Shown piece after piece: positions 1 through 64,000 of a DNA stretch of 64,000 bases. The stretch covers positions 4,945,001-5,009,000 of the forward strand of contig NZ_CP032674.1 in NCBI RefSeq assembly GCF_021730305.1. Direction: 5' to 3'. This DNA comes from Xanthobacter sp. YC-JY1 (GTDB lineage Bacteria > Pseudomonadota > Alphaproteobacteria > Rhizobiales > Xanthobacteraceae). Below the pieces are notes generated by a model. It saw only the letters and a list, made by a program, of their open reading frames with translations, had not been told where the DNA came from and did not search any database. The position numbers were made by a program, and so were the translations under genes. Position 1 is the first letter of the stretch. Each line of letters opens with the position of its first letter.

Positions 1-553
1 CTGCGGCCCGCACGACGCCATTGAGTTACCGGACCTGCCCGGCCGCCAGATCCACCACGAATGCGAGATCGGGCTTATCATAGGCAAGACCGGACGCGAG
101 ATTCCGCCCGAGAAGGCGCTCGACCACGTGTTCGGCTATTGCTGCCTGCTCGACATCACCGTGCGCGGCAAGGAAGAGCGGGTGATGCGCAAGTCCTACG
201 AGACCTTCACGCCGGTCGGCCCTTGGATCGTGACGGCAGACGAGATCGCCGACCCCGGCAATCTCGACATGCGGCTTTGGGTGAACGACGAGTTGCGGCA
301 GTCGGCCAACACGCGGGATCTCATCGTCGACATCCCGAACATGATCGCCATCACCTCCTCCGCCACCACGCTCCATCCCGGCGACATCTTCGCCACCGGC
401 ACGCCTGCGGGGGTCGGACCCATCGTCGATGGCGACGTGGTGACGATTGAGGTCGGCGGCGTCGGGCGCATGAGCGTGCCGGTGGTTCAAGGCCGGCGCG
501 GCCACAACGTCGTCTTCGCCAAACCTTACGATTTCCAGAAGATGCCTGTCTGA
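1..553 (+). CDS. Fumarylacetoacetate hydrolase family protein, 3' part (fumarylpyruvate hydrolase candidate)
   Basis: The frame is open from the window edge and ends with TGA at 551-553, so the start lies outside. About 183 residues of an FAH-fold hydrolase are visible: an ExE metal-binding pair near the visible N-terminus (HHECEIGL), the FTPVGPW loop and the TGTPAGVG loop near the end. FAH-fold enzymes cleave C-C bonds in acylpyruvates using a divalent metal. Only 13 bases separate it from the gentisate-dioxygenase-like cupin, and a 3-hydroxybenzoate-hydroxylase-like flavoprotein follows, so hydrolysis of fumarylpyruvate or maleylpyruvate in the gentisate pathway is the likely role. Family certain; substrate inferred from context. 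Confidence 0.88.
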   Translation, partial: CGPHDAIELPDLPGRQIHHECEIGLIIGKTGREIPPEKALDHVFGYCCLLDITVRGKEERVMRKSYETFTPVGPWIVTADEIADPGNLDMRLWVNDELRQSANTRDLIVDIPNMIAITSSATTLHPGDIFATGTPAGVGPIVDGDVVTIEVGGVGRMSVPVVQGRRGHNVVFAKPYDFQKMPV

Positions 554-566
554 GGCGGGGCAGAAG

Positions 567-1547
567 ATGAAAAGCACGACAATCTCAGAGATCCGCGCCG
601 CCGACAGCCTTGACGATCTCTACAGGATCTTCAGCGAGAACTGTCTGACGGCGGGCTGGCACAAAAAGCGTTCCTCCCTGTGGTCCGAGCCGCGTACTGC
701 GTTCCGCCCGCGCAACTGGCGCTACGCCGAGGCCGCCGAGGCCATGGACCGCGCCGGCGAATGGATGAGCACCGAGGATGCCGAGCGCCGCAACCTGCTC
801 ATGTTCAACCCGGTCGACGACAACGACTACGACACGGTGCGAACCATCGTTTGCGCCTACCAGATGATCAAGCCGGGCGAGCATGCCCGCGCCCATCGCC
901 ACACCGCCAACGCCATGCGGCTCATCCTCGATGCGCAGGAGGGCGTCCATACGGTGGTGAACGGCCTCAAGCTGCCCATGCGCGCTGGCGACTTCCTCCT
1001 CACCCCCAACTGGCATTGGCACAGCCATTTCAACACGGGCGGCGCCAACGCCTACTGGATCGATTTCCTCGATGTGCCGCTGGTGCATCGGCTGGAGCCG
1101 ATGTTCTGCGAGAACCTGCCCGGCGGGCACCAGACGGTGGTCGAGGAGCCCGATCCGGAGGCATCGCCGTTCGTGTTCCCGCTGGCGGCGATGCGCGCGC
1201 GTCTCGCCTCTACGCCGCGGAGTCCGGACGGCAGCCGGCGCCACCGCATCGAGATCGATCGGCATATCCCCACGCTCGCCGTGACCTATATCGAGATCCC
1301 CGCCGGGTCCGAGGTCGCCACACCCCGCACCACGGCGAGCCGCATCTTCGCAGTGATCGAAGGCGAGGGCTCAGCACAGGTGGGCGGGCACGCCTTCGAA
1401 TTTGGCCGGGGCGACGTCTTCTGCGCCCCCTCCTGGCACGCCTCCACGGTGAAGGCGGCCACGGACATCCTCGTCCTGGAAGTCAATGACGAGCCGACGC
1501 TGAGCAAGCTCGGCTTCCTCATCTCCGACGCGGCACGGCCCGCCTGA
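567..1547 (+). CDS. Gentisate 1,2-dioxygenase-like bicupin protein
   Basis: 326 residues, ATG start. Two cupin domains are visible. The first (about residues 95-160) carries a His cluster, HARAHRH at 106-112 and HWHSH at 150-154, matching the Fe(II) ligand layout of gentisate and related ring-cleaving dioxygenases. The second (about 230-310) keeps the fold but has fewer metal-type His. Gentisate dioxygenase opens gentisate to maleylpyruvate. Its position between an FAH-fold hydrolase and a 3-hydroxybenzoate 6-hydroxylase-like enzyme supports this, although 1-hydroxy-2-naphthoate or salicylate dioxygenases have the same fold. Cytoplasmic; probably cotranscribed with its neighbours. Confidence 0.82.
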   Translation: MKSTTISEIRAADSLDDLYRIFSENCLTAGWHKKRSSLWSEPRTAFRPRNWRYAEAAEAMDRAGEWMSTEDAERRNLLMFNPVDDNDYDTVRTIVCAYQMIKPGEHARAHRHTANAMRLILDAQEGVHTVVNGLKLPMRAGDFLLTPNWHWHSHFNTGGANAYWIDFLDVPLVHRLEPMFCENLPGGHQTVVEEPDPEASPFVFPLAAMRARLASTPRSPDGSRRHRIEIDRHIPTLAVTYIEIPAGSEVATPRTTASRIFAVIEGEGSAQVGGHAFEFGRGDVFCAPSWHASTVKAATDILVLEVNDEPTLSKLGFLISDAARPA

Positions 1548-1640
1548 GGGCCCCCCTTCGCATCAACTGCCGGAACCGCCGGCCCCGCGCATCGCAGCAC
1601 GGTGAGCGGGTGGTGGCGTCCGCAACCAAACGAGAGTGTC

Positions 1641-2843
1641 ATGGGATCGCAATCGGGTCGTATCTTGATCGCCGGCGGCGGCATCGGAGGCATGGCCGCG
1701 GCGCTGTCGCTGCTCCGGCGCGGCTTCGACGTGGACGTGTACGAGCAGGCCGGAGCCCTGCGCGAGGTGGGGGCCGGAGTGCAGATCAGCCCCAACGGCA
1801 ACCGCGCGCTCCAGGCGCTCGGCGCCTTCGAGCCGCTCCGGGCCCTGTCCTGCGATGCAGACGGCAAGGAAATCCGGCTCTGGAACAGCGGCCAGACCTG
1901 GAAGCTGTTCGATCTCGGCGAAGAGGCGGAAGCCCGTTACGGCTTCCCCTATCTCACAGTGTTCCGGCCAGACCTCTTGCAGGTGCTGGTGGACGAGGTG
2001 CAGAAGCTGAAGCCGGACGCCCTGCACCTCGGCAGCCGGGTCGCCGGCCATGTCGAGACAGGGGAGAAGGTGGCACTCCTGCTGGAAGACGGCACGCGCA
2101 TCGAGGGCGATGCGCTGATCGGAGCCGATGGCGTGCATTCGTGCATCCGCCGAAGCCTGTGGGGCGACAGCGCGGCACAATTCTCCGGCATGATGGCGTG
2201 GCGTGGCGTCATTTCCATGGAGCGCCTGCCCGACCACATGAAGCGCCCGGTCGCGACCAACTGGGTAGGACCTGGCGCGCACGTCGTCTGCTATCCCCTG
2301 CGCGGCGGCGCGCTGATGAACTTCGTCGCCACGGTGGGCCGCGACGACTGGCAGGTGGAATCCTGGAGCACGCAGGGCACACGGGAGGAATGCGCGGCGG
2401 ACTTCGTCGGCTGGCATCCGGACATCCAGACCATGATCGCCACCGCGCCCTCCCTGTTCAAATGGGCGCTCATGGGACGCCCGCCGATGGCGGCGTGGAC
2501 GCGCGGGCGAGTGACGCTGCTCGGCGACGCCTGCCATCCCACCCTGCCCTTCCTCGCACAGGGCGCAGTCATGGCCATCGAGGATGCGGTGGTGCTTGGG
2601 CGGAGCTTCGAGAGGCACACAGGCGACATTCCAGCGGCACTGGCGGGCTACGAGGCGGCACGCATCGAGATCACCGCCCGCAAGGTGCGTGGCGCCTCGG
2701 CGAATACGGAACGCTTCCATAACGCCGCCCTCGCCACGCAGGACGGCGCCGAGGCCTACGTGGACAAGGAGTGGAGCCGCGAGGCGATCCTCAACCGCTA
2801 TGAATGGATCTTCACCTACGACGTCGACACTGTGGCGGTGTAG
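1641..2843 (+). CDS. FAD-dependent aromatic hydroxylase, 3-hydroxybenzoate 6-hydroxylase type
   Basis: 400 residues from the ATG at 1641; the frame runs open further upstream, but the FAD-binding beta-alpha-beta begins only here. Class A flavoprotein monooxygenase features are present: GGGIGG dinucleotide loop at 12-17, the DG motif in IGADGVHS, and the second FAD motif LLGDACHP followed by the amphipathic helix AIEDAVVLG. This class uses NAD(P)H and O2 to hydroxylate phenolic rings. Beside a gentisate dioxygenase-like and an FAH-type enzyme, conversion of 3-hydroxybenzoate to gentisate is the simplest role; salicylate 5-hydroxylation-like chemistry is an alternative. Upstream gap of 93 bases contains no gene. 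Confidence 0.85.
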   Translation: MGSQSGRILIAGGGIGGMAAALSLLRRGFDVDVYEQAGALREVGAGVQISPNGNRALQALGAFEPLRALSCDADGKEIRLWNSGQTWKLFDLGEEAEARYGFPYLTVFRPDLLQVLVDEVQKLKPDALHLGSRVAGHVETGEKVALLLEDGTRIEGDALIGADGVHSCIRRSLWGDSAAQFSGMMAWRGVISMERLPDHMKRPVATNWVGPGAHVVCYPLRGGALMNFVATVGRDDWQVESWSTQGTREECAADFVGWHPDIQTMIATAPSLFKWALMGRPPMAAWTRGRVTLLGDACHPTLPFLAQGAVMAIEDAVVLGRSFERHTGDIPAALAGYEAARIEITARKVRGASANTERFHNAALATQDGAEAYVDKEWSREAILNRYEWIFTYDVDTVAV

Positions 2844-2981
2844 CGACCGGACGAGGGGAGGAACGCGGGCCGCGCAGCCCGGACGAAGACGGAGAGCGCG
2901 ACGATCCGCCGGCAAGCGGGCCGGACGACGCGCGCTCCCAAAGATCAAGGCCGGCTCGATCCGGCTCCAGGGAGGACCAGG

Positions 2982-3959
2982 ATGTTCCGCTTCATTGCCT
3001 CTGCGGCTTGCGCCTTATCGCTGCTCGCCGCGCTCCCGCATCCGCTCGCGGCGGCGCAGAATTATCCGTCCCGCGCGGTGACGGTCATCGTCCCGTTCGC
3101 TGCGGGCGGCCCGACCGACGCGGCAGGCCGCATCATCGCGCGCGCCATGCAAGGCCTTTCGGGCGAGCCGTTCGTGGTGGAGAACGTGGCCGGCGCGGGC
3201 TCCACAATCGGCGCCGCTAAGGTCGCCCACACCCAGCCGGACGGCTACACGCTGCTGCTCGCAACATCGAGCGCCATGGTGGTGGCGCCGCATCTCTATG
3301 CGAAGATCGCCTACGACGGATTCAGGTCCTTCGCGCCCATCGGGCTCATCACCGAAGCCCCCTTCATCCTGCTGGTGCCGGCGAATTCCCGGTTCGACAG
3401 CTATGACGCGCTCGTCGCATACGCACGGGCTCATCCCGGGCAGCTGAACTACGGGACCCCCGGCCTCGGCACCGTCCAGCATCTTGGCCTCGAGCGCCTG
3501 CTGGAAGCCAGCGGCGTGAAGGCGACCCATGTACCCTACAAGGGCACCGCCCCCTCGCTCATTGGCTTCCTGGGCGGCGAGGTGGACTTCATCGTCGAAA
3601 CGCCGAACGCGGCCATGCCCATGATCAAGGGGGATCGCGCGCGGCCACTGGCAGTGACCGGCCCGGCCCGCCTGCCCGCCCTGCCCGACGTTCCAACCGT
3701 CGCGGATCTCGGGGTCAAGGGGGCAGACATGCGCTCCTGGTTCGCCCTGATGGCGCCGCGGGACACCCCGGCTCCCGTGCTTGCCACCCTGCGGTCGATG
3801 CTTGAAAGGTCCCTCGCCGACCCGGCGAACGTGAAGGCGCTCCGCGAAGCGGGCTTCGAGGTGGCGACAATGGACCTGCCGTCCCTCCAGAAGATGATGG
3901 AGCAGGAATACGGCCAGTTCGGCCAGATCATCAAGGCTCAAAACCTGGTCATCCGCTAG
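2982..3959 (+). CDS. tctC: Tripartite tricarboxylate transporter substrate-binding protein (Bug/TctC family)
   Basis: 325 residues. A cleavable signal peptide covers roughly residues 1-25 and ends in an alanine-rich LAAAQ. The mature start YPSRAVTVIVPFAAGGPTD is the typical Bug signature: the conserved VPFAAGG loop binds the carboxylate of the ligand. Bug proteins deliver mono-, di- or tricarboxylates to the TctA/TctB membrane pair, and both partners follow at 4226-6197. The cluster position suggests an aromatic acid or gentisate-related carboxylate as ligand, but Bug ligands cannot be read from sequence. An AGGACCAGG stretch just before the ATG provides the ribosome binding site. Confidence 0.93.
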   Translation: MFRFIASAACALSLLAALPHPLAAAQNYPSRAVTVIVPFAAGGPTDAAGRIIARAMQGLSGEPFVVENVAGAGSTIGAAKVAHTQPDGYTLLLATSSAMVVAPHLYAKIAYDGFRSFAPIGLITEAPFILLVPANSRFDSYDALVAYARAHPGQLNYGTPGLGTVQHLGLERLLEASGVKATHVPYKGTAPSLIGFLGGEVDFIVETPNAAMPMIKGDRARPLAVTGPARLPALPDVPTVADLGVKGADMRSWFALMAPRDTPAPVLATLRSMLERSLADPANVKALREAGFEVATMDLPSLQKMMEQEYGQFGQIIKAQNLVIR

Positions 3960-4225
3960 ACGACCAGCCTGTTGTGAGGGCGCGGCAACCCGCCGGGGGA
4001 GCGCGTCCTCTCTTGCCGAAAAGCCCTCCAGAGCTTTCTCCGCCGGAAACGATTGATAAACGCTCCGGATACTCGTCCTCGCGAAGGCATTTCGCGCGAA
4101 CGCTGGCCCGCCTCGCCCGAAGAACCTCTCAGACAGCGCGGGATGGTGCCGATCGCACGGGGCTGGCTTCCGGCAAACGCAGGCGCGTGATCGCGCCGGC
4201 TCCCCCCTCTCGGCGATCCGGACAC

Positions 4226-4687
4226 ATGAAAACGATCATCAACTCAAGAGACGTCCTCTCGGGGCTCCTTTTCATCGCCCTCGGGCTGCTGTTCGGCTGG
4301 CAGACGCAGGAACTGCCGATGGGCACGGCGGTGCGCATGGGGCCGGGCTATTTCCCGCTCCTGCTCTCGGCCCTCCTCGGCCTGCTCGGGCTCATCATCC
4401 TCATCAACGGACTGCGCTTTCCCGGCGAGATGCCGAGCGGCATCGCCTGGCGGGCCCTGCTCATCATCACCGGTGCGTTGGTGTTCTTCGGCTTCGGTGT
4501 ACGGCCCCTCGGCTTCCTCCCCGCCCTCGGCGTCTCCGTGTTCGTCTCGGCGCTGGCCTCGCGCCTGTTCACCTTCAGGACGGCGCTGCTGAACACCGCC
4601 GTGATGGTGGTGTTCGCCTGGGCCGTCTTCATCAAGGGCCTCGGCCTGCCGCTGCCGCTGCTCGGCCCGTGGCTCGGCGGATACTGA
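4226..4687 (+). CDS. tctB: Tripartite tricarboxylate transporter small membrane subunit TctB
   Basis: 153 residues from the ATG at 4226; the frame is open upstream to about 3974, but those residues are Arg/Pro-rich and not membrane-like, so the later start is preferred. Four hydrophobic segments are visible, the first being LSGLLFIALGLLFGW, followed by a GPGYFPLLLS stretch conserved in TctB/DUF1468 proteins. TctB is the small integral subunit pairing with TctA and powered by an ion gradient. The gene sits 10 bases ahead of tctA. The preceding 266 bases hold no recognisable gene. Confidence 0.88.
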   Translation: MKTIINSRDVLSGLLFIALGLLFGWQTQELPMGTAVRMGPGYFPLLLSALLGLLGLIILINGLRFPGEMPSGIAWRALLIITGALVFFGFGVRPLGFLPALGVSVFVSALASRLFTFRTALLNTAVMVVFAWAVFIKGLGLPLPLLGPWLGGY

Positions 4688-4697
4688 GGAGGGCGGG

Positions 4698-6197
4698 ATG
4701 GAACTGTTTGACAACCTCGCCCTCGGCTTCTCCGTCGCGCTGTCGCTGCAGAATATCTTCTACTGCTTCGTCGGCGCGCTGCTCGGCACGCTGATCGGCG
4801 TTCTGCCCGGCCTCGGCCCGGTGGCGACCATCGCCATGCTGCTGCCGCTCACCTTCGGCCTGCCGCCGGTCTCCGCTCTCATCATGCTCGCCGGCATCTA
4901 TTACGGCGCGCAATATGGCGGCTCCACCACCGCCATTCTCATCAACCTGCCGGGCGAATCCTCATCGGTGGTCACCGCCATCGACGGCCATCAGATGGCC
5001 CGCAAGGGCCGGGCGGGCGCGGCGCTCGCCACGGCGGCGCTGGGCTCCTTCTTCGCCGGCTCGGTGGCCACCCTGCTGCTGGCCCTGTTCGCGCCGCCGC
5101 TCGCCAACCTCGCGCTGCAGTTCGGGCCACCGGAATATTTCTCGCTGATGGTGCTCGGCCTCATCGCCTCGGTGACGCTGGCCTCGGGCTCGGTGGTCAA
5201 GGCCATCGCCATGATCGTGCTCGGGCTGATCCTCGGCCTCTCCGGCCAGGACATCTACACCGGCACGCCGCGCTTCACCTTCGATCTGCCCGAGCTCTCC
5301 GACGGGTTCGATTTCGTGGCACTGGCCATGGGCATGTTCGGCATCAGCGAGATCATCCGCAACCTCGAGGACGAGCACCAGCGCTCGCTCGTCGCGGCCA
5401 AGGTGAAGAGCCTGATGCTCACCAAGGAGGAGTTCAAGCGCATCATCGCCCCGGTGCTGCGCGGCACCGCGCTCGGCTCCTTCCTCGGCATCCTGCCGGG
5501 CGGCGGCGCCATGCTCTCCTCCTTCGCCTCCTATTCCATCGAGAAGAAGCTTTCGCGCCATCCGCAGGAGTTCGGGCGCGGCGCCATCGAGGGCGTGGCG
5601 GGGCCGGAGAGCGCCAACAATGCCGGCGCGCAGACCTCCTTCATCCCCATGCTGACGCTGGGCATCCCCTCCAACCCGGTGATGGCGCTGATGATCGGCG
5701 CGCTGATCATCCAGGGCATCACGCCCGGCCCCAACGTGGTGACGGAAAAGCCCGACCTGTTCTGGGGCGTCATCGCCTCCATGTGGGTGGGCAACTTCAT
5801 GCTGGTGCTGCTCAACCTGCCGCTCATCGGCATGTGGGTGAAGCTGCTCACCGTGCCCTACCACGTGATGTTCCCGGCCATCATCGCCTTCTGCTGCATC
5901 GGCGTGTACAGCGTGAACAACAACGTGTTCGACGTGTACACCATGGCCCTGTTCGGCCTGCTCGGCTACGCGCTGGTGAAGCTCGATTGCGAGCCCGCGC
6001 CGCTGCTGCTGGGCTTCGTCATCGGCCCCATGCTGGAAGAGTATCTGCGCCGGGCCATGCTGATCTCGCGCGGCGATCCCACCGTGTTCGTCACCCGCCC
6101 CATCTCGGCCGTGCTGCTGCTGCTCGCATTGGCCGCTCTGGTGGTGGTGCTGCTGCCCGCCGTGCAGAAGGGCCGCGAGGAGGCCTTCAAGGAGTAG
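4698..6197 (+). CDS. tctA: Tripartite tricarboxylate transporter large permease TctA
   Basis: 499 residues, ATG start preceded by GAGGAGGGCGGG. Multispanning membrane protein with the family-defining loops GVLPGLGPVATIAMLLPLTF (about 39-58) and ILPGGGAMLSSFASY (about 268-282), plus the conserved YGGSTTAILINLPG stretch. Length is normal for TctA (around 500). It forms the translocation subunit with TctB and takes ligand from the upstream TctC. End of the tct operon; sequence after 6197 is non-coding or IS-derived. Confidence 0.95.
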   Translation: MELFDNLALGFSVALSLQNIFYCFVGALLGTLIGVLPGLGPVATIAMLLPLTFGLPPVSALIMLAGIYYGAQYGGSTTAILINLPGESSSVVTAIDGHQMARKGRAGAALATAALGSFFAGSVATLLLALFAPPLANLALQFGPPEYFSLMVLGLIASVTLASGSVVKAIAMIVLGLILGLSGQDIYTGTPRFTFDLPELSDGFDFVALAMGMFGISEIIRNLEDEHQRSLVAAKVKSLMLTKEEFKRIIAPVLRGTALGSFLGILPGGGAMLSSFASYSIEKKLSRHPQEFGRGAIEGVAGPESANNAGAQTSFIPMLTLGIPSNPVMALMIGALIIQGITPGPNVVTEKPDLFWGVIASMWVGNFMLVLLNLPLIGMWVKLLTVPYHVMFPAIIAFCCIGVYSVNNNVFDVYTMALFGLLGYALVKLDCEPAPLLLGFVIGPMLEEYLRRAMLISRGDPTVFVTRPISAVLLLLALAALVVVLLPAVQKGREEAFKE

Positions 6198-6370
6198 CGT
6201 TTCTGGATGCCGGATAGTCCGAGAAACCCGGAACAGGGTTTTCCAGATCGTGCCGTCCGCTAGTGGAAATCGAACCCGCGGTGGAAAGCGCCTGGCGAGG
6301 GGCCTGGCAACGGGCGTCTTCCAGACCGATCGGACCGTCGCCTTCGAATACCCATCGCAACCTCCTTAGC

Positions 6371-6862
6371 TCAGGGCTGCAACGACCGATTGAATCCGCA
6401 TTGGATGGCACGATCTGGGTGTGCAGGGGTCTCGCGCATGGACCAGCCGACCAGCTTGCGGGTGTGCATGTCGAGCGCGCCGGCCAGGTAGAGCCACCCC
6501 TCGCCGGTTGGGAGGTCGGTCAGGTCCGCCAGCCAGACCTGGCTCGGAGCCGTGGTCGTGAAGTTCCGGGCGAGCCTGTTGGAAGCGATCGGATAGGAAG
6601 GCCAGCTGGTCGTCCTGGCGCGACGCGGCAAGACGGCCATGCTCCGGATGCCGGAACGGCGCATCAGCCGCTCGATGCGGGCACGGCCCACGCGCCGGCC
6701 GTGCCCTAGCAGGACCGCATGGATCCGCGGGGCACCATAGGTCCCACTACTCTCAGCGTGGATCATCCGGATGTCATCGATGAGCTCCGGCCGGCGCCGC
6801 TCACCGGGAATCGCCCAGCTGCAATGCTCGCCGCTTCCAGCCGCTCGCATGCGTGACCGCAT
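6371..6862 (-). pseudogene. IS3-family transposase OrfB fragment
   Basis: On the minus strand the frame gives a partial rve/DDE integrase domain: the HTH_21-like GTYGAPRIHAVLLGHGRR and the first catalytic Asp in VWLADLTDLPTGEGWLYLAG, followed by DMHTRKLVGWSM. The second Asp and the Glu of the DDE triad are absent because the frame ends abruptly in unrelated sequence near 6375. No OrfA and no clear terminal repeats remain. It is therefore a decayed insertion sequence lying between the tct operon and the RutD-like gene. Confidence 0.8.
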
Positions 6863-7167
6863 TCACAATCGGCGCGCCGGCCGGGCCCATGGCCGCTTCG
6901 CCGACACCCAGATAGCGCGCCCGGATGGTCGATCAGGCTAACGGCGATGTCGGGCGCCTCAGGGATGCTCATCCTGAACTCAGCGGAATACGTGTTGCCC
7001 GTTTGGCAACGCGGCGTTTCCGACAAGCTGTTACATGCCCGACGGATTGACATCTAACATGTGCGCAGCATGTTTGGCTCGCAGCATCGGCAAATAAATC
7101 AAGCAACATGCGGCGGGACGGGACGGTTTAACGTTAATTATTTGGAATATATATTCGGAGGTACGCT
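6863..7167. other. Intergenic stretch upstream of the RutD-like gene
   Basis: No credible gene. The left half is GC-rich and may be leftover IS or chromosomal sequence. The right half (about 7080-7165) becomes AT-rich, as expected of a promoter, and ends in CGGAGGT at 7156-7162, a strong ribosome binding site for the GTG at 7168. Confidence 0.5.
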
Positions 7168-7971
7168 GTGTCTTTAGCGCCGATCGGGGATGCAGAAATT
7201 TACTATGAAGTCGACGGCTTGGGTGAGCCGTTGATCCTGATCACGGGGATGGGTGGGCTGGCGTCATATTGGGCGCCGCAGGTCCAAGCGTTCGCGAAGC
7301 ACTTTCGTGTCTACCGATTTGATCACCGCGGGGCCGGTCGATCAACACATAGCGATGTTGCGTATTCGATCGAGCTTCTCGCGTCGGACACGATCGGGCT
7401 CATGTCAGCGCTAGACATACCGTCCGCACATTTCGTCGGGCATTCGACGGGCGGAATGATGCTGCAGGTTATCTCCTCGCAGCATCCTGAAATGGTCGCG
7501 AGTCAGGTCCTCTATGGCACCCGAGGCCGAACCGACGCATTCTCCCGCCGCGCCATGGGGCTGCGCAAGGAAGCTGCGCTGCACATTGGGGTAGAATCCT
7601 ATGTGCGTTCTTCGCCCATTTTCCTTTATCCGAGCGCGTGGGTGCATGAGCACGATGCAGAGCTGACTCAAGCCGAACGTCAAGCGGTGGCATCGTCGGC
7701 ACCGGCTAAGATCATCGCCAGCCGTCTCGATGCGGTGCTGCAGCATGACCAGATGCATGCGTTGGGGAAAATCATGGCGCCGACACTTGTCACCTGCGCA
7801 CGCGACGACTTTCTCACCCCGCCCTACTACTCGGAAGAACTGGCGGCGGCGATACCCAATGCCACCCTTGAGTTCGTATCAAAGGGGGGGCATGCATGCT
7901 CGATTACGAACGCTGGAGAATTCAACGACCGTGTTCTGAACTTTCTGCGCCAGCAGAGCAGCATCGCATAG
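7168..7971 (+). CDS. rutD: Alpha/beta hydrolase, RutD-like
   Basis: 267 residues from GTG 7168, which has a good ribosome binding site 6 bases upstream. The nucleophile elbow is GHSTG (S93), the acid lies in ARDDFLTP and the catalytic His in [15 protein letters not shown]. Stretches SYWAPQV, FLYPSAW and GGHAC closely resemble RutD of the E. coli pyrimidine (Rut) pathway, a hydrolase acting on the aminoacrylate-type intermediate. As I recall the E. coli sequence, RutD has Ala in the elbow, whereas this protein has a complete Ser. The next gene is RutC-like, so the pair is conserved, yet no rutA/B luciferase-type oxygenase or ureidoacrylate hydrolase is present. The pathway is therefore probably a relative of, not identical to, uracil breakdown. 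3-Oxoadipate enol-lactonase-like activity is an alternative. Confidence 0.8.
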
Positions 7972-8032
7972 CCGTCCAGCCCGATCAGAACGCCCGCGAC
8001 CACGATCCCGCACCTCAAGACAGGAACACGCC

Positions 8033-8416
8033 ATGCCGAAGCAGATCATCCTTCCCCCCGGCAGCCCGCCGCCGCTGGCGCCCTATTCTCCTGGCACGCG
8101 GGCGGGCAATGTCGTCTACGTCTGCGGCGTGCTTGCCATGGCATCGGACGGCACGACCGTCGGCGTCGGCGACGTGGAAGCCCAGACTCGTTATGTGCTC
8201 TTGACGATCAAGTCCGTCGTCGAGACCGCTGGCGGAACGATGGACGACATCACGTTCAACAGTATTTTCTTGAAGTCGCTCGACGATTACGCCGCCATGA
8301 ACCGTGTCTATGCGGAGTTCTTTCCCTCCAGTCCGCCTGCCCGCTACTGCATCCGCGCCGATCTCGTGCGGCCGGAGTTCCTGGTGGAGATAGCGTCCAT
8401 TGCGCACCTCAGTTGA
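8033..8416 (+). CDS. rutC: RidA/YjgF family protein, RutC-like aminoacrylate deaminase candidate
   Basis: 127 residues. The start [21 protein letters not shown], the [15 protein letters not shown] segment and [12 protein letters not shown] contain the RidA fold and its conserved active-site Arg. These segments match RutC more closely than housekeeping RidA. RutC/RidA enzymes hydrolyse enamine/imine intermediates such as aminoacrylate to release ammonia. It lies 61 bases after the RutD-like gene on the same strand; its 3' end overlaps by 8 bases the convergent LysR gene. A catabolic role on an enamine intermediate is inferred. Confidence 0.85.
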
Positions 8417-9296
8417 GGGCGCGTTCAAGATGGGACAGGAGCGCGTGGGCGGCGAACGGAAGTCGCCGATCGCGGTGAGCTTGAACCTCGAGACGATACG
8501 GACCAAGCGGCTCAGGAGTCACCGGCCGCGCGCACAGCACACCCCGTGAGAGCTCGTCGCCGATGAACATTGGTGACATGAAGGTCAGGGCGCCCCCGTG
8601 CTGGACCATGGCCTTCAAGGCGACGACCGAGTTCGATGTCAACAGTTCGCGCGGCGCGAGACCTCGCCGCGCGAACTGCGCGTCCATGAACTGGCGCGCG
8701 CCGAAGGATGGCTGCAACAGCGCCATGGGATATGCTGCCGCTTCCTCCACTGTGATCGACGCACGTTCCGCGAGCGGATGCCCGGGCGCAATGACCACTT
8801 CGAGGGTGTCGGTCCGCGACGCAACGGTCTTGATATCCGGCCTGGCTATGGCATTGATGGTGATGCCGAAATCACACTCGTCCTTGACGATGGCCTCGAT
8901 GATGCGGTCCGTCGGCGCGGTGACGACGCGATAGTCGATGCCAGGGTTCTCGCCATGAAAGGCGGCAAGAACCCTGGGCAGGAATTCTACCACCAGACCC
9001 TCGACACAGAAGATGTCGATCTGGCCTCGGCGCAGCCCCTTCAGGTCGTCGACGAGGGCGCGGATGCGCTGGAATTCCCGGAACGTCGACCGGCAGTGCT
9101 GTGCCACGACCTCCCCGGCCGCAGTCAGGCGGATGCCGCTCGGACCGCGCTCGATCAGTTCAGCACCCAGCTCATGCTCCAGATTGGCAATCTGCCGGCT
9201 GATCGCGGAGGCCGCGACATGCAGCCTGTTGGCCGCCTGCCGGATTGAGTGGCAATCGGCGACCTCGACGAAATAGCGCAGGGCCGTGTGGTTCAT
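8409..9296 (-). CDS. LysR-family transcriptional regulator
   Basis: 295 residues. Residues 1-60 form the LysR winged helix ([20 protein letters not shown] then [19 protein letters not shown]), and residues 90-295 the periplasmic-binding-like effector domain. It is divergent from the cupin gene at 9542 and convergent with the RutC-like gene. The 245-base divergent interval is the natural place for its operator. It probably controls the cupin-GST-SMP30-transporter genes in response to a pathway intermediate; the effector is unknown. Confidence 0.92.
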
Positions 9297-9541
9297 CTTC
9301 CCTCAGTGCGCAACGAAGGCGCCGCACAAGCCCGAAACCTGCCCGCGTCGATGCGAGTCAGCGCGCGGCGTTGGCCGGACCGCGGCCTGAGCAAAGCACA
9401 GGCGCATACCTATCGCAATTGACCGCGAAGGGGTGATGCCGATTCGGCAACAGCGTGTACAGCACACGGTTCTACCCGCCAGCGCGCGGGTGATGATCTA
9501 TTCTCGTGAATGACCGGGGTCTGCCACAGATGGAGCTGATG

Positions 9542-10018
9542 ATGACAGTAAACCAGATGCGTGACGGCGTCACGAAGAGCTTGCGACTGCCGGAAGGCAA
9601 AATGCGGATCGCTTCTCCCACAACGGCGCAGAAGATCGTGTTTGCACCGCGCTCGTACTACAATCCGTTGATCGACCGGGGTGAGACGCCCGTCTTCATC
9701 GGCATGCAGACATGTGAGCCCGACTATCAGATCGGCCCTCACTGGCATCCCTACACCGAATGCCTCGTGGTGCTGGAGGGGGAGGCTTTTGCGTGGCTGA
9801 TCGGCAAGGAGGACGAAGGTGGCGTCGCCCGCGCCGGCGACGTCATCGAATTCCCGCCGATCCTGCCCCACGCCTTCCGCACCCATGGCGACAAGCAGCT
9901 TCGCTTGCTCGGCATCCACTGCTCGCCCACGCGGATCGTGCACTTCCTGGACGAAAGCCTCGTCCTCAAGAACGGCTACCAGGTGCTGAACGACGAGCTC
10001 CAGCCGACCTACATGTGA
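9542..10018 (+). CDS. Cupin domain protein
   Basis: 158 residues from ATG 9542, chosen because GGAG at 9532-9535 is ideally spaced; in-frame starts at 9506 (GTG), 9530 and 9539 are possible. The single cupin domain has motif 1 GPHWHPYTECLVVLEGEAFAW with the His-x-His...Glu metal set, and motif 2 ILPHAFRTHGD. It could be a small dioxygenase or isomerase, or a ligand sensor. First gene of the divergent unit facing the LysR regulator, upstream of glutathione transferase and lactonase genes. Substrate unknown. Confidence 0.85.
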   Translation: MTVNQMRDGVTKSLRLPEGKMRIASPTTAQKIVFAPRSYYNPLIDRGETPVFIGMQTCEPDYQIGPHWHPYTECLVVLEGEAFAWLIGKEDEGGVARAGDVIEFPPILPHAFRTHGDKQLRLLGIHCSPTRIVHFLDESLVLKNGYQVLNDELQPTYM

Positions 10019-10113
10019 CGCCTCCCGTCCACGTGGCTGGCCATACCCGACTGGATACCGCGCCGGCTTCGTCCGGCGCGGGCTTCCGGACCGGTTACGA
10101 TCTCGAGGAAGCG

Positions 10114-10731
10114 ATGAAATTTTATTCCGCTGAAAACACCTGCTCGCTCTCGCCCCATATCATCCTGCGAGAGCTTGGTCTCGACTTTGATCTGGTGATG
10201 ATCAACAACAAGACGAAGCAGACGGCGACAGGCGAGGACTTCCGCACCATCAATCCGAAGGGCTACGTCGCCGCGCTGCAACTCGATGACGGCCAGGTGC
10301 TGACAGAGGGGCCCGCCATCGTGCAGTTTCTCGCCGACCTCAAACCGGAGGCAGGTCTCGCCCCGCCGTCCGGATCGTGGGAGCGGGTCCGGCTCCAGGA
10401 ATGGCTCAATTTCATCACCAGCGAGGTGCATTCGGGTTCGGCGCCGCTGTTCAACGCCTGGCTGCCCGAGGCGGTGCAAAGTCATTTCAAGGACCGGCTG
10501 TTCCGCCGCTTCCGCGAGATCACGGCGGTTCTCGATACGCAGCCCTATCTGCTGAACGGCCATTTCAGCGTGGCCGACGCCTACCTCTACACCGTCTTGC
10601 GCTGGATGAAGTTCTTCGCCATCGATCTTCGGGACTGGCCAGCCATCTGGGCCTTTATGGAGCGGGTCGAGGCGCGTCCGTCGGTGCAGGCGGCGCTAGA
10701 GGCCGAGCGGCTCGCCCCGAAGCCGGACTGA
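10114..10731 (+). CDS. Glutathione S-transferase (beta-class-like)
   Basis: 205 residues from ATG 10114 with GAGGAAG just upstream; the longer open frame before it is not protein-like. The N-terminal thioredoxin-fold domain begins MKFYSAENTCSLSPHI with Cys10 at the beta-class GST catalytic position, then NPKGYVAAL (cis-Pro region) and the glutathione gamma-glutamyl site TEGPAI. The C-terminal helical domain has the N-capping motif FSVADAYLY. In a catabolic cluster such enzymes often isomerise or conjugate ring-cleavage products. Follows the cupin gene by 95 bases. Confidence 0.9.
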   Translation: MKFYSAENTCSLSPHIILRELGLDFDLVMINNKTKQTATGEDFRTINPKGYVAALQLDDGQVLTEGPAIVQFLADLKPEAGLAPPSGSWERVRLQEWLNFITSEVHSGSAPLFNAWLPEAVQSHFKDRLFRRFREITAVLDTQPYLLNGHFSVADAYLYTVLRWMKFFAIDLRDWPAIWAFMERVEARPSVQAALEAERLAPKPD

Positions 10732-10804
10732 CTCCCTTTTTTGTTCGAAACACGCGGTTCTTGCGACCGGGCGCCTGACGCGTGCTCGGCGAGAGGAGAT
10801 TGTC

Positions 10805-11797
10805 ATGTCGTCTTCCCCTGTCAGGGCTCTCGATCCCCGCTTTGCCGGCCTCGTGTCGGCCACGGCAGACCTGCAGCAGGTCGCCACCGGATTCGGCTTC
10901 ACTGAGGGCGTGACTTGGGTCCAAAAGGGCGCCCATGGGCATCTCCTGTTCAGCGACATTCCCGCCAACGTGATCTACCGCTGGACCCCGGACGGGGAAG
11001 GCACCGGTACCATCGACGTGTTCCTTGAGAAGGCCGGGTACCAAGGGCACGATGTCTGGCGCGTTGGCATGCCGTTCACCAACGGCAAGGCGCCGGATGA
11101 TCCCGGCTACGAGCAGTTCAACATGTTCGGCTCCAACGGCATCACGCTCGACCCGGAGGGGCGCGTCGTCATCGCCACGTGGGGTGGCAGATCCATTGAT
11201 CGGATCGAGCATGATGGCAACCGCTCCGTGCTTGCCGACAGCTTCGGCGGAAAGCGATTCGGCGGTCCGAACGACGTGGTTGTCTGCAGGAATGGCGACA
11301 TCTATTTCACCGATACGTTCGGCGGCATGCTCGGGCTTGGCGAGGACCCCTCGCGGGAGCTCGACATCAACGGCATCTACCGTATCCGCGGAAGCGAGGT
11401 CGTCCGCGTCATCGACGACATCCCCAATGTGAACGGTCTCGTCTTCTCGCCCGACGAGACGGCGCTCTACGCCAACGGCTCGATCGACAATTACATCAAC
11501 CGCTACACCGTCGACTCCTCCGGCAATATCGGCAACGGCACGCTGTTCTACGACTTCGCGGATACCCCCGGTGCAGGCATCACCGACGGGATGCGGGTCG
11601 ACGTCGCGGGAAATCTCTGGACGACCGCGCCGGGGGGCGTCTGGGCATTGTCGCCCGATGGTGCACCGCTCGGAATGATCGCGCTGCCGGAGGGCGGCAG
11701 CAATCTGGTGTTCGGCGGCCCCGACCGCAAGACGCTCTATATTTCGGCGGCCACCAGCATCTACCGCATCGAGACCAAGATTGCGGGCGCTCGGTAA
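10805..11797 (+). CDS. SMP-30/gluconolactonase family protein
   Basis: 330 residues, ATG with GAGAGGAGA upstream. Six-bladed beta-propeller with the family metal-site motifs: FTEGVTW (metal Glu), SNGITLDPEG, GGPNDVVV (Asn-Asp), YFTDTFGG and NVNGLVFSPDET. These proteins hydrolyse lactones with Ca2+ or other divalent ions. No signal peptide is evident. In the cluster it could open a lactone arising from a ring-cleavage product. Substrate unknown. Confidence 0.88.
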   Translation: MSSSPVRALDPRFAGLVSATADLQQVATGFGFTEGVTWVQKGAHGHLLFSDIPANVIYRWTPDGEGTGTIDVFLEKAGYQGHDVWRVGMPFTNGKAPDDPGYEQFNMFGSNGITLDPEGRVVIATWGGRSIDRIEHDGNRSVLADSFGGKRFGGPNDVVVCRNGDIYFTDTFGGMLGLGEDPSRELDINGIYRIRGSEVVRVIDDIPNVNGLVFSPDETALYANGSIDNYINRYTVDSSGNIGNGTLFYDFADTPGAGITDGMRVDVAGNLWTTAPGGVWALSPDGAPLGMIALPEGGSNLVFGGPDRKTLYISAATSIYRIETKIAGAR

Positions 11798-11861
11798 CGA
11801 TAGCCGCAACACGACTGCGAGAAGAAAGACTCATAAAAACTAATAAATCCAGGGGAATTCA

Positions 11862-13118
11862 ATGAAACGGCGTCAGTTTCTGAAGATGTCGAGAGGCATC
11901 GGATTTCTTGCGGCCGGAGCGGCGGTCGGACCGTTCGTCGCTCCGACGCATGCGCAAACCAGCGGGCGCAAGTCGATCCGGATCGGCATGTCGGTCGCTT
12001 CGACGGGGACATTCGCGCACGATTCCCAGTCCGGCCGTCGGGCGATCGATCTGTGGCTCGAACAGGTCAACGCGCAGGGCGGCCTGCTCCATCAGGGGCA
12101 GCGCTACCAGGTCGAGCTTTTGGTCCGCGACGACCGCAGCGACAAGCAGCTGGCGCCGCGCGTTTACGAGAGCCTGATCTTCGACGAAAAGGTCGACCTA
12201 GTGCTCGCGCCCTACGGTTCGACCCTGACGGCGGCTGCGGCGACGATTACCGACCGCAACGACATCTTCATGATGGGGTGGGCCGTCGCCGCCGATTCCG
12301 TGTTCATGCAAGGCTACAAATATATCGTCAACGGGGGCACCACCCCCGTGTCGCGGGTGCCGGAGATGCCGGTTCAGGCGCTGAAGCGCTTCGGCGGCAA
12401 GGTCGTTTCCACCATCGCGGTCGACGAGCCCTATTCGGACGCGCTCGCCGGCAGCTTCCGTGCGACGGCCGAGAAGCACGGCCTCGCCATCGGCGCTACG
12501 GAGAAGTACAGCCGGGGCGCGAAGGATTTCACCACCATCCTCAACAAGGCTGCGGCCGCAAAGACCGGTCTCCTGTGCATCACGTCCTACGACACGGACA
12601 TGATCGTCATGCTGCGGCAGATGAAAGAAAACGACATCAACTTCCCGGCGATTTTTTCGACCTTCTCCCAGAATTCATCCATCCTCGCGCTCGGCAACGA
12701 TGCCATCGGCCTCTGGGGACAGTCGAACATCGATCCGCGCGTCGCCTACGCGGTCAATCTCGGACCCACCGCCGCGCAATACCTCGACGCCTACAACGCG
12801 AAGTATCCGAACGGGCCGCAGTCCGACATCAACTCCGCAGTCGCCTTTGCGAGCCTCATGGTGCTGGGGGCGATGATCGAGCGTGCGCCGAGCCTGAAGG
12901 CGCGCGACCTCAAGGCTGCAGCCCTTGATCTCAGCGGCCATCTCACGGTGCTGAACGGCACATACCGGATCGACGAGACGGGCTTCCAGACCGGCTACGA
13001 CATCCTGGTCATTCAGAATACCGCGAAGGGTGGAAGGGAGGTCATCGCGCCGGCTGCGGTCGCGACTGCGGCGCCGCTCTTTCCCATGCCCACCTGGGAC
13101 CAGAAGGCGAAGATGTAG
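11862..13118 (+). CDS. Branched-chain-type ABC transporter substrate-binding protein
   Basis: 418 residues. The N-terminus MKRRQFLKMSRGIGFLAAG is a twin-arginine (Tat) signal (RRQFLK), with cleavage likely after THAQ near residue 37. The mature protein is a type I periplasmic-binding fold (Peripla_BP_6) with IRIGMSVASTGTFAHDSQSG and VDLVLAPYGSTLTAAAA. Family members bind amino acids, amides, urea or aromatic acids. It is the first gene of a binding protein-LivM-LivH-LivG-LivF operon. Ligand unknown, presumably the substrate of the upstream catabolic genes. Confidence 0.9.
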   Translation: MKRRQFLKMSRGIGFLAAGAAVGPFVAPTHAQTSGRKSIRIGMSVASTGTFAHDSQSGRRAIDLWLEQVNAQGGLLHQGQRYQVELLVRDDRSDKQLAPRVYESLIFDEKVDLVLAPYGSTLTAAAATITDRNDIFMMGWAVAADSVFMQGYKYIVNGGTTPVSRVPEMPVQALKRFGGKVVSTIAVDEPYSDALAGSFRATAEKHGLAIGATEKYSRGAKDFTTILNKAAAAKTGLLCITSYDTDMIVMLRQMKENDINFPAIFSTFSQNSSILALGNDAIGLWGQSNIDPRVAYAVNLGPTAAQYLDAYNAKYPNGPQSDINSAVAFASLMVLGAMIERAPSLKARDLKAAALDLSGHLTVLNGTYRIDETGFQTGYDILVIQNTAKGGREVIAPAAVATAAPLFPMPTWDQKAKM

Positions 13119-13192
13119 CCTTGCCTCGCCTGCGGCGGATGGATCCGCCGCTCCTCGTCCTGAATACGGCGGCCACGCAGGAAGTCTCGATG

Positions 13193-14198
13193 TCCATGGT
13201 CATGCAATCTGTCCCTCCAGCCGAAGCCGCCCCATCCGTGCGGCAACGTGCGCCGCTGTTCCGGCTGCATCGCGCCAGTGTCTCCATCTGGTGTCTCACG
13301 CTTGTAGGTATCGGCCTCATTGCGGTCTCGATCCCGGCCGTCTCGGCGGGTGTCTCGTTCTGGTTCTACCTGTTCCAGTGGATCGCGCTCGCGTCCGCGC
13401 TCAATCTGATGGCTGGGATGACAGGCTATGTGCCCTTCGGTTTTGCCGCCTTCTTCGGCATCGGCGCCTACGCCGCAGCGGTGCTGAACCAGTTCCACCA
13501 CGCGCCGACCTGGGCGGCGCTCGTCGGAGCTACGGCAGCCGGAGCGCTGCTCGCGGTGCTGTTTGCACCCACGCTGCGGCTGCGCGGCGTGTTCTTCTCG
13601 GTGGTCAGCCTGTCGCTCGCCATCGTGCTGCGCAGCGTTATCGTCCTCCTGCCGGAGGACGTTGCCGGGGGCAGCAGCGGGATCACCATCACCGGGCGGC
13701 ATGATCCGATCCTCCTCTATTATCTGATGGTCGCCGTCTCCATGGGGGCGGTGGCGATCGCCACGGCGATCTCGGTCACGCCCCATGGGCTGCGGCTCAA
13801 GGCGATCGGCGACGACCTCGATGCGGCGCAGATCATCGGCGTCAACGCGAAGGGGCTGCGGCTCGCCATGTGGGTGCTTTCCGGCACCATCGCGGCGGTG
13901 TGCGGGGCGATCGAAGGCCTCTATTCCTCCGCCATCGACCCTGCGGCCGCGTTCAACATCCTGATCTCGACCAAGGCGATCATCTATGCAGCGCTGGGCG
14001 GCCTCGGCACCGTGATGGGGCCGGTGGTTGGCGCTGTCATCATGACCATCACCGACGAGCTCATCTGGGCGCTTTCCCATTGCTAGCCTCTTCATCCTCG
14101 GGTTGATCGTCTCGGCGACGGTCCTGTTCTTCCCAAGGGGCATCGTTGGCTCGCTGCTGCAGCGCCAACCGCGGTTCCTCCGCAGCTGGTTCTTCTAG
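13193..14198 (+). pseudogene. LivM-type ABC permease, frameshifted near its C-terminus
   Basis: Hydrophobic permease from about ATG 13193 (an upstream TTG at 13121 is possible). It shows the LivM signatures LMAGMTGYVPFGFAAFFGIG and ALGGLGTVMGPVVGA. The frame stops at 14084-14086 just after DELIWALSHC. In the +1 frame from 14073 the expected LivM tail follows at once (FPIASLFILGLI, then VLFFPRGIVG) and ends at 14196-14198, 9 bases before livH. A one-base indel near 14071-14075 therefore truncates the last roughly 40 residues. Either a real inactivating frameshift or a sequencing error. Confidence 0.75.
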
Positions 14199-14207
14199 GA
14201 GCGCCCC

Positions 14208-15092
14208 ATGCCCCCCCTGATGACAGGCGCTATCGTCAACGCCGTCGCCCTCGGCATCCTCTACGGCCTGCTGGGCCTCAGCCTCACCATCATCTACGGC
14301 GCCATGCGCATCGCCAACCTGGCCCATGGAGAGATGGTCCTGGCCGGCAGCTACGTGGCCTACGTAGTGACAACCCAGCTCGGCTATTCGCCTCTGGCGG
14401 CGATCCCGGTCGCGTTCACACTGCTGTTCCTGCTGGCGTTTGCGCTGTTCGCCGTCGCCGGACGCCGACTGCAGACGGCGCGCGATCCGGAGATGGCGTC
14501 CTTCCTATTCTTCTACGGCGTTTCGCTGATGGTCGGGTCGGGGCTGCTCTTTCTCTTCGACGCGGATGCCCGGTCAGTCATCTTCCAATTCCAGCCCATA
14601 TCGTACCGGGTGCTGGGGCTGGTGATCCCCAAGGCGCGGGCCGTCGCGGTGGGCGTCGCCCTGGTGCTGGTTCCGGCGCTGTTCCTGTTCCTCTACCGCA
14701 CGACCCCCGGCAAGGCGCTGCGCGCAGCCGTCATGAACCGCGACGCGCTGCGGATCGTCGGCGTCGATGTCGAGCGCCTCTCGCTCGTCGCCTTTTCGGT
14801 CAGCGCGGGGATCGCCGGTGTGACCGGGGTGCTTCTTGCGCTCGTCTTCCCGGCCTTCACGCCGTTCTCCGGGCTGGACTACACCATCACCGGCTTTGTC
14901 GTGATCGTTCTGGGTGGTCTCGGTAGTCCTCTTGGAGCGTTGCTCGGCGGGATGCTCTTCGCCTTCTCGGAGCAGCTCACCACCCTTTGGATCGGGCAGA
15001 GCGCGGGCGTCCTCGCCGGCTTTCTGATCCTCGTCCTGGTCGTCGCAATCCGTCCCGCGGGCCTCATCGGCCAAGCCGAGTGGAAGTCATGA
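14208..15092 (+). CDS. LivH-type ABC transporter permease
   Basis: 294 residues, ATG with TAGGAGCG upstream. About eight hydrophobic helices. Family motifs include YGLLGLSLTIIYGAMRIANL and AHGEMVLAG near the N-terminus and VIVLGGLGSPLGALLGG in the C-terminal half, the cytoplasmic loop contacting the ATPase. Intact. It overlaps the start of the LivG gene (ATGA at 15089-15092), showing translational coupling in the five-gene operon. Confidence 0.92.
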   Translation: MPPLMTGAIVNAVALGILYGLLGLSLTIIYGAMRIANLAHGEMVLAGSYVAYVVTTQLGYSPLAAIPVAFTLLFLLAFALFAVAGRRLQTARDPEMASFLFFYGVSLMVGSGLLFLFDADARSVIFQFQPISYRVLGLVIPKARAVAVGVALVLVPALFLFLYRTTPGKALRAAVMNRDALRIVGVDVERLSLVAFSVSAGIAGVTGVLLALVFPAFTPFSGLDYTITGFVVIVLGGLGSPLGALLGGMLFAFSEQLTTLWIGQSAGVLAGFLILVLVVAIRPAGLIGQAEWKS

Positions 15093-15749
15093 GCCTTCAG
15101 ATCTCCAATCTCTCCAAAAGCTACGGCCGGGTCCGCGCGCTGAACGACGTATCTCTCGCCGTCAATCCCGGCGAGGTCCTCGGCATCATGGGGGTGAATG
15201 GTGCCGGCAAGTCCACCCTTCTGAACTGCATCTGCGGTTTTGCCACGCCGGATGCAGGAGCCATCGAACTGGGCGGCCGTGGCATCTGCGGGCAGCGGCC
15301 CGATCACGTCAGCCGTGCGGGCGTCGGGCGAACCTTCCAAGTCCCGCGCTCGTTCCGGAGCCTCACAGTGCTGGAAAACCTGCTCGTGGTTCCCGCGCGT
15401 GGGGAGCCCTCCGGCATCCTGTTCGACCGGGCGCACCACGCCCTCGAAAAGGTGAAGCTCGCGACCCTCGCAAATAACTATGCAGGTGAGCTTTCCGGCG
15501 GCCAGCAGAAGCTGCTGGAACTCGCCAGGATCCTGATCCTCGAGCCGCAGGTGGTCCTGTTCGACGAGCCGCTGGCGGGGATGCATTCCGATCTGTGCCG
15601 CGTCTCCCTCGATGAGGTAGCAGAGATGCTGTCGCGGTCCGTCGCGGTCATGCTCGTCTGCCACGATCCTGGCATCCCCTACCGGCTCGCCTGCCGCGGT
15701 CCGAAACGACCCGGCCGTCATCGAGGCCCATCTGGGCGTCCAGCATTGA
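15089..15749 (+). pseudogene. LivG-type ABC ATPase with internal deletion and frameshift at the C-terminal end
   Basis: Start ATG 15089 overlaps livH. Walker A (GVNGAGKST), Q-loop (GRTFQ), signature (LSGGQQKLLELARIL) and Walker B (VVLFDEP) are intact. The reading frame then leaves the family at about 15655-15663 and would run to 15760 with an Arg/Pro-rich tail. In another frame the expected LivG end appears (ILASPTGSPAAVRNDPAV, then IEAHLGVQH, stop 15747-15749). About 20 codons that normally hold the H-loop (EHD...) and the following strand are missing at the joint. ATPase function is doubtful. Confidence 0.72.
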
Positions 15750-15762
15750 TCGGGGGCTAATC

Positions 15763-16527
15763 TTGAACGACTTGGCACAAATTGCATCCGATCCGGCCCT
15801 GATCTCGTTCCGCAATGTGTATGCCGCCTATTTCGGCGACATCCATGTTCTGAAAAATCTTACCCTGTCCTTCCGCTCCGGCGAAGTGACCAGCATCATC
15901 GGCCCCAATGGCGCGGGCAAATCGACCGTCCTCAAGACGCTGATGGGCTTCTTGAAGCCCATCGCCGGGGATATCGTGTTCGATGGCCGCTCATTGCTCG
16001 GAACACCTTCGCACGGCATGGTGCATGTCGGCGTCGGCTACGTGCCCCAGAACAGCAGCCTCTTCCTCGACTTGTCCGTTGAGGACAATCTGATCCTCGG
16101 GTGCTGGCCGATTCGTCGCGATGGCGCGCGGGTGCGGCGGGCCATCGACAGGGTGATCGGCGACTTTCCCATGCTGGCCCCCGTCCGCCATGGGCTGGCG
16201 GGCGAGTTCAGCGGAGGCCAGCGCCGCTTTCTGGAGATCGCGCGGGCGTTGCTGCTCGAGCCCAAGGCCCTACTCTTCGACGAGCCGACGGCGATGATCG
16301 CTCCGAGATATGCCTCCGAGGTCTACGATCACATCGCTCGACTGGCGCGCCAGGGCATTGCCGTAATTCTCGTGGATCAAAACGTGCGCCCCTGTATCCA
16401 GGTCTCCGACTATGTCTACATCCTGGAACTTGGACAGAAGACCATGGAAGGCGATGCGAATGCGTTTCGCTCCGACGAGCGCATCCGTGCCGAGATCGGC
16501 CGCTGGCTCGAAGTGTCGGCGGGCTGA
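15763..16527 (+). CDS. LivF-type ABC transporter ATP-binding protein
   Basis: 254 residues from TTG 15763. Walker A GPNGAGKST, Q-loop YVPQNSS, signature EFSGGQRRFLEIARAL and Walker B ALLFDEPTA are complete, with VDQN at the H-loop position as is usual in LivF. Last gene of the branched-chain-type transporter operon, 13 bases after the shifted LivG end. Since its partner LivG and the LivM permease look damaged, this intact ATPase may no longer have a working complex. Confidence 0.9.
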   Translation: MNDLAQIASDPALISFRNVYAAYFGDIHVLKNLTLSFRSGEVTSIIGPNGAGKSTVLKTLMGFLKPIAGDIVFDGRSLLGTPSHGMVHVGVGYVPQNSSLFLDLSVEDNLILGCWPIRRDGARVRRAIDRVIGDFPMLAPVRHGLAGEFSGGQRRFLEIARALLLEPKALLFDEPTAMIAPRYASEVYDHIARLARQGIAVILVDQNVRPCIQVSDYVYILELGQKTMEGDANAFRSDERIRAEIGRWLEVSAG

Positions 16528-16574
16528 GGACACTTTTGACGGGCCTTCCGGCGGCGCGTCTCGTTCCGTCACGC

Positions 16575-17138
16575 TCACATCATGCATCCCATGCCGGTGA
16601 GCAGGTCGTTGGCCTTCTTCTTCTGGCTATCGCTGAGCGCGGCGTAGAGGTCACTTAGCGGCTGCTTCATGTCCTTGAGAGCGGCGGCGCGGGCTTCCAT
16701 CACCGCGATACGGGACTCCAGGCGCTCCACCGGCGTGTCGGCGTCAAAGCTGGCGCGCATGGCCTGACGCAGGCCCTGCATGCTGATGAAATTGTTCTTC
16801 ATCGCCGCCACATAGACGTCCCACACCTTGGCCTGCGCATCGGTGATGCCGAGCTCGGCCTTTAGGAAGGCGACACGCCCCTCGATGAAAGTGGGCAACG
16901 GGGCGTCGGCATCACCCGCCGTCCAGCCTCTGCAGCCACCCATCGTGCTCCGAGCCGAGCGATGGAATCCTGAGCCCCAGCCCCCCTGGCCGGGACCCAT
17001 ATAACCCTCACCCTGGCCCATCATGCCCGGACCATAGCCGAGCCCACCGCCCATCTGGGCACTCGCCGGCACAGCGTACAACGCCGCGGCCAGCGCGAAC
17101 GCTGCGAAGCGTGCAACGGAAACGGATTTGATCATCAT
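16575..17138 (-). CDS. Spy/CpxP-like periplasmic protein (LTXXQ family)
   Basis: 187 residues with a signal peptide ending PASAQ at about 28. A Met/Gly-rich stretch (28-60) follows, then a helical region with LGITDAQAKVWDVYVAA and LYAALSDSQKKKANDLL, two LTxxQ-like repeats of Spy/CpxP chaperones, and a terminal GMGCMM. Such proteins act in envelope stress and metal sensing; the Met- and Cys-containing ends suggest soft-metal binding. It is divergent from the ArsR-led metal/thiol operon, separated by 261 bases that could hold a shared control region. Confidence 0.78.
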   Translation of the reverse strand: MMIKSVSVARFAAFALAAALYAVPASAQMGGGLGYGPGMMGQGEGYMGPGQGGWGSGFHRSARSTMGGCRGWTAGDADAPLPTFIEGRVAFLKAELGITDAQAKVWDVYVAAMKNNFISMQGLRQAMRASFDADTPVERLESRIAVMEARAAALKDMKQPLSDLYAALSDSQKKKANDLLTGMGCMM

Positions 17139-17399
17139 GACACTCTCCCTACCTGCGGGCGGACATGTCCGCCCCTCCGAATTACGCTGGGGGCGAGCCC
17201 GAATATCTTAGGCCGCGCTTGCGCCTTCCTGCCGTATCGATCAGTCGCGGCGCCACACTCGTGATGCGCCGCGGACCGCTTCTTCATCCTCCCGTGCGAA
17301 GCAGGGCGGCGGGTTGTCGGACCCGAACCGGTCGTCATCGATGGCCGAAACTCCGCTAATGCGCTTGCGCGCATATGCGCATGAGAGTAACTTCATCCC

Positions 17400-17699
17400 A
17401 TGCAGTCCGCCCTCACCCTCCTGTCGGCCCTGGCCGAGCCCACCCGCCTCGCGGCGGTCCGCCTCCTGTGGGACGGGCGCGAGCATTGCGTCTGCGAGCT
17501 CGTGCGCGTCCTCGGCGTCACCCAGTCCCGCATGTCGCGCCATATGGCGGTGCTCAAGCAGGCCGGCGTGGTGGTGGACCGGCGGGATGCCCAATGGGTG
17601 CGGTACCGTCGCAATCCCGAATTGCCGGCCGAACAGGCCGCCATCGTCGATGCCGTCATCAACAGCCTGAATACTTTGTCCGATAGGAGAGCCGCATGA
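17400..17699 (+). CDS. ArsR/SmtB-family metalloregulator
   Basis: 99 residues. Winged helix typical of ArsR: LSALAEPTRLAAVRLLW, then a metal-type CVCEL motif (C32 and C34 region) at the start of the recognition helices, and VTQSRMSRHMAVLKQAGVV. CxC in this position is the As(III)/Sb(III) site of ArsR repressors. It overlaps the next gene by 4 bases (ATGA at 17696), so it probably represses its own operon (permease, thioredoxin, OsmC) until thiol-reactive metalloid binds. Confidence 0.92.
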   Translation: MQSALTLLSALAEPTRLAAVRLLWDGREHCVCELVRVLGVTQSRMSRHMAVLKQAGVVVDRRDAQWVRYRRNPELPAEQAAIVDAVINSLNTLSDRRAA

Positions 17700-18760
17700 G
17701 CGCTGACCTGTCATTGACCGAGCGCAAGCCGCCGCGGGAGGCATCGCCTTTGGCCTGGGCGGCGGTGACGATCGCGGCGATCGCCCTGTGGTTCGTGGTC
17801 TATGCCCAGCTCGCGCCATTCTCCCAGTGGCTGGTGGCCCGCCTGCCGGTGGAGCCGGGCAGCCATCTTGCCGAGGCGGTCACGTTCTTCATCTACGACA
17901 CGCCCAAGGTGCTGATGCTGCTGACGCTGGTGGTGTTCGCCATGGGCGTGGTGCGCAGCTTCTTTTCCGCCGAGCGCACCCGTGCGCTGCTCGCCGGAAA
18001 GCGCGAGGGACTCGGCAACATCGCGGCGGCCGGCCTCGGGATCGTGACTCCCTTCTGCTCCTGCTCGGCGGTGCCGCTGTTCGTCGGCTTCGTCTCCGCC
18101 GGCGTCCCCCTCGGCGTGACGTTTTCCTTCCTCATCGCCGCGCCCATGGTCAACGAGGTGGCGCTGGGCCTGCTGTTCGCGCTGGTCGGCTGGAAGGTGG
18201 CGCTCACCTATCTGGCATTCGGCCTTGCGGTGGCCATCGTCGCCGGCTGGGTCATCGGGCGGCTGCATCTGGAGGGCTGGCTGGAAGACTGGGTGCGCAA
18301 CGTGCGCGCCGCTCCGGTTGATCTGCCGCCGAACGGCATGACGCTGGTGGATCGCATCAAGGCCGGCCTCGAGGCGGTGCGCGACATCGTCGGCAAGGTG
18401 TGGATGTGGATCATCGCCGGCATCGCCGCGGGCGCCTTCATCCACGGCTACGTACCGGCAGACCTTCTGGCCTCCATCATGGGGCGGGATGCGTGGTGGT
18501 CGGTTCCGGCTGCGGTTCTGCTGGGCATTCCCATGTATTCCAACGCCGCGGGCATCATTCCGGTGGTGGAGGCCCTGCTGGCCAAGGGGGCGGCGCTGGG
18601 CACCGTGCTCGCCTTCATGATGGCGGTGATCGCCTTGTCCCTTCCGGAAATGATCATCCTGCGCAAAGTGCTGAGCCTGAAGCTGATCGCCGTGTTCATC
18701 GGCGTGGTCGCCACCGGCATCCTCGCCGTGGGCTTCCTGTTCAACGCGCTGTTTTCTTAA
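17696..18760 (+). CDS. UPF0718/DUF318 family permease (ArsP-like)
   Basis: 354 residues, ATG overlapping the arsR stop. About eight membrane helices in two halves. The first half has the family signature TPFCSCSAVPLFVGFVSAG with its paired Cys, followed by PLGVTFSFLIAAPMVNEVAL; the second half has IPMYSNAAGIIPV and SLPEMIILRKVL. Members include ArsP exporters of trivalent organoarsenicals. The Cys pair and ArsR-thioredoxin context support efflux of a thiophilic metalloid compound; exact substrate unproven. Confidence 0.87.
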   Translation: MSADLSLTERKPPREASPLAWAAVTIAAIALWFVVYAQLAPFSQWLVARLPVEPGSHLAEAVTFFIYDTPKVLMLLTLVVFAMGVVRSFFSAERTRALLAGKREGLGNIAAAGLGIVTPFCSCSAVPLFVGFVSAGVPLGVTFSFLIAAPMVNEVALGLLFALVGWKVALTYLAFGLAVAIVAGWVIGRLHLEGWLEDWVRNVRAAPVDLPPNGMTLVDRIKAGLEAVRDIVGKVWMWIIAGIAAGAFIHGYVPADLLASIMGRDAWWSVPAAVLLGIPMYSNAAGIIPVVEALLAKGAALGTVLAFMMAVIALSLPEMIILRKVLSLKLIAVFIGVVATGILAVGFLFNALFS

Positions 18761-18779
18761 GACAAGAAAGGCAAAAGCC

Positions 18780-19016
18780 ATGAAAGACGTGAAGGTGCTC
18801 GGCCCCGGCTGCTCCCGCTGCGAGGCAACGGCACAGATGGTGCGGGACGAGGCGGCCAAGCTCGGGCTCGACGTCACGGTGGAAAAGGTCACCGACTATG
18901 CGGTGATCGCCGGCTACGGCATCGCCTCGACCCCCGGCATCGTCATCGACGGCAAGGTGGTGCACGCTGGCGGCCTGCCGAAGCCGGACGATGTCGCCCG
19001 CTGGCTCGCGGCGTGA
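18780..19016 (+). CDS. Small thioredoxin-fold protein with CxxC
   Basis: 78 residues. Starts MKDVKVLGPGCSRCEATAQM, with the redox Cys pair C11-x-x-C14, and later has the cis-Pro loop IASTPGIVIDG. This is the MTH895/TM0996-type mini-thioredoxin commonly found beside UPF0718 permeases. It may reduce the metalloid substrate or the permease Cys pair. Spacing of 19 bases after the permease, and a 4-base overlap with the OsmC gene, indicate one operon. Confidence 0.92.
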   Translation: MKDVKVLGPGCSRCEATAQMVRDEAAKLGLDVTVEKVTDYAVIAGYGIASTPGIVIDGKVVHAGGLPKPDDVARWLAA

Positions 19017-19429
19017 GCGCCGCCATGCTGGAATACAAGGTTCGTGCGTCGCGCATCGACGCTCACGGCAGCCTCGCCCGCACCAAGGAAGCCGAGATCA
19101 CTCTCGACACCGACATTGGCGGGCGCGCCGATGCGTTCAACCCGGCGGAACTGTTTCTCGCCGCCATCGCGGCCTGCATGATCAAGGGCATCGAGCGGGT
19201 GACCCCGATGCTGAATTTCGAGTTGCGCGGGGTGGATGTCACGCTCCACGCCGTTCGGCAGGACGCGCCACCGAAGATCGTCTCGGTGGATTACGAACTG
19301 ATCATCGATACCGACGAGACGGAGCAGCGCCTGGCTTTGCTCCACACCAACGTCCGCAAGTACGGCACGATTTCGAACACTGTGGCGGAAGCGGCCCGAT
19401 TGGACGGCACCATCCGAAGGAAGGCGTGA
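19013..19429 (+). CDS. OsmC-family protein
   Basis: 138 residues from GTG 19013 (overlapping the upstream stop) or ATG 19025. OsmC/Ohr fold with FNPAELFLAAIAACMIKGIE. The helix carries one Cys (in AACM), the position of the peroxidatic Cys in OsmC proteins. A second canonical Cys is not seen in its usual place, so peroxide reduction may need an external thiol. Last gene of the ArsR-permease-thioredoxin-OsmC operon; thiol/oxidative stress relief is the likely role. Confidence 0.87.
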   Translation: MSAAMLEYKVRASRIDAHGSLARTKEAEITLDTDIGGRADAFNPAELFLAAIAACMIKGIERVTPMLNFELRGVDVTLHAVRQDAPPKIVSVDYELIIDTDETEQRLALLHTNVRKYGTISNTVAEAARLDGTIRRKA

Positions 19430-19625
19430 GCGTCGTCGGCGCGCCGGTGCGTACTCCGATCAGCATACCCCTCCGGCGGTAGTGATCTGTTAGGCATCAC
19501 CCACAAGCAGACGTTCCCTAGGTCCGCAAAAGGATCAGCGGCGCCTGCAATCCTTCAACTGCCGGCGCCAAGCGTCAGATCTCGGTCTGCTCCGATATGT
19601 TAAAGGCATCGTCAACCAACCACCA

Positions 19626-19668
19626 GGGCGAACTCAGAGCTGGGTAAAGCCTGGGGGCAACTTCAGAC
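19626..19668. repeat. Solo IS3-type terminal repeat
   Basis: The sequence around CGAACTCAGAGCTGGG, then CTGGGGGCAACTTCAGACG, closely follows the right end of the complete IS3 element at 30843 (CGAACTCAAAGCTGG ... GGGGCAACGTCAGACG). No transposase lies beside it. It is best read as the leftover end of a related IS. Confidence 0.65.
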
Positions 19669-19696
19669 GGCCTGAACGGCCTGACCCGCACCTCGT

Positions 19697-20281
19697 GTGC
19701 CCGACGGGATGCTGCCCAAGCTGAAGCGGGCCGCCAGCCTGTTTGCAGGGGATCAGAAGGTCGACGTGCAGGCGATCGTCAATGCCAATGCCAACGTGGT
19801 GGATGTCGAGATCGCTTTTCCGGCCGAGGCCGGCAGCCGCAGCGTGCCCCGAATCGACATCGCCACCGTCGAGGACGCCGGGACGAGCGTAAAGCTGATG
19901 TTCTGGGAAGCGAAGATGCTGGGCAACCCAGAGCTGCGCACCTCCGGGGAGAAGACCATCGTCCGGCAGATCGAGACCTACCGCACGCGTCTTGGACAAC
20001 GGGCGGCAGCGGTAATCGATAGCTACGCGCTCATCGCCCGCAACCTCGTAGCCCTGGCCCATATGAGCGAGGGCGCGCGGGCTGTGGCACCGGTGGTGCG
20101 CAAAGTAGCGGAAGGTGCTGCGCTCACGCTGCCCTCCCCTCCCGATGTCCGCATGATCGTCTACGGCTTCGACAAGGACCAGCACGACAGCGTCTGGAAG
20201 AAGCTGTTGGCCGACAATGCGGAACAATTCAAGAGCATCGAGATTCTGGCTCGCGGCAATCCGGGGGACATCAGGCTGTAG
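19697..20281 (+). CDS. Hypothetical protein with PD-(D/E)XK nuclease-like core, possibly 5'-truncated
   Basis: 194 residues from GTG 19697 (ATG 19709 also possible). An in-frame stop precedes it at 19682, and a solo IS3 end lies 29 bases upstream, so the N-terminus may have been removed. The segment SVPRIDIATVED followed by KLMFWEAKMLGN shows the Asp...ExK spacing of restriction-endonuclease-like folds, then an alpha-helical QIETYRTRL. I do not recognise a named family. No methyltransferase partner is next to it. Confidence 0.55.
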   Translation: MPDGMLPKLKRAASLFAGDQKVDVQAIVNANANVVDVEIAFPAEAGSRSVPRIDIATVEDAGTSVKLMFWEAKMLGNPELRTSGEKTIVRQIETYRTRLGQRAAAVIDSYALIARNLVALAHMSEGARAVAPVVRKVAEGAALTLPSPPDVRMIVYGFDKDQHDSVWKKLLADNAEQFKSIEILARGNPGDIRL

Positions 20282-20427
20282 AGGTCGGGTCACCCGATGA
20301 CCGCGATCTCCGCTGCGATGGCGTGCACGAGTTGCTCGGCGTCCGCCCCGGCCCGGTGCCGGGGCGGGGCGGCTTCCAGAACCGCCATGGCGCGTTGGCA
20401 CGGGCCCCTTTTGGGCGCAAGGCTCGG

Positions 20428-20901
20428 TCAGCTGCGTACCTTGATCATGCGCAAGGGATTGTAGGTGAGCACTTCCTTGCCGTCGGCGCGGCGCACGCAA
20501 TTGAGGGTGCGCACCAGGCCGCGGTCGCCGCGGGAGGTGAGGCGCGCCTCCACCACCTCGCAATAGACGGTGATGGTGTCGCCCACCACGGTCGGCCCCT
20601 TCACCTTCACGTCCGCCTCAAGGAAGGCGAGCCCGGTGTCCTGCATCATGGGGAGCATCAGCCCTTCGGCGAAGGCATAGACCAGCGAGCCCGGCACCAC
20701 GGCGGAGGGCAGCGCCATCCCGTCGCGGTGCGCGGCGTTGGTGAACAGCTCCTCGGTGAGCCAGGTGAGATTGCAGAAGGCTGAAAGATCGGATTCCAGG
20801 ATGGTGCGCCCGGCGCTGCGGAACCGCATGCCGAGCGTCAGATCCTCGAAGTGGAAGCCGGTGCCGATCTTGGGCCAGAGCGAATCGGCTGCGTCAGACA
20901 T
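20428..20901 (-). CDS. MaoC-like hydratase (hot-dog fold)
   Basis: 157 residues from the ATG at 20899-20901; a longer open frame upstream belongs to the CoA-transferase region. Hot-dog fold with FHFEDLTLGMRF, LVYAFAEGLML and VKVKGPTVVGDTITVYCEV. The usual MaoC active-site Asp/His pair (DxNPxH) is replaced here by NLTWLTEELFTNAAH, so catalysis may differ. It overlaps the CoA-transferase gene by 8 bases at the end of the operon. Hydration of an enoyl-CoA dicarboxylate is the suggested role. Confidence 0.8.
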   Translation of the reverse strand: MSDAADSLWPKIGTGFHFEDLTLGMRFRSAGRTILESDLSAFCNLTWLTEELFTNAAHRDGMALPSAVVPGSLVYAFAEGLMLPMMQDTGLAFLEADVKVKGPTVVGDTITVYCEVVEARLTSRGDRGLVRTLNCVRRADGKEVLTYNPLRMIKVRS

Positions 20902-22108
20902 GGTCGGTCTCCCGCGCGCGTCCCACTGCACCCTCGTCCTGAAGGGCGGTGATTTCCGCCGCACTGTAGCCGAGACCGTCGAGCACCGCGCGCGTATCGG
21001 CGCCGATACGGACCGCCGGCCGGTCCGGCACCGTCTCCGCGCCGCGGAACACCACCGGCTGGCGCAGGGCGCGGGTGGCGCCGGCCGCCGCCTGGGGACC
21101 TGGGGCGAAGAAACCCACGGCAGCCAGGTGCGGATCGGTGAGCAGGTCGTCCAGGTCATTGACCTTGGAATAGGGAATGTCGAGGCGCGCGAACGCCTCC
21201 AGCCAGTCCGCCGTACTGCGCTCCACCACCGCGGCGCCAAGCACGGCATAGAGCTCGCCCACCCGCCGGCTGCGCTCGCCGGCGTCCTGGAACCAGGGCT
21301 CGGCGGCCACGTCCTGCCGGCCGATTTCATGGAGCAGCCGGCGCCACTGGTCGCCGGTATAAGGCAGCGCGGCCACCCAGCCGTCCTTAGTCCGGTAGGG
21401 CTTGCGGTCGGGCGAGAACAGGCGGTGATAGCCCGCCCCCTTCGGCTCGGGCGCGAAGGATGCGGCCGCCAGATGCTCGTTGAGCAGGAAGCCCACCAGG
21501 CTTTCGAACATGGGCACCTCCACGTCAACCGCCTCGATCAGGCCGCGCGCCTGGGCGGAGACGGCGGCGAGTACGCCATAGACCGCATAGAGCGCGGCCA
21601 CCTTGTCGGCCACCACGCTCGGCACGTAGGCGGGGGTGCCGCCCACATGGGCGGGGAGCATGGCGAGGCCGCTCGCCGCCTGGATCACGTCGTCATAGGC
21701 CGGCCGGTCGCGATAGGGGCCATCCTGGCCGAAGCCGATGGCGGAGCAGTAGATGATGCGCGGATTAATCGCCTTCACGGCTTCGAAGCCGAAGCCAAGG
21801 CGGGTGATGGCGTCCACGCGCATGTTGTGCAGCAGCACGTTGGCGGAGGCGACCAGCCGGCGCAGGACCGCCTTGCCCGACTCGGATTTGAGGTTGAGCG
21901 CGAGGCTCTTCTTGTTGCGGTTGTTGTTGGCGAACATGGCGCTCATGCCGTCCGGCGAGACCGGATGGACCGAGCGGGCGAGTTCGCCCTCGAGCGGTTC
22001 CACCTTGATGACCTCGGCGCCGAGATCGGCCAGCACCTGCCCCGCGAAGGGCCCGAGCACAATGGAGGTGATGTCGACAACGCGAATGCCGGAAAGCAGC
22101 GGGGTCAT
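20894..22108 (-). CDS. CaiB/BaiF family (class III) CoA-transferase
   Basis: 404 residues. Family hallmarks: LSGIRVVDITSIVLGPFAGQ, LGAEVIKVEP, NNRNKKSLALNLK, and the catalytic Asp region YDDVIQAASGLA following GFGQDGPYRDRPAYD. These enzymes move CoA between carboxylates via an aspartyl-CoA thioester. Flanked by a MaoC hydratase and a CitE-type lyase with overlaps of 8 and 4 bases, it would activate a dicarboxylate such as itaconate, mesaconate or citramalate for cleavage; that assignment is inferred. Confidence 0.92.
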   Translation of the reverse strand: MTPLLSGIRVVDITSIVLGPFAGQVLADLGAEVIKVEPLEGELARSVHPVSPDGMSAMFANNNRNKKSLALNLKSESGKAVLRRLVASANVLLHNMRVDAITRLGFGFEAVKAINPRIIYCSAIGFGQDGPYRDRPAYDDVIQAASGLAMLPAHVGGTPAYVPSVVADKVAALYAVYGVLAAVSAQARGLIEAVDVEVPMFESLVGFLLNEHLAAASFAPEPKGAGYHRLFSPDRKPYRTKDGWVAALPYTGDQWRRLLHEIGRQDVAAEPWFQDAGERSRRVGELYAVLGAAVVERSTADWLEAFARLDIPYSKVNDLDDLLTDPHLAAVGFFAPGPQAAAGATRALRQPVVFRGAETVPDRPAVRIGADTRAVLDGLGYSAAEITALQDEGAVGRARETDHV

Positions 22109-23007
22109 GGCACCTTGATCCGAGAGAGGATGGCCTGGGCGGTCTTGATGTGCGGCCGGTCCACCATGCGTCCGTCAAGCTTGAAGGCGGAGGCGCCGGG
22201 ATTGTCCGCGGCGAGCGCAAGCACGCGGCGCGCCCAGTCGAGGGTGGCTTCGTCCGGCGCGAGGCCGGCATGGATGGGCGCGATCTGCGCCGGATGGATC
22301 GCCATTCGGGAGCGGAAGCCGAGCTCGGCGGCCCGGCGGGTATCGCCTTCCAGCGCAGGCAGATCGCGGAAGTTCGCATCCACCGCATCGATTGGGGTGA
22401 TGCCGGCTGCGGTGGCCGTCAGAAGGCAGAAGAGCTGTACGTGGCTGGCGAGTGTCCGCTGCGCATCGGTGCGTCCGGGGAGCGGCGCGCGCCCCAGTTC
22501 AGCGGACAGGTCCTCCATGCCCCAGGTATAGCCGGTGAGGCGCGGGTGGCCCCGACCGAGGTCGGCGCCCGCGAGAAGGGCGGCAGCGGTCTCGGTGATG
22601 ATGCCGACGATCCCCACATGGCCAGGCGCGATCCTGTCCCGGGTCTCCAGTGCGTCGAGGAAGCTGGCGACCGGCGCGAGCTGGGCGATGGCGGCGAGCT
22701 TCGGCCAGACGATCCCGGTGAGCGGCGCGAGGGGCAGCGCCGCGAGCTCGCTCAACGCGCGCGCAGGCTCTGTACCATTGAGCCGCACGAAAAGCTGCGG
22801 CCCGGCGTCCTCCCCGCGCGCGGCGTGCGCCGCCAGCAGGTCGGCCACCATCCCCACCGCCGCATCCTTGCGCTCGGGAGCAACGGAATCCTCCAGGTCG
22901 AGGATGACCGCGTCGGCGGCGCCGGCGAGCGCCTTAGCCATCTTCTCCGGCGCGTCGCCCGGCACGAACAGATAGGAGCGCGGTACGCGCCTCAGATCAA
23001 GCGACAT
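22105..23007 (-). CDS. HpcH/HpaI-CitE family CoA-ester lyase
   Basis: 300 residues. TIM-barrel lyase of the CitE/malyl-CoA group: start [20 protein letters not shown], then [23 protein letters not shown], the metal Glu in IITETAAAL and [10 protein letters not shown], and [12 protein letters not shown]. Members cleave (3S)-citramalyl-CoA, malyl-CoA or similar to acetyl-CoA plus an oxoacid with Mg2+. The operon pairs it with a CoA-transferase and two MaoC hydratases, the enzyme set of C5 dicarboxylate degradation. Confidence 0.9.
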
Positions 23008-23497
23008 GGGTCGATCCGGGCTGGCTCGCTCTGGTCAGGCTCTCACCGGCTGGCCGGCGCCGCATGAACGCCTGGCGGCGGCAGATCGCCACCTCGACGC
23101 CGCCCTGGTTGAACGCCTTGTGTTCGAACTCCACCAGCCCGGCATCGGGCCGCGAGCGGCTCTCGCGCTTCGAGACCACCGTGGTTTCCACGCGGATCGT
23201 GTCGCCCTGGAACACGGGCTTGGGGAAGCGCACGTCGCTCATGCCGAGATTGGCGATGGTGGTGCCGAGCGTGGTGTCGGCGACCGTGATGCCGATCATA
23301 AGACCAAGCGTGAACAAGCTGTTCACCAGCGGCTGGCCGAACTCGGTCTTGGCGGCGAAGTGCCGGTCGATGTGCAGCGGCTGGGGGTTCATGGTCAGGC
23401 AGCTGAACATCATGTTGTCGTATTCGGTGACGGTGCGGGTGATCGCATGGGCGATCACCCTGCCCTCCACGAACTCTTCGAAATAGAGGCCAGCCAT
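22997..23497 (-). CDS. MaoC-family dehydratase/hydratase
   Basis: 166 residues. Clear MaoC hot-dog: [20 protein letters not shown], the active-site segment [13 protein letters not shown] (the usual Asp replaced by Gln in NPQPLH; His retained), [15 protein letters not shown] and [20 protein letters not shown]. The sequence resembles mesaconyl-CoA hydratase-type proteins encoded beside CitE lyases. It overlaps the lyase start by 11 bases; first enzymatic gene after the TRAP binding protein. Confidence 0.88.
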
Positions 23498-23529
23498 GGG
23501 TCGGCTCCTCGGCGTTCGATCGAAGGGGG

Positions 23530-23559
23530 CGGGACGGACGGACCCTGCCGCCCGTCCCG
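23530..23559 (-). terminator. Hairpin between TRAP binding-protein gene and MaoC gene
   Basis: An 8-base stem CGGGACGG/CCGTCCCG with a 14-base loop lies 9 bases beyond the dctP stop. No T-tract follows on the minus strand, so it is more likely a processing or attenuating hairpin that limits read-through from dctP into the enzyme genes. Confidence 0.45.
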
Positions 23560-23567
23560 CGACGGGC

Positions 23568-24605
23568 TTAGCGCTGGGCGGCGATGGCGGTGCGGAAGGC
23601 GGCGAGCACCTGGTCCGCCGGCTTGCCGCGCTTCTGGAGGTTGGCGGCCCAATCCTTCGAGACTTCCTCGAAATTCTGCTGGAGCACCTTCTCCTGGTCC
23701 GGCGTGAACTTCACCAGCAGGGCGCCCTCCTTCTCGAGGCGCTTGGCCAGCTCGCCCTCCTCGGTGTCGAACTTGCCGCAGGCGTGCGAGACGGTCTCAT
23801 CGCCGGCCTTGGTGAGCGCGTCCTGCACGTCCTTGGGCAGCGCGTTCCACTTGCTGAGATTGATCGAGTAGGTGATACCGACCGTGCCGAAGTTCTGGCC
23901 GACGGTGGCCGACTTCACCACTTTGTCAAGGCTGTAGGAGAAGGTGGAGGTGAAGGGCAGCAGCGCGCCGTCGATCGTCCCCTTGGTCATGGCGTCGAAA
24001 ATTTCCGGCGGCGTCATGCGGATCGGCACCGCGCCGAGATTGCGCAGGCCGAGCTCCATGGGGCCAGGATTGGAGCGGATCTTGCGGCCCTTGAAATCCT
24101 CGAAGCCCTTGAAGCCGGCCTTCTCGGAGAACACCGCCTGGTAGGGCGAGAGCGCCACCACATAGAGCACCCGCACGCCGTTGGGCTTGAATTCCAGGGT
24201 GTCGAGCAGGCCGCCGGGTTTGGCCAGCGCCCAGAACGCCTTGGCGCCCTCGCAGGAGGAAGTGAAGCCGCCGGGCAGTTCCGCCACGGCGCCGAGCGGC
24301 ATCTTCTCCGAGGCATAGCTCGGCACGACGTAGCCGATGTCGGCGAGGCCGGACTGGGTGACGGACAGCAGATCCTTGGCCTTACCGAGCTGCTCGGCCG
24401 GGAAGTGTTGGAAGTCCACCTTGCCGCCCGAAAGTTCCTTCACGCGGTCGAAGAAGAAATGGGTGGCGTTCTTGGTGATGGAATGGCCCGCCGGCAGGGA
24501 GTCGGCGAGCTTAAGCGTCACATCGGCGGCGGAGGCCGGCAGCGCAGCGAGGGCGAAGGCGGCGGCACCGGCGGCGAGGCCGAGGCGCTTGGAAAGAGTG
24601 GTCAT
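23568..24605 (-). CDS. dctP: TRAP transporter substrate-binding protein (DctP family)
   Basis: 345 residues with a signal peptide ending LPASAAD at about 27. Mature features of DctP proteins: [32 protein letters not shown], and [20 protein letters not shown] whose Arg binds the ligand carboxylate. It would capture a carboxylate in the periplasm for the DctQ/DctM membrane pair encoded upstream at 25034-26872. Separated from them only by a small cupin gene. Ligand likely the dicarboxylate processed by the downstream CoA-dependent enzymes. Confidence 0.93.
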
Positions 24606-24641
24606 GGGGTGATCCTCCTTGAGATTGGGCGGGGTCGTTGG

Positions 24642-25013
24642 TCAGACCTTCTCGGCGTATGGCGGGGCGTAGATCACCAGCACGCGCACCGGCTCCTCGC
24701 TGGTGGCGATGAACACGTGCTCCATGCCTGCGGGAAAAAAACAGCTGTCTCCCGGCCCCATCTCCAGCACCTGCCCGTCCACCTCGGCGCGCGCGGAACC
24801 GGCGAGGATGTAGCAGACCTGCTCTATGCCGACGTGATGGTGCGGCTGGGCGCCGTGGCCCTTCTCGATGGTGCCAAGCACCACTTCGAGCTGCTGCGCC
24901 CCCACCGTCTCGCGGCTGATGAGCCGGCGGTTGACGGTTCCAGAATGGTTGGCGGGCGAGTAGGTGCACACGTCGGCTTCGCGCACCAGGTAGTTGCGGG
25001 CGGGTTCGGACAA
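24642..25013 (-). CDS. Small cupin protein
   Basis: 123 residues. A single cupin barrel with motif GHGAQPHHHVGIEQVCYILAGSARAEVDG (His-rich metal set, written here in the order GHGAQPHHHV then IEQVCYIL) and motif 2 FFPAGMEHVFIA. Encoded inside the TRAP transporter operon between the permease and binding-protein genes. Small cupins in such operons may isomerise the substrate or sense it. No function can be assigned. Confidence 0.85.
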   Translation of the reverse strand: MSEPARNYLVREADVCTYSPANHSGTVNRRLISRETVGAQQLEVVLGTIEKGHGAQPHHHVGIEQVCYILAGSARAEVDGQVLEMGPGDSCFFPAGMEHVFIATSEEPVRVLVIYAPPYAEKV

Positions 25014-25033
25014 GCTCTCCTCCTTTTATGGCT

Positions 25034-26320
25034 TTAGTTCATGGTGCTCGGCAGCCAGAGCACGAGGCCCGGCCAGGCGATGAGCGCGGCGATGACGAGC
25101 AGGTGCGCGACCACGTGCGGCGCGATGCCGGCGAAGATCTCCTCCAGCGGGCGTCCGCTGTAGCGCGCGACGACGAACACGTTGAGGCCCAGCGGCGGCG
25201 TCACCATGCCTACCTCCGCCGTCACCACCACCACCACGCCGAACCACACCGGATCGAAGCCGAGCGCGGTGATGGCCGGCACCACGATGGGAACGGTCAG
25301 GATCAGGATCGCCAGTTGGTCCATGAAGCAGCCGAGGATGATGTAGACGAGCACGATCATCGCCATGATCACGTAGGGCGACACGTCGAGGCTGGTGATG
25401 AAGGAAACGGTCATCTGCGTGACCTGGCTGAGGGTCAGGAAGAAGCCGAAGATGTGCGCGCCGATGACGATCATCAGGATCATGCAGGTCGCACGCGCCG
25501 AGCGGGCGAGCACGTGGCGCAGCGTCGGGTAGCTGAGCTTGCCCACCGCCGCCGTGAGCACCAGCGCCCCGAACGCCCCGAGTGCAGACGCCTCGGTGGG
25601 CGTGGCGATGCCCACATAGATCACCCCGGTGACGAGGAAGAGCAGGAGCAGCATGGGCCCGACCTGCTTCAGGACGACGAGCTTCTCCTTCCAGGAATAG
25701 GAGCGTCCCGCGGGAGCCAGCGAAGGATCGTGCCAGAGCAGCGCATAGACCGTGGCGATGATGGCCAGGGTGACGAGGATGCCGGGGATCACGCCGCCGA
25801 TCAGAAGGTCGGCGATCGAGACCTCGGCGATGATGCCGTAGAGCACCAGCGCGATCGAGGGCGGGATCAGCATGGCGAGCGTGCCGGAGATGGCCACCAC
25901 GCCGCAAGAGAAGCGCGGCTCGTAGCCGGCCCGCAGCATGGCCGGGATGGAGGTGGCGGACAGCGCCGCGGCCGAGGCGGTGCTCGACCCGGAGATGGCG
26001 CCAAACCCGGCGCCGGCGAGGGCCGTCGCGACCGCAAGCCCGCCCTTCACCCGCCCGATCCAGACCGCCAGGGCGTGGAACAGCCCGTCGGCGACGCCGC
26101 TCGCCACCACCAGCTCGGCCATGAGGATGAACATGGGAATAGCGATCAGCTCGTAGGAATTGGTCACCGAGAAGGGCGTGGTCTCCAGCACGCCGACGGT
26201 CGCCGCCACGCCGGCGGTGGCGAGCAGGCCGAGTGCGCCCGACACCGCCATGGCGAAGCCGACCGGCATGCCGATGGCGAGCAGCGCGAACAGCAGGCCG
26301 ATGATCGCTAAGGATGTCAT
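25034..26320 (-). CDS. dctM: TRAP transporter large permease (DctM)
   Basis: 428 residues, about twelve hydrophobic helices. DctM signatures: GMPVGFAMAVSGALGLL at the N-terminus, FGAISGSSTASAAALS (the sodium/substrate loop), ALVLYGIIAEVSIADLLIGG and PPLGLNVFV. It moves substrate using the Na+ gradient together with DctQ. The gene lies 51 bases after dctQ and 20 bases before the cupin gene. Confidence 0.95.
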   Translation of the reverse strand: MTSLAIIGLLFALLAIGMPVGFAMAVSGALGLLATAGVAATVGVLETTPFSVTNSYELIAIPMFILMAELVVASGVADGLFHALAVWIGRVKGGLAVATALAGAGFGAISGSSTASAAALSATSIPAMLRAGYEPRFSCGVVAISGTLAMLIPPSIALVLYGIIAEVSIADLLIGGVIPGILVTLAIIATVYALLWHDPSLAPAGRSYSWKEKLVVLKQVGPMLLLLFLVTGVIYVGIATPTEASALGAFGALVLTAAVGKLSYPTLRHVLARSARATCMILMIVIGAHIFGFFLTLSQVTQMTVSFITSLDVSPYVIMAMIVLVYIILGCFMDQLAILILTVPIVVPAITALGFDPVWFGVVVVVTAEVGMVTPPLGLNVFVVARYSGRPLEEIFAGIAPHVVAHLLVIAALIAWPGLVLWLPSTMN

Positions 26321-26371
26321 GACGTCTCCCTGGAGGCCATTTTTTGATCTTCGTTTCGTCGGGCGCGGCGC

Positions 26372-26872
26372 TCAGGCCGGGTGCTGGGCTTTCCCGGGCG
26401 GAGTGATGAAACGCAGCAGGCACAGGAGCACGATGGGCGCGGTGCCGACAGGCACGATCCAGTAGGCCACCCAGATCGGCCACGGGATGAGCGTCGCCAT
26501 CACCTCGCCCTGTGCGGTGCTGTGGACCGCCCGCAGCAGGCCGGTCCACAGCACGACGGCGAACAGGACGGCGCTCAACCCGTAGGAGATGCGGTCGCAC
26601 AGGCGTCGCACACCCTCCGGCATGCGCAGATAGAGGATGTCCACGCGCACGTGTTCGTCGTGGCGCAGCGTGTCGGAGAGCGCGAAGAAGAACACGCCCA
26701 CCATCAAATAGAGCGAGATGAGATCGTAGGAGAAGCCGAGCGGACTGTTGAAAAGATAGCGCATGGCCACGTCGACGAAGACGATGACCATCATGGCGAA
26801 CAGGCAGATGGCGCCGAGCGCCAGGAGCGCCGCCTCGTAGCGGGCGAGCGCGAGGGAGATGCGGCGGATCAT
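26372..26872 (-). CDS. dctQ: TRAP transporter small permease (DctQ)
   Basis: 166 residues with four hydrophobic helices; conserved VIVFVDVAMRYLFNSPLGFSYD (given as VIVFVDVAMRYLFN and PLGFSYDL) and the later DEHVRVDILYLRMPEG are standard DctQ features. It overlaps the IclR regulator stop by 4 bases, so regulator and transporter are cotranscribed. Confidence 0.92.
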   Translation of the reverse strand: MIRRISLALARYEAALLALGAICLFAMMVIVFVDVAMRYLFNSPLGFSYDLISLYLMVGVFFFALSDTLRHDEHVRVDILYLRMPEGVRRLCDRISYGLSAVLFAVVLWTGLLRAVHSTAQGEVMATLIPWPIWVAYWIVPVGTAPIVLLCLLRFITPPGKAQHPA

Positions 26873-27624
26873 CGGGTGTCGGCTCCCTTTTCGAACAGCG
26901 ATTGGATGCGGCCGACCGCCTCGTGCGCGCAGGCCGCGATCTCCGCCCGGCGGTCGAGCAGGCGGAAATTGGGTCCTGCCACGGAAACTGCGAAGCGCTC
27001 TCCGTCCAGCACCATCGGCACGCCGACGCCGAGCACGTCAGGCGTGTATTCGGACAGGTTCTCGAACCAGCCCCGCTGTGCCGAGGCGACCACGTCGGCC
27101 TCCACCGCGGCGGCGTCGGGCAGTGTCGCGTCGCGGAATTTCGTGAAGGCGATGGTGTCGTACAGGCGCGCGCGCTCGGCCGGCGTGTAGAGGCTGAGAA
27201 TGGCTTTGCCTGCCGAGGTCACCTGGAGCGGACGGCGGTCGCTCACCTGCGCGAAGTAGCGCACCGGGTGCTGGCTCGCGACCACCTCCAGATAGACGAT
27301 CTCCGCATCCACCCGGTGGGCGAGGAGCACCGTCTCGCCGGTCTGCTCCTGGAGCCGCACCAGTTCGGGGCGCACGCGGTCCACGAACGGATCGTTGCTG
27401 GCGATATCCTGCGCCAGAACCAGCAGGCGCCGCGTCGGATAATAGCCGCCCCACGCCCGCATTTCGTGGATCAGGCCCTTCGCCTCCAGCGTCGCCAGCA
27501 GGTTGAAGGTGGAGGATTTCGGGAGGCTCAACGCCTCGCTGATCTGCGACAGAGTGCGCGGACGGCGCACCGCCGCGAACAGCTCCAGGATGGAAAGGAG
27601 GCTTTCTGCTTGTTTCACAATCAT
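26869..27624 (-). CDS. IclR-family transcriptional regulator
   Basis: 251 residues from the ATG at 27622-27624 (MIVKQAESLLSILELF); an open frame continues upstream but is not regulator-like. N-terminal winged helix: TLSQISEALSLPKSSTFNLLATLEAKG. C-terminal IclR effector domain from about residue 75, with TSAGKAILS and a GVPMVLDGERFAVSVAGP region. First gene of the operon it most likely controls, with effector probably the imported dicarboxylate or its CoA derivative. Upstream 27625-27680 is AT-rich and fits a promoter. Confidence 0.92.
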   Translation of the reverse strand: MIVKQAESLLSILELFAAVRRPRTLSQISEALSLPKSSTFNLLATLEAKGLIHEMRAWGGYYPTRRLLVLAQDIASNDPFVDRVRPELVRLQEQTGETVLLAHRVDAEIVYLEVVASQHPVRYFAQVSDRRPLQVTSAGKAILSLYTPAERARLYDTIAFTKFRDATLPDAAAVEADVVASAQRGWFENLSEYTPDVLGVGVPMVLDGERFAVSVAGPNFRLLDRRAEIAACAHEAVGRIQSLFEKGADTR

Positions 27625-28150
27625 GAACTTTTTTTCATATATCAGAACAAAAGAGTCAAGATAGGTATTATATTGCGGCGCAACCGTGTTTCCCGCGGCG
27701 CACAATGGATTGTGATGGTCAGTCGGACCTGTGCAGCCAGCGCATCTTCGCCAGCGCTCGACGGCATGGTCCTGGCGGCGGGGCGCGGCCGACTGCATCG
27801 TGCCGTTCTCTTCCGACCTTCCAGCGAATGGCGTTGCTGACGCAGCCCTTGTCGCGTTGGAGGTCGCCGTGGAGAACGCGCGCGGCGGGCATCGGCTTCA
27901 GTCGGGTCGCGCCGGGCGCCCATCGGCGATATGGCCGCGCGGATTCGGCGGGAACGCTGTCAGCAGCGACAGTGCAGGCACGCTGAGCACGGTTCGTCTC
28001 GCCCGTGCTCTATTGCGATCGAAATATCATCGAGTGCAGGTCCTGCCGCCACAAGGACTTTCGCCGCGTCGCCACACATTCTCTATCCTGGAGTTGAGAT
28101 GGCACTCCAATCAAATAGATTGGATCTGATCGGAGCGCGATTCAAGTAAT
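27625..28150. other. Intergenic stretch upstream of the IclR operon
   Basis: AT-rich promoter-like sequence next to the IclR start (27625-27680), then GC-rich DNA without a convincing gene on either strand, then AT-rich DNA leading into a decayed enoyl-CoA hydratase. Probably the backbone/graveyard boundary. Confidence 0.45.
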
Positions 28151-28162
28151 TCAGGCATGTAT

Positions 28163-28465
28163 CATCTGTCGCAAAATAGAGGGGGATGCTTTTCGACAAG
28201 GGCTGCCATTCCCTCTTTTTTGATCCAGGATTGCCAACAGGGCTTGGAAGGTCCGACGCTCGAACAAGAGCCCCTCCGAAAGAGAGGTCTCAAAGGCACG
28301 GTTGACGGCTTCCTTGATCGCCATCGTATTGATGCGGGATTTTGCCGAAATCTCTTCGGCGACCGCCTGGGCTTCGGCGAGCAGATCCGAAGCGGGCACA
28401 ATACGGGAAACCAGCCCGGACCGCTCCGCCTCCGCGGCGTGGAAAGCTCGATCTTCTCCAGGCCC
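28163..28465 (-). pseudogene. Enoyl-CoA hydratase (crotonase) C-terminal remnant
   Basis: On the minus strand a crotonase C-terminus is readable: AAEAERSGLVSRIVPASDLL, then AQAVAEEISAKSRINTMAIKE and LLFERRTFQALLAI. A one-base shift near 28220 is needed to reach the usual end (KEGMAALVEKHPPLF, then CDR stop). The N-terminal half with the oxyanion-hole residues is missing. Inactive fragment. Confidence 0.8.
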
Positions 28466-28554
28466 GCTTGGTTAGCGCCCTTTAGCTCTTCACCACCAAA
28501 ACTGCGTCAGACCCAGGTTTCCACGCCGATTGGCACCCCACATCGCTGTGACGC

Positions 28555-28749
28555 TAGCGATAGCCTTAGACCTTGCCGCTCTCGCTACATGCCGCGCGGA
28601 TCAGCTCGGTCTGTCGTTTGTCTTCCTGCGCGCTTGTTCAGCGGGTCCTTCTGCCAGGCATAGAAGCCGCTGGACTGGACTCGGAGGCACCAACACATGG
28701 CGCGGATCGAATATAGCAGGCGACGCTCGGCGATGAACGCGTACTTCAC
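28555..28749 (-). pseudogene. IS3-family OrfB N-terminal remnant
   Basis: GTG at 28749 (minus) begins VKYAFIAERRLLYSIRAMC, then VQSSGFYAWQKDPLNKRA, the typical OrfB start. A frameshift follows; in another frame DKRQTELIRAACSESGKV continues and hits a TAA where the family has a Tyr codon. Only about 65 codons remain, without the catalytic domain. Confidence 0.78.
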
Positions 28750-28811
28750 TTTGCATCCTTGGCGAAATACGCGGCCGCTTTCATGGAATGGCACGCCCCT
28801 CAGTTCCCGGC

Positions 28812-28882
28812 ATCATGACGATGTCGGATTTGGAGGAGACGACCGATGACGAAGCACTCTATCGCCGTGCTCGGGATCGATC
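28812..28882 (+). pseudogene. IS110-family left-end remnant with transposase start
   Basis: GGAGGAG at 28830-28836 precedes ATG 28846, which encodes MTKHSIAVLGID, the usual first dozen residues of many IS110 transposases. Similarity ends abruptly at about 28882, where a DNA methyltransferase fragment begins. About 70 bases of the element survive. Confidence 0.55.
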
Positions 28883-28883
28883 A

Positions 28884-29131
28884 ATGGTTTCAAGCTATCG
28901 AACATTCGCATTCTTACCTTAGAGCCTACTTCCAGATCAAAAATTTGCTGCATTTGCACGATATGATGATGAATTTCTTGGCATACTTAAATCTAATATT
29001 CATTAATTCTGGAATATCGCCACATGCTCTTGGATCGGCGCGGGCAACGACATTACTTATTCGAATACAGCTGTATTCGAGACCTTTCCTTTCCCTGAAG
29101 GACTCACGCCCAATATCCCCGCCGCCGAAAC
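28884..29131 (+). pseudogene. DNA methyltransferase C-terminal fragment with two internal stops
   Basis: Frame from 28884 reads MVSSYRTFAFLP, stop (28920-28922), SLLPDQKFAAFARYDDEFLG, ILKSNIH, stop (29004-29006), FWNIATCSWIGAGNDITYSN, TAVFETFPFPEGLTPNIPAA. The FETFPFPEGLTP block and GNDITYS are typical of large class I adenine-specific DNA methyltransferases of restriction or phage-defence systems. The fragment starts at an IS110 remnant and ends against a RepA-like fragment on the other strand. No catalytic NPPY region remains. Confidence 0.72.
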
Positions 29132-29571
29132 CGGGCGGCTTCGGGCTTGGTCATGCGAGACAAGGCCCGGCCGGATCGAGCCGCCGCCATGAGCGCCGAA
29201 CCGCCCCGGGCTTCTTCGATCGCGGCTTCCGCGCCGGTGAGCTTTCGGACGTGGTGCACCAATTCGACGGCGGCACCGGAGGAGTTCGCGATTGATGCCC
29301 ATCGCTTCGCCACAAGATCGATGTCGCCATTGTCGTTCTCGGGCACGCGGTGGGAAGAGACGAACGGATCTATGATGACGACATCAATCTGGTTGTGCCG
29401 GATCGTCCCGAGCGTTGCGGCTTCGACGGGTTCGGCGATCTTCGTCCCGTCGCGCGATGTCGTAGCAAGCGCAATCTCCATATCCCGTCCGCAGTTCACG
29501 AACAGGCGGGAAGAGCGGTCGGGGTCGCACAGATCCGCGCTCGTCAGGCCGTAGTGCAGCATGGCGGCGAT
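29132..29571 (-). pseudogene. RepA-like AAA/RecA-fold ATPase fragment
   Basis: Minus-strand frame begins at the IS3 end (IAAMLHYGLTSADLCD) and shows a RecA-fold core: RLFVNCGRDMEIALATTSRD, IDVVIIDPFVSSHRVPENDN (Walker B) and ELVHHVRK, ending MTKPEAAR at 29132 where methyltransferase sequence takes over. The N-terminal Walker A is missing, cut off by the IS3 element. Such ATPases occur in plasmid RepA and phage/island replication genes. Confidence 0.75.
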
Positions 29572-29589
29572 TGACGTTGCCCCCAACTT

Positions 29590-30525
29590 CTATCCAGCTT
29601 TGAGTTCGTTCTGGCGGTTGGATTTGCCCTTTCGGGCGTGCTGGGCGGCGGGGGCAGACGCGGAACCACTCATGTTGCGGAGCGTCTGATCCCGCCGCGG
29701 GTGGAACGTTGAGGCGAAAGCGCTTGGCGTCTGCCATCCGAGCTTCGAGTGCGGCCGGTCGGTGTTGTAATCGACCTGCCATCGGGCGAGGGCGGCCCTG
29801 GCCTGGGACAGGCTGGAGAACAGCGTCTCGTTCAACAGCTCGTCCCGCAGGCGGCCGTTGAAGCTCTCGATGAAGCCATTCTGCATCGGTTTGCCGGGCG
29901 CGATGTAGTGCCACTCGACCCGGGCCGCGTCGGTCCAGGCCAGAATGGCATTGGAGGTGAACTCGCTGCCATTGTCGCTGACGATCATCTTGGGCCGGCC
30001 GCGCTCTGCTAGAAGCCTGTCGAGTTCGCGAGCGACCCTGACCCCGGACAGCGACGTGTCCGCCACCAGCGCCAGGCACTCGCGAGTGCAGTCGTCCACG
30101 ATGGCCAGCATCCGGAAGCGCCGGCCATCGGTCATCTGGTCGGCGACGAAGTCGAGCGACCAGCGCTCGTTCGGTCGCAGCGGGATCATCATCGGCGCCC
30201 GCGTTCCGATGGCCCGCTTGCGACCACCGCGCTGGCGCACCATCAGCCGTTCCTCACGATAGAGCCGGAACAGCCGCTTGTGGTTGACCGTGAAACCCTC
30301 CCGCCTGAGCAGGACGTGGAGACGGCGATACCCGAACCGCCGCCGTTCCTGGGCGATGGCCTTCATCCGCTCACGCAGCAAAGCGTCATTCCCGCGCTTG
30401 GCTCTGTATCTCATGGTCATGCGGCAGAAGCCGGTGGCTTTACACGCCCGCCGTTCGCTCATCCCGTGATGCTCCACGAGATGGGCGACAGCTTTGCGCT
30501 CGGCAGCGGGCGTCACCACTTCTTT
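29590..30525 (-). CDS. IS3-family transposase OrfB (expressed by -1 frameshift from OrfA)
   Basis: About 311 residues in the frame -1 to OrfA. HTH_21 region [17 protein letters not shown], then the rve integrase domain with the DDE triad: [10 protein letters not shown] (Asp), [11 protein letters not shown] (Asp) and [13 protein letters not shown] (Glu), followed by [16 protein letters not shown]. The domain is complete, so the element may be active. Confidence 0.93.
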
Positions 30526-30779
30526 CCCAGGAGATCCTTCAGCGCGACGTTGTCCAGCATGACGTCGGCGAGCATTCGCTTCAGCTTGGCGTTCTCGTCC
30601 TCCAGCGCCCGCAGCCGCTTGGCCTCTGATATGTCCATCCCGCCGAAACGGGCCTTCCACTTGTAGATGCTGGCGTCGCTGACCCCGTGCTTCCGACACA
30701 GGTCCGAGACCGGCACCCCGGCCTCGTGCTCCTTCAGGATCCCGATGATCTGCTCCTCGGTGAACCGGCTGCGCCTCAT
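30513..30779 (-). CDS. IS3-family transposase OrfA
   Basis: 88 residues: helix-turn-helix [40 protein letters not shown] and a leucine-zipper-like C-terminal helix ([19 protein letters not shown]). It ends LLGKKW followed by TGA. The A-rich end (GGGAAAGAAG) overlaps the OrfB frame, which lies -1, the usual arrangement for programmed frameshifting to make OrfAB transposase. Confidence 0.95.
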
Positions 30780-30843
30780 GTTCTGGTCCTCTCATTGGGC
30801 CAGAACGAACTCAAAGCTGGATTAGCCAGGAGGGGCAACGTCA

Positions 30844-32006
30844 GACGCCATCGATTTCGATCACGTCCGCAGCCTTCAGCCCGAGCAGTTCGGCAAAACG
30901 CGCGCCAGTGAAGAGAGCAATGCCGGGCAGCCAGTACATCCAGCCTTTGCCTCGCGCGGACGAGAAGGCCGGCGCCGCAAATAGGCGGTTCAGCTCGTCC
31001 ACCGTGAACGGGCGTCGATCTGTCTCGGCCGGGAGTGGTGGGGCCTTCAGTCCAACAGCCGGGTTGCGCTGGGCCAGCTCTTCCTTGGTGAGCCAGCGGA
31101 ATAGCGCCGACAGCGCCTCCACATAGAGGCCGACGCTCTTCGGAGACATCGGCTCTAGGCCATTCTTGTCCGCGATCTCGGCAACCTGTCGGAGGCCAAT
31201 GTCGGGAAAGCGTTTGGTCGCATTTGGCGGGAGCTTCATCAAGAGATCGCGGACCTCCCGAACATCCGCTCTGCTGATCTCGTCGACTGCCTTCTGAGGC
31301 CCTAGCAGTTCCAGGAGCATCGCAAACCGAAACTCATAAGCAGCGCGGGTCTTCGGAGACACCCCTACCCTGTCAGGTTCGGCCTTGTACAGCTCGACCG
31401 CTCGCGCAAGAGTCAGGCGCGAAGTCGGTGGCGGTGACATGCGATCGACGTTGGCGAAAAGCGGATCGTAGGCCTGCTCCTTCGCGAGGTCGGCTCGATC
31501 GATCTCACGCGAGTAGTGCTCGATCAGCGCCCTCTGCACATACTCCGCCAGCCGCGGAATGATAGTGGCGTCTCGGCCGAGATCGATAAGGGCCTCCTCG
31601 GCCAACGCCGTTGCAACCCGTTGCAGCGAAGCGTCTTCCGGGGATTGGCCGACGAGCATAATTTTCTCGGAGGCTTCAGACGCAAGGTCTCCCCGCAGGG
31701 ACGCACCCAAAGGCATCGGCTCCGCCCCCGCCTCCAGCCGGTGGAGATAGGTCAGCGCCAAGTGCTGGAGATCCGCATCGGAGATTTGGCTGAGAGCGAT
31801 CTTGGATGCGGGCGCGCGAGCCTCGCAAACAGGGCATCAGCTTTCACGCTTTCGATACGCGCCAAGCGGCGTGCCTCAGCGTGGGGAACGTCGCCGAGCG
31901 ACTTCCAGATTTCCTTCTTGCCGATTTTGCCTTGGATGTCGGCCGGAACCCGAACGCGAAAGGTCCACTTTCCTGCTCTTTTGAAGAGCCTGCTATCCCT
32001 TGCCAT
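30844..32006 (-). pseudogene. Tyrosine-type integrase, frameshifted and 3'-truncated by IS3
   Basis: Start ATG near 32006: MARDSRLFKRAGKWTFRVRV and PADIQGKIGKKEIWKSLGD (DUF6538-type N-terminal arm). A one-base shift near 31815 moves to the frame IALSQISDADLQHLALTYLH, continuing through a SAM-like core domain to LFTGARFAELLGLKAADV, where the first catalytic Arg is present. The IS3 element then removes the remaining HxxR and Tyr residues. Once the integrase of an island or prophage; now dead. Confidence 0.85.
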
Positions 32007-32343
32007 TTCGCCGCCTTGTGTAGCAGGCGTGCGTAGCAAGCGGCTTCGTAAGCTCTTGATCTTTCGCATCAAACAGCGATTTCAATGCGTTAGGGGAAAC
32101 TGGCGGGCCGCGTCCGATAGTGATGATCACTACGTTTTCGCTATAGCACTATGAAATCGCTCGCCGCCCCATGTTGCGCGCGAGATCGAACGAATTGCGC
32201 AGCGTGTGGCTTTGATTGTATGGGGACCACCTCAAGTCGGACGACGCGAAATTCAACATGACTTTCGTATTTTCGATATGGCATTTCGCGTTCGCGGTTG
32301 CTGGCGTGCGAGGGTACGTGCTTTCCCATGCAGCCATGACTTT

Positions 32344-32679
32344 TCAAACCGCGACGCAATGCATGTTCGGACGCAGCGCGGCTTCGGCGATCGCGGCCGC
32401 GTCAGCGGCATCATTCTTCTGCCGCTTCACAAAGGGCTTCACGTAGATCGGCGGAACCAGCCGCACGTGGCGTCCAAGGCCTTGAGCGACGCGGCCCCAA
32501 TAATGGCTCGTTGCGCAGGCCTCCATCGCCACGATGCAAGGCGGCTGCGCGCTCAACAGTTGGATCAGCTTCGCGCGGGACACCGTCCGGTTGAACAGAA
32601 CCGCCCCGCCCCGATCCGTGCCGCAGACCTGGAAACTCCGCTTGGCCAGGTCGATCGCAAGGACATGAACATCTGGCAT
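32344..32679 (-). pseudogene. IS110-family transposase N-terminal fragment
   Basis: ATG at 32677-32679 with a strong GGAGGGG site upstream. Residues 1-110 match the DEDD RuvC-like domain: VHVLAIDLAKRSFQVCG (first Asp), IVAMEACATSHYWGR (Glu), LVPPIYVKPFVKRQKNDAAD and DAAAIAEAA (Asp pair). The protein ends at about 32350, so the transposase_20 domain with the Ser is missing. A different IS110 copy from the one at 28812. Confidence 0.88.
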
Positions 32680-32853
32680 GTGCCCCTCCCTTGAAAGCGC
32701 CACCACGGCGCTGCCCGGACACAATACGAGCCCGCAGGAGGGGGCATCCACCCCATCAGTTCACGCCCTCCAGGCTCGGAACATCCCCTGTAACCTTACG
32801 TAAAAAAGGTGAGCCAGGACACCCACTTACCCATACATGTTATCGGCAGTGAT

Positions 32854-32885
32854 GAGGACGGCATCCGATGCAGGATGCCGTCCTC
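32854..32885 (-). terminator. Strong hairpin downstream of the autotransporter gene
   Basis: A perfect 13-base stem (GAGGACGGCATCC/GGATGCCGTCCTC) with a 6-base loop lies 18 bases after the autotransporter stop. No T-run on the minus side; on the plus side TTTGTCT follows. Probably a terminator or 3'-end stabiliser. Confidence 0.65.
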
Positions 32886-32902
32886 TTTGTCTGGGGGATG
32901 GC

Positions 32903-35900
32903 TCAGAAATTGACCCGCAGATTGCCCTTGAGCGTGTTGCTCTGCGCATCGGAGCCGAGCACGCCGTCATAGGCGAAGCCGGCGCTGACCGCGTCGTTGA
33001 AGGCATAGCTGAGGCCCACATTGAGCGCCAGCGCATCGCGGGCGATGGGCGTGCCGGAGACCAGGAACGGGGTGGAGCCGTTCAGCCACATCACCGACGT
33101 CGTGTCCACGTCGCCGAAGGCATGCTGCCAGCCCAGCTTGAGGCTGGGGGTGAAGAGGCCGTTGCCCACCACCATGTCGGTGCTTAGCCGCGCGCCCAGG
33201 GTGGTAAGCGTGGTGCTCATGGACTGCGCCGAGCCTGAGAGTGCGGCGGCGCCGCCGGTTTCGGAGAAGGCGTCGAAGTTCTGGTTCACATAGGCCACCG
33301 CCGCGAACGGCGACACCTGAGCCGGTCCGAAAGCGAACGGACGCGAGACTTCGCCGAACACCTGGGCGGTGTTGCCGTTGTAGCTGCTACCCAGGCCGTT
33401 GGAGAAGGTGCCGAAGGCGACGTTGCGAGACGCCATAGAGCGCCAGGTCGGTGTGGCTGTTGTCGGCCTTGGAGTTGAGGCTGTCCACATGGCCATCGGA
33501 CTGGCCGAAGCCGGCGGCGATGCCGAGGCGGGTGGTGTCGAACACCTTGACGTCGGCACCGGCGATGAAGCCGCTCTGGGTCCAGCCCAGGGAGGCGAGG
33601 CCGTCGCCGGAGGCATTGCCCCAGCCGCCGTAGCCGGTGGCCCACACGGCGACGTTCAGGCTCGACGAGAGCTTGGCGGTGGCCTTGTCGGGCTTGGGCC
33701 CGGTGGCGTCGTCCAGGCGCTCGTTGATGGCGGCGCGCACCTGGCGGGCGTCATCGAAGGTCTGGGCGGCGGTGGAGGCATAGACCTCGCCGGTCATCTG
33801 GCTGAGGGCGGCGGCCAATGCCGTCGGGGCCAGGCTGTAGAGGCTGTTGAACAGCCCGGCATTGGCTCCGGTCAGAGCAATGCCGGCCACCGGGCGAATG
33901 CTGTCCACCGCGCTGCCGAGCGCGCTGGCATTGGCGGTGGTGGCCAGGCCGTTGGCCGCCAGGTTGCCGTACCACAGCGGGGTGACCACCAGCGCCAGGC
34001 TGGTGGGGCCGTAGAGGGCATCGAAGCGGGTGGAGGCGGGCAGGCCGCTCGCCGGCTGGGCCAGGCCGGCGAAGGAGCCGGAGAGGCCGGCGCTGCTCTG
34101 GATCACCGTGAAGCTGGTGCCCAGCGGCGGGGTGTAGCTGTTGGTTGCGCTGCCGGTGATGCCGCGCAGGGTGGGCGCCAGGGTTCCGGCCACGGTGACT
34201 GTGCCGTTGGTGCCGGTGGTGACGAGGCGGGAATAATTGCCCGCGCCGGTTCCGGTGCCGGTGCCGTCGATGTCGGTCTGGAAGGTGGAGGTGCTGGCGA
34301 GCGTCACCGGCCCGTTGACGGTGAGGGTGCCGGGCGAGTTGCCCGGCGCCAGCCGCCCGGCCACCACCAGCGGGCCGGAGAGGGTGCCGGAGCCGCGCAG
34401 GGTGCCCGAGGTGCCGATGGCCAGCGTCGAGGAGAAGGCGCCGTTCACCGACAGCAGGCCGCCGGTGACGGTGGTGAGGCCGGTATAGGAGTTGTTGCCG
34501 GTGAGGGTGAGGGTGCCGGCACCGGCCTTGGTGAGGCTGGTGCGGCTGGCGCCATCGACGATCTGTCCGGCATAGCTGGCGGAGCTGCCGTCTGTGCCTA
34601 CCGTGAGCTGGCCATTGCCAATAACGGCGGTGGCTGTGGTGCCGGTGAGCGATCCGACCGTCAGGGCGGTGCCGCCGAGATCGATGGCGCCGTTATTGCT
34701 TAGGCGGGTGATGCCTGTGGTGCTGCCGGTGAGGGCGACGGCTGCGCCGGAGGCATTGCTCACCGTTCCGGCGAGCACGCCGGCGGCCTGGACAAAGCCG
34801 GTATTGCTGAGCCCGCCGGCAATGGTGCCGGTGGTGATCAGGGTGCCGGCATTGGTGACGCCGCCGGCCAGGGTTCCTGCGTTGGTGAGGGTGGTTCCTG
34901 CCAAGGTGACGACCGGGGCGATGAGGCTCGCGGTTTCGGTAAGCTGGAGGCCGCCGCCGGCGAGGGTCGCCTGGCCGGTGAAGCTGTGGGTGGCGGTGAA
35001 AACCAGGGTTCCTGCCCCGAGCTTGGCGAGGCCGCCGGTGCCGGAAAGGGACTGGTTCAGGGTGAAGGTATTGTCCAGGCTGGCAATATCGAAGCCGCCG
35101 CCGCCGTTGCCCCAGGTGATGGCCCGGCCGGTGGTGGTGAAGCTGGTGCCGGTGACCTGGAGGATGCCGCCGTCAAAGGTAAGGCCCCCCGCCGCCGCGC
35201 CGAGGTTGGCGTCACGGGCCACCGACAGAATACCCCCAGCGAATGTGGTGCCGCCGGAATAGCTATTGGTTCCGGTGAGCGTGAGAATGCCGTCTCCGGC
35301 CTTAATCAGGCTGCCGCGGGTAGGGACATCGGCGAAAGCCGCGACGCGCGTGGTCTCCACCTGAATCTCGGTCTGCCACTCGGGGGTGAGTGTCGGATCA
35401 TGGGCGGCCTTGCGGGCTGCCCATGCGGCCGCCGCTGCGTCATTCTCCTGCTTGCGCTGGATGAGGGCGTCCTCGGAGATGTTGTTGGACCAGGTATCGC
35501 GGGTGCCGGCCGGGAGGTTCGCGGCGACTGAGCCAAGAAATTGCCCTGGGCCATTCATGGCCTTATTGAGATCGATCACGCCCCAACCCCAGACGGCGTT
35601 GGGAGCATTGGGATTGGCATCCGCCACGCCGGCGACCACGTTGCGGTGATAGGCCGTGGTGAGCAGGACATCGCGGGCCTGCTGGTTGGTCATATAGGGA
35701 AATCGCTCCATGATCAGGGCCAGCGCGCCAGTGGCATGGGGCGCGGCCATGGAGGTGCCGTTCACTGTTGTGTAGCCGGTCTGCTTGTTTGGATTGATAG
35801 CCCATTCACCGAGATTCCATCGAGCGCCTGGCGCATAGGTAGGAACCGTACTGTTGATAGCGCTGCCTGGTGCGACAACGTACCAATATTTGGCGACGCC

Positions 35901-36788
35901 GGCTCGATTTGAATAGCTCGCGAGGACAAGATCTCCGGGATTTAGGCCGCCATTGCCCCCCTTAGCAGCTGCGCCTACGGCAAGCCAATTGCTCTCAAGA
36001 TCCGGTCTGAAATAAGGTAGCGAAGATCTAACGTTTGGGTTGCTGTATCCGGTGTTTCCCGCCGCAAATACCTGAATAATATTGTATTGTTTTGTGGTCT
36101 CGGAAAGCGCGTCGACGTAGCTGAGCTTGCCAGAAAATTTAGAATAAGCTGTGCGTAAGCCTTGGATGGTGTTGTAATTGTCTCCAGTAGGCGGGCTGCC
36201 CCAAGAGGAATTAATCACACGTGCGCCGGCCGCCGCTAGGCTACCATAAGCGTTTTTGAAGTAGGCATAATCAACGTTCGTTCCGTATCGTGCCGAGTCG
36301 TTCGTTTGTGTGTTGGTGACGTAGACATTGGCATTGAACGCCACGCCTTGCATGCCGACGCCGTCTCGGGAGGCCCCGATCGTCCCTGTGACGTGTGTCC
36401 CGTGTGGATCGTTGTAGATGGGGCTGTACGTTCCCGGAGCGGTATAAGAATCACCCGCCTTGAAGAAGCTTGGTTGTGGCGACTGATTCTGCGGCTTTCC
36501 GGACCCGTCCATAAAATAGAAGCCGTCCGATCCGAAGGTCCCGGTGATGGTGAGCGGCTTGACGCGGCCATCGGCGAATTCCGGGTGGGCACTATAGACA
36601 CCTGAATCAACAACACCCACCGTCACACCCAGGCCGGTGTAGCCCGCCGCATAGGCGTTGGCGGCGTGCATGGCTTCCAAGCCCCAATCGGCCTTGTATT
36701 CCGGCGTGCGCCAACTCGCGGGATCGGCGGTGGACAGACTCTGCGCCAAGGCGTTATGCGACACCGACGCGCCGAGCGCGGCCAGCCC
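32903..36788 (-). pseudogene. Subtilisin-like serine protease autotransporter, main part (split by IS, barrel frameshift)
   Basis: Read 5' to 3' on the minus strand: end of a signal peptide (ALGASVSHNALAQ), S8 protease domain with Asp in TVGVVDSGVYSAHPEF, His in HGTHVTGTIG and Ser in NGTSMAAPHATGALAL, then autotransporter repeats (GILTLTGTNSYSGGTTFAGG; GTLTLTGNNSYTGLTTVTGG) and an autotransporter beta-barrel ending LKGNLRVNF at 32903, with terminal Phe as expected for barrel insertion. Two lesions: an IS5-family element sits in the signal peptide at 36789, and near 33430 the frame shifts at DLALYG with about 20 barrel residues missing before RNVAFGTFSNGL. Normally a secreted or surface protease; here inactive. 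Confidence 0.88.
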
Positions 36789-36790
36789 TA

Positions 36791-37628
36791 GGGTCCAGAC
36801 TCATAACCAGTAGCTGACGGTTGCCGCGATGCTGACTGCTGCAAGGAAGTTGATGGCGAGGCGGTCATATCGTGTGGCGATGCGCCGGAAGTCTTTCAGG
36901 CGGCAGAACATGCGCTCGATGGCGTTTCGGTCGCGGTAGAGCACGGGAGAGAAGCAGTTCTTCCAGAGCCTGTTGGAGCGGGGCGGAATGTTCGGCATGG
37001 CGCCCATGCCCTCGACCTGTCGGCGGATCGCATCGCTATCGTAGCCCTTGTCACCATGGAGGATGCGGGCACTGGACATCTGGCGCAGCAGAACCGCTCC
37101 AGCGGTGCAATCTGCGACCTGTCCGCCGGTCAGCAGGAATGCGACCGGTCGGCAGTGGCGGTCTGTCAGCGCATGGATTTTGGTCGTGCGCCCGCCCCGC
37201 GAGCGGCCGATCGCCTGACTGCTCTCCCCCCTTTTCCACCAGAAGCGGAGCGATGAGCTTTGACCGCAGAACTGTCGATCAGCACCTGGGCGGGAGGACC
37301 TCCTGCGCTGGCGAGAGCATGGAAGAGGTCTGTCCAGATCCCCTTGGCAGCCCATCGGACAAAGCGGTTGTAGAGCGTCTTGCGCGGCCCATATTCGGGC
37401 GGCGCGTCGATCCATCGGCCGCCCGATTTCAGGACATGCACGATGCCGCTGATCACCCGCCGGTCATCGACACGCGGCTTGCCGCGCGTGTCCCTGGGCA
37501 GATACGGCTCAAGCCGCGCAAACTGCGCATCCGTGAGCCAGAAACGGTCTCCGCTCATCATCAGATCCTCCACGGACTGATGAATCACAACATGCTGCGA
37601 AGGCCAATTATTTTATGGGTCCGAGCCC
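36791..37628 (-). mobile_element. IS5-family (IS427-like) insertion sequence in the autotransporter signal peptide
   Basis: 838 bases with imperfect terminal repeats (left GGGTCCAGACTCATAA; right, reverse complement, GGGCTCGGACCCATAA) flanked by TA duplications at 36789-36790 and 37629-37630. Removing the element and one TA joins the autotransporter signal-peptide codons in frame. Contains a two-frame transposase. Confidence 0.9.
36801..37558 (-). CDS. IS5-family transposase, two overlapping frames
   Basis: OrfA begins at ATG 37556-37558 (GGAGG upstream): SGDRFWLTDAQFARLEPYLP, then GGRWIDAPPEYGPRKTLYNR and IDSSAVKAHRSASGG with the first DDE Asp. At the AAAAGGGGGG run (about 37224-37235) the frame changes to OrfB: GRSRGGRTTKIHALTDRHC, ILHGDKGYDSDAIRR (second Asp) and RDRNAIERMFCRLKDFRRIA (Glu). 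The homopolymer is the usual programmed frameshift site in this group. Both halves look intact. Confidence 0.9.
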
Positions 37629-37718
37629 TAGGCCGGTGTGCCGCAGCAGCGAGGCGATAGATGTCCGCCGGCCCCTGCGATCCGTTGGGATTGATCGAAC
37701 AAGCCTTTTCACGCGCAT
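37629..37718 (-). pseudogene. Displaced 5' end of the autotransporter gene
   Basis: ATG at 37716-37718 encodes MRVKRLVRSIPTDRRGRR and TSIASLLRHTGL; after excision of the IS5-family element it continues in frame into GLAALGASVSHNALAQ of the main part. Together they form a basic N-region, hydrophobic core and cleavage site. 30 codons, now separated from the body by 838 bases. Confidence 0.85.
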
Positions 37719-38288
37719 TCCACTCACCGCTTGATAGGAAACAGGATCGGCCATCCGTGACGGAGTGGACCGAATGCTCGAAATTCAGGTCAGCTTGCCG
37801 GTCACCCGCGACTTGGGCGTGGGAGGGTCTATGATGGCAGAAAGGGGACGCGACGATTGCCTTCGGCGCCAGACATGGCACATCAGTCGCGCAGGAATCT
37901 TGATGCGCACACGTGCAGCCAATCGCTCTCTTGGGTGCTTTTTTGTTGAGCTATCGCTCAGTTTGAGTGCTGGTGCCAGGGATGTGAAAGCCCTGGTCGG
38001 CGGCTGCCGGTAACATGGCATCGCCTGTCGCTCGCCGCTGGTGGAGAGCGAGCGCAGCCCAGCATGTCAGGCATTGTATCTCTATCCCTTTGTCACTCAT
38101 TGGCTCGGAGAGCCATCGAGCATGGCGGCAATGGAAAAATTCGTCACCTAATTAGTCTAGGTTACGGTTCATAAAATCTGCTTGTCCAGAAAATTTAAGC
38201 AACTTTCAGAAACTATCTCTGGATATATTGGGTTGCGGTCGGATCGATATTATAATCAATTGGTGTAAGGCCTCGACACCTCACGCTA
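37719..38288. other. Intergenic stretch between the autotransporter start and an IS5-family element
   Basis: Contains the former autotransporter promoter region and, near 37977-37995, a small hairpin (CCAGGG...CCCTGG). AT content rises toward 38130-38270. No ORF with recognisable similarity. Confidence 0.45.
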
Positions 38289-39212
38289 GGCCGTGTGGAC
38301 GGATTGCGGTGGGTTTAGGCAGAGGGGATTCCCTTCTGCCCCTTTCGGTGATTCATAGCGGGTCGGCTTTTGGCGAGATCGACCATGCTGACGCGGATGA
38401 CGGACGAGGATTGGGCGCTGGCGCTGGAGGTGTTCCGCGCCTGCCGTTCACGGCGCGGCGACAAGGGTCGCGACGATCGCAAGTTCCTCGAAGCCATGCA
38501 CTATTTCACTGTGCACAACATCACCTGGCGGGCACTGCCTGCCGAGTTCGGCGCGTGGAATAGCGTCTGGAAACGGTTCTGGCGGCTACGTCAGGCCGGC
38601 GTGTTCGAGCTTTACTTCGAAACCCTGGCCTCGCTGAGCCGCACGGCCCATCTGGTCCAGATGTTCGATTCCACCGTGGTGCGCGCCCACGTCTCCGCCG
38701 CCGGAGCAAAAGGGGGCAGGACGGCCAAGCCCTCGGCCGTTCGCGCGGCGGCTTCTCCACCAAGATCCACCTCAAGAGCGACTTCGACGGCCTGCCGATC
38801 GCCTTCCACCTGACCGGCGGGGAAGCCGGCGACAGTCCGCTCTTCAAGCTGCTGCTGGATCTGGGTCCCGATGTCACGCCGCGCGCGGCGCTCGCCGACA
38901 AGGGCTATGACGCCAAGGCCAACCGGGCCATCGCCCGGGCGCGCGGCATCGCGTCCGCCATCCCTTTCAAATCCAACGCGAAGGAGCGCCCAGCCTTCTT
39001 CCCGAAGGCGCTTTACAGGGGGCGCGCCCGCATCGAGCAGTGCTTCGGAAAGCTCAAGCGCTTCAAGCGCGTCGCCCTGCGCTGCGAGAAGACCGAATGC
39101 GGCTTCGCCGCCATCGTCGCTCTCGCCTTCAGCTTCATCCTCATCCTCATCCTCATCCTCATCCTCATCCTCATCCTCATCCTCATCCTCATCAAAATCC
39201 GTCCACACAACC
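38289..39212 (+). mobile_element. IS5-family insertion sequence with internal hexanucleotide repeat
   Basis: 924 bases bounded by 17-base terminal repeats with two mismatches (GGCCGTGTGGACGGATT at 38289-38305 and its partner at 39196-39212) and TA duplications at 38287-38288 and 39213-39214. Encodes a two-frame transposase. A CATCCT repeat abuts the inner edge of the right repeat. Confidence 0.88.
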
Positions 39213-39253
39213 TAATATGGCGCAGTGGCACTCCACAAACCGATTACACATGA
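38385..39253 (+). CDS. IS5-family transposase, two frames, C-terminus altered by repeat expansion
   Basis: OrfA starts at ATG 38385 (or 38397): MTDEDWALALEVFRACRSRR, then NITWRALPAEFGAWNSVWKR and MFDSTVVRAHVSAAGAKGG (first Asp). At the AAAAGGGGG run near 38707 the frame shifts -1 to OrfB: LGRSRGGFSTKIHLKSDFDG, ALADKGYDAKANRA (second Asp), RGRARIEQCFGKLKRFKRVA (Glu) and FAAIVALAFSF. The normal end would be ILIKSVHTT; here a CATCCT repeat gives about nine Ile-Leu pairs, and an extra A at 39194-39197 pushes the frame past the terminal repeat to 39253. Confidence 0.8.
39136..39193 (+). repeat. CATCCT hexanucleotide repeat (about 9.7 copies)
   Basis: 58 bases of perfect CATCCT units in the 3' end of the IS5-family transposase gene, encoding alternating Ile and Leu in the OrfB frame. 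Unit length is a multiple of three, so copy-number change would lengthen or shorten the tail without changing frame. Confidence 0.97.
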
Positions 39254-39388
39254 ATTGCGCAAGATGGTCAATTAATTTCCAATTCGGTGCCAATTATAAA
39301 CGATAAGATATAGTATTATTATATGAAGATCTGGCCATTAATATGGCAGCGATCGGCAGTGTGTCGTGGAACTTATAGTCTATCGTGG

Positions 39389-42070
39389 TCAGGTATATGT
39401 TTTTTTCTCCACCGCCGCCGCGCAGAACTTGAAGTCCGGCACGCGGGTGGTGGGATCCAGTCGGTTCACCGTCAGTTCGTTCGCAGCCGCCTCGAAGAAG
39501 GACATGGCCATCCACACGACGCCCGGCCGCACCGCCCGATCGGGCATAGCGGCGAGATGCACCATCCCGCGGCGCGTGCGTACCTCCACTTCCCCTCCGA
39601 CGGTCACGCCCAGCCGGGCGAGGTCGTCAGGATGCATGTGGGCCTGCGGCTCCGGGCTCAGGGCCTCCAGCACCGGCGAGCGGCGGGTCATGGTGCCCGT
39701 GTGCCAGTGTTCGCGCAGGCGGCCGGTCATCAGGATGAAGGGATAGTCGGCGTCCGTCATCTCGTCCGCACCACTCGCGTCGAGAGGCACGATGGCGGCC
39801 TTGGCCCCGCGGGGAAAATCATCGCCGAACAGGCTCTCGCCGGCGCCGGCTGGGCGCAAGGGGTAGCGCGCATGGTCGTCTTGGACCATCATCCGCCAGC
39901 TGAAGCCGGCAAGGGTGGGCAGTTCCTGCGCCATGTCCTCGAACAGGCTCTCCACAGTCAGATTTGCCCACGATAGGCCGAGGCGCGCGCCGATGTCGCG
40001 AATGATGCGCCAGTCCGGTCGCGCGCCGCCGGGCAGGGGCAGCGCCGGTGCGATGCGTTGCACCAGTCGGTCGGTATTGGTCACGGTACCCGCCCGCTCC
40101 GCCAGCGCCGCTGCGGGCAGGATCACATCGGCGAAGGCCGCGGTCTCGGTGGGGAAGATATCCTGCACCACCAGATGCTCCAGGCAGGCCAGCCCGGCGC
40201 GGGTGACGGCGAGGTCCGGGTTGGCCATGGCCGGGTTGCCACCCACCACATAGAGCCCGCGCACCGCCCCTCGACGGGCCGCATCGAACATTTCCACCAC
40301 CGTGTGACCTGCCTGCGCAAGCGGCCGGTAGCCGGGGAGATAGTTGGGCAACAGGCCGGCGTCGCAGGAGCCCTGCACGTTGTTCTGCCCGCGCAGGGGA
40401 TGGAGGCCCGCGCCGGGACGACCCACCTGCCCGCACACGAGAGCGAGGGCGATGACGGCCCGGATGTTGTCCGCGCCGAAGGCGTGCTGCGAGGCACCCA
40501 TGCCCCAGAAGGTCATGGCCGCGCGCGTCCCGGCGAACAGGCGGGCGGCGGCCACGATGTCCTGCGCCGGAACGCCCGTGAGGCCGGCCGCCATCTCCGG
40601 CGTGAAAGGTGCGACCCGCGCGCGCAGCGCCTCGAAGCCCTCCAGCCGCCCAGAGACGAAATCCCGGTCGTGGAGCCCCTCCTCAATCACCACGCGCGTC
40701 ATGGCGGAGAGCAGGGCCACATCCGTCCCCGGGGCCGTCCTGAGGTGATGGGTGGCGAACCGCGACAGGGCCTGAATGCCGGGATCCACCAGGATGAGCT
40801 TCGTCCCACGCCGAAAGGCATTCTTCATGAAGGAGGCGGCCACCGGATGGTTGCTGTCCGGGTTGCTGCCCACCATCAGCACCACCTCGGCGCAGGCGAT
40901 CTCCTCGATGGGGGCGGTCACGGCGGCGAAGCCGGTGGCCTCCGCCAGCGGCGGCACCGAGGCGCACAAGCGTGTGCAGTGGTCAACATGGGGGGTGCCC
41001 AAGCCCATGCGTGCGAGTTTCTGCAGGAGATAGGCATCTTCGTTCGAACCCTTTGCCGACCCTAGCACCGCCAGAGATCCGGGGCCGTGCGCCGCGCGCA
41101 ACCGGGCGAAGCCACGAGCGGCGGTGTCCAGCGCCTCGTCCCAGTCAACGGGACGGAACAGGTCCAGCACCGCGGCGCCGCGCAGGGCGAGGGCCGGATC
41201 CTTGGGCGCATCCGCCCGGCGCACCAGGGGCACGGTGAGGCGATCCGGATGCCTCAGGTAGGAAAAGCCGAAGCGGCCCTTGACACACAACCGACCGCGG
41301 TTCGCCGGGCCGTCGGCACCTTCCGCCCACGCCACCTCGTCGTCGACCATATGCAGGGTGACCCGGCAGCCGACGCTGCAGAAGGGGCAGACCGTTTCGC
41401 CCTTGGCCGTCACCGCGGTCCGTCCACCGGCCCGCTCCAGCGCCTTGGGCGCCAGCGCGCCGGTGGGGCAGAGCTGGGCGCATTCCCCGCAGGAGGCGCA
41501 GTTGCTCTCCCCCATGGCCATCCCGGCATCGAATGTCACGTGGATGCCGTCGCCTCGCCCGGCGAGGGCGATGACCCCATTCACCTGCACGTCACGGCAT
41601 CCCGCCCGGCACTTGCCGCAGCGGATGCACGCCTCCGGGTCGAGGACAATGGCGGGGTGGCTGGCATCCGCGGGACGGCCTGCCGCCCGGTGGCCGAAGC
41701 GATCGGGATCGGCTCCGGTGCGCGCGACGAGATCGAGGAACGGCGTGTCGGGGTGGCGCGCCTTCGCCGCGGCGCTCATCTCGGAGGCGAGCAGGCTGAC
41801 CGCGAGCCGCCGCACCCGCGCGGCGCGCGGCGTGTCGGTGCGCACGGCGAGTCCGGTCCGGACCCTGTGGCGGCAGGCAGGAACCAACTCGGCTTCGCCC
41901 TCCACCTCCACCAGGCAGGTGCGACAGCTGCCCATGGGCGCGAAGCCATCGCGCGTAGAAGCGCACAGGTGAGGTAGGTCGAGTCCGGCGGCGGTGGCCG
42001 CCTGCAGCAGGCTCTGCCCGTCCTGCGCGGCAACGGGCTGGCCGTCGATGGTGAAGTTGATGAGGCTCAT
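39389..42070 (-). CDS. FdsA-like molybdopterin oxidoreductase (formate dehydrogenase alpha family) in the ptx operon
   Basis: 893 residues. N-terminal [2Fe-2S] ferredoxin domain (C36, C49, C52, C66), two [4Fe-4S] sets (C148, C151, C154, C158; C191, C194, C197, C201), a third cluster set (C228, C231, C235, C262), then the molybdopterin domain. The active-site stretch is VDHCTRLCASVPP: Cys369 is present, but the His that normally follows the catalytic Cys/Sec in formate dehydrogenases is missing, apparently through a two-residue deletion; Arg560 (PLRGQNNVQG) is kept. The gene overlaps the NuoF-like gene by 4 bases, downstream of ptxBCA. An NAD-linked molybdenum enzyme of altered substrate range is suspected; ordinary formate oxidation cannot be excluded. 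Confidence 0.85.
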   Translation of the reverse strand: MSLINFTIDGQPVAAQDGQSLLQAATAAGLDLPHLCASTRDGFAPMGSCRTCLVEVEGEAELVPACRHRVRTGLAVRTDTPRAARVRRLAVSLLASEMSAAAKARHPDTPFLDLVARTGADPDRFGHRAAGRPADASHPAIVLDPEACIRCGKCRAGCRDVQVNGVIALAGRGDGIHVTFDAGMAMGESNCASCGECAQLCPTGALAPKALERAGGRTAVTAKGETVCPFCSVGCRVTLHMVDDEVAWAEGADGPANRGRLCVKGRFGFSYLRHPDRLTVPLVRRADAPKDPALALRGAAVLDLFRPVDWDEALDTAARGFARLRAAHGPGSLAVLGSAKGSNEDAYLLQKLARMGLGTPHVDHCTRLCASVPPLAEATGFAAVTAPIEEIACAEVVLMVGSNPDSNHPVAASFMKNAFRRGTKLILVDPGIQALSRFATHHLRTAPGTDVALLSAMTRVVIEEGLHDRDFVSGRLEGFEALRARVAPFTPEMAAGLTGVPAQDIVAAARLFAGTRAAMTFWGMGASQHAFGADNIRAVIALALVCGQVGRPGAGLHPLRGQNNVQGSCDAGLLPNYLPGYRPLAQAGHTVVEMFDAARRGAVRGLYVVGGNPAMANPDLAVTRAGLACLEHLVVQDIFPTETAAFADVILPAAALAERAGTVTNTDRLVQRIAPALPLPGGARPDWRIIRDIGARLGLSWANLTVESLFEDMAQELPTLAGFSWRMMVQDDHARYPLRPAGAGESLFGDDFPRGAKAAIVPLDASGADEMTDADYPFILMTGRLREHWHTGTMTRRSPVLEALSPEPQAHMHPDDLARLGVTVGGEVEVRTRRGMVHLAAMPDRAVRPGVVWMAMSFFEAAANELTVNRLDPTTRVPDFKFCAAAVEKKTYT

Positions 42071-43560
42071 GCGCTAACACCGCGGCCGGGGATGGACAGC
42101 CGCCCGAGGAAGCGGCCCGCATTGCGCCCGAGCGCGCACAGGGAGGCTTCGCCCATGACCGCTGCGAGGTCTTCGAGAAGATGCTGATCCAGCGGGCCCG
42201 GCGCAGCCAGGGCGCGCGAGGCGTGCGCGGTGCCGATGCGGCAGGGCCCACACTGGCCACAGCTCTCCCGTGCCAGATAGGCCGCCATGCGGGCGGCAAT
42301 GGCGCGCGGCTCGTCTGTCGCGCCGAACACGATCGCCCCGCCCGTGCCGAGGCGCAGCCCTTCGTCCAGCAGATCGGCAAGCGGCCTGTAGCAGTCTGCG
42401 GCGCTCACCAGCGCCCCCGCCGATCCGCCGATCACCATGCCGCCGAGGGCATGGCCGTCCTGCATTCCACCGGCGATCTCCACCAGGTCGGCGAGGCGCA
42501 ACAGACCGCGCATCGGCTTCGGCCCCGGTGCGCACACCCGGCCCGAGACGCTGAACAGCCGAACCTCGGGATCCAGGAGGGCCGAGGCAGGCGAGCCCAG
42601 CGTGCCGCCCCACGCTGCAGTGACGCGATAGAAGGTCTCCACGTTGTGCAGCAAGGTGGGCCGGCCGAGATAGCCGCAGGCGGTGGGAAAGGGCGGGCGC
42701 TCGACAGGGCGGGCCGGGCGTCCCTCGAGGCTCGCGATGAGCGCCGTTTCCTCGCCGCAGATGAAAGCACCACCGCTGCGCCGCAGCTCCAGGGCGAGGC
42801 CCTCCGCGAGGCCGGCCCCCGCCACCTCCATCAGCGCTTGACGCAGGATGGCGTGGATGGGGACGTAGTCGTCGCGCACGTAGAGGAACACCTGGTCCGC
42901 GCCTATCACCCGCGCGGCCACCAGGGCCGCCTCGATCACGCCGTGCGGGTCGTTCTCCAGGATGAAGCGGTCCTTGAAGATGGCAAGCTCGCCCTCGTCG
43001 CCGTTCACGATGACCACCGGCGTGCCGCCGGCAGCGATCACCTGCCGCCACTTCTCCGCCACCGGGAAGCCGACGCCCGCCCGCCCCACCGCCTGGTGCA
43101 CCGACAGCCGCTCCAACATCTGCGCCGCCGCGCCGGGATCGGCCATGATGCGGCCGAGCTGCCCGTAGCCCCCTGCCGCCCGGTAGGCCGCGAAGGAGCG
43201 CGGAACGGGTTCGGGGCGGGGCCCGTCACAACGGTTGCGGCACACTCCGGCGCCGAGCGCGCCGTGCAGCAGGCCGCACACCAGATCGCCGCAGCCGTCG
43301 GCGGCATAGGGCGTGGTGGCGGCGTAGTTCACCGCCGGAAATGCGGTGGCCACCTCGTATGCCTCGGAGGGGAACAGGCGCAGGCGCTCGGCCAGCGCCA
43401 GAAGCCCGGCCTGAGAGATGCCGATCCCGCCCTTGGCGTCGCGGACCTCCAGCAGGATTTCCAGAAGCCGGCCGCGATCATCGCCGCGGGCAAGCACGGT
43501 GGCGATCGCGGCCCATTCTGCGGTGTCAGCGGGCGTCGCGGTCTCAGGAACGGGCGGCAC
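42067..43560 (-). CDS. NuoF-like NADH-binding diaphorase subunit (FdsB type)
   Basis: 497 residues. An N-terminal NuoE-like helical region (about 1-130) has atypical Cys spacing (DGCGDLVC, AGVCRNRC). The NuoF core follows: FMN/NADH region VGRAGVGFPVAEKW and VVIVNGDEGELAIFKDRF, GGAFICGEETALIASLEGRP, a SLBB-type region, and the [4Fe-4S] motif ESCGQCGPCRIG with a distal Cys in SLCALGR. It would pass electrons from the molybdoenzyme to NAD+. Its start overlaps the end of ptxA by 17 bases and its end overlaps the molybdoenzyme gene by 4, so all are one operon. Confidence 0.88.
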   Translation of the reverse strand: MPPVPETATPADTAEWAAIATVLARGDDRGRLLEILLEVRDAKGGIGISQAGLLALAERLRLFPSEAYEVATAFPAVNYAATTPYAADGCGDLVCGLLHGALGAGVCRNRCDGPRPEPVPRSFAAYRAAGGYGQLGRIMADPGAAAQMLERLSVHQAVGRAGVGFPVAEKWRQVIAAGGTPVVIVNGDEGELAIFKDRFILENDPHGVIEAALVAARVIGADQVFLYVRDDYVPIHAILRQALMEVAGAGLAEGLALELRRSGGAFICGEETALIASLEGRPARPVERPPFPTACGYLGRPTLLHNVETFYRVTAAWGGTLGSPASALLDPEVRLFSVSGRVCAPGPKPMRGLLRLADLVEIAGGMQDGHALGGMVIGGSAGALVSAADCYRPLADLLDEGLRLGTGGAIVFGATDEPRAIAARMAAYLARESCGQCGPCRIGTAHASRALAAPGPLDQHLLEDLAAVMGEASLCALGRNAGRFLGRLSIPGRGVSA

Positions 43561-44347
43561 GATACAGGTCCTCCCGCAGGCCGGGGGTGAAGGCGGCCGC
43601 CGGGCCGTCGAAGAACAGGCGCCCCTGGCGCAGGGCGATGATGCGGTCGGCGTAGCGCACGGCGAGATCCACCTGATGCAGGCTGCACAACACCGAGAAG
43701 CCGCGCTCCCGCGCCGCCCGCTGCAGGATCTGCAGCACGTTCTCGGAGGATTCCGGATCGAGGCTGGATATGGGCTCGTCGGCGAGGATCAGTTCCGCCT
43801 GCTGGGCGAAGGCGCGGGCGATGGCGACCCGCTGCTGCTGCCCGCCGGAAAGACGCTCCGCGCGCTGATAGGCTTGGTCCATGAGGCCCACGCTGTCGAG
43901 GCAGGCGAGCGCCAATTGCCGGTCCCGCGCGCGGAAGCGGCGCAGCAGCACCCGCCACAGGGGCGTCGTCGCGAGCCGGGCCGCCAGCACGTTGTCGATG
44001 GCGCTGAAGCGCTTTACCAGATTGAACTGCTGAAACACGAACCCCACCTCCCGGCGCAGCGCCTCAAGGGCAGCGGGCTTCAGGGCAGTCACCTCGGTGC
44101 CGCGGATGGTGACGCTTCCGGCATCCGGCTCCACCAGGCGGGTCAGGCAGCGGAACAGGGTGGACTTGCCGCACCCGGAGGGGCCGAGCAGCACCACGAA
44201 CTGGCCGGCAGGCACGGTGCAGGAGACGCGATCCAGCACCACGCGACCGTCGAACGCCTTGCTCAGGTCGCGCACGACGATTGCGGCACCCTCCTCCTCG
44301 CCCAGGGAACGGTCGTGCGGCAGATGCGCAGGGGCGATGCTCTTCAT
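43544..44347 (-). CDS. ptxA: Phosphite/phosphonate ABC transporter ATP-binding protein
   Basis: 267 residues. PhnC-type ATPase: Walker A GPSGCGKSTLFRCL, Q-loop FVFQQFNLVKRFSAIDNVLA (the PhnC-like FQQFNLV), signature LSGGQQQRVAIARAF, Walker B LILADEPISSLDPES and H-loop SLHQVDLA. Energises uptake through the PtxC permease. Called ptxA because ptxD and ptxE are divergent neighbours; on sequence alone it could be phosphonate-specific. Confidence 0.88.
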   Translation of the reverse strand: MKSIAPAHLPHDRSLGEEEGAAIVVRDLSKAFDGRVVLDRVSCTVPAGQFVVLLGPSGCGKSTLFRCLTRLVEPDAGSVTIRGTEVTALKPAALEALRREVGFVFQQFNLVKRFSAIDNVLAARLATTPLWRVLLRRFRARDRQLALACLDSVGLMDQAYQRAERLSGGQQQRVAIARAFAQQAELILADEPISSLDPESSENVLQILQRAARERGFSVLCSLHQVDLAVRYADRIIALRQGRLFFDGPAAAFTPGLREDLYRAARS

Positions 44348-44368
44348 CGGTCAACTCCCATGGGCCGC

Positions 44369-45250
44369 TCAGGCGCGGCTTTCGCCTTCGAAAAGGCGCG
44401 TCGGCGTGCCGGCGCGGGTGGCGGCGGTCTCGGGGCTCAGCACGAGACGGCGCAAGTGGGCGCTCAGGGTGTCGATGGCGATCACCATGGCGAGGATGAC
44501 GCCCAGCACGGTGGCCAACTTAGGAAAGTCGAGCAGGTCGATGGAGTCCTTCAGCGTCTGGCCGATGCCGCCGGCACCGACGATGCCCAGCACCGTGGAG
44601 GCGCGCACGTTGAACTCCCAGATGTAGAGGGTGACGGCGACGATGTTCGGCCACACGTCCGGCAGGAGGGCGTAGCGGAACGCGCGCACCGGGCCGGCAC
44701 CGGTGAGCTCCAACGCCTCCACCGGGCCGCGATCGGCCGGCTCGATCACCTCAGTGAGCAGCTTGCCGAGGGCGCCCACCATGTTGAACATGACGGCCAG
44801 CACGCCAGTGAAAGGGCCGAACCCCACCGCCGCCACGAAGATGAGGGCGAATACCAGGATCTCGGTGCCGCGCAGCACCCCGAACACCGCCCGCACCAAA
44901 CGATAGACCAGAAGATTCGGCGTGGTGTTGCGCGCGGCAAGCGGCACCAGTGGGATGCACACGAGAAGGGCGCCGATGGTGCCCACCGTGGCCATGGCGA
45001 GGGTCTGGAATGCGTCGCGCAGCACCCGGTCGATATCCCGTACGTCCGGCGGAAACATCTGCTGGAACCAGGAGGCGATCTTCGGCAGCCCGTCCACGAG
45101 CTTCGCCAGGTCCACCTTCGCCGCCGCGAAGCACATCCCGAGGAACAGGGTCACGGCGAGGAAGACGAGCCCCCGCCGCAGATTGTGCCACGTTAGTAGC
45201 GACCGGGCCGGCTCGACGTAGCGTGTCTCCTCGAAGCTTGCGATGGTCAT
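44369..45250 (-). CDS. ptxC: Phosphite/phosphonate ABC transporter permease (PhnE family)
   Basis: 293 residues with about six membrane helices. PhnE-type features: MFPPDVRDIDRVLRDAFQTL before the core, and the EAA-loop-like EALELTGAGPVRAFRYALLPDVWP followed by ELNVRASTVLGIVGAGGIG (here EFNVRASTVLGIVGAGGIG). Single permease, presumably a homodimer. Lies 21 bases before ptxA and 96 bases after ptxB; two hairpins occupy the latter gap. Confidence 0.88.
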   Translation of the reverse strand: MTIASFEETRYVEPARSLLTWHNLRRGLVFLAVTLFLGMCFAAAKVDLAKLVDGLPKIASWFQQMFPPDVRDIDRVLRDAFQTLAMATVGTIGALLVCIPLVPLAARNTTPNLLVYRLVRAVFGVLRGTEILVFALIFVAAVGFGPFTGVLAVMFNMVGALGKLLTEVIEPADRGPVEALELTGAGPVRAFRYALLPDVWPNIVAVTLYIWEFNVRASTVLGIVGAGGIGQTLKDSIDLLDFPKLATVLGVILAMVIAIDTLSAHLRRLVLSPETAATRAGTPTRLFEGESRA

Positions 45251-45288
45251 GGACGGTCTCCCCTGGCTCGGCGCGCTATGAAACGGAC

Positions 45289-45338
45289 GCCCGGCTTCAT
45301 GCCGGGCGCGACGTGGCCGGTGCCCGAAGGCACCGGCC
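45289..45338 (-). promoter_or_regulatory. Two consecutive hairpins between ptxB and ptxC
   Basis: Stem 1: GCCCGGC/GCCGGGC at 45289-45307 with a 5-base loop. Stem 2: perfect 10-base GGCCGGTGCC/GGCACCGGCC at 45315-45338 with a CGAA loop. Without T-runs, they probably protect the 3' end of ptxB mRNA or dampen downstream expression, as is common after binding-protein genes. Confidence 0.65.
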
Positions 45339-45346
45339 CGCGCGGA

Positions 45347-46560
<1,214 letters not shown>

Positions 46561-47430
46561 ATGCTGAATCTGTCTCAGGTTCAGACCTTTCTGGCGGTCA
46601 TCGATGAGGGCGGCATCCAGTCGGCAGCGGAGCGCCTTGCCTGCTCGCAGCCGGCCGTCTCGCAGCAGTTGCGCAAGCTCGAGGAGTTCGTCGGCGTGCC
46701 CCTCGTGGTGCGCAACCGCAGCCGCGCGGTCCCCACCCGTGACGGCGAGTTGTTCCTGCCGAAGGCCCGCTCCCTCATAGCCAGCGCCGACCGTGCCCGC
46801 GCCGTCGTCTCCGATCGCCGCCTGGTGGTGCATGCCAGCGGCAACGTAGGAGTCTATCTTGCGCCGCGCCTCATCGCCGTGTTCGAGCGCGACCTGGATC
46901 GGCCCGGCACGGTGGACCTCGTCATCACCACCAACCGCCATGCGGTGGACGCCCTCATCGCCGGCGAGGCGGACATCGCTCTCACCGAATGGAGCGAGGA
47001 CCACCCGGCCGTGGAATGGCAGGGCTGGCGCCGAGAGAAGTTGGTGGTGATTGCCGGCCCCGACCATCCGCTCGCGAAGGAGCGCTGCATTCCGCGCCAG
47101 GCACTGCTCGACCATCCCATCATCGGCGGCGAGCCCGGCACCGGCACCGGCCGGGCGCTCGCCGGCATGTTCGGGCCCGATGCTGGGCGCCTGCGCGTGG
47201 CACGCCAACTCGGCAGCACCGCCGCCGTGAAGGAGGCGGTCAAGGCCGGGCTCGGCCTTTCCGTGGTGTTCGCCTATTCCGTGGCCGAGGAGGTGAAGGC
47301 CGGCACGCTCACCATGCTGGAACTGGAGGAGGCCGACATCTTCAAGACCTTGTTCATCGGCCTCGGCCGCGAAAGCCCGCAATCCTCCATGGCCCGGCGC
47401 TTCGCCACCTTCTGCCTCGCCTCCGCTTGA
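46561..47430 (+). CDS. ptxE: LysR-family regulator, PtxE-like
   Basis: 289 residues from ATG 46561, with GGGCGGGGGC ending 7 bases upstream (ATG 46555 and GTG 46513 also possible). LysR helix: LSQVQTFLAVIDEGGIQSAA, SQPAVSQQLRKLEEFVG; the effector domain follows. Adjacent to ptxD (26 bases) and divergent from ptxB, the position expected of a phosphite-locus activator. Whether it answers to phosphite or to phosphate limitation cannot be read. Confidence 0.85.
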   Translation: MLNLSQVQTFLAVIDEGGIQSAAERLACSQPAVSQQLRKLEEFVGVPLVVRNRSRAVPTRDGELFLPKARSLIASADRARAVVSDRRLVVHASGNVGVYLAPRLIAVFERDLDRPGTVDLVITTNRHAVDALIAGEADIALTEWSEDHPAVEWQGWRREKLVVIAGPDHPLAKERCIPRQALLDHPIIGGEPGTGTGRALAGMFGPDAGRLRVARQLGSTAAVKEAVKAGLGLSVVFAYSVAEEVKAGTLTMLELEEADIFKTLFIGLGRESPQSSMARRFATFCLASA

Positions 47431-47456
47431 TCCCACTCCTGCCGCAAGAGACATCC

Positions 47457-48452
47457 ATGGCTCGCAAGACCCTCGTCACCAACTGGGTCCACCCCGAGGT
47501 GCTAGATCTGCTTTCCACCCGCGGTGCGGTAGAGGCCAACACCACCCGCGAGCCGTGGCCGCGCGCGGAACTCCTGCGCCGCGCGCGCGACGCCGACGCC
47601 ATCCTGGCCTTCATGACGGACCACGTGGATGGCGCCTTCCTCGAAGCCTGCCCGGATCTGAAGGTCGTCGCCTGCGCCCTGAAGGGAGCAGACAATTTCG
47701 ACATGGAGGCGTGCCGGGCGCGCGGCGTCGACGTGACCATCGTGCCCGACCTGCTCACCGCGCCCACCGCAGAACTCGCCGTCGGCCTCATGATCGCCCT
47801 CGGCCGCAATCTGCTCGCCGGCGACCGGCTGATCCGCCAGCACCCGTTCGCCGGCTGGCGGCCGGTACTCTACGGCATGGGGCTCGATGGGGCGGAGGTG
47901 GGCATCGTGGGCATGGGTGCCGTGGGCCAGGCCATCGCCCACCGCGTGCGGCCATTCCGCTGCCGCATCTCCTATTGCGACGCGCACCCGCTTTCTCCCG
48001 CCGCGGAGGATGCGCAGGGGCTCCTGCGGCGCGATCTGGCAGAGTTGCTGGCACGCAGTGACTATCTGGTGTTGGCGCTGCCATTGAACGCGGAGTCGCG
48101 CCACCTGATCGATGCGGCGGCGATCGCGGCCATGAAGCCGGGCGCGCTCCTCATCAACCCCGCCCGCGGATCGCTGGTGGACGAGGCGGCGGTCGCCAAC
48201 GCCCTAGAGGCGAACCATCTCGGCGGGTATGCGGCCGACGTGTTCGAGACGGAGGACTGGGCCCGGCCTGATCGGCCCGCCGGCGTCGAGCCGCGACTGC
48301 TCTCTCATGCCCGCACGGTTCTGACCCCCCACATTGGCTCGGCGGTCGACAGCGTGCGGCGGGACATCGCCCTCGCCGCCGCTCGCAACATCCTGCGCCA
48401 TCTGGACGGATTGCAGCGGGAGCCACCTTCGCACGATCGCTCTGCCGCCTGA
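47457..48452 (+). CDS. ptxD: Phosphite dehydrogenase
   Basis: 331 residues. D-2-hydroxyacid dehydrogenase fold with Rossmann motif VGIVGMGAVGQAIA (148-161). Residues fall at the same numbers as in the well-studied Pseudomonas stutzeri PtxD: Lys76 (ACALKGADNFD), Arg237 (INPARGSLVDE), Glu266 (DVFETEDWARPDRP) and His292 (TPHIGSAVDS). At the NAD-selecting position 175 it has Asp in place of Glu, still an NAD-type residue. The enzyme oxidises phosphite to phosphate with NAD+. Transporter and regulator genes are adjacent. Stop at 48450-48452 closes the ptx locus on the right. Confidence 0.95.
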   Translation: MARKTLVTNWVHPEVLDLLSTRGAVEANTTREPWPRAELLRRARDADAILAFMTDHVDGAFLEACPDLKVVACALKGADNFDMEACRARGVDVTIVPDLLTAPTAELAVGLMIALGRNLLAGDRLIRQHPFAGWRPVLYGMGLDGAEVGIVGMGAVGQAIAHRVRPFRCRISYCDAHPLSPAAEDAQGLLRRDLAELLARSDYLVLALPLNAESRHLIDAAAIAAMKPGALLINPARGSLVDEAAVANALEANHLGGYAADVFETEDWARPDRPAGVEPRLLSHARTVLTPHIGSAVDSVRRDIALAAARNILRHLDGLQREPPSHDRSAA

Positions 48453-48718
48453 CACGGCCCGTCGGTGGCCATCAAGCAATACCAGCGCGACAGCAGCCTT
48501 CAAAGCATCATCATGACCAATGCGGAAATTGCGATCGCATCTTCAATCACCTCTTCAGCCGGGCCTTGCGCGAGGTGCGCGAAACCTCGAGCCCGTGATG
48601 TGCGTCGCCGTTGCGCGGCGTTGCCGCGCGATGACGGGTGGCGCTGCGATATGTGATGTCTCCGCGCCGCCCGCCATCGGTCATACCCTGCCATGCCGAT
48701 CCTGCGCGGTGATGGGAT

Positions 48719-48946
48719 TCATGCCGTAGCTTCATGCTCGAACGCCTGCTTTCCCTTGTCGGCCCAGAGCGCCAACGCCTTGTCGCGTTCATCGCTTTGG
48801 AGCTTGTCGGCCGCCCAGAGCAGGGCGCCGTAGATGATGGCGCGATCATCGCAGGTCAGGTCCACGATCCCGGCTTTGACGACGAGACCGCCGAGTTCGA
48901 TCAGATGCCGCGTGCGTTGGCGGCGTTCGACCTGCCAGGTTCGCAT
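48719..48946 (-). CDS. traD: Conjugal transfer protein TraD (Ti type)
   Basis: 75 residues from the ATG at 48944-48946, one base beyond the traC stop. MRTWQVERRQRTRHLIELGG, then LVVKAGIVDL, IIYGALLWAADKL and ALWADKGKQAFE are characteristic of the small TraD protein paired with TraC in Ti-type Dtr modules. It probably assists the relaxosome. The 266 bases between it and ptxD hold no clear gene. Confidence 0.82.
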   Translation of the reverse strand: MRTWQVERRQRTRHLIELGGLVVKAGIVDLTCDDRAIIYGALLWAADKLQSDERDKALALWADKGKQAFEHEATA

Positions 48947-48947
48947 A

Positions 48948-49274
48948 TCATGCCGCGCTCGTGCTGCCTGATGCCGGTTGCGCACCGTCCGGTTGCGGTT
49001 GAGCGCCGCCCGCGTCGCGGTCAGATGCCGATGCAGATCGCCGCGCCCGGCTTTGAAAGAACGCGGCCCCGCGCTTGGCCCACGCCTCCCTCTTTCCGGC
49101 GTCCTTGGTTTCGGCCAGCACGATCAGCGCGCCCGCCAGTTCGTCGACGGTGAGCGCGTCGGCTCCGGTCAAGATCACCAGTTCGCCGAGTTGCTGCACC
49201 TTGCGCGTTTTAAGTTCCCGCGCCTTGTCCTCCAGCGCCTTCAGTTCAGCGCCATAGTCCCGTGGTTTCCGCAT
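48948..49274 (-). CDS. traC: Conjugal transfer protein TraC (Ti type)
   Basis: 108 residues from the ATG at 49272-49274 (MRKPRDYGAELKALEDKA). A helical N-terminal part, then VQQLGELVILTGADALTVDE, LAGALIV and REAWAKRGAAFFQ, typical of TraC oriT-binding accessory proteins; the tail is low-complexity. Divergent from traA across the candidate oriT, the standard arrangement. Confidence 0.85.
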   Translation of the reverse strand: MRKPRDYGAELKALEDKARELKTRKVQQLGELVILTGADALTVDELAGALIVLAETKDAGKREAWAKRGAAFFQSRARRSASASDRDAGGAQPQPDGAQPASGSTSAA

Positions 49275-49349
49275 CGTCGTCTCCATAAGCAATGGATGGA
49301 GCGATGATAGTTTCGTGTCGGCCGGAATGCTGTAAGGTTGCCGGGACGG

Positions 49350-49420
49350 CCTGGAACGGCGCGGACCGTCCCGAGAAATTCATTTCGAGGGCGCGCTTAT
49401 ACGTCGTTCCGACGTGCGCT
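49350..49420. other. Candidate oriT with nic-like core
   Basis: Between traC and traA. The minus strand reads TAAGCGCGCCCTCG across 49386-49399, one base different from the TAAGTGCGCCCT nick core of MOBQ (RSF1010/Ti-type) origins. A perfect inverted repeat ACGTCG-TTC-CGACGT (49401-49415) lies beside it, and GGGACGG/CCGTCCC flanks it on the other side. Confidence 0.75.
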
Positions 49421-49445
49421 TGGGAGCAGTATCTGGTCGGTCGCC

Positions 49446-52361
49446 ATGGCGATCTACCATTTCTCCGTTCAGGTCATCGGACGCGCGGCGGGCCGCAGCG
49501 TGGTGGCTGCCGCCGCCTACCGCTCGGCCTCGCGGTTGCGCGACGACCGGCTGGGCCGCGATCAGGACTTTTCCGCCAAGCGCGGCGTCGTCCATTCCGA
49601 GGTCATGCTGCCGGAGAACGCACCGGAGGAATGGAACGACCGCGAAAAGCTTTGGAACGATGTCGAGGCGTTCGAGAAAAGGAAGGACGCCCAGCTTTGC
49701 CGCGAGGTGGAGTTCGCCCTTCCGCGTGAGATGACGGAGCGCCAAGGCGTCGAACTGGCCCGCGATTTTGCCCAAGCCGAATTTGTCGATCAGGGCATGA
49801 TCGCCGATGTGAACGTGCATTGGGATATCGGCGAAGACGGAATGCCGAAACCCCATGCCCATGTCATGCTGACCATGCGCAGCGTGGACGACAACGGGTT
49901 CGGCCAGAAGGTGCGGGAGTGGAACCGCACCGAGCTGGTCGAACGTTGGCGCGAACGCTGGGCCGATCACGTCAACGAGCGTCTTGCCGAACTCGACATC
50001 GACGCGCGGATCGACCACCGCAGCCTTGAGGCGCAGGGCATCGGTCTTGAGCCGCAGACCAAGATCGGCGCACCGGCGCAGCGCATCGAGGCTACCGGGA
50101 TCGAGGCCGACCGCGCCGAGGATCACCGGCGCATCGCCCGCGAGAACGGCGCGCGCATCATCCAGAACCCGAACATCGCCCTGGACGCGATCACCCAGCA
50201 GCAATCGACCTTTACACGGCGCGACATGGCGATGTTCGCGCACCGGCACAGCGATGGCATCGACCAGTTCAACGAGGTCATGGGCGCGATGCGCGGCGCG
50301 CCCGATCTTGTCGAACTCGGCAAGGACGATGTTGGGCAGGACCGCTTCACCAGCCGCGGCATGATCGAGGCCGAACAGCGCCTGCATCGCGCCACCGCGA
50401 TGATGGCCGAGCGCGAACGCCATGAGGTGAATGACAGGGGCCGAGAAGCCGCGTTGGCGCGCGCGGCGGATCGCGGGCTGACCCTTTCCGGCGAGCAGAC
50501 CGAGGCGCTGGCGCATGTCACGGACGGGCGCGACCTTGGGATTGTCGTCGGCTATGCCGGGACGGGGAAGAGCGCGATGCTGGGTGTGGCGCGCGAAGCC
50601 TGGGAAGCGGCGGGCTATGAGGTTCGCGGCGCGGCGCTCTCCGGCATCGCCGCCGAGAGTCTGGAAGGCGGATCGGGCATCGCCTCGCGCACCATCGCCA
50701 GCCTGGAGCATCGCTGGTCGCAGGGCCGCGACATGCTCACCAGCCGCGACGTGCTTGTCATCGACGAGGCCGGGATGGTCGGCACGCGGCAGTTGGAGCG
50801 CGTGCTGTCCCATGCCGCCGAGGCCGGCGCGAAGGTGGTGCTGGTCGGCGATCCGGAACAGCTTCAATCCATCGAGGCGGGCGCGGCGTTCCGCTCGATC
50901 CACGAACGCCACGGCGGCGCGGAGATCAGCGAGGTTCGCCGCCAGCATGAGGACTGGCAGCGTGAGGCGACCCGCGACCTCGCCAGCGGCCGGACGGGCG
51001 AAGCCCTGAACGCCTACCGCGCCCGCGACATGGTGCATGAGGCTGGAACGCGGGAAGAAGCGCGGCGTGACCTGATCGACCGCTGGGACCGTGACCGGCA
51101 GGCCAGCCCAGACGCAACCCGTATCATCCTCACCCACACCAATGCTGACGTGCGGGAATTGAACGAGGCGGCCCGCGAACGGGTGCGCGATGCAGGCGAG
51201 CTTGGCGCGGATGTGCATATCGCCGCCGAACGCGGCGTGCGGAATTTCGCCACCGGCGACCGCATTATGTTCCTGCAAAACGAGCGCAGCCTTGGCGTGA
51301 AGAACGGCACGCTCGGCACCATTGAGCAGGTCAGCGGGCAGAGCATGACCGTCCGCGCCGACGATGGGCGCAATGTCACGTTCGACCTGAAGGGCTACAA
51401 CAAGATCGACCACGGCTATGCCGCCACGATCCACAAGGCGCAGGGCATGACCGTGGACCGCGCCCATGTGCTGGCGACGCCCGGCATGGACCGCCATGGC
51501 AGCTATGTCGCCCTGTCAAGACACCGCGACGGCATGGACCTGCATTACGGCCACGACGACTTCGCCAGCCGGGACCGGCTTATCAACACCCTGTCGCGCG
51601 ACCGCGCCAAGGACATGGCAGCGGATTACCAGCGGATCGACCCGGCCCAGGATTACGCCGAGCGGCGCGGCATCACCTTCCGCGAGCACGTCGAGCGTGT
51701 TGTGGAGATCGCCCGCCGAGTTCCCGAGAAGGTGCGCGGCATCTTCGACGACTTGCGCCTGCCCGCCGCAGACGGACAGGGGCCGGAAAGGAAGGTGGAG
51801 GAAGACCCGGAGGCGGCGTTACGCCGGGCGCGTGGGCGGGCGCTCGTCCGTCATGCCCGCGCCGTCGATGCGATCTTCGCGGCGCAGGATCAGGGCGGCG
51901 AGGCCAGACCTGATCAGGTCAGGGAATTGCAGGAGGCGCGCCAGCGGTTCGAGGAGGTGCGCCCCCACGGCTCGCATGACGCCGAAGCGGCCTACAAGAA
52001 AAACCCGCAGCTTGCGGCGGAGGCGGCGTCAGGTGACGCCCGGCGCGCGATCCACGCCCTGCAACTGGAAACCGAGTTGCGCACCGATCCCGGCCTGCGA
52101 GCCGACCGTTTCGTGGAGCGCTGGCAGAAACTCCACCGGGCCAGCGACCAACGCTATGCGGCGGGCGACTATGCAGGTCACAGGGCGGCGCGGGCGGCGA
52201 TGGGGAACATGGCGCAGAGCCTCGAACGCGACCCGCAGATGGAATCCCTGCTCGCCAACCGCAAACGCGAACTCGGCATCTCATTCGATTCGGGAATGGG
52301 CGTCGCCCGTGACCTCACCCTCACGTTCGGGCTTGGCCGGGGCCGGGGTCTCGGGCTGTAA
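49446..52361 (+). CDS. traA: Ti-type conjugative relaxase/helicase TraA (MOBQ)
   Basis: 971 residues from ATG 49446. Relaxase domain at the N-terminus with Tyr25 in AAAAYRSASRL and the metal His motif KPHAHVML near 135. The RecD/TrwC-like helicase follows: Walker A VVGYAGTGKSAML, Walker B VLVIDEAGMVG, VLVGDPEQLQSIEAGAAF, and the C-terminal UvrD-like YAATIHKAQGMTVDRAHVL with YVALSRHRDG. It would nick oriT on the adjacent DNA and unwind the transferred strand. No coupling protein or mating-pair genes are in the window, so transfer would depend on a helper. Confidence 0.96.
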   Translation: MAIYHFSVQVIGRAAGRSVVAAAAYRSASRLRDDRLGRDQDFSAKRGVVHSEVMLPENAPEEWNDREKLWNDVEAFEKRKDAQLCREVEFALPREMTERQGVELARDFAQAEFVDQGMIADVNVHWDIGEDGMPKPHAHVMLTMRSVDDNGFGQKVREWNRTELVERWRERWADHVNERLAELDIDARIDHRSLEAQGIGLEPQTKIGAPAQRIEATGIEADRAEDHRRIARENGARIIQNPNIALDAITQQQSTFTRRDMAMFAHRHSDGIDQFNEVMGAMRGAPDLVELGKDDVGQDRFTSRGMIEAEQRLHRATAMMAERERHEVNDRGREAALARAADRGLTLSGEQTEALAHVTDGRDLGIVVGYAGTGKSAMLGVAREAWEAAGYEVRGAALSGIAAESLEGGSGIASRTIASLEHRWSQGRDMLTSRDVLVIDEAGMVGTRQLERVLSHAAEAGAKVVLVGDPEQLQSIEAGAAFRSIHERHGGAEISEVRRQHEDWQREATRDLASGRTGEALNAYRARDMVHEAGTREEARRDLIDRWDRDRQASPDATRIILTHTNADVRELNEAARERVRDAGELGADVHIAAERGVRNFATGDRIMFLQNERSLGVKNGTLGTIEQVSGQSMTVRADDGRNVTFDLKGYNKIDHGYAATIHKAQGMTVDRAHVLATPGMDRHGSYVALSRHRDGMDLHYGHDDFASRDRLINTLSRDRAKDMAADYQRIDPAQDYAERRGITFREHVERVVEIARRVPEKVRGIFDDLRLPAADGQGPERKVEEDPEAALRRARGRALVRHARAVDAIFAAQDQGGEARPDQVRELQEARQRFEEVRPHGSHDAEAAYKKNPQLAAEAASGDARRAIHALQLETELRTDPGLRADRFVERWQKLHRASDQRYAAGDYAGHRAARAAMGNMAQSLERDPQMESLLANRKRELGISFDSGMGVARDLTLTFGLGRGRGLGL

Positions 52362-52489
52362 ACCGTCCTATTTACCGCCCCCTCTGCGCCACGGCCCTAC
52401 GACGGCTAAATCCCTATTGCACAACAATAAACCCTTGCCTTTGCCTCTCCTGGCAGTCCCACGAAAAGCCAGCAGGAGGCAGCCCAGCC

Positions 52490-52708
52490 ATGCGCCAGCC
52501 AGATCGTATCATCCGCATGAACACCGTCCGCGACCGCACCGGCCTGTCCCGGTCCACCATCTACCGCAAGATCGCCGAGGGTACGTTCCCGCCCCAGATC
52601 AAGATCAGCATCAACGGCGCGGGCTGGCGGGAATCCGACATCGACCGTTGGGTCGCCAACCCCGTGGCGTGGCGGCCCGGAAGCGGGCGCGGCCGCGATG
52701 GCGTCTGA
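52490..52708 (+). CDS. AlpA-family helix-turn-helix regulator
   Basis: 72 residues: DRIIRMNTVRDRTGLSRSTI, YRKIAEGTFPPQIKI and GWRESDIDRWVA are the AlpA/MerR-like excisionase-type winged helix. In islands, AlpA proteins turn on or direct excision. It sits between the relaxase and recombinase modules. Confidence 0.9.
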   Translation: MRQPDRIIRMNTVRDRTGLSRSTIYRKIAEGTFPPQIKISINGAGWRESDIDRWVANPVAWRPGSGRGRDGV

Positions 52709-52940
52709 TCGCGGAGCGCGCTCCCGCGCCCGGCGCGTCAGGCCGCCCACAGCGTCGGAGCAGCTTGAGGCGCTGCTGGGATACCATGTTCCCATGGGCC
52801 GACCGCCCAAACACGACCTGTCCATCTGGACCGTCACCGACGATTGGCCGCGCCCCGTTCCGGTCACAGAGGCTGAGATCGAGGTGTTCGAGCAATGGTT
52901 CGGCGACCTGTTCGATGAACTATTCTGTTCCGGCGGCTGA
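52698..52940 (+). CDS. Small hypothetical protein of the mobile element
   Basis: 80 residues, overlapping the alpA stop by 11 bases. Contains MGRPPKHDLSIWTVTDDWPR and an acidic aromatic end EIEVFEQWFGDLFDEL. No catalytic motif seen. The overlap suggests coupled expression with AlpA. Function unknown. Confidence 0.6.
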   Translation: MASDRGARSRARRVRPPTASEQLEALLGYHVPMGRPPKHDLSIWTVTDDWPRPVPVTEAEIEVFEQWFGDLFDELFCSGG

Positions 52941-52982
52941 TGCTTCAGGCGTCGAAATCGACGTTGAAATCTGCCCTCCGAC

Positions 52983-53007
52983 AGACTACTTGTAGTCACA
53001 AGTGTCT
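52983..53007. promoter_or_regulatory. Palindromic operator candidate upstream of the toxin-antitoxin pair
   Basis: ACTTGT-AGTC-ACAAGT (52988-53003) inside a longer imperfect palindrome AGAC...GTCT, 20 bases before the antitoxin ATG. Phd/YefM antitoxins bind such repeats to control their own operon. Confidence 0.6.
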
Positions 53008-53026
53008 ACATATGTGAGGGCGCAAC

Positions 53027-53275
53027 ATGCTGACCATCAACCTCAGAGACGCCAAGGCTGGATTTTCGAGCCTGGTCGATGAAGCCGTCAAAGGAGAAAT
53101 CGTGACCATCACCCGTCATGGCAAACCCGTTGCGGCCCTGGTCTCGGTTGAGGCGGCGGAGATCGCGCGCAAAGCGCTCGAACGTAAACGGGCGGGCCTT
53201 GTCAGTTATCTCAGGACGTTCCCAGGCGGAGAGTTCCCGCGCAACCGCAAACCATCGCGGGATGTCGAGCTTTGA
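53027..53275 (+). CDS. Phd/YefM-family antitoxin
   Basis: 82 residues. MLTINLRDAKAGFSSLVDEA, VKGEIVTITRHGKPVAALVS is the prevent-host-death DNA-binding fold, with a flexible basic C-terminus (FPRNRKPSRDVEL) that would cover the toxin. Overlaps the toxin gene by 4 bases, the usual type II arrangement. A palindrome upstream fits autoregulation. Confidence 0.93.
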   Translation: MLTINLRDAKAGFSSLVDEAVKGEIVTITRHGKPVAALVSVEAAEIARKALERKRAGLVSYLRTFPGGEFPRNRKPSRDVEL

Positions 53276-53733
53276 GCGGCTTCCTTCTCGACACCAACGT
53301 CGTCTCCATGCTCGCGCCGTCGAAGGCGGAAGCATCCACTGACTTCCTCACCTGGCTGGACCGTATGGACGCCGATGGTCGGCTATTTCTGTCGGTCGTT
53401 TCTATCCACGAGATCGAGAAGGGAATCGCGCTCCTCGACCACAAGGGGGCGACGACGAAAGCCGCGAGCCTGCAAGCATGGCTCAGTGGTCTCGTCTCCA
53501 CATACGATGACAAGATCATTGGCTTCGACGCGCAGGCCGCCGCAATCGGCGGGCGGCTGGAGGCGAAGGCGCTTGCGGCCGGTCACGACCCCGGAATGGC
53601 CGATGCCGTGATTGCCGGTATCGCCGCAGCGCATGAACTCGTCATCGTCACCCGAAACACGAAGCATTTCCTTCCGTTCGGCGTCGCCGTGTTGTCGCCT
53701 GACGAGGCGGCTGCACAAGGAGGCCCGGCATGA
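53272..53733 (+). CDS. PIN-domain toxin (VapC family)
   Basis: 153 residues. PIN ribonuclease acidic residues are in place: Asp7 in FLLDTNVVS, Glu in SVVSIHEIEKG, and Asp in GMADAVIAGIAA followed by VTRNTKHF. Probably a tRNA- or mRNA-cutting toxin stabilising the island. Overlaps the recombinase start by 4 bases, so TA and recombinase are translationally coupled. Confidence 0.92.
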   Translation: MSGFLLDTNVVSMLAPSKAEASTDFLTWLDRMDADGRLFLSVVSIHEIEKGIALLDHKGATTKAASLQAWLSGLVSTYDDKIIGFDAQAAAIGGRLEAKALAAGHDPGMADAVIAGIAAAHELVIVTRNTKHFLPFGVAVLSPDEAAAQGGPA

Positions 53734-55487
53734 CCGCTTCCACAATCCCTCTGCGTGCCGCCCTTTATCTTCGGGTTTCGACGGCGCGGCAGGCCGAGCA
53801 TGACGTTTCCATCCCCGACCAGAAGCGGCAGGGCGAAGCCTACTGCGCCTCACGCGGCTATCAGCTTGTCGAAACCTATGTGGAGCCAGGCGCATCCGCC
53901 ACCAACGACCGCCGCCCCGAGTTCCAGCGCATGATCGAGGCGGGGACCAGCAAGCCCGCGCCATTCGATGTCGTCGTAGTCCATTCGTTCAGCCGCTTCT
54001 TCCGCGATCACTTCGAACTGGAGTTCTATGTCCGCAAGCTGGCGAAGAACGGCGTCAAGCTGGTTTCGATCACTCAGGAAATGGGGGACGACCCCATGCA
54101 CGTCATGATGCGCCAGATCATGGCTTTGTTCGATGAATACCAGTCGAAGGAAAACGCCAAGCACGTCATGCGCGCCTTAAAGGAGAACGCCCGGCAAGGC
54201 TTCTGGAACGGCGCGCTCCCACCTATCGGCTACCGGGTTGTCGCCGCCGAGCAGCGCGGGGCCAAGGTCAAGAAGAAGCTCGAAATCGATCCGCTGCACG
54301 CCGACACGGTACGGCTGATCTATCGGCTTGCGCTGGAAGGTGACGGCACCACCGGCCAGATGGGCGTCAAGAACATCGTCTCCTATCTCAACAGCCGCCG
54401 CATCTTCACCCGCGACGGCGGGCGCTGGGGCATCGGTCAGGTTCACCGCATCCTGACCCGTCGCACCTATATGGGCGAGCATGAGTTCAACAAGCGCAGC
54501 AAGACCAAGGAACTGAAACCCGTCAGCGAGATCGTCACGGTTCCGGTGCCGCCGATCATCGACCGCGAGACGTTCGACACCGTGCAGGCGCTCTTGAAGG
54601 CCCGCAACCCCAAGCTCATCCCTTCCGCCGTTATCAGCGGCCCGACCATGCTCACCGGCCTGATCCACTGCGCCAAGTGCGGCGGCGCCATGACCATCCG
54701 CACCGGCAAGGGCGGGCGTTATCGTTACTATGCCTGCTCCATGAAGGCGCGGCAGGGACCGACCGCCTGCGAGGGCATGGCTGTGCCGATGGACAAGCTG
54801 GACAATCTTGTCGCCGATCACCTTGAAAGCCAGCTTCTCCAGCCCGAGCGGTTGGAAGCCATCCTCGCCAGTGTTCTCGACCGCAGGCAGGAGCAATCCC
54901 AGCGCCGCCGCGAGCACATCGCCGAACTGAACAAGCGTGCTACCGAATCGGAACTGCGCCTGAAACGCCTCTACGATGCCATTGAGGCGGGCGTGGCCGA
55001 CATCGACGATCCGGCGCTCAAGGACCGCATCGACGGCCTCAAGGCCATCCGCGATCAGGCCAAGGCCGACGCCGAGCGCGCCCAGGCCATGCTCGACAGC
55101 TCCGGCTCCAAGGCCGTCACCCCGCAAATGGTCCGCACCTTCGCCAAGACAGCCCGCCAGCGCATCCGCCTCGAAGGCGGCGGCTACCGCCGCGACCACC
55201 TGCGCGCGCTAGCCCAGCGTGTCGAGGTCGCGGACGGCGAGGTTCGGATCATGGGATCGAAGACCCAGCTGCTTCAGGCGCTGGTGTCGGGCGGCGGCGT
55301 AAGCGCAGTGCCCACTCAGGGACTGAAGTGGCGGAGAGGGGGGGATTCGAACCCCCGATACGGTTGCCCGTATGCCGCATTTCGAGTGCGGTGCATTCGA
55401 CCACTCTGCCACCTCTCCGCAGAGCCGGCGCCGGAGGAGGTCCGCGAGGGATCCGTGGGCGCCGGTGGCGTGGTTCTGCGCTTCTAG
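53730..55487 (+). CDS. Large serine recombinase reading into tRNA-Ser
   Basis: 585 residues. Resolvase domain with catalytic Ser17 in ALYLRVSTARQ and HSFSRFFRD; recombinase domain (about 170-290) with GYRVV and ILTRRTYMGEHEFN; zinc ribbon HCAKCGGAM...YYACS; long coiled coil (about 385-450). From about residue 533 the frame crosses the antisense of the tRNA-Ser gene (WRRGGDSNPRYG) and stops beyond it, so the last 50 residues are not ancestral. Likely mediates integration and excision of the island at or near the tRNA. Confidence 0.9.
   Translation: MTASTIPLRAALYLRVSTARQAEHDVSIPDQKRQGEAYCASRGYQLVETYVEPGASATNDRRPEFQRMIEAGTSKPAPFDVVVVHSFSRFFRDHFELEFYVRKLAKNGVKLVSITQEMGDDPMHVMMRQIMALFDEYQSKENAKHVMRALKENARQGFWNGALPPIGYRVVAAEQRGAKVKKKLEIDPLHADTVRLIYRLALEGDGTTGQMGVKNIVSYLNSRRIFTRDGGRWGIGQVHRILTRRTYMGEHEFNKRSKTKELKPVSEIVTVPVPPIIDRETFDTVQALLKARNPKLIPSAVISGPTMLTGLIHCAKCGGAMTIRTGKGGRYRYYACSMKARQGPTACEGMAVPMDKLDNLVADHLESQLLQPERLEAILASVLDRRQEQSQRRREHIAELNKRATESELRLKRLYDAIEAGVADIDDPALKDRIDGLKAIRDQAKADAERAQAMLDSSGSKAVTPQMVRTFAKTARQRIRLEGGGYRRDHLRALAQRVEVADGEVRIMGSKTQLLQALVSGGGVSAVPTQGLKWRRGGDSNPRYGCPYAAFRVRCIRPLCHLSAEPAPEEVREGSVGAGGVVLRF
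55329..55418 (-). tRNA. tRNA-Ser (anticodon CGA)
   Basis: Minus strand: 5' GGAGAGG acceptor arm starts at 55418, D arm GGCAGAGTGGTCGAATGC, anticodon stem CCGCA/TGCGG with loop CTCGAAA (anticodon CGA), long variable arm, T arm GGGGGTTCGAATCCCCC, 3' CCTCTCC, discriminator G and encoded CCA ending at 55329. Decodes UCG. Its 3' end faces the mobile element, marking the island boundary. Confidence 0.97.
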
Positions 55488-55622
55488 CGGACGTTGGCGC
55501 GAAGGACAAGCGGTCGCGCAAAGGTCCGGCGTGGAGACACGAACCGATCTTCACGGCCGGGACGGGGAGCCACCGCCCGGGCTGCCGGAGCCCAACGACG
55601 CCATGGGGTGCCGCGCCGCCCC

Positions 55623-58061
55623 TCACACCGCCTTCAGGTGCCGCAGCGGCCGGCCCGACGATATGCCCTGGGCGGCGGCGATGATGGCGGCGGTGTCTAG
55701 GCCGTAATGGGCGTAGAGGTCGGCCAGCGTTCCGGTCTGGCCGAAATGCTCCACCCCCAGCGCCCGCACCCGGTGGCCGGCCACCGCGCCGAGCCAACCC
55801 AGCGTCGCGGGATGCCCGTCGATGACGGTGACGAGCCCGCAATGGCGCGGCAAGGGCGACAGCAGCCGCTCCACATGGCTCTGCGCCCCGGCAAAGCCGC
55901 GCTCGCGGGCGCGGGCGGCAGCGGTCCAGCCAGCGTTGAGGCGATCGGCGGAGGTGACGGCGAGGAGCCCCACGTCGCGCCGGTCCTCGGCGATGAGGGC
56001 CACCGCATCGATGGCCTCGGGCGTCACCGCGCCCTGCACGGCGATCACCACGTCGCAATTGGGGCCGGGCTCGCGCAGCCAATAGGCGCCATCCACGATG
56101 GCGCGCTTCTGCGCATCGCTGAAGACGCGCTTCGGCTGCTCCAGCGGGCGGGTGGAGAGGCGGAAATAGACCGAGCCGCCGGTCTCGTCGCGCAGCCAGT
56201 TGCGCTCGTCGGCGGCGCCTTCGCCGTCCCGCTGCACATAGTCGAACGCGAATTCCATCAGCACCGCCAGCTCGTCCACGAAGGCCGGCTCGAAGGCGGC
56301 GAGGCCATCCTGCGCCATGCCGATGAGCGGAGTGGCGATGGACTGATGCGCCCCGCCCTCGGGGGCGAGGGTGATGCCGGAGGGCGTCGCGACGAGGATG
56401 AAGCGGGCATCCTGGTAGCAGGCATAGTTCAGCGCATCGAGCCCGCGGCAGATGAAGGGGTCATAGAGCGTGCCCACCGGGACAAGGCGGGCGCCGAACA
56501 GGGAATGGGAAAGGCCGAAGGCGGAGAGCGTCAGGAACAGGTTCATCTCGGCGATGCCGAGTTCCATGTGCTGGCCCTTGGGCGAGAACTCCCAGGCGAA
56601 GGTGGAGGGGATGCGCTCGCGCCGGAACACGTCGGCCAGCGCCTCATGGGCGAACAGGCCGCGCCGGTTCACCCACGGCCCGAGATTGGTGGAGACGGTC
56701 ACATCCGGCGAGGTGGTGACGATGCGGTCCGCAAGCGGGCTCTCGCCCTTGGCGAGGTCCTGCAGGATGAGGCCGAAGCCGGCCTGGGTGGAAATGCTGG
56801 GATTGGGCGGCGGGGCGAGCGCCGGCACCTTGAGCGCCGGGTCGGCATAGCGGCGCGGGCCGCCCTGCGCGAAGGGCACGCGATCAAGGAAGGCGCGCAG
56901 CTCGCCTTCCGGGCGCTTCAGCCCCTCGAAGGGCTCCCACTCGCGGCCAGAGCCCACGTTCATGGACGCGCGCAGCGCCTCCATCTGGGTCGGGGTCATA
57001 AGGCCGGCGTGGTTGTCCTTGTGGCCGGCCAGCGGCAGGCCGAAGCCCTTCACCGTGTAGCAGAGGAAGGCCACCGGCCGGTCGTGATCGATGGCATCGA
57101 AGGCGGCGATGAGGGAGGCGATGTCGTGGCCGCCGAGATTGGTCATGAGCGCGGAGAGCTCGGCGTCCGAGCGGCGGGCGATGAGGGCGGAGACCTCGCC
57201 CTGGTCGCCGAGGTCGTCCATCAGGCGCTTGCGCCAGGCAGCACCGCCCTGGAAGGTGAGCGCGGAATATTCGGCGTTGGGGCAGGTGTCGATCCAACGC
57301 TTCAGCGCCTCCCCGCCCGGCTCGGCGAAGGCGGCCTGCTGCAGGGTGCCGTACTTCAAGACGACCACCTGCCAGCCCATGGCCTCGAAGATCCCGGTGA
57401 AGCGCTCGTAGAGGCCTTCGCGCACCACGCCGTCGAGGCTCTGGCGGTTGTAGTCGATGATCCACCAGGTGTTGCGCACCTCGTGCTTCCAGCCCTCCAG
57501 AAGCGCCTCGAAGACGTTGCCTTCGTCCAGTTCCGCATCGCCCACGAGGGCGATCATTCGCCCCTTGGGGCGGCCGCCGGCGAGGCCGTGGGCGTGGACG
57601 TAATCCTGCGCGAGGCTGGCGAACAACGTCTGCGCGACGCCGAGGCCCACCGAGCCGGTGGAGAAGTCCACGTCATCGGCATCCTTGGTGCGCGAAGGGT
57701 AGGACTGCGCGCCCTTGAAGCCGCGGAAATTCTCCAGCCGCTCCCGGCTCTGGCGGCCGAACAGATACTGGATGGCGTGGAAGATGGGGCTGGCGTGGGG
57801 CTTCACCGCCACCCGGTCCTCGGGGCGCAGCACATGGAAATAGAGCGCGCACATGATGGCGGCCAGCGAAGCCGAGGAGGCCTGGTGGCCGCCGACCTTC
57901 AGGCCGTCGGTGCCGGGCCGCAGGTGATTGGCGCTGTGGATCATCCAGCTCGCCAGCCACAGCACCTTCTTCTCCAGCTCGGCCAAAACCGCGAGATCGG
58001 CGGCCGAAGGCGGGGCGAGCGGGGGCCGGGGGGCGGGAGCGGCGGAACGGGGGGAGGCCAT
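55623..58061 (-). CDS. AceE/MdeB-like homodimeric 2-oxoacid dehydrogenase E1 (transketolase fold)
   Basis: 812 residues. N-terminal TPP domain with SANHLRPGTDGLKVGGHQAS and GDAELDEGNVFEALLEGWKH (TPP-binding GDxE...N), WWIIDYNRQSLDG; middle pyrimidine domain GQHMELGIAEMNLFLTLSAF; C-terminal domain HFGQTGTLADLYAHYG. Homologues are pyruvate dehydrogenase E1 (AceE) and 2-oxobutyrate E1 (MdeB). Stand-alone here, without E2 or E3. Divergent from an Lrp regulator across 174 bases, so an amino-acid-derived 2-oxoacid is a plausible substrate. Confidence 0.88.
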   Translation of the reverse strand: MASPRSAAPAPRPPLAPPSAADLAVLAELEKKVLWLASWMIHSANHLRPGTDGLKVGGHQASSASLAAIMCALYFHVLRPEDRVAVKPHASPIFHAIQYLFGRQSRERLENFRGFKGAQSYPSRTKDADDVDFSTGSVGLGVAQTLFASLAQDYVHAHGLAGGRPKGRMIALVGDAELDEGNVFEALLEGWKHEVRNTWWIIDYNRQSLDGVVREGLYERFTGIFEAMGWQVVVLKYGTLQQAAFAEPGGEALKRWIDTCPNAEYSALTFQGGAAWRKRLMDDLGDQGEVSALIARRSDAELSALMTNLGGHDIASLIAAFDAIDHDRPVAFLCYTVKGFGLPLAGHKDNHAGLMTPTQMEALRASMNVGSGREWEPFEGLKRPEGELRAFLDRVPFAQGGPRRYADPALKVPALAPPPNPSISTQAGFGLILQDLAKGESPLADRIVTTSPDVTVSTNLGPWVNRRGLFAHEALADVFRRERIPSTFAWEFSPKGQHMELGIAEMNLFLTLSAFGLSHSLFGARLVPVGTLYDPFICRGLDALNYACYQDARFILVATPSGITLAPEGGAHQSIATPLIGMAQDGLAAFEPAFVDELAVLMEFAFDYVQRDGEGAADERNWLRDETGGSVYFRLSTRPLEQPKRVFSDAQKRAIVDGAYWLREPGPNCDVVIAVQGAVTPEAIDAVALIAEDRRDVGLLAVTSADRLNAGWTAAARARERGFAGAQSHVERLLSPLPRHCGLVTVIDGHPATLGWLGAVAGHRVRALGVEHFGQTGTLADLYAHYGLDTAAIIAAAQGISSGRPLRHLKAV

Positions 58062-58235
58062 AGCGTTTCCTCGGCGCGTTGATATTCGGCGGTTTCTTCT
58101 TCAGCCGGCGGGCCGGGAGCACCCGCGGCAACCCGATTGTAGCGTGGGCGGAGCGGCGTTTCCGGTCGAATCGGCCTTACCTTGCCACGACCTGAGCCAT
58201 AAAATGCCGCGCAACGCAGCCAACGGAGCAGGATC

Positions 58236-58697
58236 ATGCGCCTCGACGCCATCGACCGGAAGATCCTCGCCGTCCTGCAGGCGGATGGGCGCAAGAGCAT
58301 CGCGGAACTGTCCGGCGAGGTGGGGCTTTCCCCCTCGCCGTGCCTGCGGCGGGTGAAGGCGCTGGAGGAGGCGGGGCTTATCTCGCGCTATGCGGCGGTG
58401 CTGGACCAGCGCAAGGCCGGCCTGCCGGTGAGCGTGTTCGTCTCCATCAAGCTGGAGCGCCAGCAGGAGGAGGCACTGGATGCGTTCTCCGCCGCCATAC
58501 GGGGCTGGCCGGAGGTGCTGGAATGCTATCTGATGACCGGCCCGCGCGATTACCTTTTACGGGTGGTGGCGGCCGATCTCGACGCCTATGAGCGCTTCCT
58601 GAAGGAAAAGCTCACGCGGCTCGACGGCATCGCCTCCATCGAAAGCTCCTTCGCGCTGGAACAGGTGAAATATTCCCACGTCCTGCCGCTGCCGTGA
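58236..58697 (+). CDS. Lrp/AsnC-family regulator
   Basis: 153 residues. HTH MRLDAIDRKILAVLQADGRK, LSGEVGLSPSPCLRRVKALE, then the RAM effector domain with VLECYLMTGPRDYLLRVVA. The divergent E1 gene is its likely target, with an amino acid as effector. Ends 26 bases before the DUF72 gene. Confidence 0.95.
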   Translation: MRLDAIDRKILAVLQADGRKSIAELSGEVGLSPSPCLRRVKALEEAGLISRYAAVLDQRKAGLPVSVFVSIKLERQQEEALDAFSAAIRGWPEVLECYLMTGPRDYLLRVVAADLDAYERFLKEKLTRLDGIASIESSFALEQVKYSHVLPLP

Positions 58698-58722
58698 CGG
58701 CCGGATGCGCAAGGAGGAAGCG

Positions 58723-59532
58723 ATGGCCATACGCGTCGGCATCGGCGGCTGGACGTTCGAGCCGTGGCGCGGCGTCTTCTATCCGGAAGGCCTGCCCCAC
58801 GCGAAGGAGCTGCCCCACGCGGCTTCCCTGCTGAAGACCATCGAGATCAACGGCACCTTCTATCGCACGCCCTCCGCCAAATCCTGCGCCGACTGGGCGC
58901 GGCAGGTGCCGGACGGCTTCGTGTTCGCGCTCAAGGCGACGCGCTACGTCACCCAGCGCCGCGTGCTGGCGGAGGCGGGGGAGAGCGTCGGCAAGTTCAT
59001 CACCAGCGGCATCGTCGAGATGGGCGACCGGCTCGGCCCCATCAACTGGCAGTTCGCGGCGACGAAAGCCTTCGATCCGGACGACATGGCCGCCTTCATG
59101 GCGCTGCTGCCGAAGGCACACGAAGGCGTCGCCCTGCGCCACGCGCTGGAGGTGCGGCACCCCTCCTTCGTCGTGCCCGAATTCGTCGAGCTGGCACGGA
59201 AGCACGGCGTCGCCATCGTCTTCGCCGATCATGAGACCTATCCTGCCATCGCCGACCTGACGGCGGACTTCACCTATGCCCGCCTCCAGCAGACCGCCGA
59301 GGAGATCGAGACCGGCTATAAGGCCGCCGACCTCGCGCGCTGGGCCAAGGCAGCGAAAGACTGGGAGATCGGCAAGGTGCCCGAGGGCCTGCCGCAGGCG
59401 GGGACGCCAGCCAAGGCCGCGAAGGGCAAGAAGGCCGACACGCGCGATGTCTTCCTCTACCTCATCGGCGGTGCGAAAGTGCGCAACCCGGCGGGCGCCA
59501 TCGCCCTGCAGCGGGAGGTGGACGGCAGGTGA
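58723..59532 (+). CDS. DUF72 family protein (YecE-like)
   Basis: 269 residues from ATG 58723, with AAGGAGG at 58711-58717. TIM-barrel DUF72 features: RVGIGGWTFEPWRGVFYPEG, EINGTFYRTPS, FVFALKATRYVTQ, LGPINWQFAATKAFD and EVRHPSFV. Biochemical role of DUF72 is unknown. Cytoplasmic. A Lys-rich insert (AKAAKGKKADTR) sits near residue 245. Confidence 0.9.
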   Translation: MAIRVGIGGWTFEPWRGVFYPEGLPHAKELPHAASLLKTIEINGTFYRTPSAKSCADWARQVPDGFVFALKATRYVTQRRVLAEAGESVGKFITSGIVEMGDRLGPINWQFAATKAFDPDDMAAFMALLPKAHEGVALRHALEVRHPSFVVPEFVELARKHGVAIVFADHETYPAIADLTADFTYARLQQTAEEIETGYKAADLARWAKAAKDWEIGKVPEGLPQAGTPAKAAKGKKADTRDVFLYLIGGAKVRNPAGAIALQREVDGR

Positions 59533-59669
59533 ACAGCCGTTGACCTCAATCAACGCCAGGCGTGTGCGCTGCGGTAAAGTGTTGACACAGAGACGGTTCC
59601 CGACGCCCCGCGGGAGTGCCATTCTCGATCGGCATCGCGGGGGCGTGCCAGCCCCCTGAAGGTGTCCTC

Positions 59670-60707
59670 ATGAAGCGCTCCCTTGCCATCCTCGCCGTCA
59701 TCGTCGCCCTCGCGGCCGCAGGCGGCGCCGGGGCGTGGTATCTCGCGCACCGCAGCCGCGCTCTGCCCCCCGGATTCGCCGAAGGCAACGGGCGCATCGA
59801 GGCCACCGAGGTTGACGTGGCCACCAAGGCCGCCGGCCGCCTGCTGGACGTGCTCGCCGAGGAAGGCGACTTCATCAAGCAGGGGCAGGTCATCGCGCAC
59901 ATCGACGTCTCGGACCTCGAGGCGGCCCTTCGCACGGCGGACGCGCAGGCGGCGCAGGCGCGCCAGTCCCGCGACACCGCCTTCCATGTGGTGGAGCAGC
60001 GCAAGGGCGAGCTGGACCTCGCCACCAAGGAGCTGGAGCGGCAGGAGACGCTGGTCGCCAAGGGCTTCGCCACCGAGCAGAAGGTGGACCAGTATCGCAC
60101 CACCAAGCTCACCGCCGCCGCCGCGCTCGCCGCCGCCCAGTCGAGCCTTGCGGCGAGCGAGAGCGCCATCCGCGCGGCGGAAGCCGAGGTGGACCGCCTG
60201 AAGCGCCTCGTGGCCGACGGCACCCTCATCGCCCCCAAGTCCGGCCGGGTCATCTACCGGCTCGCGGAGCCGGGCGAGGTGCTGGGCGCGGGCGGCAAGG
60301 TGCTGACCTTCATCGACCTCTCCGACGTCTACATGACCATCTTCCTGCCCGCCGCCGACGCCGGACGCATCGGGGTCGGCACGCCGGCGCGCCTGCTGCT
60401 GGAGCCCCTGCCCGACCGGGCGGTGCCGGCCGCCGTCTCCTTCGTGTCGGCCCGCGCCCAGTTCACCCCCAAGCAGGTGGAGACCCAGCGCGAGCGCGAC
60501 CGCATGATGTTCCGCGTCAAGCTCCGCGTCGCCCGGCCGCTGGTGGAGAAGTATCTGGAGCAGGTAAAGACCGGCGTCACCGGCGTCGGCTATGTGCGGC
60601 TCGATCCCGCCGCCCAATGGCCCGCCTGGCTCGATTCCGACCTCGTGCAGGAATTCGGCGAGCCCGGAAAGGACGCCGGAGCGAAGGATACGGGAGCAAA
60701 GAAGTGA
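59670..60707 (+). CDS. HlyD-family membrane fusion protein
   Basis: 345 residues from ATG 59670 (GGTGTCC upstream). One N-terminal membrane anchor (SLAILAVIVALAAAGGAGAW), a lipoyl half-motif with GRIEATEVDVATKAAGRLLD, a long alpha hairpin (about 75-190) and the second lipoyl half GTLIAPKSGRVIYRLAEPGE. Bridges an inner-membrane ABC exporter to the outer-membrane channel. Its stop overlaps the start of the ABC gene (GTGA at 60704-60707). Confidence 0.93.
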   Translation: MKRSLAILAVIVALAAAGGAGAWYLAHRSRALPPGFAEGNGRIEATEVDVATKAAGRLLDVLAEEGDFIKQGQVIAHIDVSDLEAALRTADAQAAQARQSRDTAFHVVEQRKGELDLATKELERQETLVAKGFATEQKVDQYRTTKLTAAAALAAAQSSLAASESAIRAAEAEVDRLKRLVADGTLIAPKSGRVIYRLAEPGEVLGAGGKVLTFIDLSDVYMTIFLPAADAGRIGVGTPARLLLEPLPDRAVPAAVSFVSARAQFTPKQVETQRERDRMMFRVKLRVARPLVEKYLEQVKTGVTGVGYVRLDPAAQWPAWLDSDLVQEFGEPGKDAGAKDTGAKK

Positions 60708-63433
60708 GCGAGGCCGCTCCGGCGGCACGCCCGGACGCCGTCCGGCTCTCCGGCATCCGCCACGCCTATGGCCGGACGCAGGCGGTGGACGGGGTGGACC
60801 TCGCCATCGAGGAAGGTTCCGCCGTCGCCCTCGTCGGGCCGGACGGGGTGGGCAAGTCCACTCTCCTCGGCCTCATCGCCGGGGCAAAGCGCATCCAAAA
60901 GGGCGGGGTCGAGGTGCTGGGCGCGGACTTCGCGTCGCGCAAGGCGCGGGAAGAAGCCCAGCCGCGCATCGCCTTCATGCCGCAGGGGCTGGGGCGCAAC
61001 CTCTATCCCAACCTCTCGGTGGCCGAGAACATTGCCTTCTTCGCCCGCCTGTTCGGCGAGGATGCGGCGACCAAGGGTGCCCGCGTCGCCCCGCTGCTCG
61101 CCGCCACCGGGCTCGACCCCTTCGCCGACCGGCTCATGCGCAAGCTCTCGGGCGGCATGAAGCAGAAGCTCGGCCTGTGCTGCGCGCTGGTGCATGACCC
61201 TGACCTGCTGCTGCTGGACGAGCCGACTACCGGCGTCGATCCCCTCTCCCGCCGCCAGTTCTGGGACTTCGTCGACACCATCCGCGCCGACCGGCCGCAC
61301 CTGACCCTCCTCGTCGCCACTGCCGACATGGAGGAGGCCGCCCGCTTCGGCCGCGTGGTGCTCATGGACCAGGGCCGCATCCTCGCCGACGGCAGCCCGG
61401 CCGAGCACCTGGCCCGCACCGGCCAGCCGACGCTGGAGCGCGCCTTCATCGCTTTGCTCCCAGAAGGCCAGCGCGGCGACGGCGAAGCCGCGCTCCCGGT
61501 GGCGGCCATCCCGGCCGATGCGCCGGTGGCCATCGAATCCCGCGGCCTCACCCGTCGCTTCGGCGATTTCGTGGCGGTGGACGATGTGAGCTTCACCATC
61601 CGCCGCGGCGAGATCTTCGGCTTCCTCGGCTCCAACGGCTGCGGCAAGTCCACCACCATGAAGATGCTCACCGGCCTTCTGCCGGCGAGTTCCGGCGAGG
61701 CGCTCCTGTTCGGCGTGCCGGTGGACCCGAAGGACATCGAGACCCGCCGCCGCGTCGGCTACATGTCGCAGGCCTTCTCGCTCTATGGCGAGCTCACCGT
61801 GCGGCAGAATCTGGAGCTGCACGCCCGCCTGTTCTCCCTGCCCGAGGAAGCGGCGGCCAAGCGCATCGCCGATCTCGTCGCCACCTTCGACTTGAAGGAC
61901 CATTTCGACGCCCTTTCGGACGGCCTGCCCCTCGGCGTGCGCCAGCGCCTGTCGCTGGCGGTGGCGGTGCTGCACGAGCCGGAGGTGCTGATCCTCGACG
62001 AGCCCACCTCCGGCGTCGATCCGGTGGCCCGGGACGGTTTCTGGGACCATCTCCAGCGGCTGTCGCGGGACGAGGGCGTCACCATCTTCGTCTCCACCCA
62101 TTTCATGGGCGAGGCGGAGCGCTGCGACCGCATCTCCTTCATGCATGCCGGCCGCGTCATCGCCACCGGCACGCCGCAGGCCCTGAAAGAGGCGCAGCAC
62201 GCAACGAGCCTGGAAGAGGCGTTCGTCGCCTATATGGAGATGGGTGGCCGCGCCGCGGGCACCGAGGCCCGCCTGCCCCCGCCCCTGCCACGGCCCGCCG
62301 GGCGGCCCTCCGCCTTCTCCCCCCGCCGCCTCGCCGCCTATGCCTGGCGCGAGACGCTGGAGCTGAAGCGCGATCCGGTGCGCCTCGCCTTCGCGCTGCT
62401 CGGCACGGCCTTCCTGATGATCATCTTCGGCTACGGCATCACGCTGGACGTGGACCGCCTGCGCTTCGCCGTGCTCGACCGCGACCAGACGCCGGAAAGC
62501 CGCGCCTATATCGACGGCTTCGCCCACTCCACCTATTTCCGCATCCAGCCGCCGCTGACCTCGCCCGACGACCTCGACCGGCGGCTGAAATCCAACGCCA
62601 TCGCCTTCGCCATAGAGCTGCCGCCGAGCTTCGGTGCCGATCTGCGCTCCGGCCGGCAGACGGAGGTGCTCGTGACCATCGACGGCGCCATGCCGTTCCG
62701 CGCCGAGACCATCAAAGGCTATGTGGAGGCGGTACACACCCTCTTCCTCGCCGATGCGGCGCAGGCGGCCGGGCGCGCCTATTCCGCCTTCGCGGGGCTG
62801 GAGATGCGCTACCGCTACAACCAGTCCTTCCGCAGCCTCGACGCCATGGTGCCGGCCAACATCGCGCTGATGCTCATCTTCATCCCGGCCATCCTCACCG
62901 CGCTCGGGGTGGTGACGGAGAAGGAGCTGGGCTCCATCACCAATCTCTACGTCACCCCGGTGACGAAGCTGGAATTCCTGCTCGGCAAGCAGGCGCCCTA
63001 TGTGGGGGTGGCGCTGTTCAATTTCGTCGTCATGGTGCTGATGGCGCTGTTCCTGTTCGGGGTGCCGCTGAAGGGCTCGTTCCTGGGCCTGGCGCTCGGG
63101 GCCTTCGCCTATGTGCTGGCGACGACCGCCATCGGGCTCGTCTCCTCCACCCTCACCAACACCCAGGTGGCGGCGCTGTTCGGCACGGCCATCGGCACCA
63201 TGATGCCCGCGACGCAATTCTCCGGCATGCTTCAGCCGGTGACCTCGCTGGAGGGCGGGGGATGGGTGCTCGGCACCTTCTTTCCCACCACCTATTTCAT
63301 GCGGGTGAGCGTGGGCGCCTTCACCAAGGGGCTGAGCTTCACCGAGCTGCTGCCTTTCATCATGGCCACCGCCGCCTTCTGGCCGGCGCTACTCGCCATC
63401 GCCTTCCTCATCCTTCGCAAGCAGGAGACCTGA
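60704..63433 (+). CDS. RbbA-like ABC transporter fusion (two ATPase domains plus permease)
   Basis: 909 residues from GTG 60704. First ATPase: Walker A VGPDGVGKSTLL, signature LSGGMKQKLGL, Walker B LLLLDEPTTGVD. Second ATPase: GSNGCGKSTTMKML, LPLGVRQRLSLAVAV (signature changed to LPLGV), LILDEPTSGVD. ABC2-type permease from about 560 with six helices and ALGVVTEKELGSITNLYVTP. Same architecture as RbbA/YhiH, encoded between HlyD and a second permease. Probably exports a drug or lipid-like compound. Confidence 0.92.
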   Translation: MSEAAPAARPDAVRLSGIRHAYGRTQAVDGVDLAIEEGSAVALVGPDGVGKSTLLGLIAGAKRIQKGGVEVLGADFASRKAREEAQPRIAFMPQGLGRNLYPNLSVAENIAFFARLFGEDAATKGARVAPLLAATGLDPFADRLMRKLSGGMKQKLGLCCALVHDPDLLLLDEPTTGVDPLSRRQFWDFVDTIRADRPHLTLLVATADMEEAARFGRVVLMDQGRILADGSPAEHLARTGQPTLERAFIALLPEGQRGDGEAALPVAAIPADAPVAIESRGLTRRFGDFVAVDDVSFTIRRGEIFGFLGSNGCGKSTTMKMLTGLLPASSGEALLFGVPVDPKDIETRRRVGYMSQAFSLYGELTVRQNLELHARLFSLPEEAAAKRIADLVATFDLKDHFDALSDGLPLGVRQRLSLAVAVLHEPEVLILDEPTSGVDPVARDGFWDHLQRLSRDEGVTIFVSTHFMGEAERCDRISFMHAGRVIATGTPQALKEAQHATSLEEAFVAYMEMGGRAAGTEARLPPPLPRPAGRPSAFSPRRLAAYAWRETLELKRDPVRLAFALLGTAFLMIIFGYGITLDVDRLRFAVLDRDQTPESRAYIDGFAHSTYFRIQPPLTSPDDLDRRLKSNAIAFAIELPPSFGADLRSGRQTEVLVTIDGAMPFRAETIKGYVEAVHTLFLADAAQAAGRAYSAFAGLEMRYRYNQSFRSLDAMVPANIALMLIFIPAILTALGVVTEKELGSITNLYVTPVTKLEFLLGKQAPYVGVALFNFVVMVLMALFLFGVPLKGSFLGLALGAFAYVLATTAIGLVSSTLTNTQVAALFGTAIGTMMPATQFSGMLQPVTSLEGGGWVLGTFFPTTYFMRVSVGAFTKGLSFTELLPFIMATAAFWPALLAIAFLILRKQET

Positions 63434-63434
63434 C

Positions 63435-64000
63435 ATGGCCGCGCCTGCTCCCTCCGCGAAAGCCGCCCCCCGGCGCCTGCCCCTCGGCAACGTGCGCTGG
63501 CTGGTGGGCAAGGAACTGCTCGGCCTGTGGCGCGACCGCGCCCTGCTCGTGCTGGTGGTCTACGCCTTCACCCTCGCCATCGTGCTGCAGGCGAATGGCA
63601 TGAAGCACGATCTCAACCGCGCCGCCGTGGCGGTGGTGGACGAGGACAATTCCGCCCTTTCCAACGCCATCCTCGACGCGCTGCTGCCGCCCTCCTTCCA
63701 GCGCCCGGTGCCCATCGCCCCGCAGGACGTGGACCCGATGATGGACGCGGCGCGCTACACCTTCGTGCTGAATTTCCCGCCAAACTTCCAGGCGGACGTG
63801 CTGGCCGGCCGCAGCCCCGAGGTGCAGCTGCTCATCGACGCCACGGCGCTGATGCAGGCCGGGCTCGGCGCCAACGACATCTCCGCCATCTTCCAGACCG
63901 AGGTGAACCGCTTCGTGCTGCGCCATTCCGAAGGGGTGGCGAGCCCGGTCAATCTCCAGATCCGCGCCGCCTTCAACCAGGGGCTGGAATCCTCCTGGTT
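63435..64000 (+). CDS. ABC-2 type permease, 5' part (YhhJ-like)
   Basis: ATG 63435, two bases after the RbbA stop; runs off the window edge after 188 codons. Starts with NVRWLVGKELLGLWRDRALL, a first helix VLVVYAFTLAIVLQA and a large periplasmic loop (VAVVDEDNSALSNAILDALL). Second permease of the HlyD-RbbA-YhhJ-type exporter. Confidence 0.92.
   Translation, partial: MAAPAPSAKAAPRRLPLGNVRWLVGKELLGLWRDRALLVLVVYAFTLAIVLQANGMKHDLNRAAVAVVDEDNSALSNAILDALLPPSFQRPVPIAPQDVDPMMDAARYTFVLNFPPNFQADVLAGRSPEVQLLIDATALMQAGLGANDISAIFQTEVNRFVLRHSEGVASPVNLQIRAAFNQGLESSW

Follow-up and report, generated by a model that had tools for sequence, protein, structure and literature searches.

The closest described systems to the locus reported here are gene clusters for the use of reduced phosphorus. 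In htxABCDE/ptxDE loci of the Pseudomonas stutzeri WM88 type, an HtxB-type periplasmic substrate-binding protein (SBP), a permease and an ATPase are encoded with the phosphite dehydrogenase PtxD, a LysR regulator and the oxidase HtxA, a member of the phytanoyl-CoA-dioxygenase family; htx-type loci are also found on Cupriavidus and Burkholderia plasmids. HtxA, which depends on O2, is the only hypophosphite oxidase named in the literature examined. Loci of the ptxABCDE type likewise have PtxD and a LysR regulator. A 2006 thesis by Wilson on Xanthobacter flavus, whose strain WM2814 probably shares its genus with the organism studied here, reportedly proposed a formate-dehydrogenase-like enzyme in reduced-phosphorus metabolism, and may anticipate the hypophosphite enzyme put forward below. 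Strain WM2814 is listed with that thesis among hypophosphite users in a passage of PMC5700983 (reference 31), and features in the legend to a PMC4046663 figure on ptx operons. In view of the thesis, the original prediction of an undescribed system cannot be asserted.

The window, a 64,000-nucleotide stretch of the genome of Xanthobacter sp. YC-JY1, shares the SBP, permease, ATPase, PtxD and LysR genes with htxABCDE/ptxDE loci, but has a pair of genes derived from formate dehydrogenase (FDH) in the role of HtxA, which was not found in the genome. It differs from ptxABCDE loci by its HtxB-like SBP and by the extra enzyme pair. The features are as follows.

32095 to 55361, no strand: mobile island carrying the operon (blastn against genomes G018, G077 and G130, and tRNA scans)
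39389 to 42070, minus: catalytic (molybdopterin, Mo) subunit, 893 aa (Pfam/NCBIfam, match to PDB 7vw6, alignments)
42067 to 43560, minus: NuoF-like FMN/NADH-binding partner, 497 aa (Pfam, match to PDB 7e5z chain B)
43544 to 44347, minus: PhnC-type ABC ATPase (TIGR02315, above cut-off)
44369 to 45250, minus: PhnE-type ABC permease (TIGR01097, above cut-off)
45347 to 46228, minus: HtxB-type (hypophosphite) SBP (sequence match and pocket residues)
46338 to 46368, no strand: candidate operator, inverted repeat AATGAAA-N17-TTTCATT, between the SBP and LysR genes
46513 to 47430, plus: LysR-type regulator, PtxE-like (Pfam/NCBIfam)
47457 (ATG) to 48452, plus: PtxD, NAD:phosphite oxidoreductase (match to solved phosphite dehydrogenases)
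53730 to 55487, plus: large serine recombinase, its reading frame extending beyond the island end

The five minus-strand genes form an apparent operon, lying where the original prediction had placed them. The gaps from SBP through permease, ATPase and NuoF-like gene to the molybdopterin gene are 96, 21, -17 and -4 bases, in agreement with the predicted overlaps of 17 and 4 bases; the enzyme pair, described there as fused into the operon, is so only insofar as its genes overlap within what looks like a single operon. The divergent ptxD and ptxE were likewise correctly called, as the plus-strand PtxD and PtxE-like LysR genes. A low-complexity reading frame at 38612-39208 had no match in a PHROGs search.

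We put at roughly 0.7 the probability that the operon is a hypophosphite-assimilation module whose Mo/NuoF pair, derived from FDH1, oxidizes hypophosphite to phosphite. The HtxB-type ABC transporter would bring in hypophosphite; the catalytic subunit and its diaphorase would convert it to phosphite at a Mo- or W-bis-pterin centre, with electrons passing through Fe-S clusters and FMN to NAD+; and PtxD would carry phosphite to phosphate using a second NAD+. The enzyme would have arisen from an FDH1-type FDH by rebuilding of its Cys-His pair, with the His deleted and a CAS[VI]PPL loop formed, and would replace the O2- and 2-oxoglutarate-dependent dioxygenase HtxA. That the pair constitutes a second, O2-independent route, a Mo- or W-pterin hypophosphite:NAD+ oxidoreductase descended from FDH1 and working without the FDH His, is also fairly likely. 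The chemistry, the use of NAD+ to accept the electrons, the choice of metal and the sufficiency of two subunits are all inferred.

The SBP matches HtxB (E 2e-135) far better than PtxB (E 1e-23), and retains all five published HtxB selectivity residues: W77, N153, F183, R203 and D231 correspond to HtxB W52, N128, F158, R178 and D206. It does not resemble a PtxB-type pocket, having F, W and N at HtxB-equivalent positions, in contrast to the His, Tyr and Ser that surround O3 in Te_PtxB. Equivalents of W52, R178 and, in all cases but one, D206 occur also in a group of SBPs at 39-48% identity, mostly without the Mo pair, so N128 and F158 alone separate the two groups. The SBP is HtxB-like, which makes "htx-type transporter" a better name for the product of the genes originally labelled ptxABC; an SBP of hypophosphite type also narrows the range of candidate substrates. 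That the pair instead oxidizes some other P-H compound imported through this transporter, an organic phosphinate (R-PHO2-) for example, is improbable. It draws some support from the fact that hypophosphite specificity of the SBP is predicted from residues only, and from locus L021, where the enzyme is coupled with a different type of SBP (43% identical, with Ser and His replacing N128 and F158); against it, the HtxB pocket is described as small and hypophosphite-selective in the part of PMC5700983 that deals with it, and the adjoining PtxD uses inorganic phosphite.

Gene co-occurrence also speaks for hypophosphite oxidation by the Mo/NuoF pair. Among 296 genomes of the family searched, HtxB-type SBPs were found at 11 places in 10 genomes; nine of the 11 share their contig with the Mo gene, and contig ends cut the operon at the other two. 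A search for HtxA in those 10 genomes, two of which are only 84-85% complete, found it in none, while the positive control (G235) was recovered. HtxA is absent from the window locus, the nearest protein in the same genome being a PhyH protein, 28% identical and encoded elsewhere. PhyH family membership was considered as a sign of HtxA and rejected: PhyH proteins occur in four of seven genomes but are 22-28% identical to HtxA, and were not counted. In all three plasmid records with an HtxB-type SBP, an HtxA-type gene lies upstream of the SBP instead of the Mo pair. The Mo/NuoF pair thus takes the place of HtxA in the loci examined, with one exception, L021, where the Mo pair and HtxA share a contig; at another locus, L070, the Mo subunit lacks a NuoF partner.

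The original prediction would have been refuted had this clade of Mo proteins been found mostly away from ptx genes. It was not: transporter genes accompany it at eight of nine loci on named contigs, and the ninth is truncated by a contig end. The arrangement of transporter and Mo genes is more than chance: the same gene order is seen again where the Mo protein shares no more than 57-73% identity with that of the window. Ordinary FDH1 neighbourhoods lacked SBP, permease and PtxD in 12 of 12 cases. Control loci from the 39-48% SBP group had the Mo subunit in none of 12 and HtxA in one of 12; ten selected reading frames near these SBPs gave Pfam matches to TauD dioxygenase, radical-SAM/phosphoesterase, reductase, nitrilase-like and SRAP-like families, with none for five. 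Wider searches, at thresholds that miss partial or distant copies and over samples of genomes, returned only the window's own genome, both for the Mo subunit at E <= 1e-275 (1 of 397 in the order, 1 of 385 in the class) and for the SBP at E <= 1e-60 (1 of 398 in the phylum).

Methylorubrum extorquens FDH1 (7vw6, 7e5z) is the best solved relative of both subunits and has the same two-subunit plan; the window pair differs from it by the deleted His, the rebuilt loop, a shortened NuoE-like stretch and its operon context. The catalytic subunit has the domain order of FDH1 and FdsA-type enzymes: Fer2 (2Fe-2S), 4Fe-4S, molybdopterin oxidoreductase and dinucleotide binding. Its match to FDH1 (7vw6, E 7e-257) is stronger than that to the FdsA-type NAD FDH of FdsABG (6tg9, E 1e-143), and it is 33-35% identical to FdsA of its own genome, so it is nearer to FDH1 than the original label "FdsA-like" suggests. 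The match of the NuoF-like partner to 7e5z chain B (E 2e-66) is confined to residues 120-482; the partner retains NADH, FMN and 4Fe-4S motifs and carries a short N-terminal NuoE-like stretch, C-x4-C-x11-C-x3-C, shorter than in FDH1 by a comparison that left out L063 and L065, where the pattern matched an upstream stretch. AlphaFold2 models of the Mo and NuoF-like subunits (mean pLDDT 45.2 and 61.8) were too poor for use.

In FDHs the metal-ligand Cys, the His that follows it and the Arg at the position of Arg560 are regarded as catalytic residues. Alignments show metal-ligand Cys369 and active-site Arg560 retained in the window protein, and these and the Fe-S Cys residues are invariant in seven of seven rows of the clade alignment. 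The His, by contrast with CH in 24 of 24 FDH1-like controls, is missing in all seven distinct clade proteins (C--AS[VI]PPL), and six of 30 fixed differences fall at 361 and 369-374. FdhD was found in eight of eight host genomes tested. Two observations make formate an unlikely substrate: the pair has lost the catalytic His, and the organism retains an FdsA-type enzyme with CH intact. The original proposal is thus supported in part, as far as it concerns an NAD-linked molybdopterin pair tied to a reduced phosphorus compound. An ordinary NAD-linked FDH, encoded here by chance or clearing formate from elsewhere in phosphorus metabolism, would fit the overall FDH1 homology and a partial match to TIGR01591, the model for FDH alpha subunits (587.8 bits, below the 666.25-bit cut-off), but the lost His, the FdsA-type enzyme and the fixed link of the clade to the transporter speak against it, and it is slightly less probable even than an alternative P-H substrate. 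A redox-dead catalytic subunit with another role, such as sensing or electron storage, might be suspected from loss of that His, but the invariant ligand, Arg and Fe-S residues and the intact motifs of the partner render it very unlikely.

A deeper branch, from another genus (L103, L104), encodes PtxD, NuoF, Mo subunit, HtxB, permease, ATPase and LysR together, and its Mo protein retains CysHis; loss of the His is therefore not required for whatever the HtxB/Mo pairing does. The two HtxB-linked branches group with support of 97/94 and 98/97, but this grouping joins long branches and the alternative survives the test (p-AU 0.103), so one recruitment or two would fit.

PtxD matches phosphite dehydrogenases of solved structure with E near 1e-107, against 2.5e-53 for the next family, and on these scores is a true PtxD; with this enzyme alongside and an SBP not of phosphite type, a role for the pair as second phosphite dehydrogenase is the least likely reading of all, even with phosphite available in the cell. 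The candidate operator sits in a conserved stretch, with the exact repeat also in L105 and weaker forms in L066, L016 and L023. A Pho-box-like tandem pattern was rejected, with two matches in the window (2.86 expected) and none in the operon promoter region.

The operon has been transferred on the island, which is about 23 kb, is common to three genera by blastn, and at its right end stops inside a tRNA-Ser gene, in the 3' end of that gene. The serine recombinase is probably its integrase.

We know of no molybdenum or tungsten enzyme that acts on phosphorus; if the proposed function is true, molybdopterin catalysis would be extended to that element. Hypophosphite is a formate analogue, as stated in a passage of PMC12571268, which favours the proposed reaction. 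The natural His deletion also offers a test of that residue's role in FDHs. The pathway would let cells oxidize a very reduced phosphorus oxyanion anaerobically and gain NADH, two on the way from hypophosphite to phosphate, and CAS[VI]PPL beside HtxB would serve as a sequence marker for it. It would also account for genomes that have htxB and lack htxA: a survey of 865 genomes (PMC11066067) gives htxB in four and htxA in two of those four, and the Mo-pair operon offers a possible explanation for the other two.

The operon under study occupies five minus-strand genes, separated, from the gene for the periplasmic substrate-binding protein (SBP) to that for the molybdopterin oxidoreductase (Mo subunit), by 96, 21, -17 and -4 bases:

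45347-46228, minus strand, SBP
44369-45250, minus strand, PhnE-type permease
43544-44347, minus strand, PhnC-type ATPase
42067-43560, minus strand, NuoF-like protein
39389-42070, minus strand, molybdopterin oxidoreductase

A LysR regulator and PtxD, the NAD:phosphite oxidoreductase, are encoded divergently. Solved phosphite dehydrogenases are the matches of the PtxD (E about 1e-107), and the two overlaps are of 17 and 4 bases, which bears out the arrangement described in the original prediction. The genome is a single contig of 5.39 Mb. Between the SBP and LysR genes, a conserved block at 46325-46375 carries an inverted repeat, AATGAAA-N17-TTTCATT, that recurs exactly in locus L105, and is a possible LysR operator.

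The closest solved relative of both the NuoF-like protein and the Mo subunit (the Mo pair) is the Methylorubrum formate dehydrogenase FDH1. Relatives of the Mo subunit at E <= 1e-200 occur in 139 of the 296 genomes of the family sample, with two-peaked identities: 59-100% at nine places in eight genomes, then 46-49% for full-length sequences (partial ones up to 51%). FDH1's RLCHASS becomes RLC--AS[VI]PPL, losing the His after the metal-ligand Cys, in the 59-100% group and in loci L016, L021 and L023. This clade is present in 11 genomes, namely G000, G018, G077, G130, G180, G198, G222, G289 (which holds two clade loci) and the MAGs of L016, L021 and L023, and in 2 of 14 sampled genomes of the window's genus. 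Genomes and loci representing the same DNA were counted once: G130/L012 (Xanthobacter aminoxidans), G018/L010 (Aquabacter sp. P-9), G077/L011 (a MAG), G198/L013, G222/L014 and G289/L015. Active sites were compared between seven distinct clade proteins (11 loci minus four duplicates) and 24 FDH1-like controls (22 family loci plus L017 and L020); 30 differences are fixed, six of them at 361 and 369-374, and Arg560 is retained. The N-terminal four-Cys motif of the NuoF-like partner has a middle gap of 26 residues in 12 of 12 FDH1 loci, whereas it is shortened to 11-17 in four clade loci, although not in L021 (26).

The association of this clade with ptx-type transporter genes, noted in the window, recurs elsewhere: transporter genes are present in eight of the nine clade loci from named contigs, including L014, where a contig end intervenes before any SBP, and the ninth, L015, lies on a contig that begins inside the NuoF gene. 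Among these nine loci, PtxD and LysR are adjacent in six and cut off in two; in L021 neither was found within 2.2 kb upstream. SBP, permease and PtxD were all absent from 12 of 12 ordinary FDH1 neighborhoods, each up to 20 kb, inspected from about 130 genomes with ordinary FDH1; weak matches there were to generic ABC ATPases at two loci and, over 73 residues, to LysR at one.

SBPs of the hypophosphite-binding HtxB type occur at 11 places in 10 of the 296 family genomes, with a Mo gene on the same contig at nine; in G222 and on contig C174 of G289 the operon is truncated by a contig end, its remaining part being on another contig of the same genome. HtxA, the O2-dependent hypophosphite dioxygenase, was found in none of these ten genomes (G222 and G289 being 85% and 84% complete), with genome G235 as positive control; PhyH proteins in four of the ten are only 22-28% identical. 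On plasmid records with 60-80% identical SBPs, a phytanoyl-CoA-dioxygenase gene lies directly upstream in three of three, and on those with 42-45% identical SBPs in one of two inspected.

The window SBP matches solved HtxB at E 2e-135 and PtxB, the phosphite-binding type, at 1e-23, and the transporter looks made for hypophosphite. PMC5700983 gives HtxB a Kd of 0.56 uM for hypophosphite versus >10 mM for phosphite, and attributes the selectivity to W52, N128 and F158, replacing Tyr, Ser and His, plus an R178-D206 ion pair; HtxBCDE also transports phosphite, at 1 mM, according to PMC5357788. All five residues are present, where covered, in the window SBP and every HtxB-type locus compared (identical copies L010, L011 and L093-L096 omitted; D206 outside coverage in L102 and L120). 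SBPs of 39-48% identity (16 loci) all have W52 and R178, but Ser at 128 and His at 158. Near transporters of that group, L107 (5672-7555), L117 (7037-7975) and L122 (5598-7921) encode a radical-SAM/phosphoesterase protein, a TauD dioxygenase or a pair of proteins annotated as radical-SAM, which may point to other reduced-phosphorus pathways.

We propose that the Mo pair oxidizes hypophosphite in place of HtxA, the phosphite then going to PtxD. The P-H bond would be oxidized at a Mo/W center with water as oxygen source, and electrons would then pass to FMN and NAD+. The potential of hypophosphite/phosphite is -740 mV in PMC5700983. Given the potential of NAD, NAD+ therefore suffices. Hypophosphite is termed a formate analogue in PMC12571268, and PMC11066067 states that HtxA turns over formate at similar rates. 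FdhD was found in eight of eight host genomes tested. In the literature searched, which took in few subscription papers, the phrase "hypophosphite dehydrogenase" does not occur, and no work linking hypophosphite to formate dehydrogenase, molybdenum, Xanthobacter or WM2814 was found to describe this enzyme; the chemistry is possibly unprecedented.

Exceptions occur at two loci. On a single contig, L021 combines the Mo pair with an HtxA of 47% identity, and its SBP belongs to the 39-48% group; in L070 (8277-13491) the transporter is followed directly by the Mo subunit, no NuoF gene intervening. A second branch, in G230 and G215 (L103 and L104), clusters PtxD, NuoF, Mo subunit (43% identical), HtxB (78-79%), permease, ATPase and LysR. 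Its four-Cys gap is 18. Its Mo subunit retains CysHis, differs where the clade and FDH1 agree (DHPTRLC, YPIRGHNNAQG, and H-HTG for HWHTG), and clusters with the clade, subject to caution over long branches. The link between HtxB and the Mo subunit therefore either predates the His deletion or arose twice. PtxD matches in L103 (11714-12668) fall in two overlapping frames; the gene may be broken or carry a sequencing error.

The operon lies in a 23.3 kb island (32095-55361) that four genomes from three genera share almost unchanged: DNA identity is 99.7-99.95% from 32095/32098 to 55361 between the window and G018, G077 and G130. Compared with G018 and G077, the left end is sharp (in G130 the contig ends inside the island); the right end, where a large serine recombinase is encoded, falls within the 3' end of a tRNA-Ser gene whose anticodon is CGA in the window, GCT in G018 and G077, and GGA in G130. 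Two long ORFs with no Pfam or NCBIfam match, 49380-51497 (minus) and 51466-52995 (plus), have homologs (59% and 47%) alongside the Mo operon on the L021 contig, and may belong to the core set of the mobile element. Island cargo includes an autotransporter serine-peptidase-like ORF of 1125 aa (33387-36764), inside which an ARAGORN tRNA-Thr call (34172-34271) is probably false. An IS5-family transposase without its N-terminal part lies at 36801-37415 (minus), and between it and the Mo gene, on the other strand, is another IS5-like remnant (40.6% identical). Operon proteins of L010, L011 and L012 are 100% identical to those of the window, apart from a single LysR residue that differs in two of these loci. 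The trait is moving between three genera.
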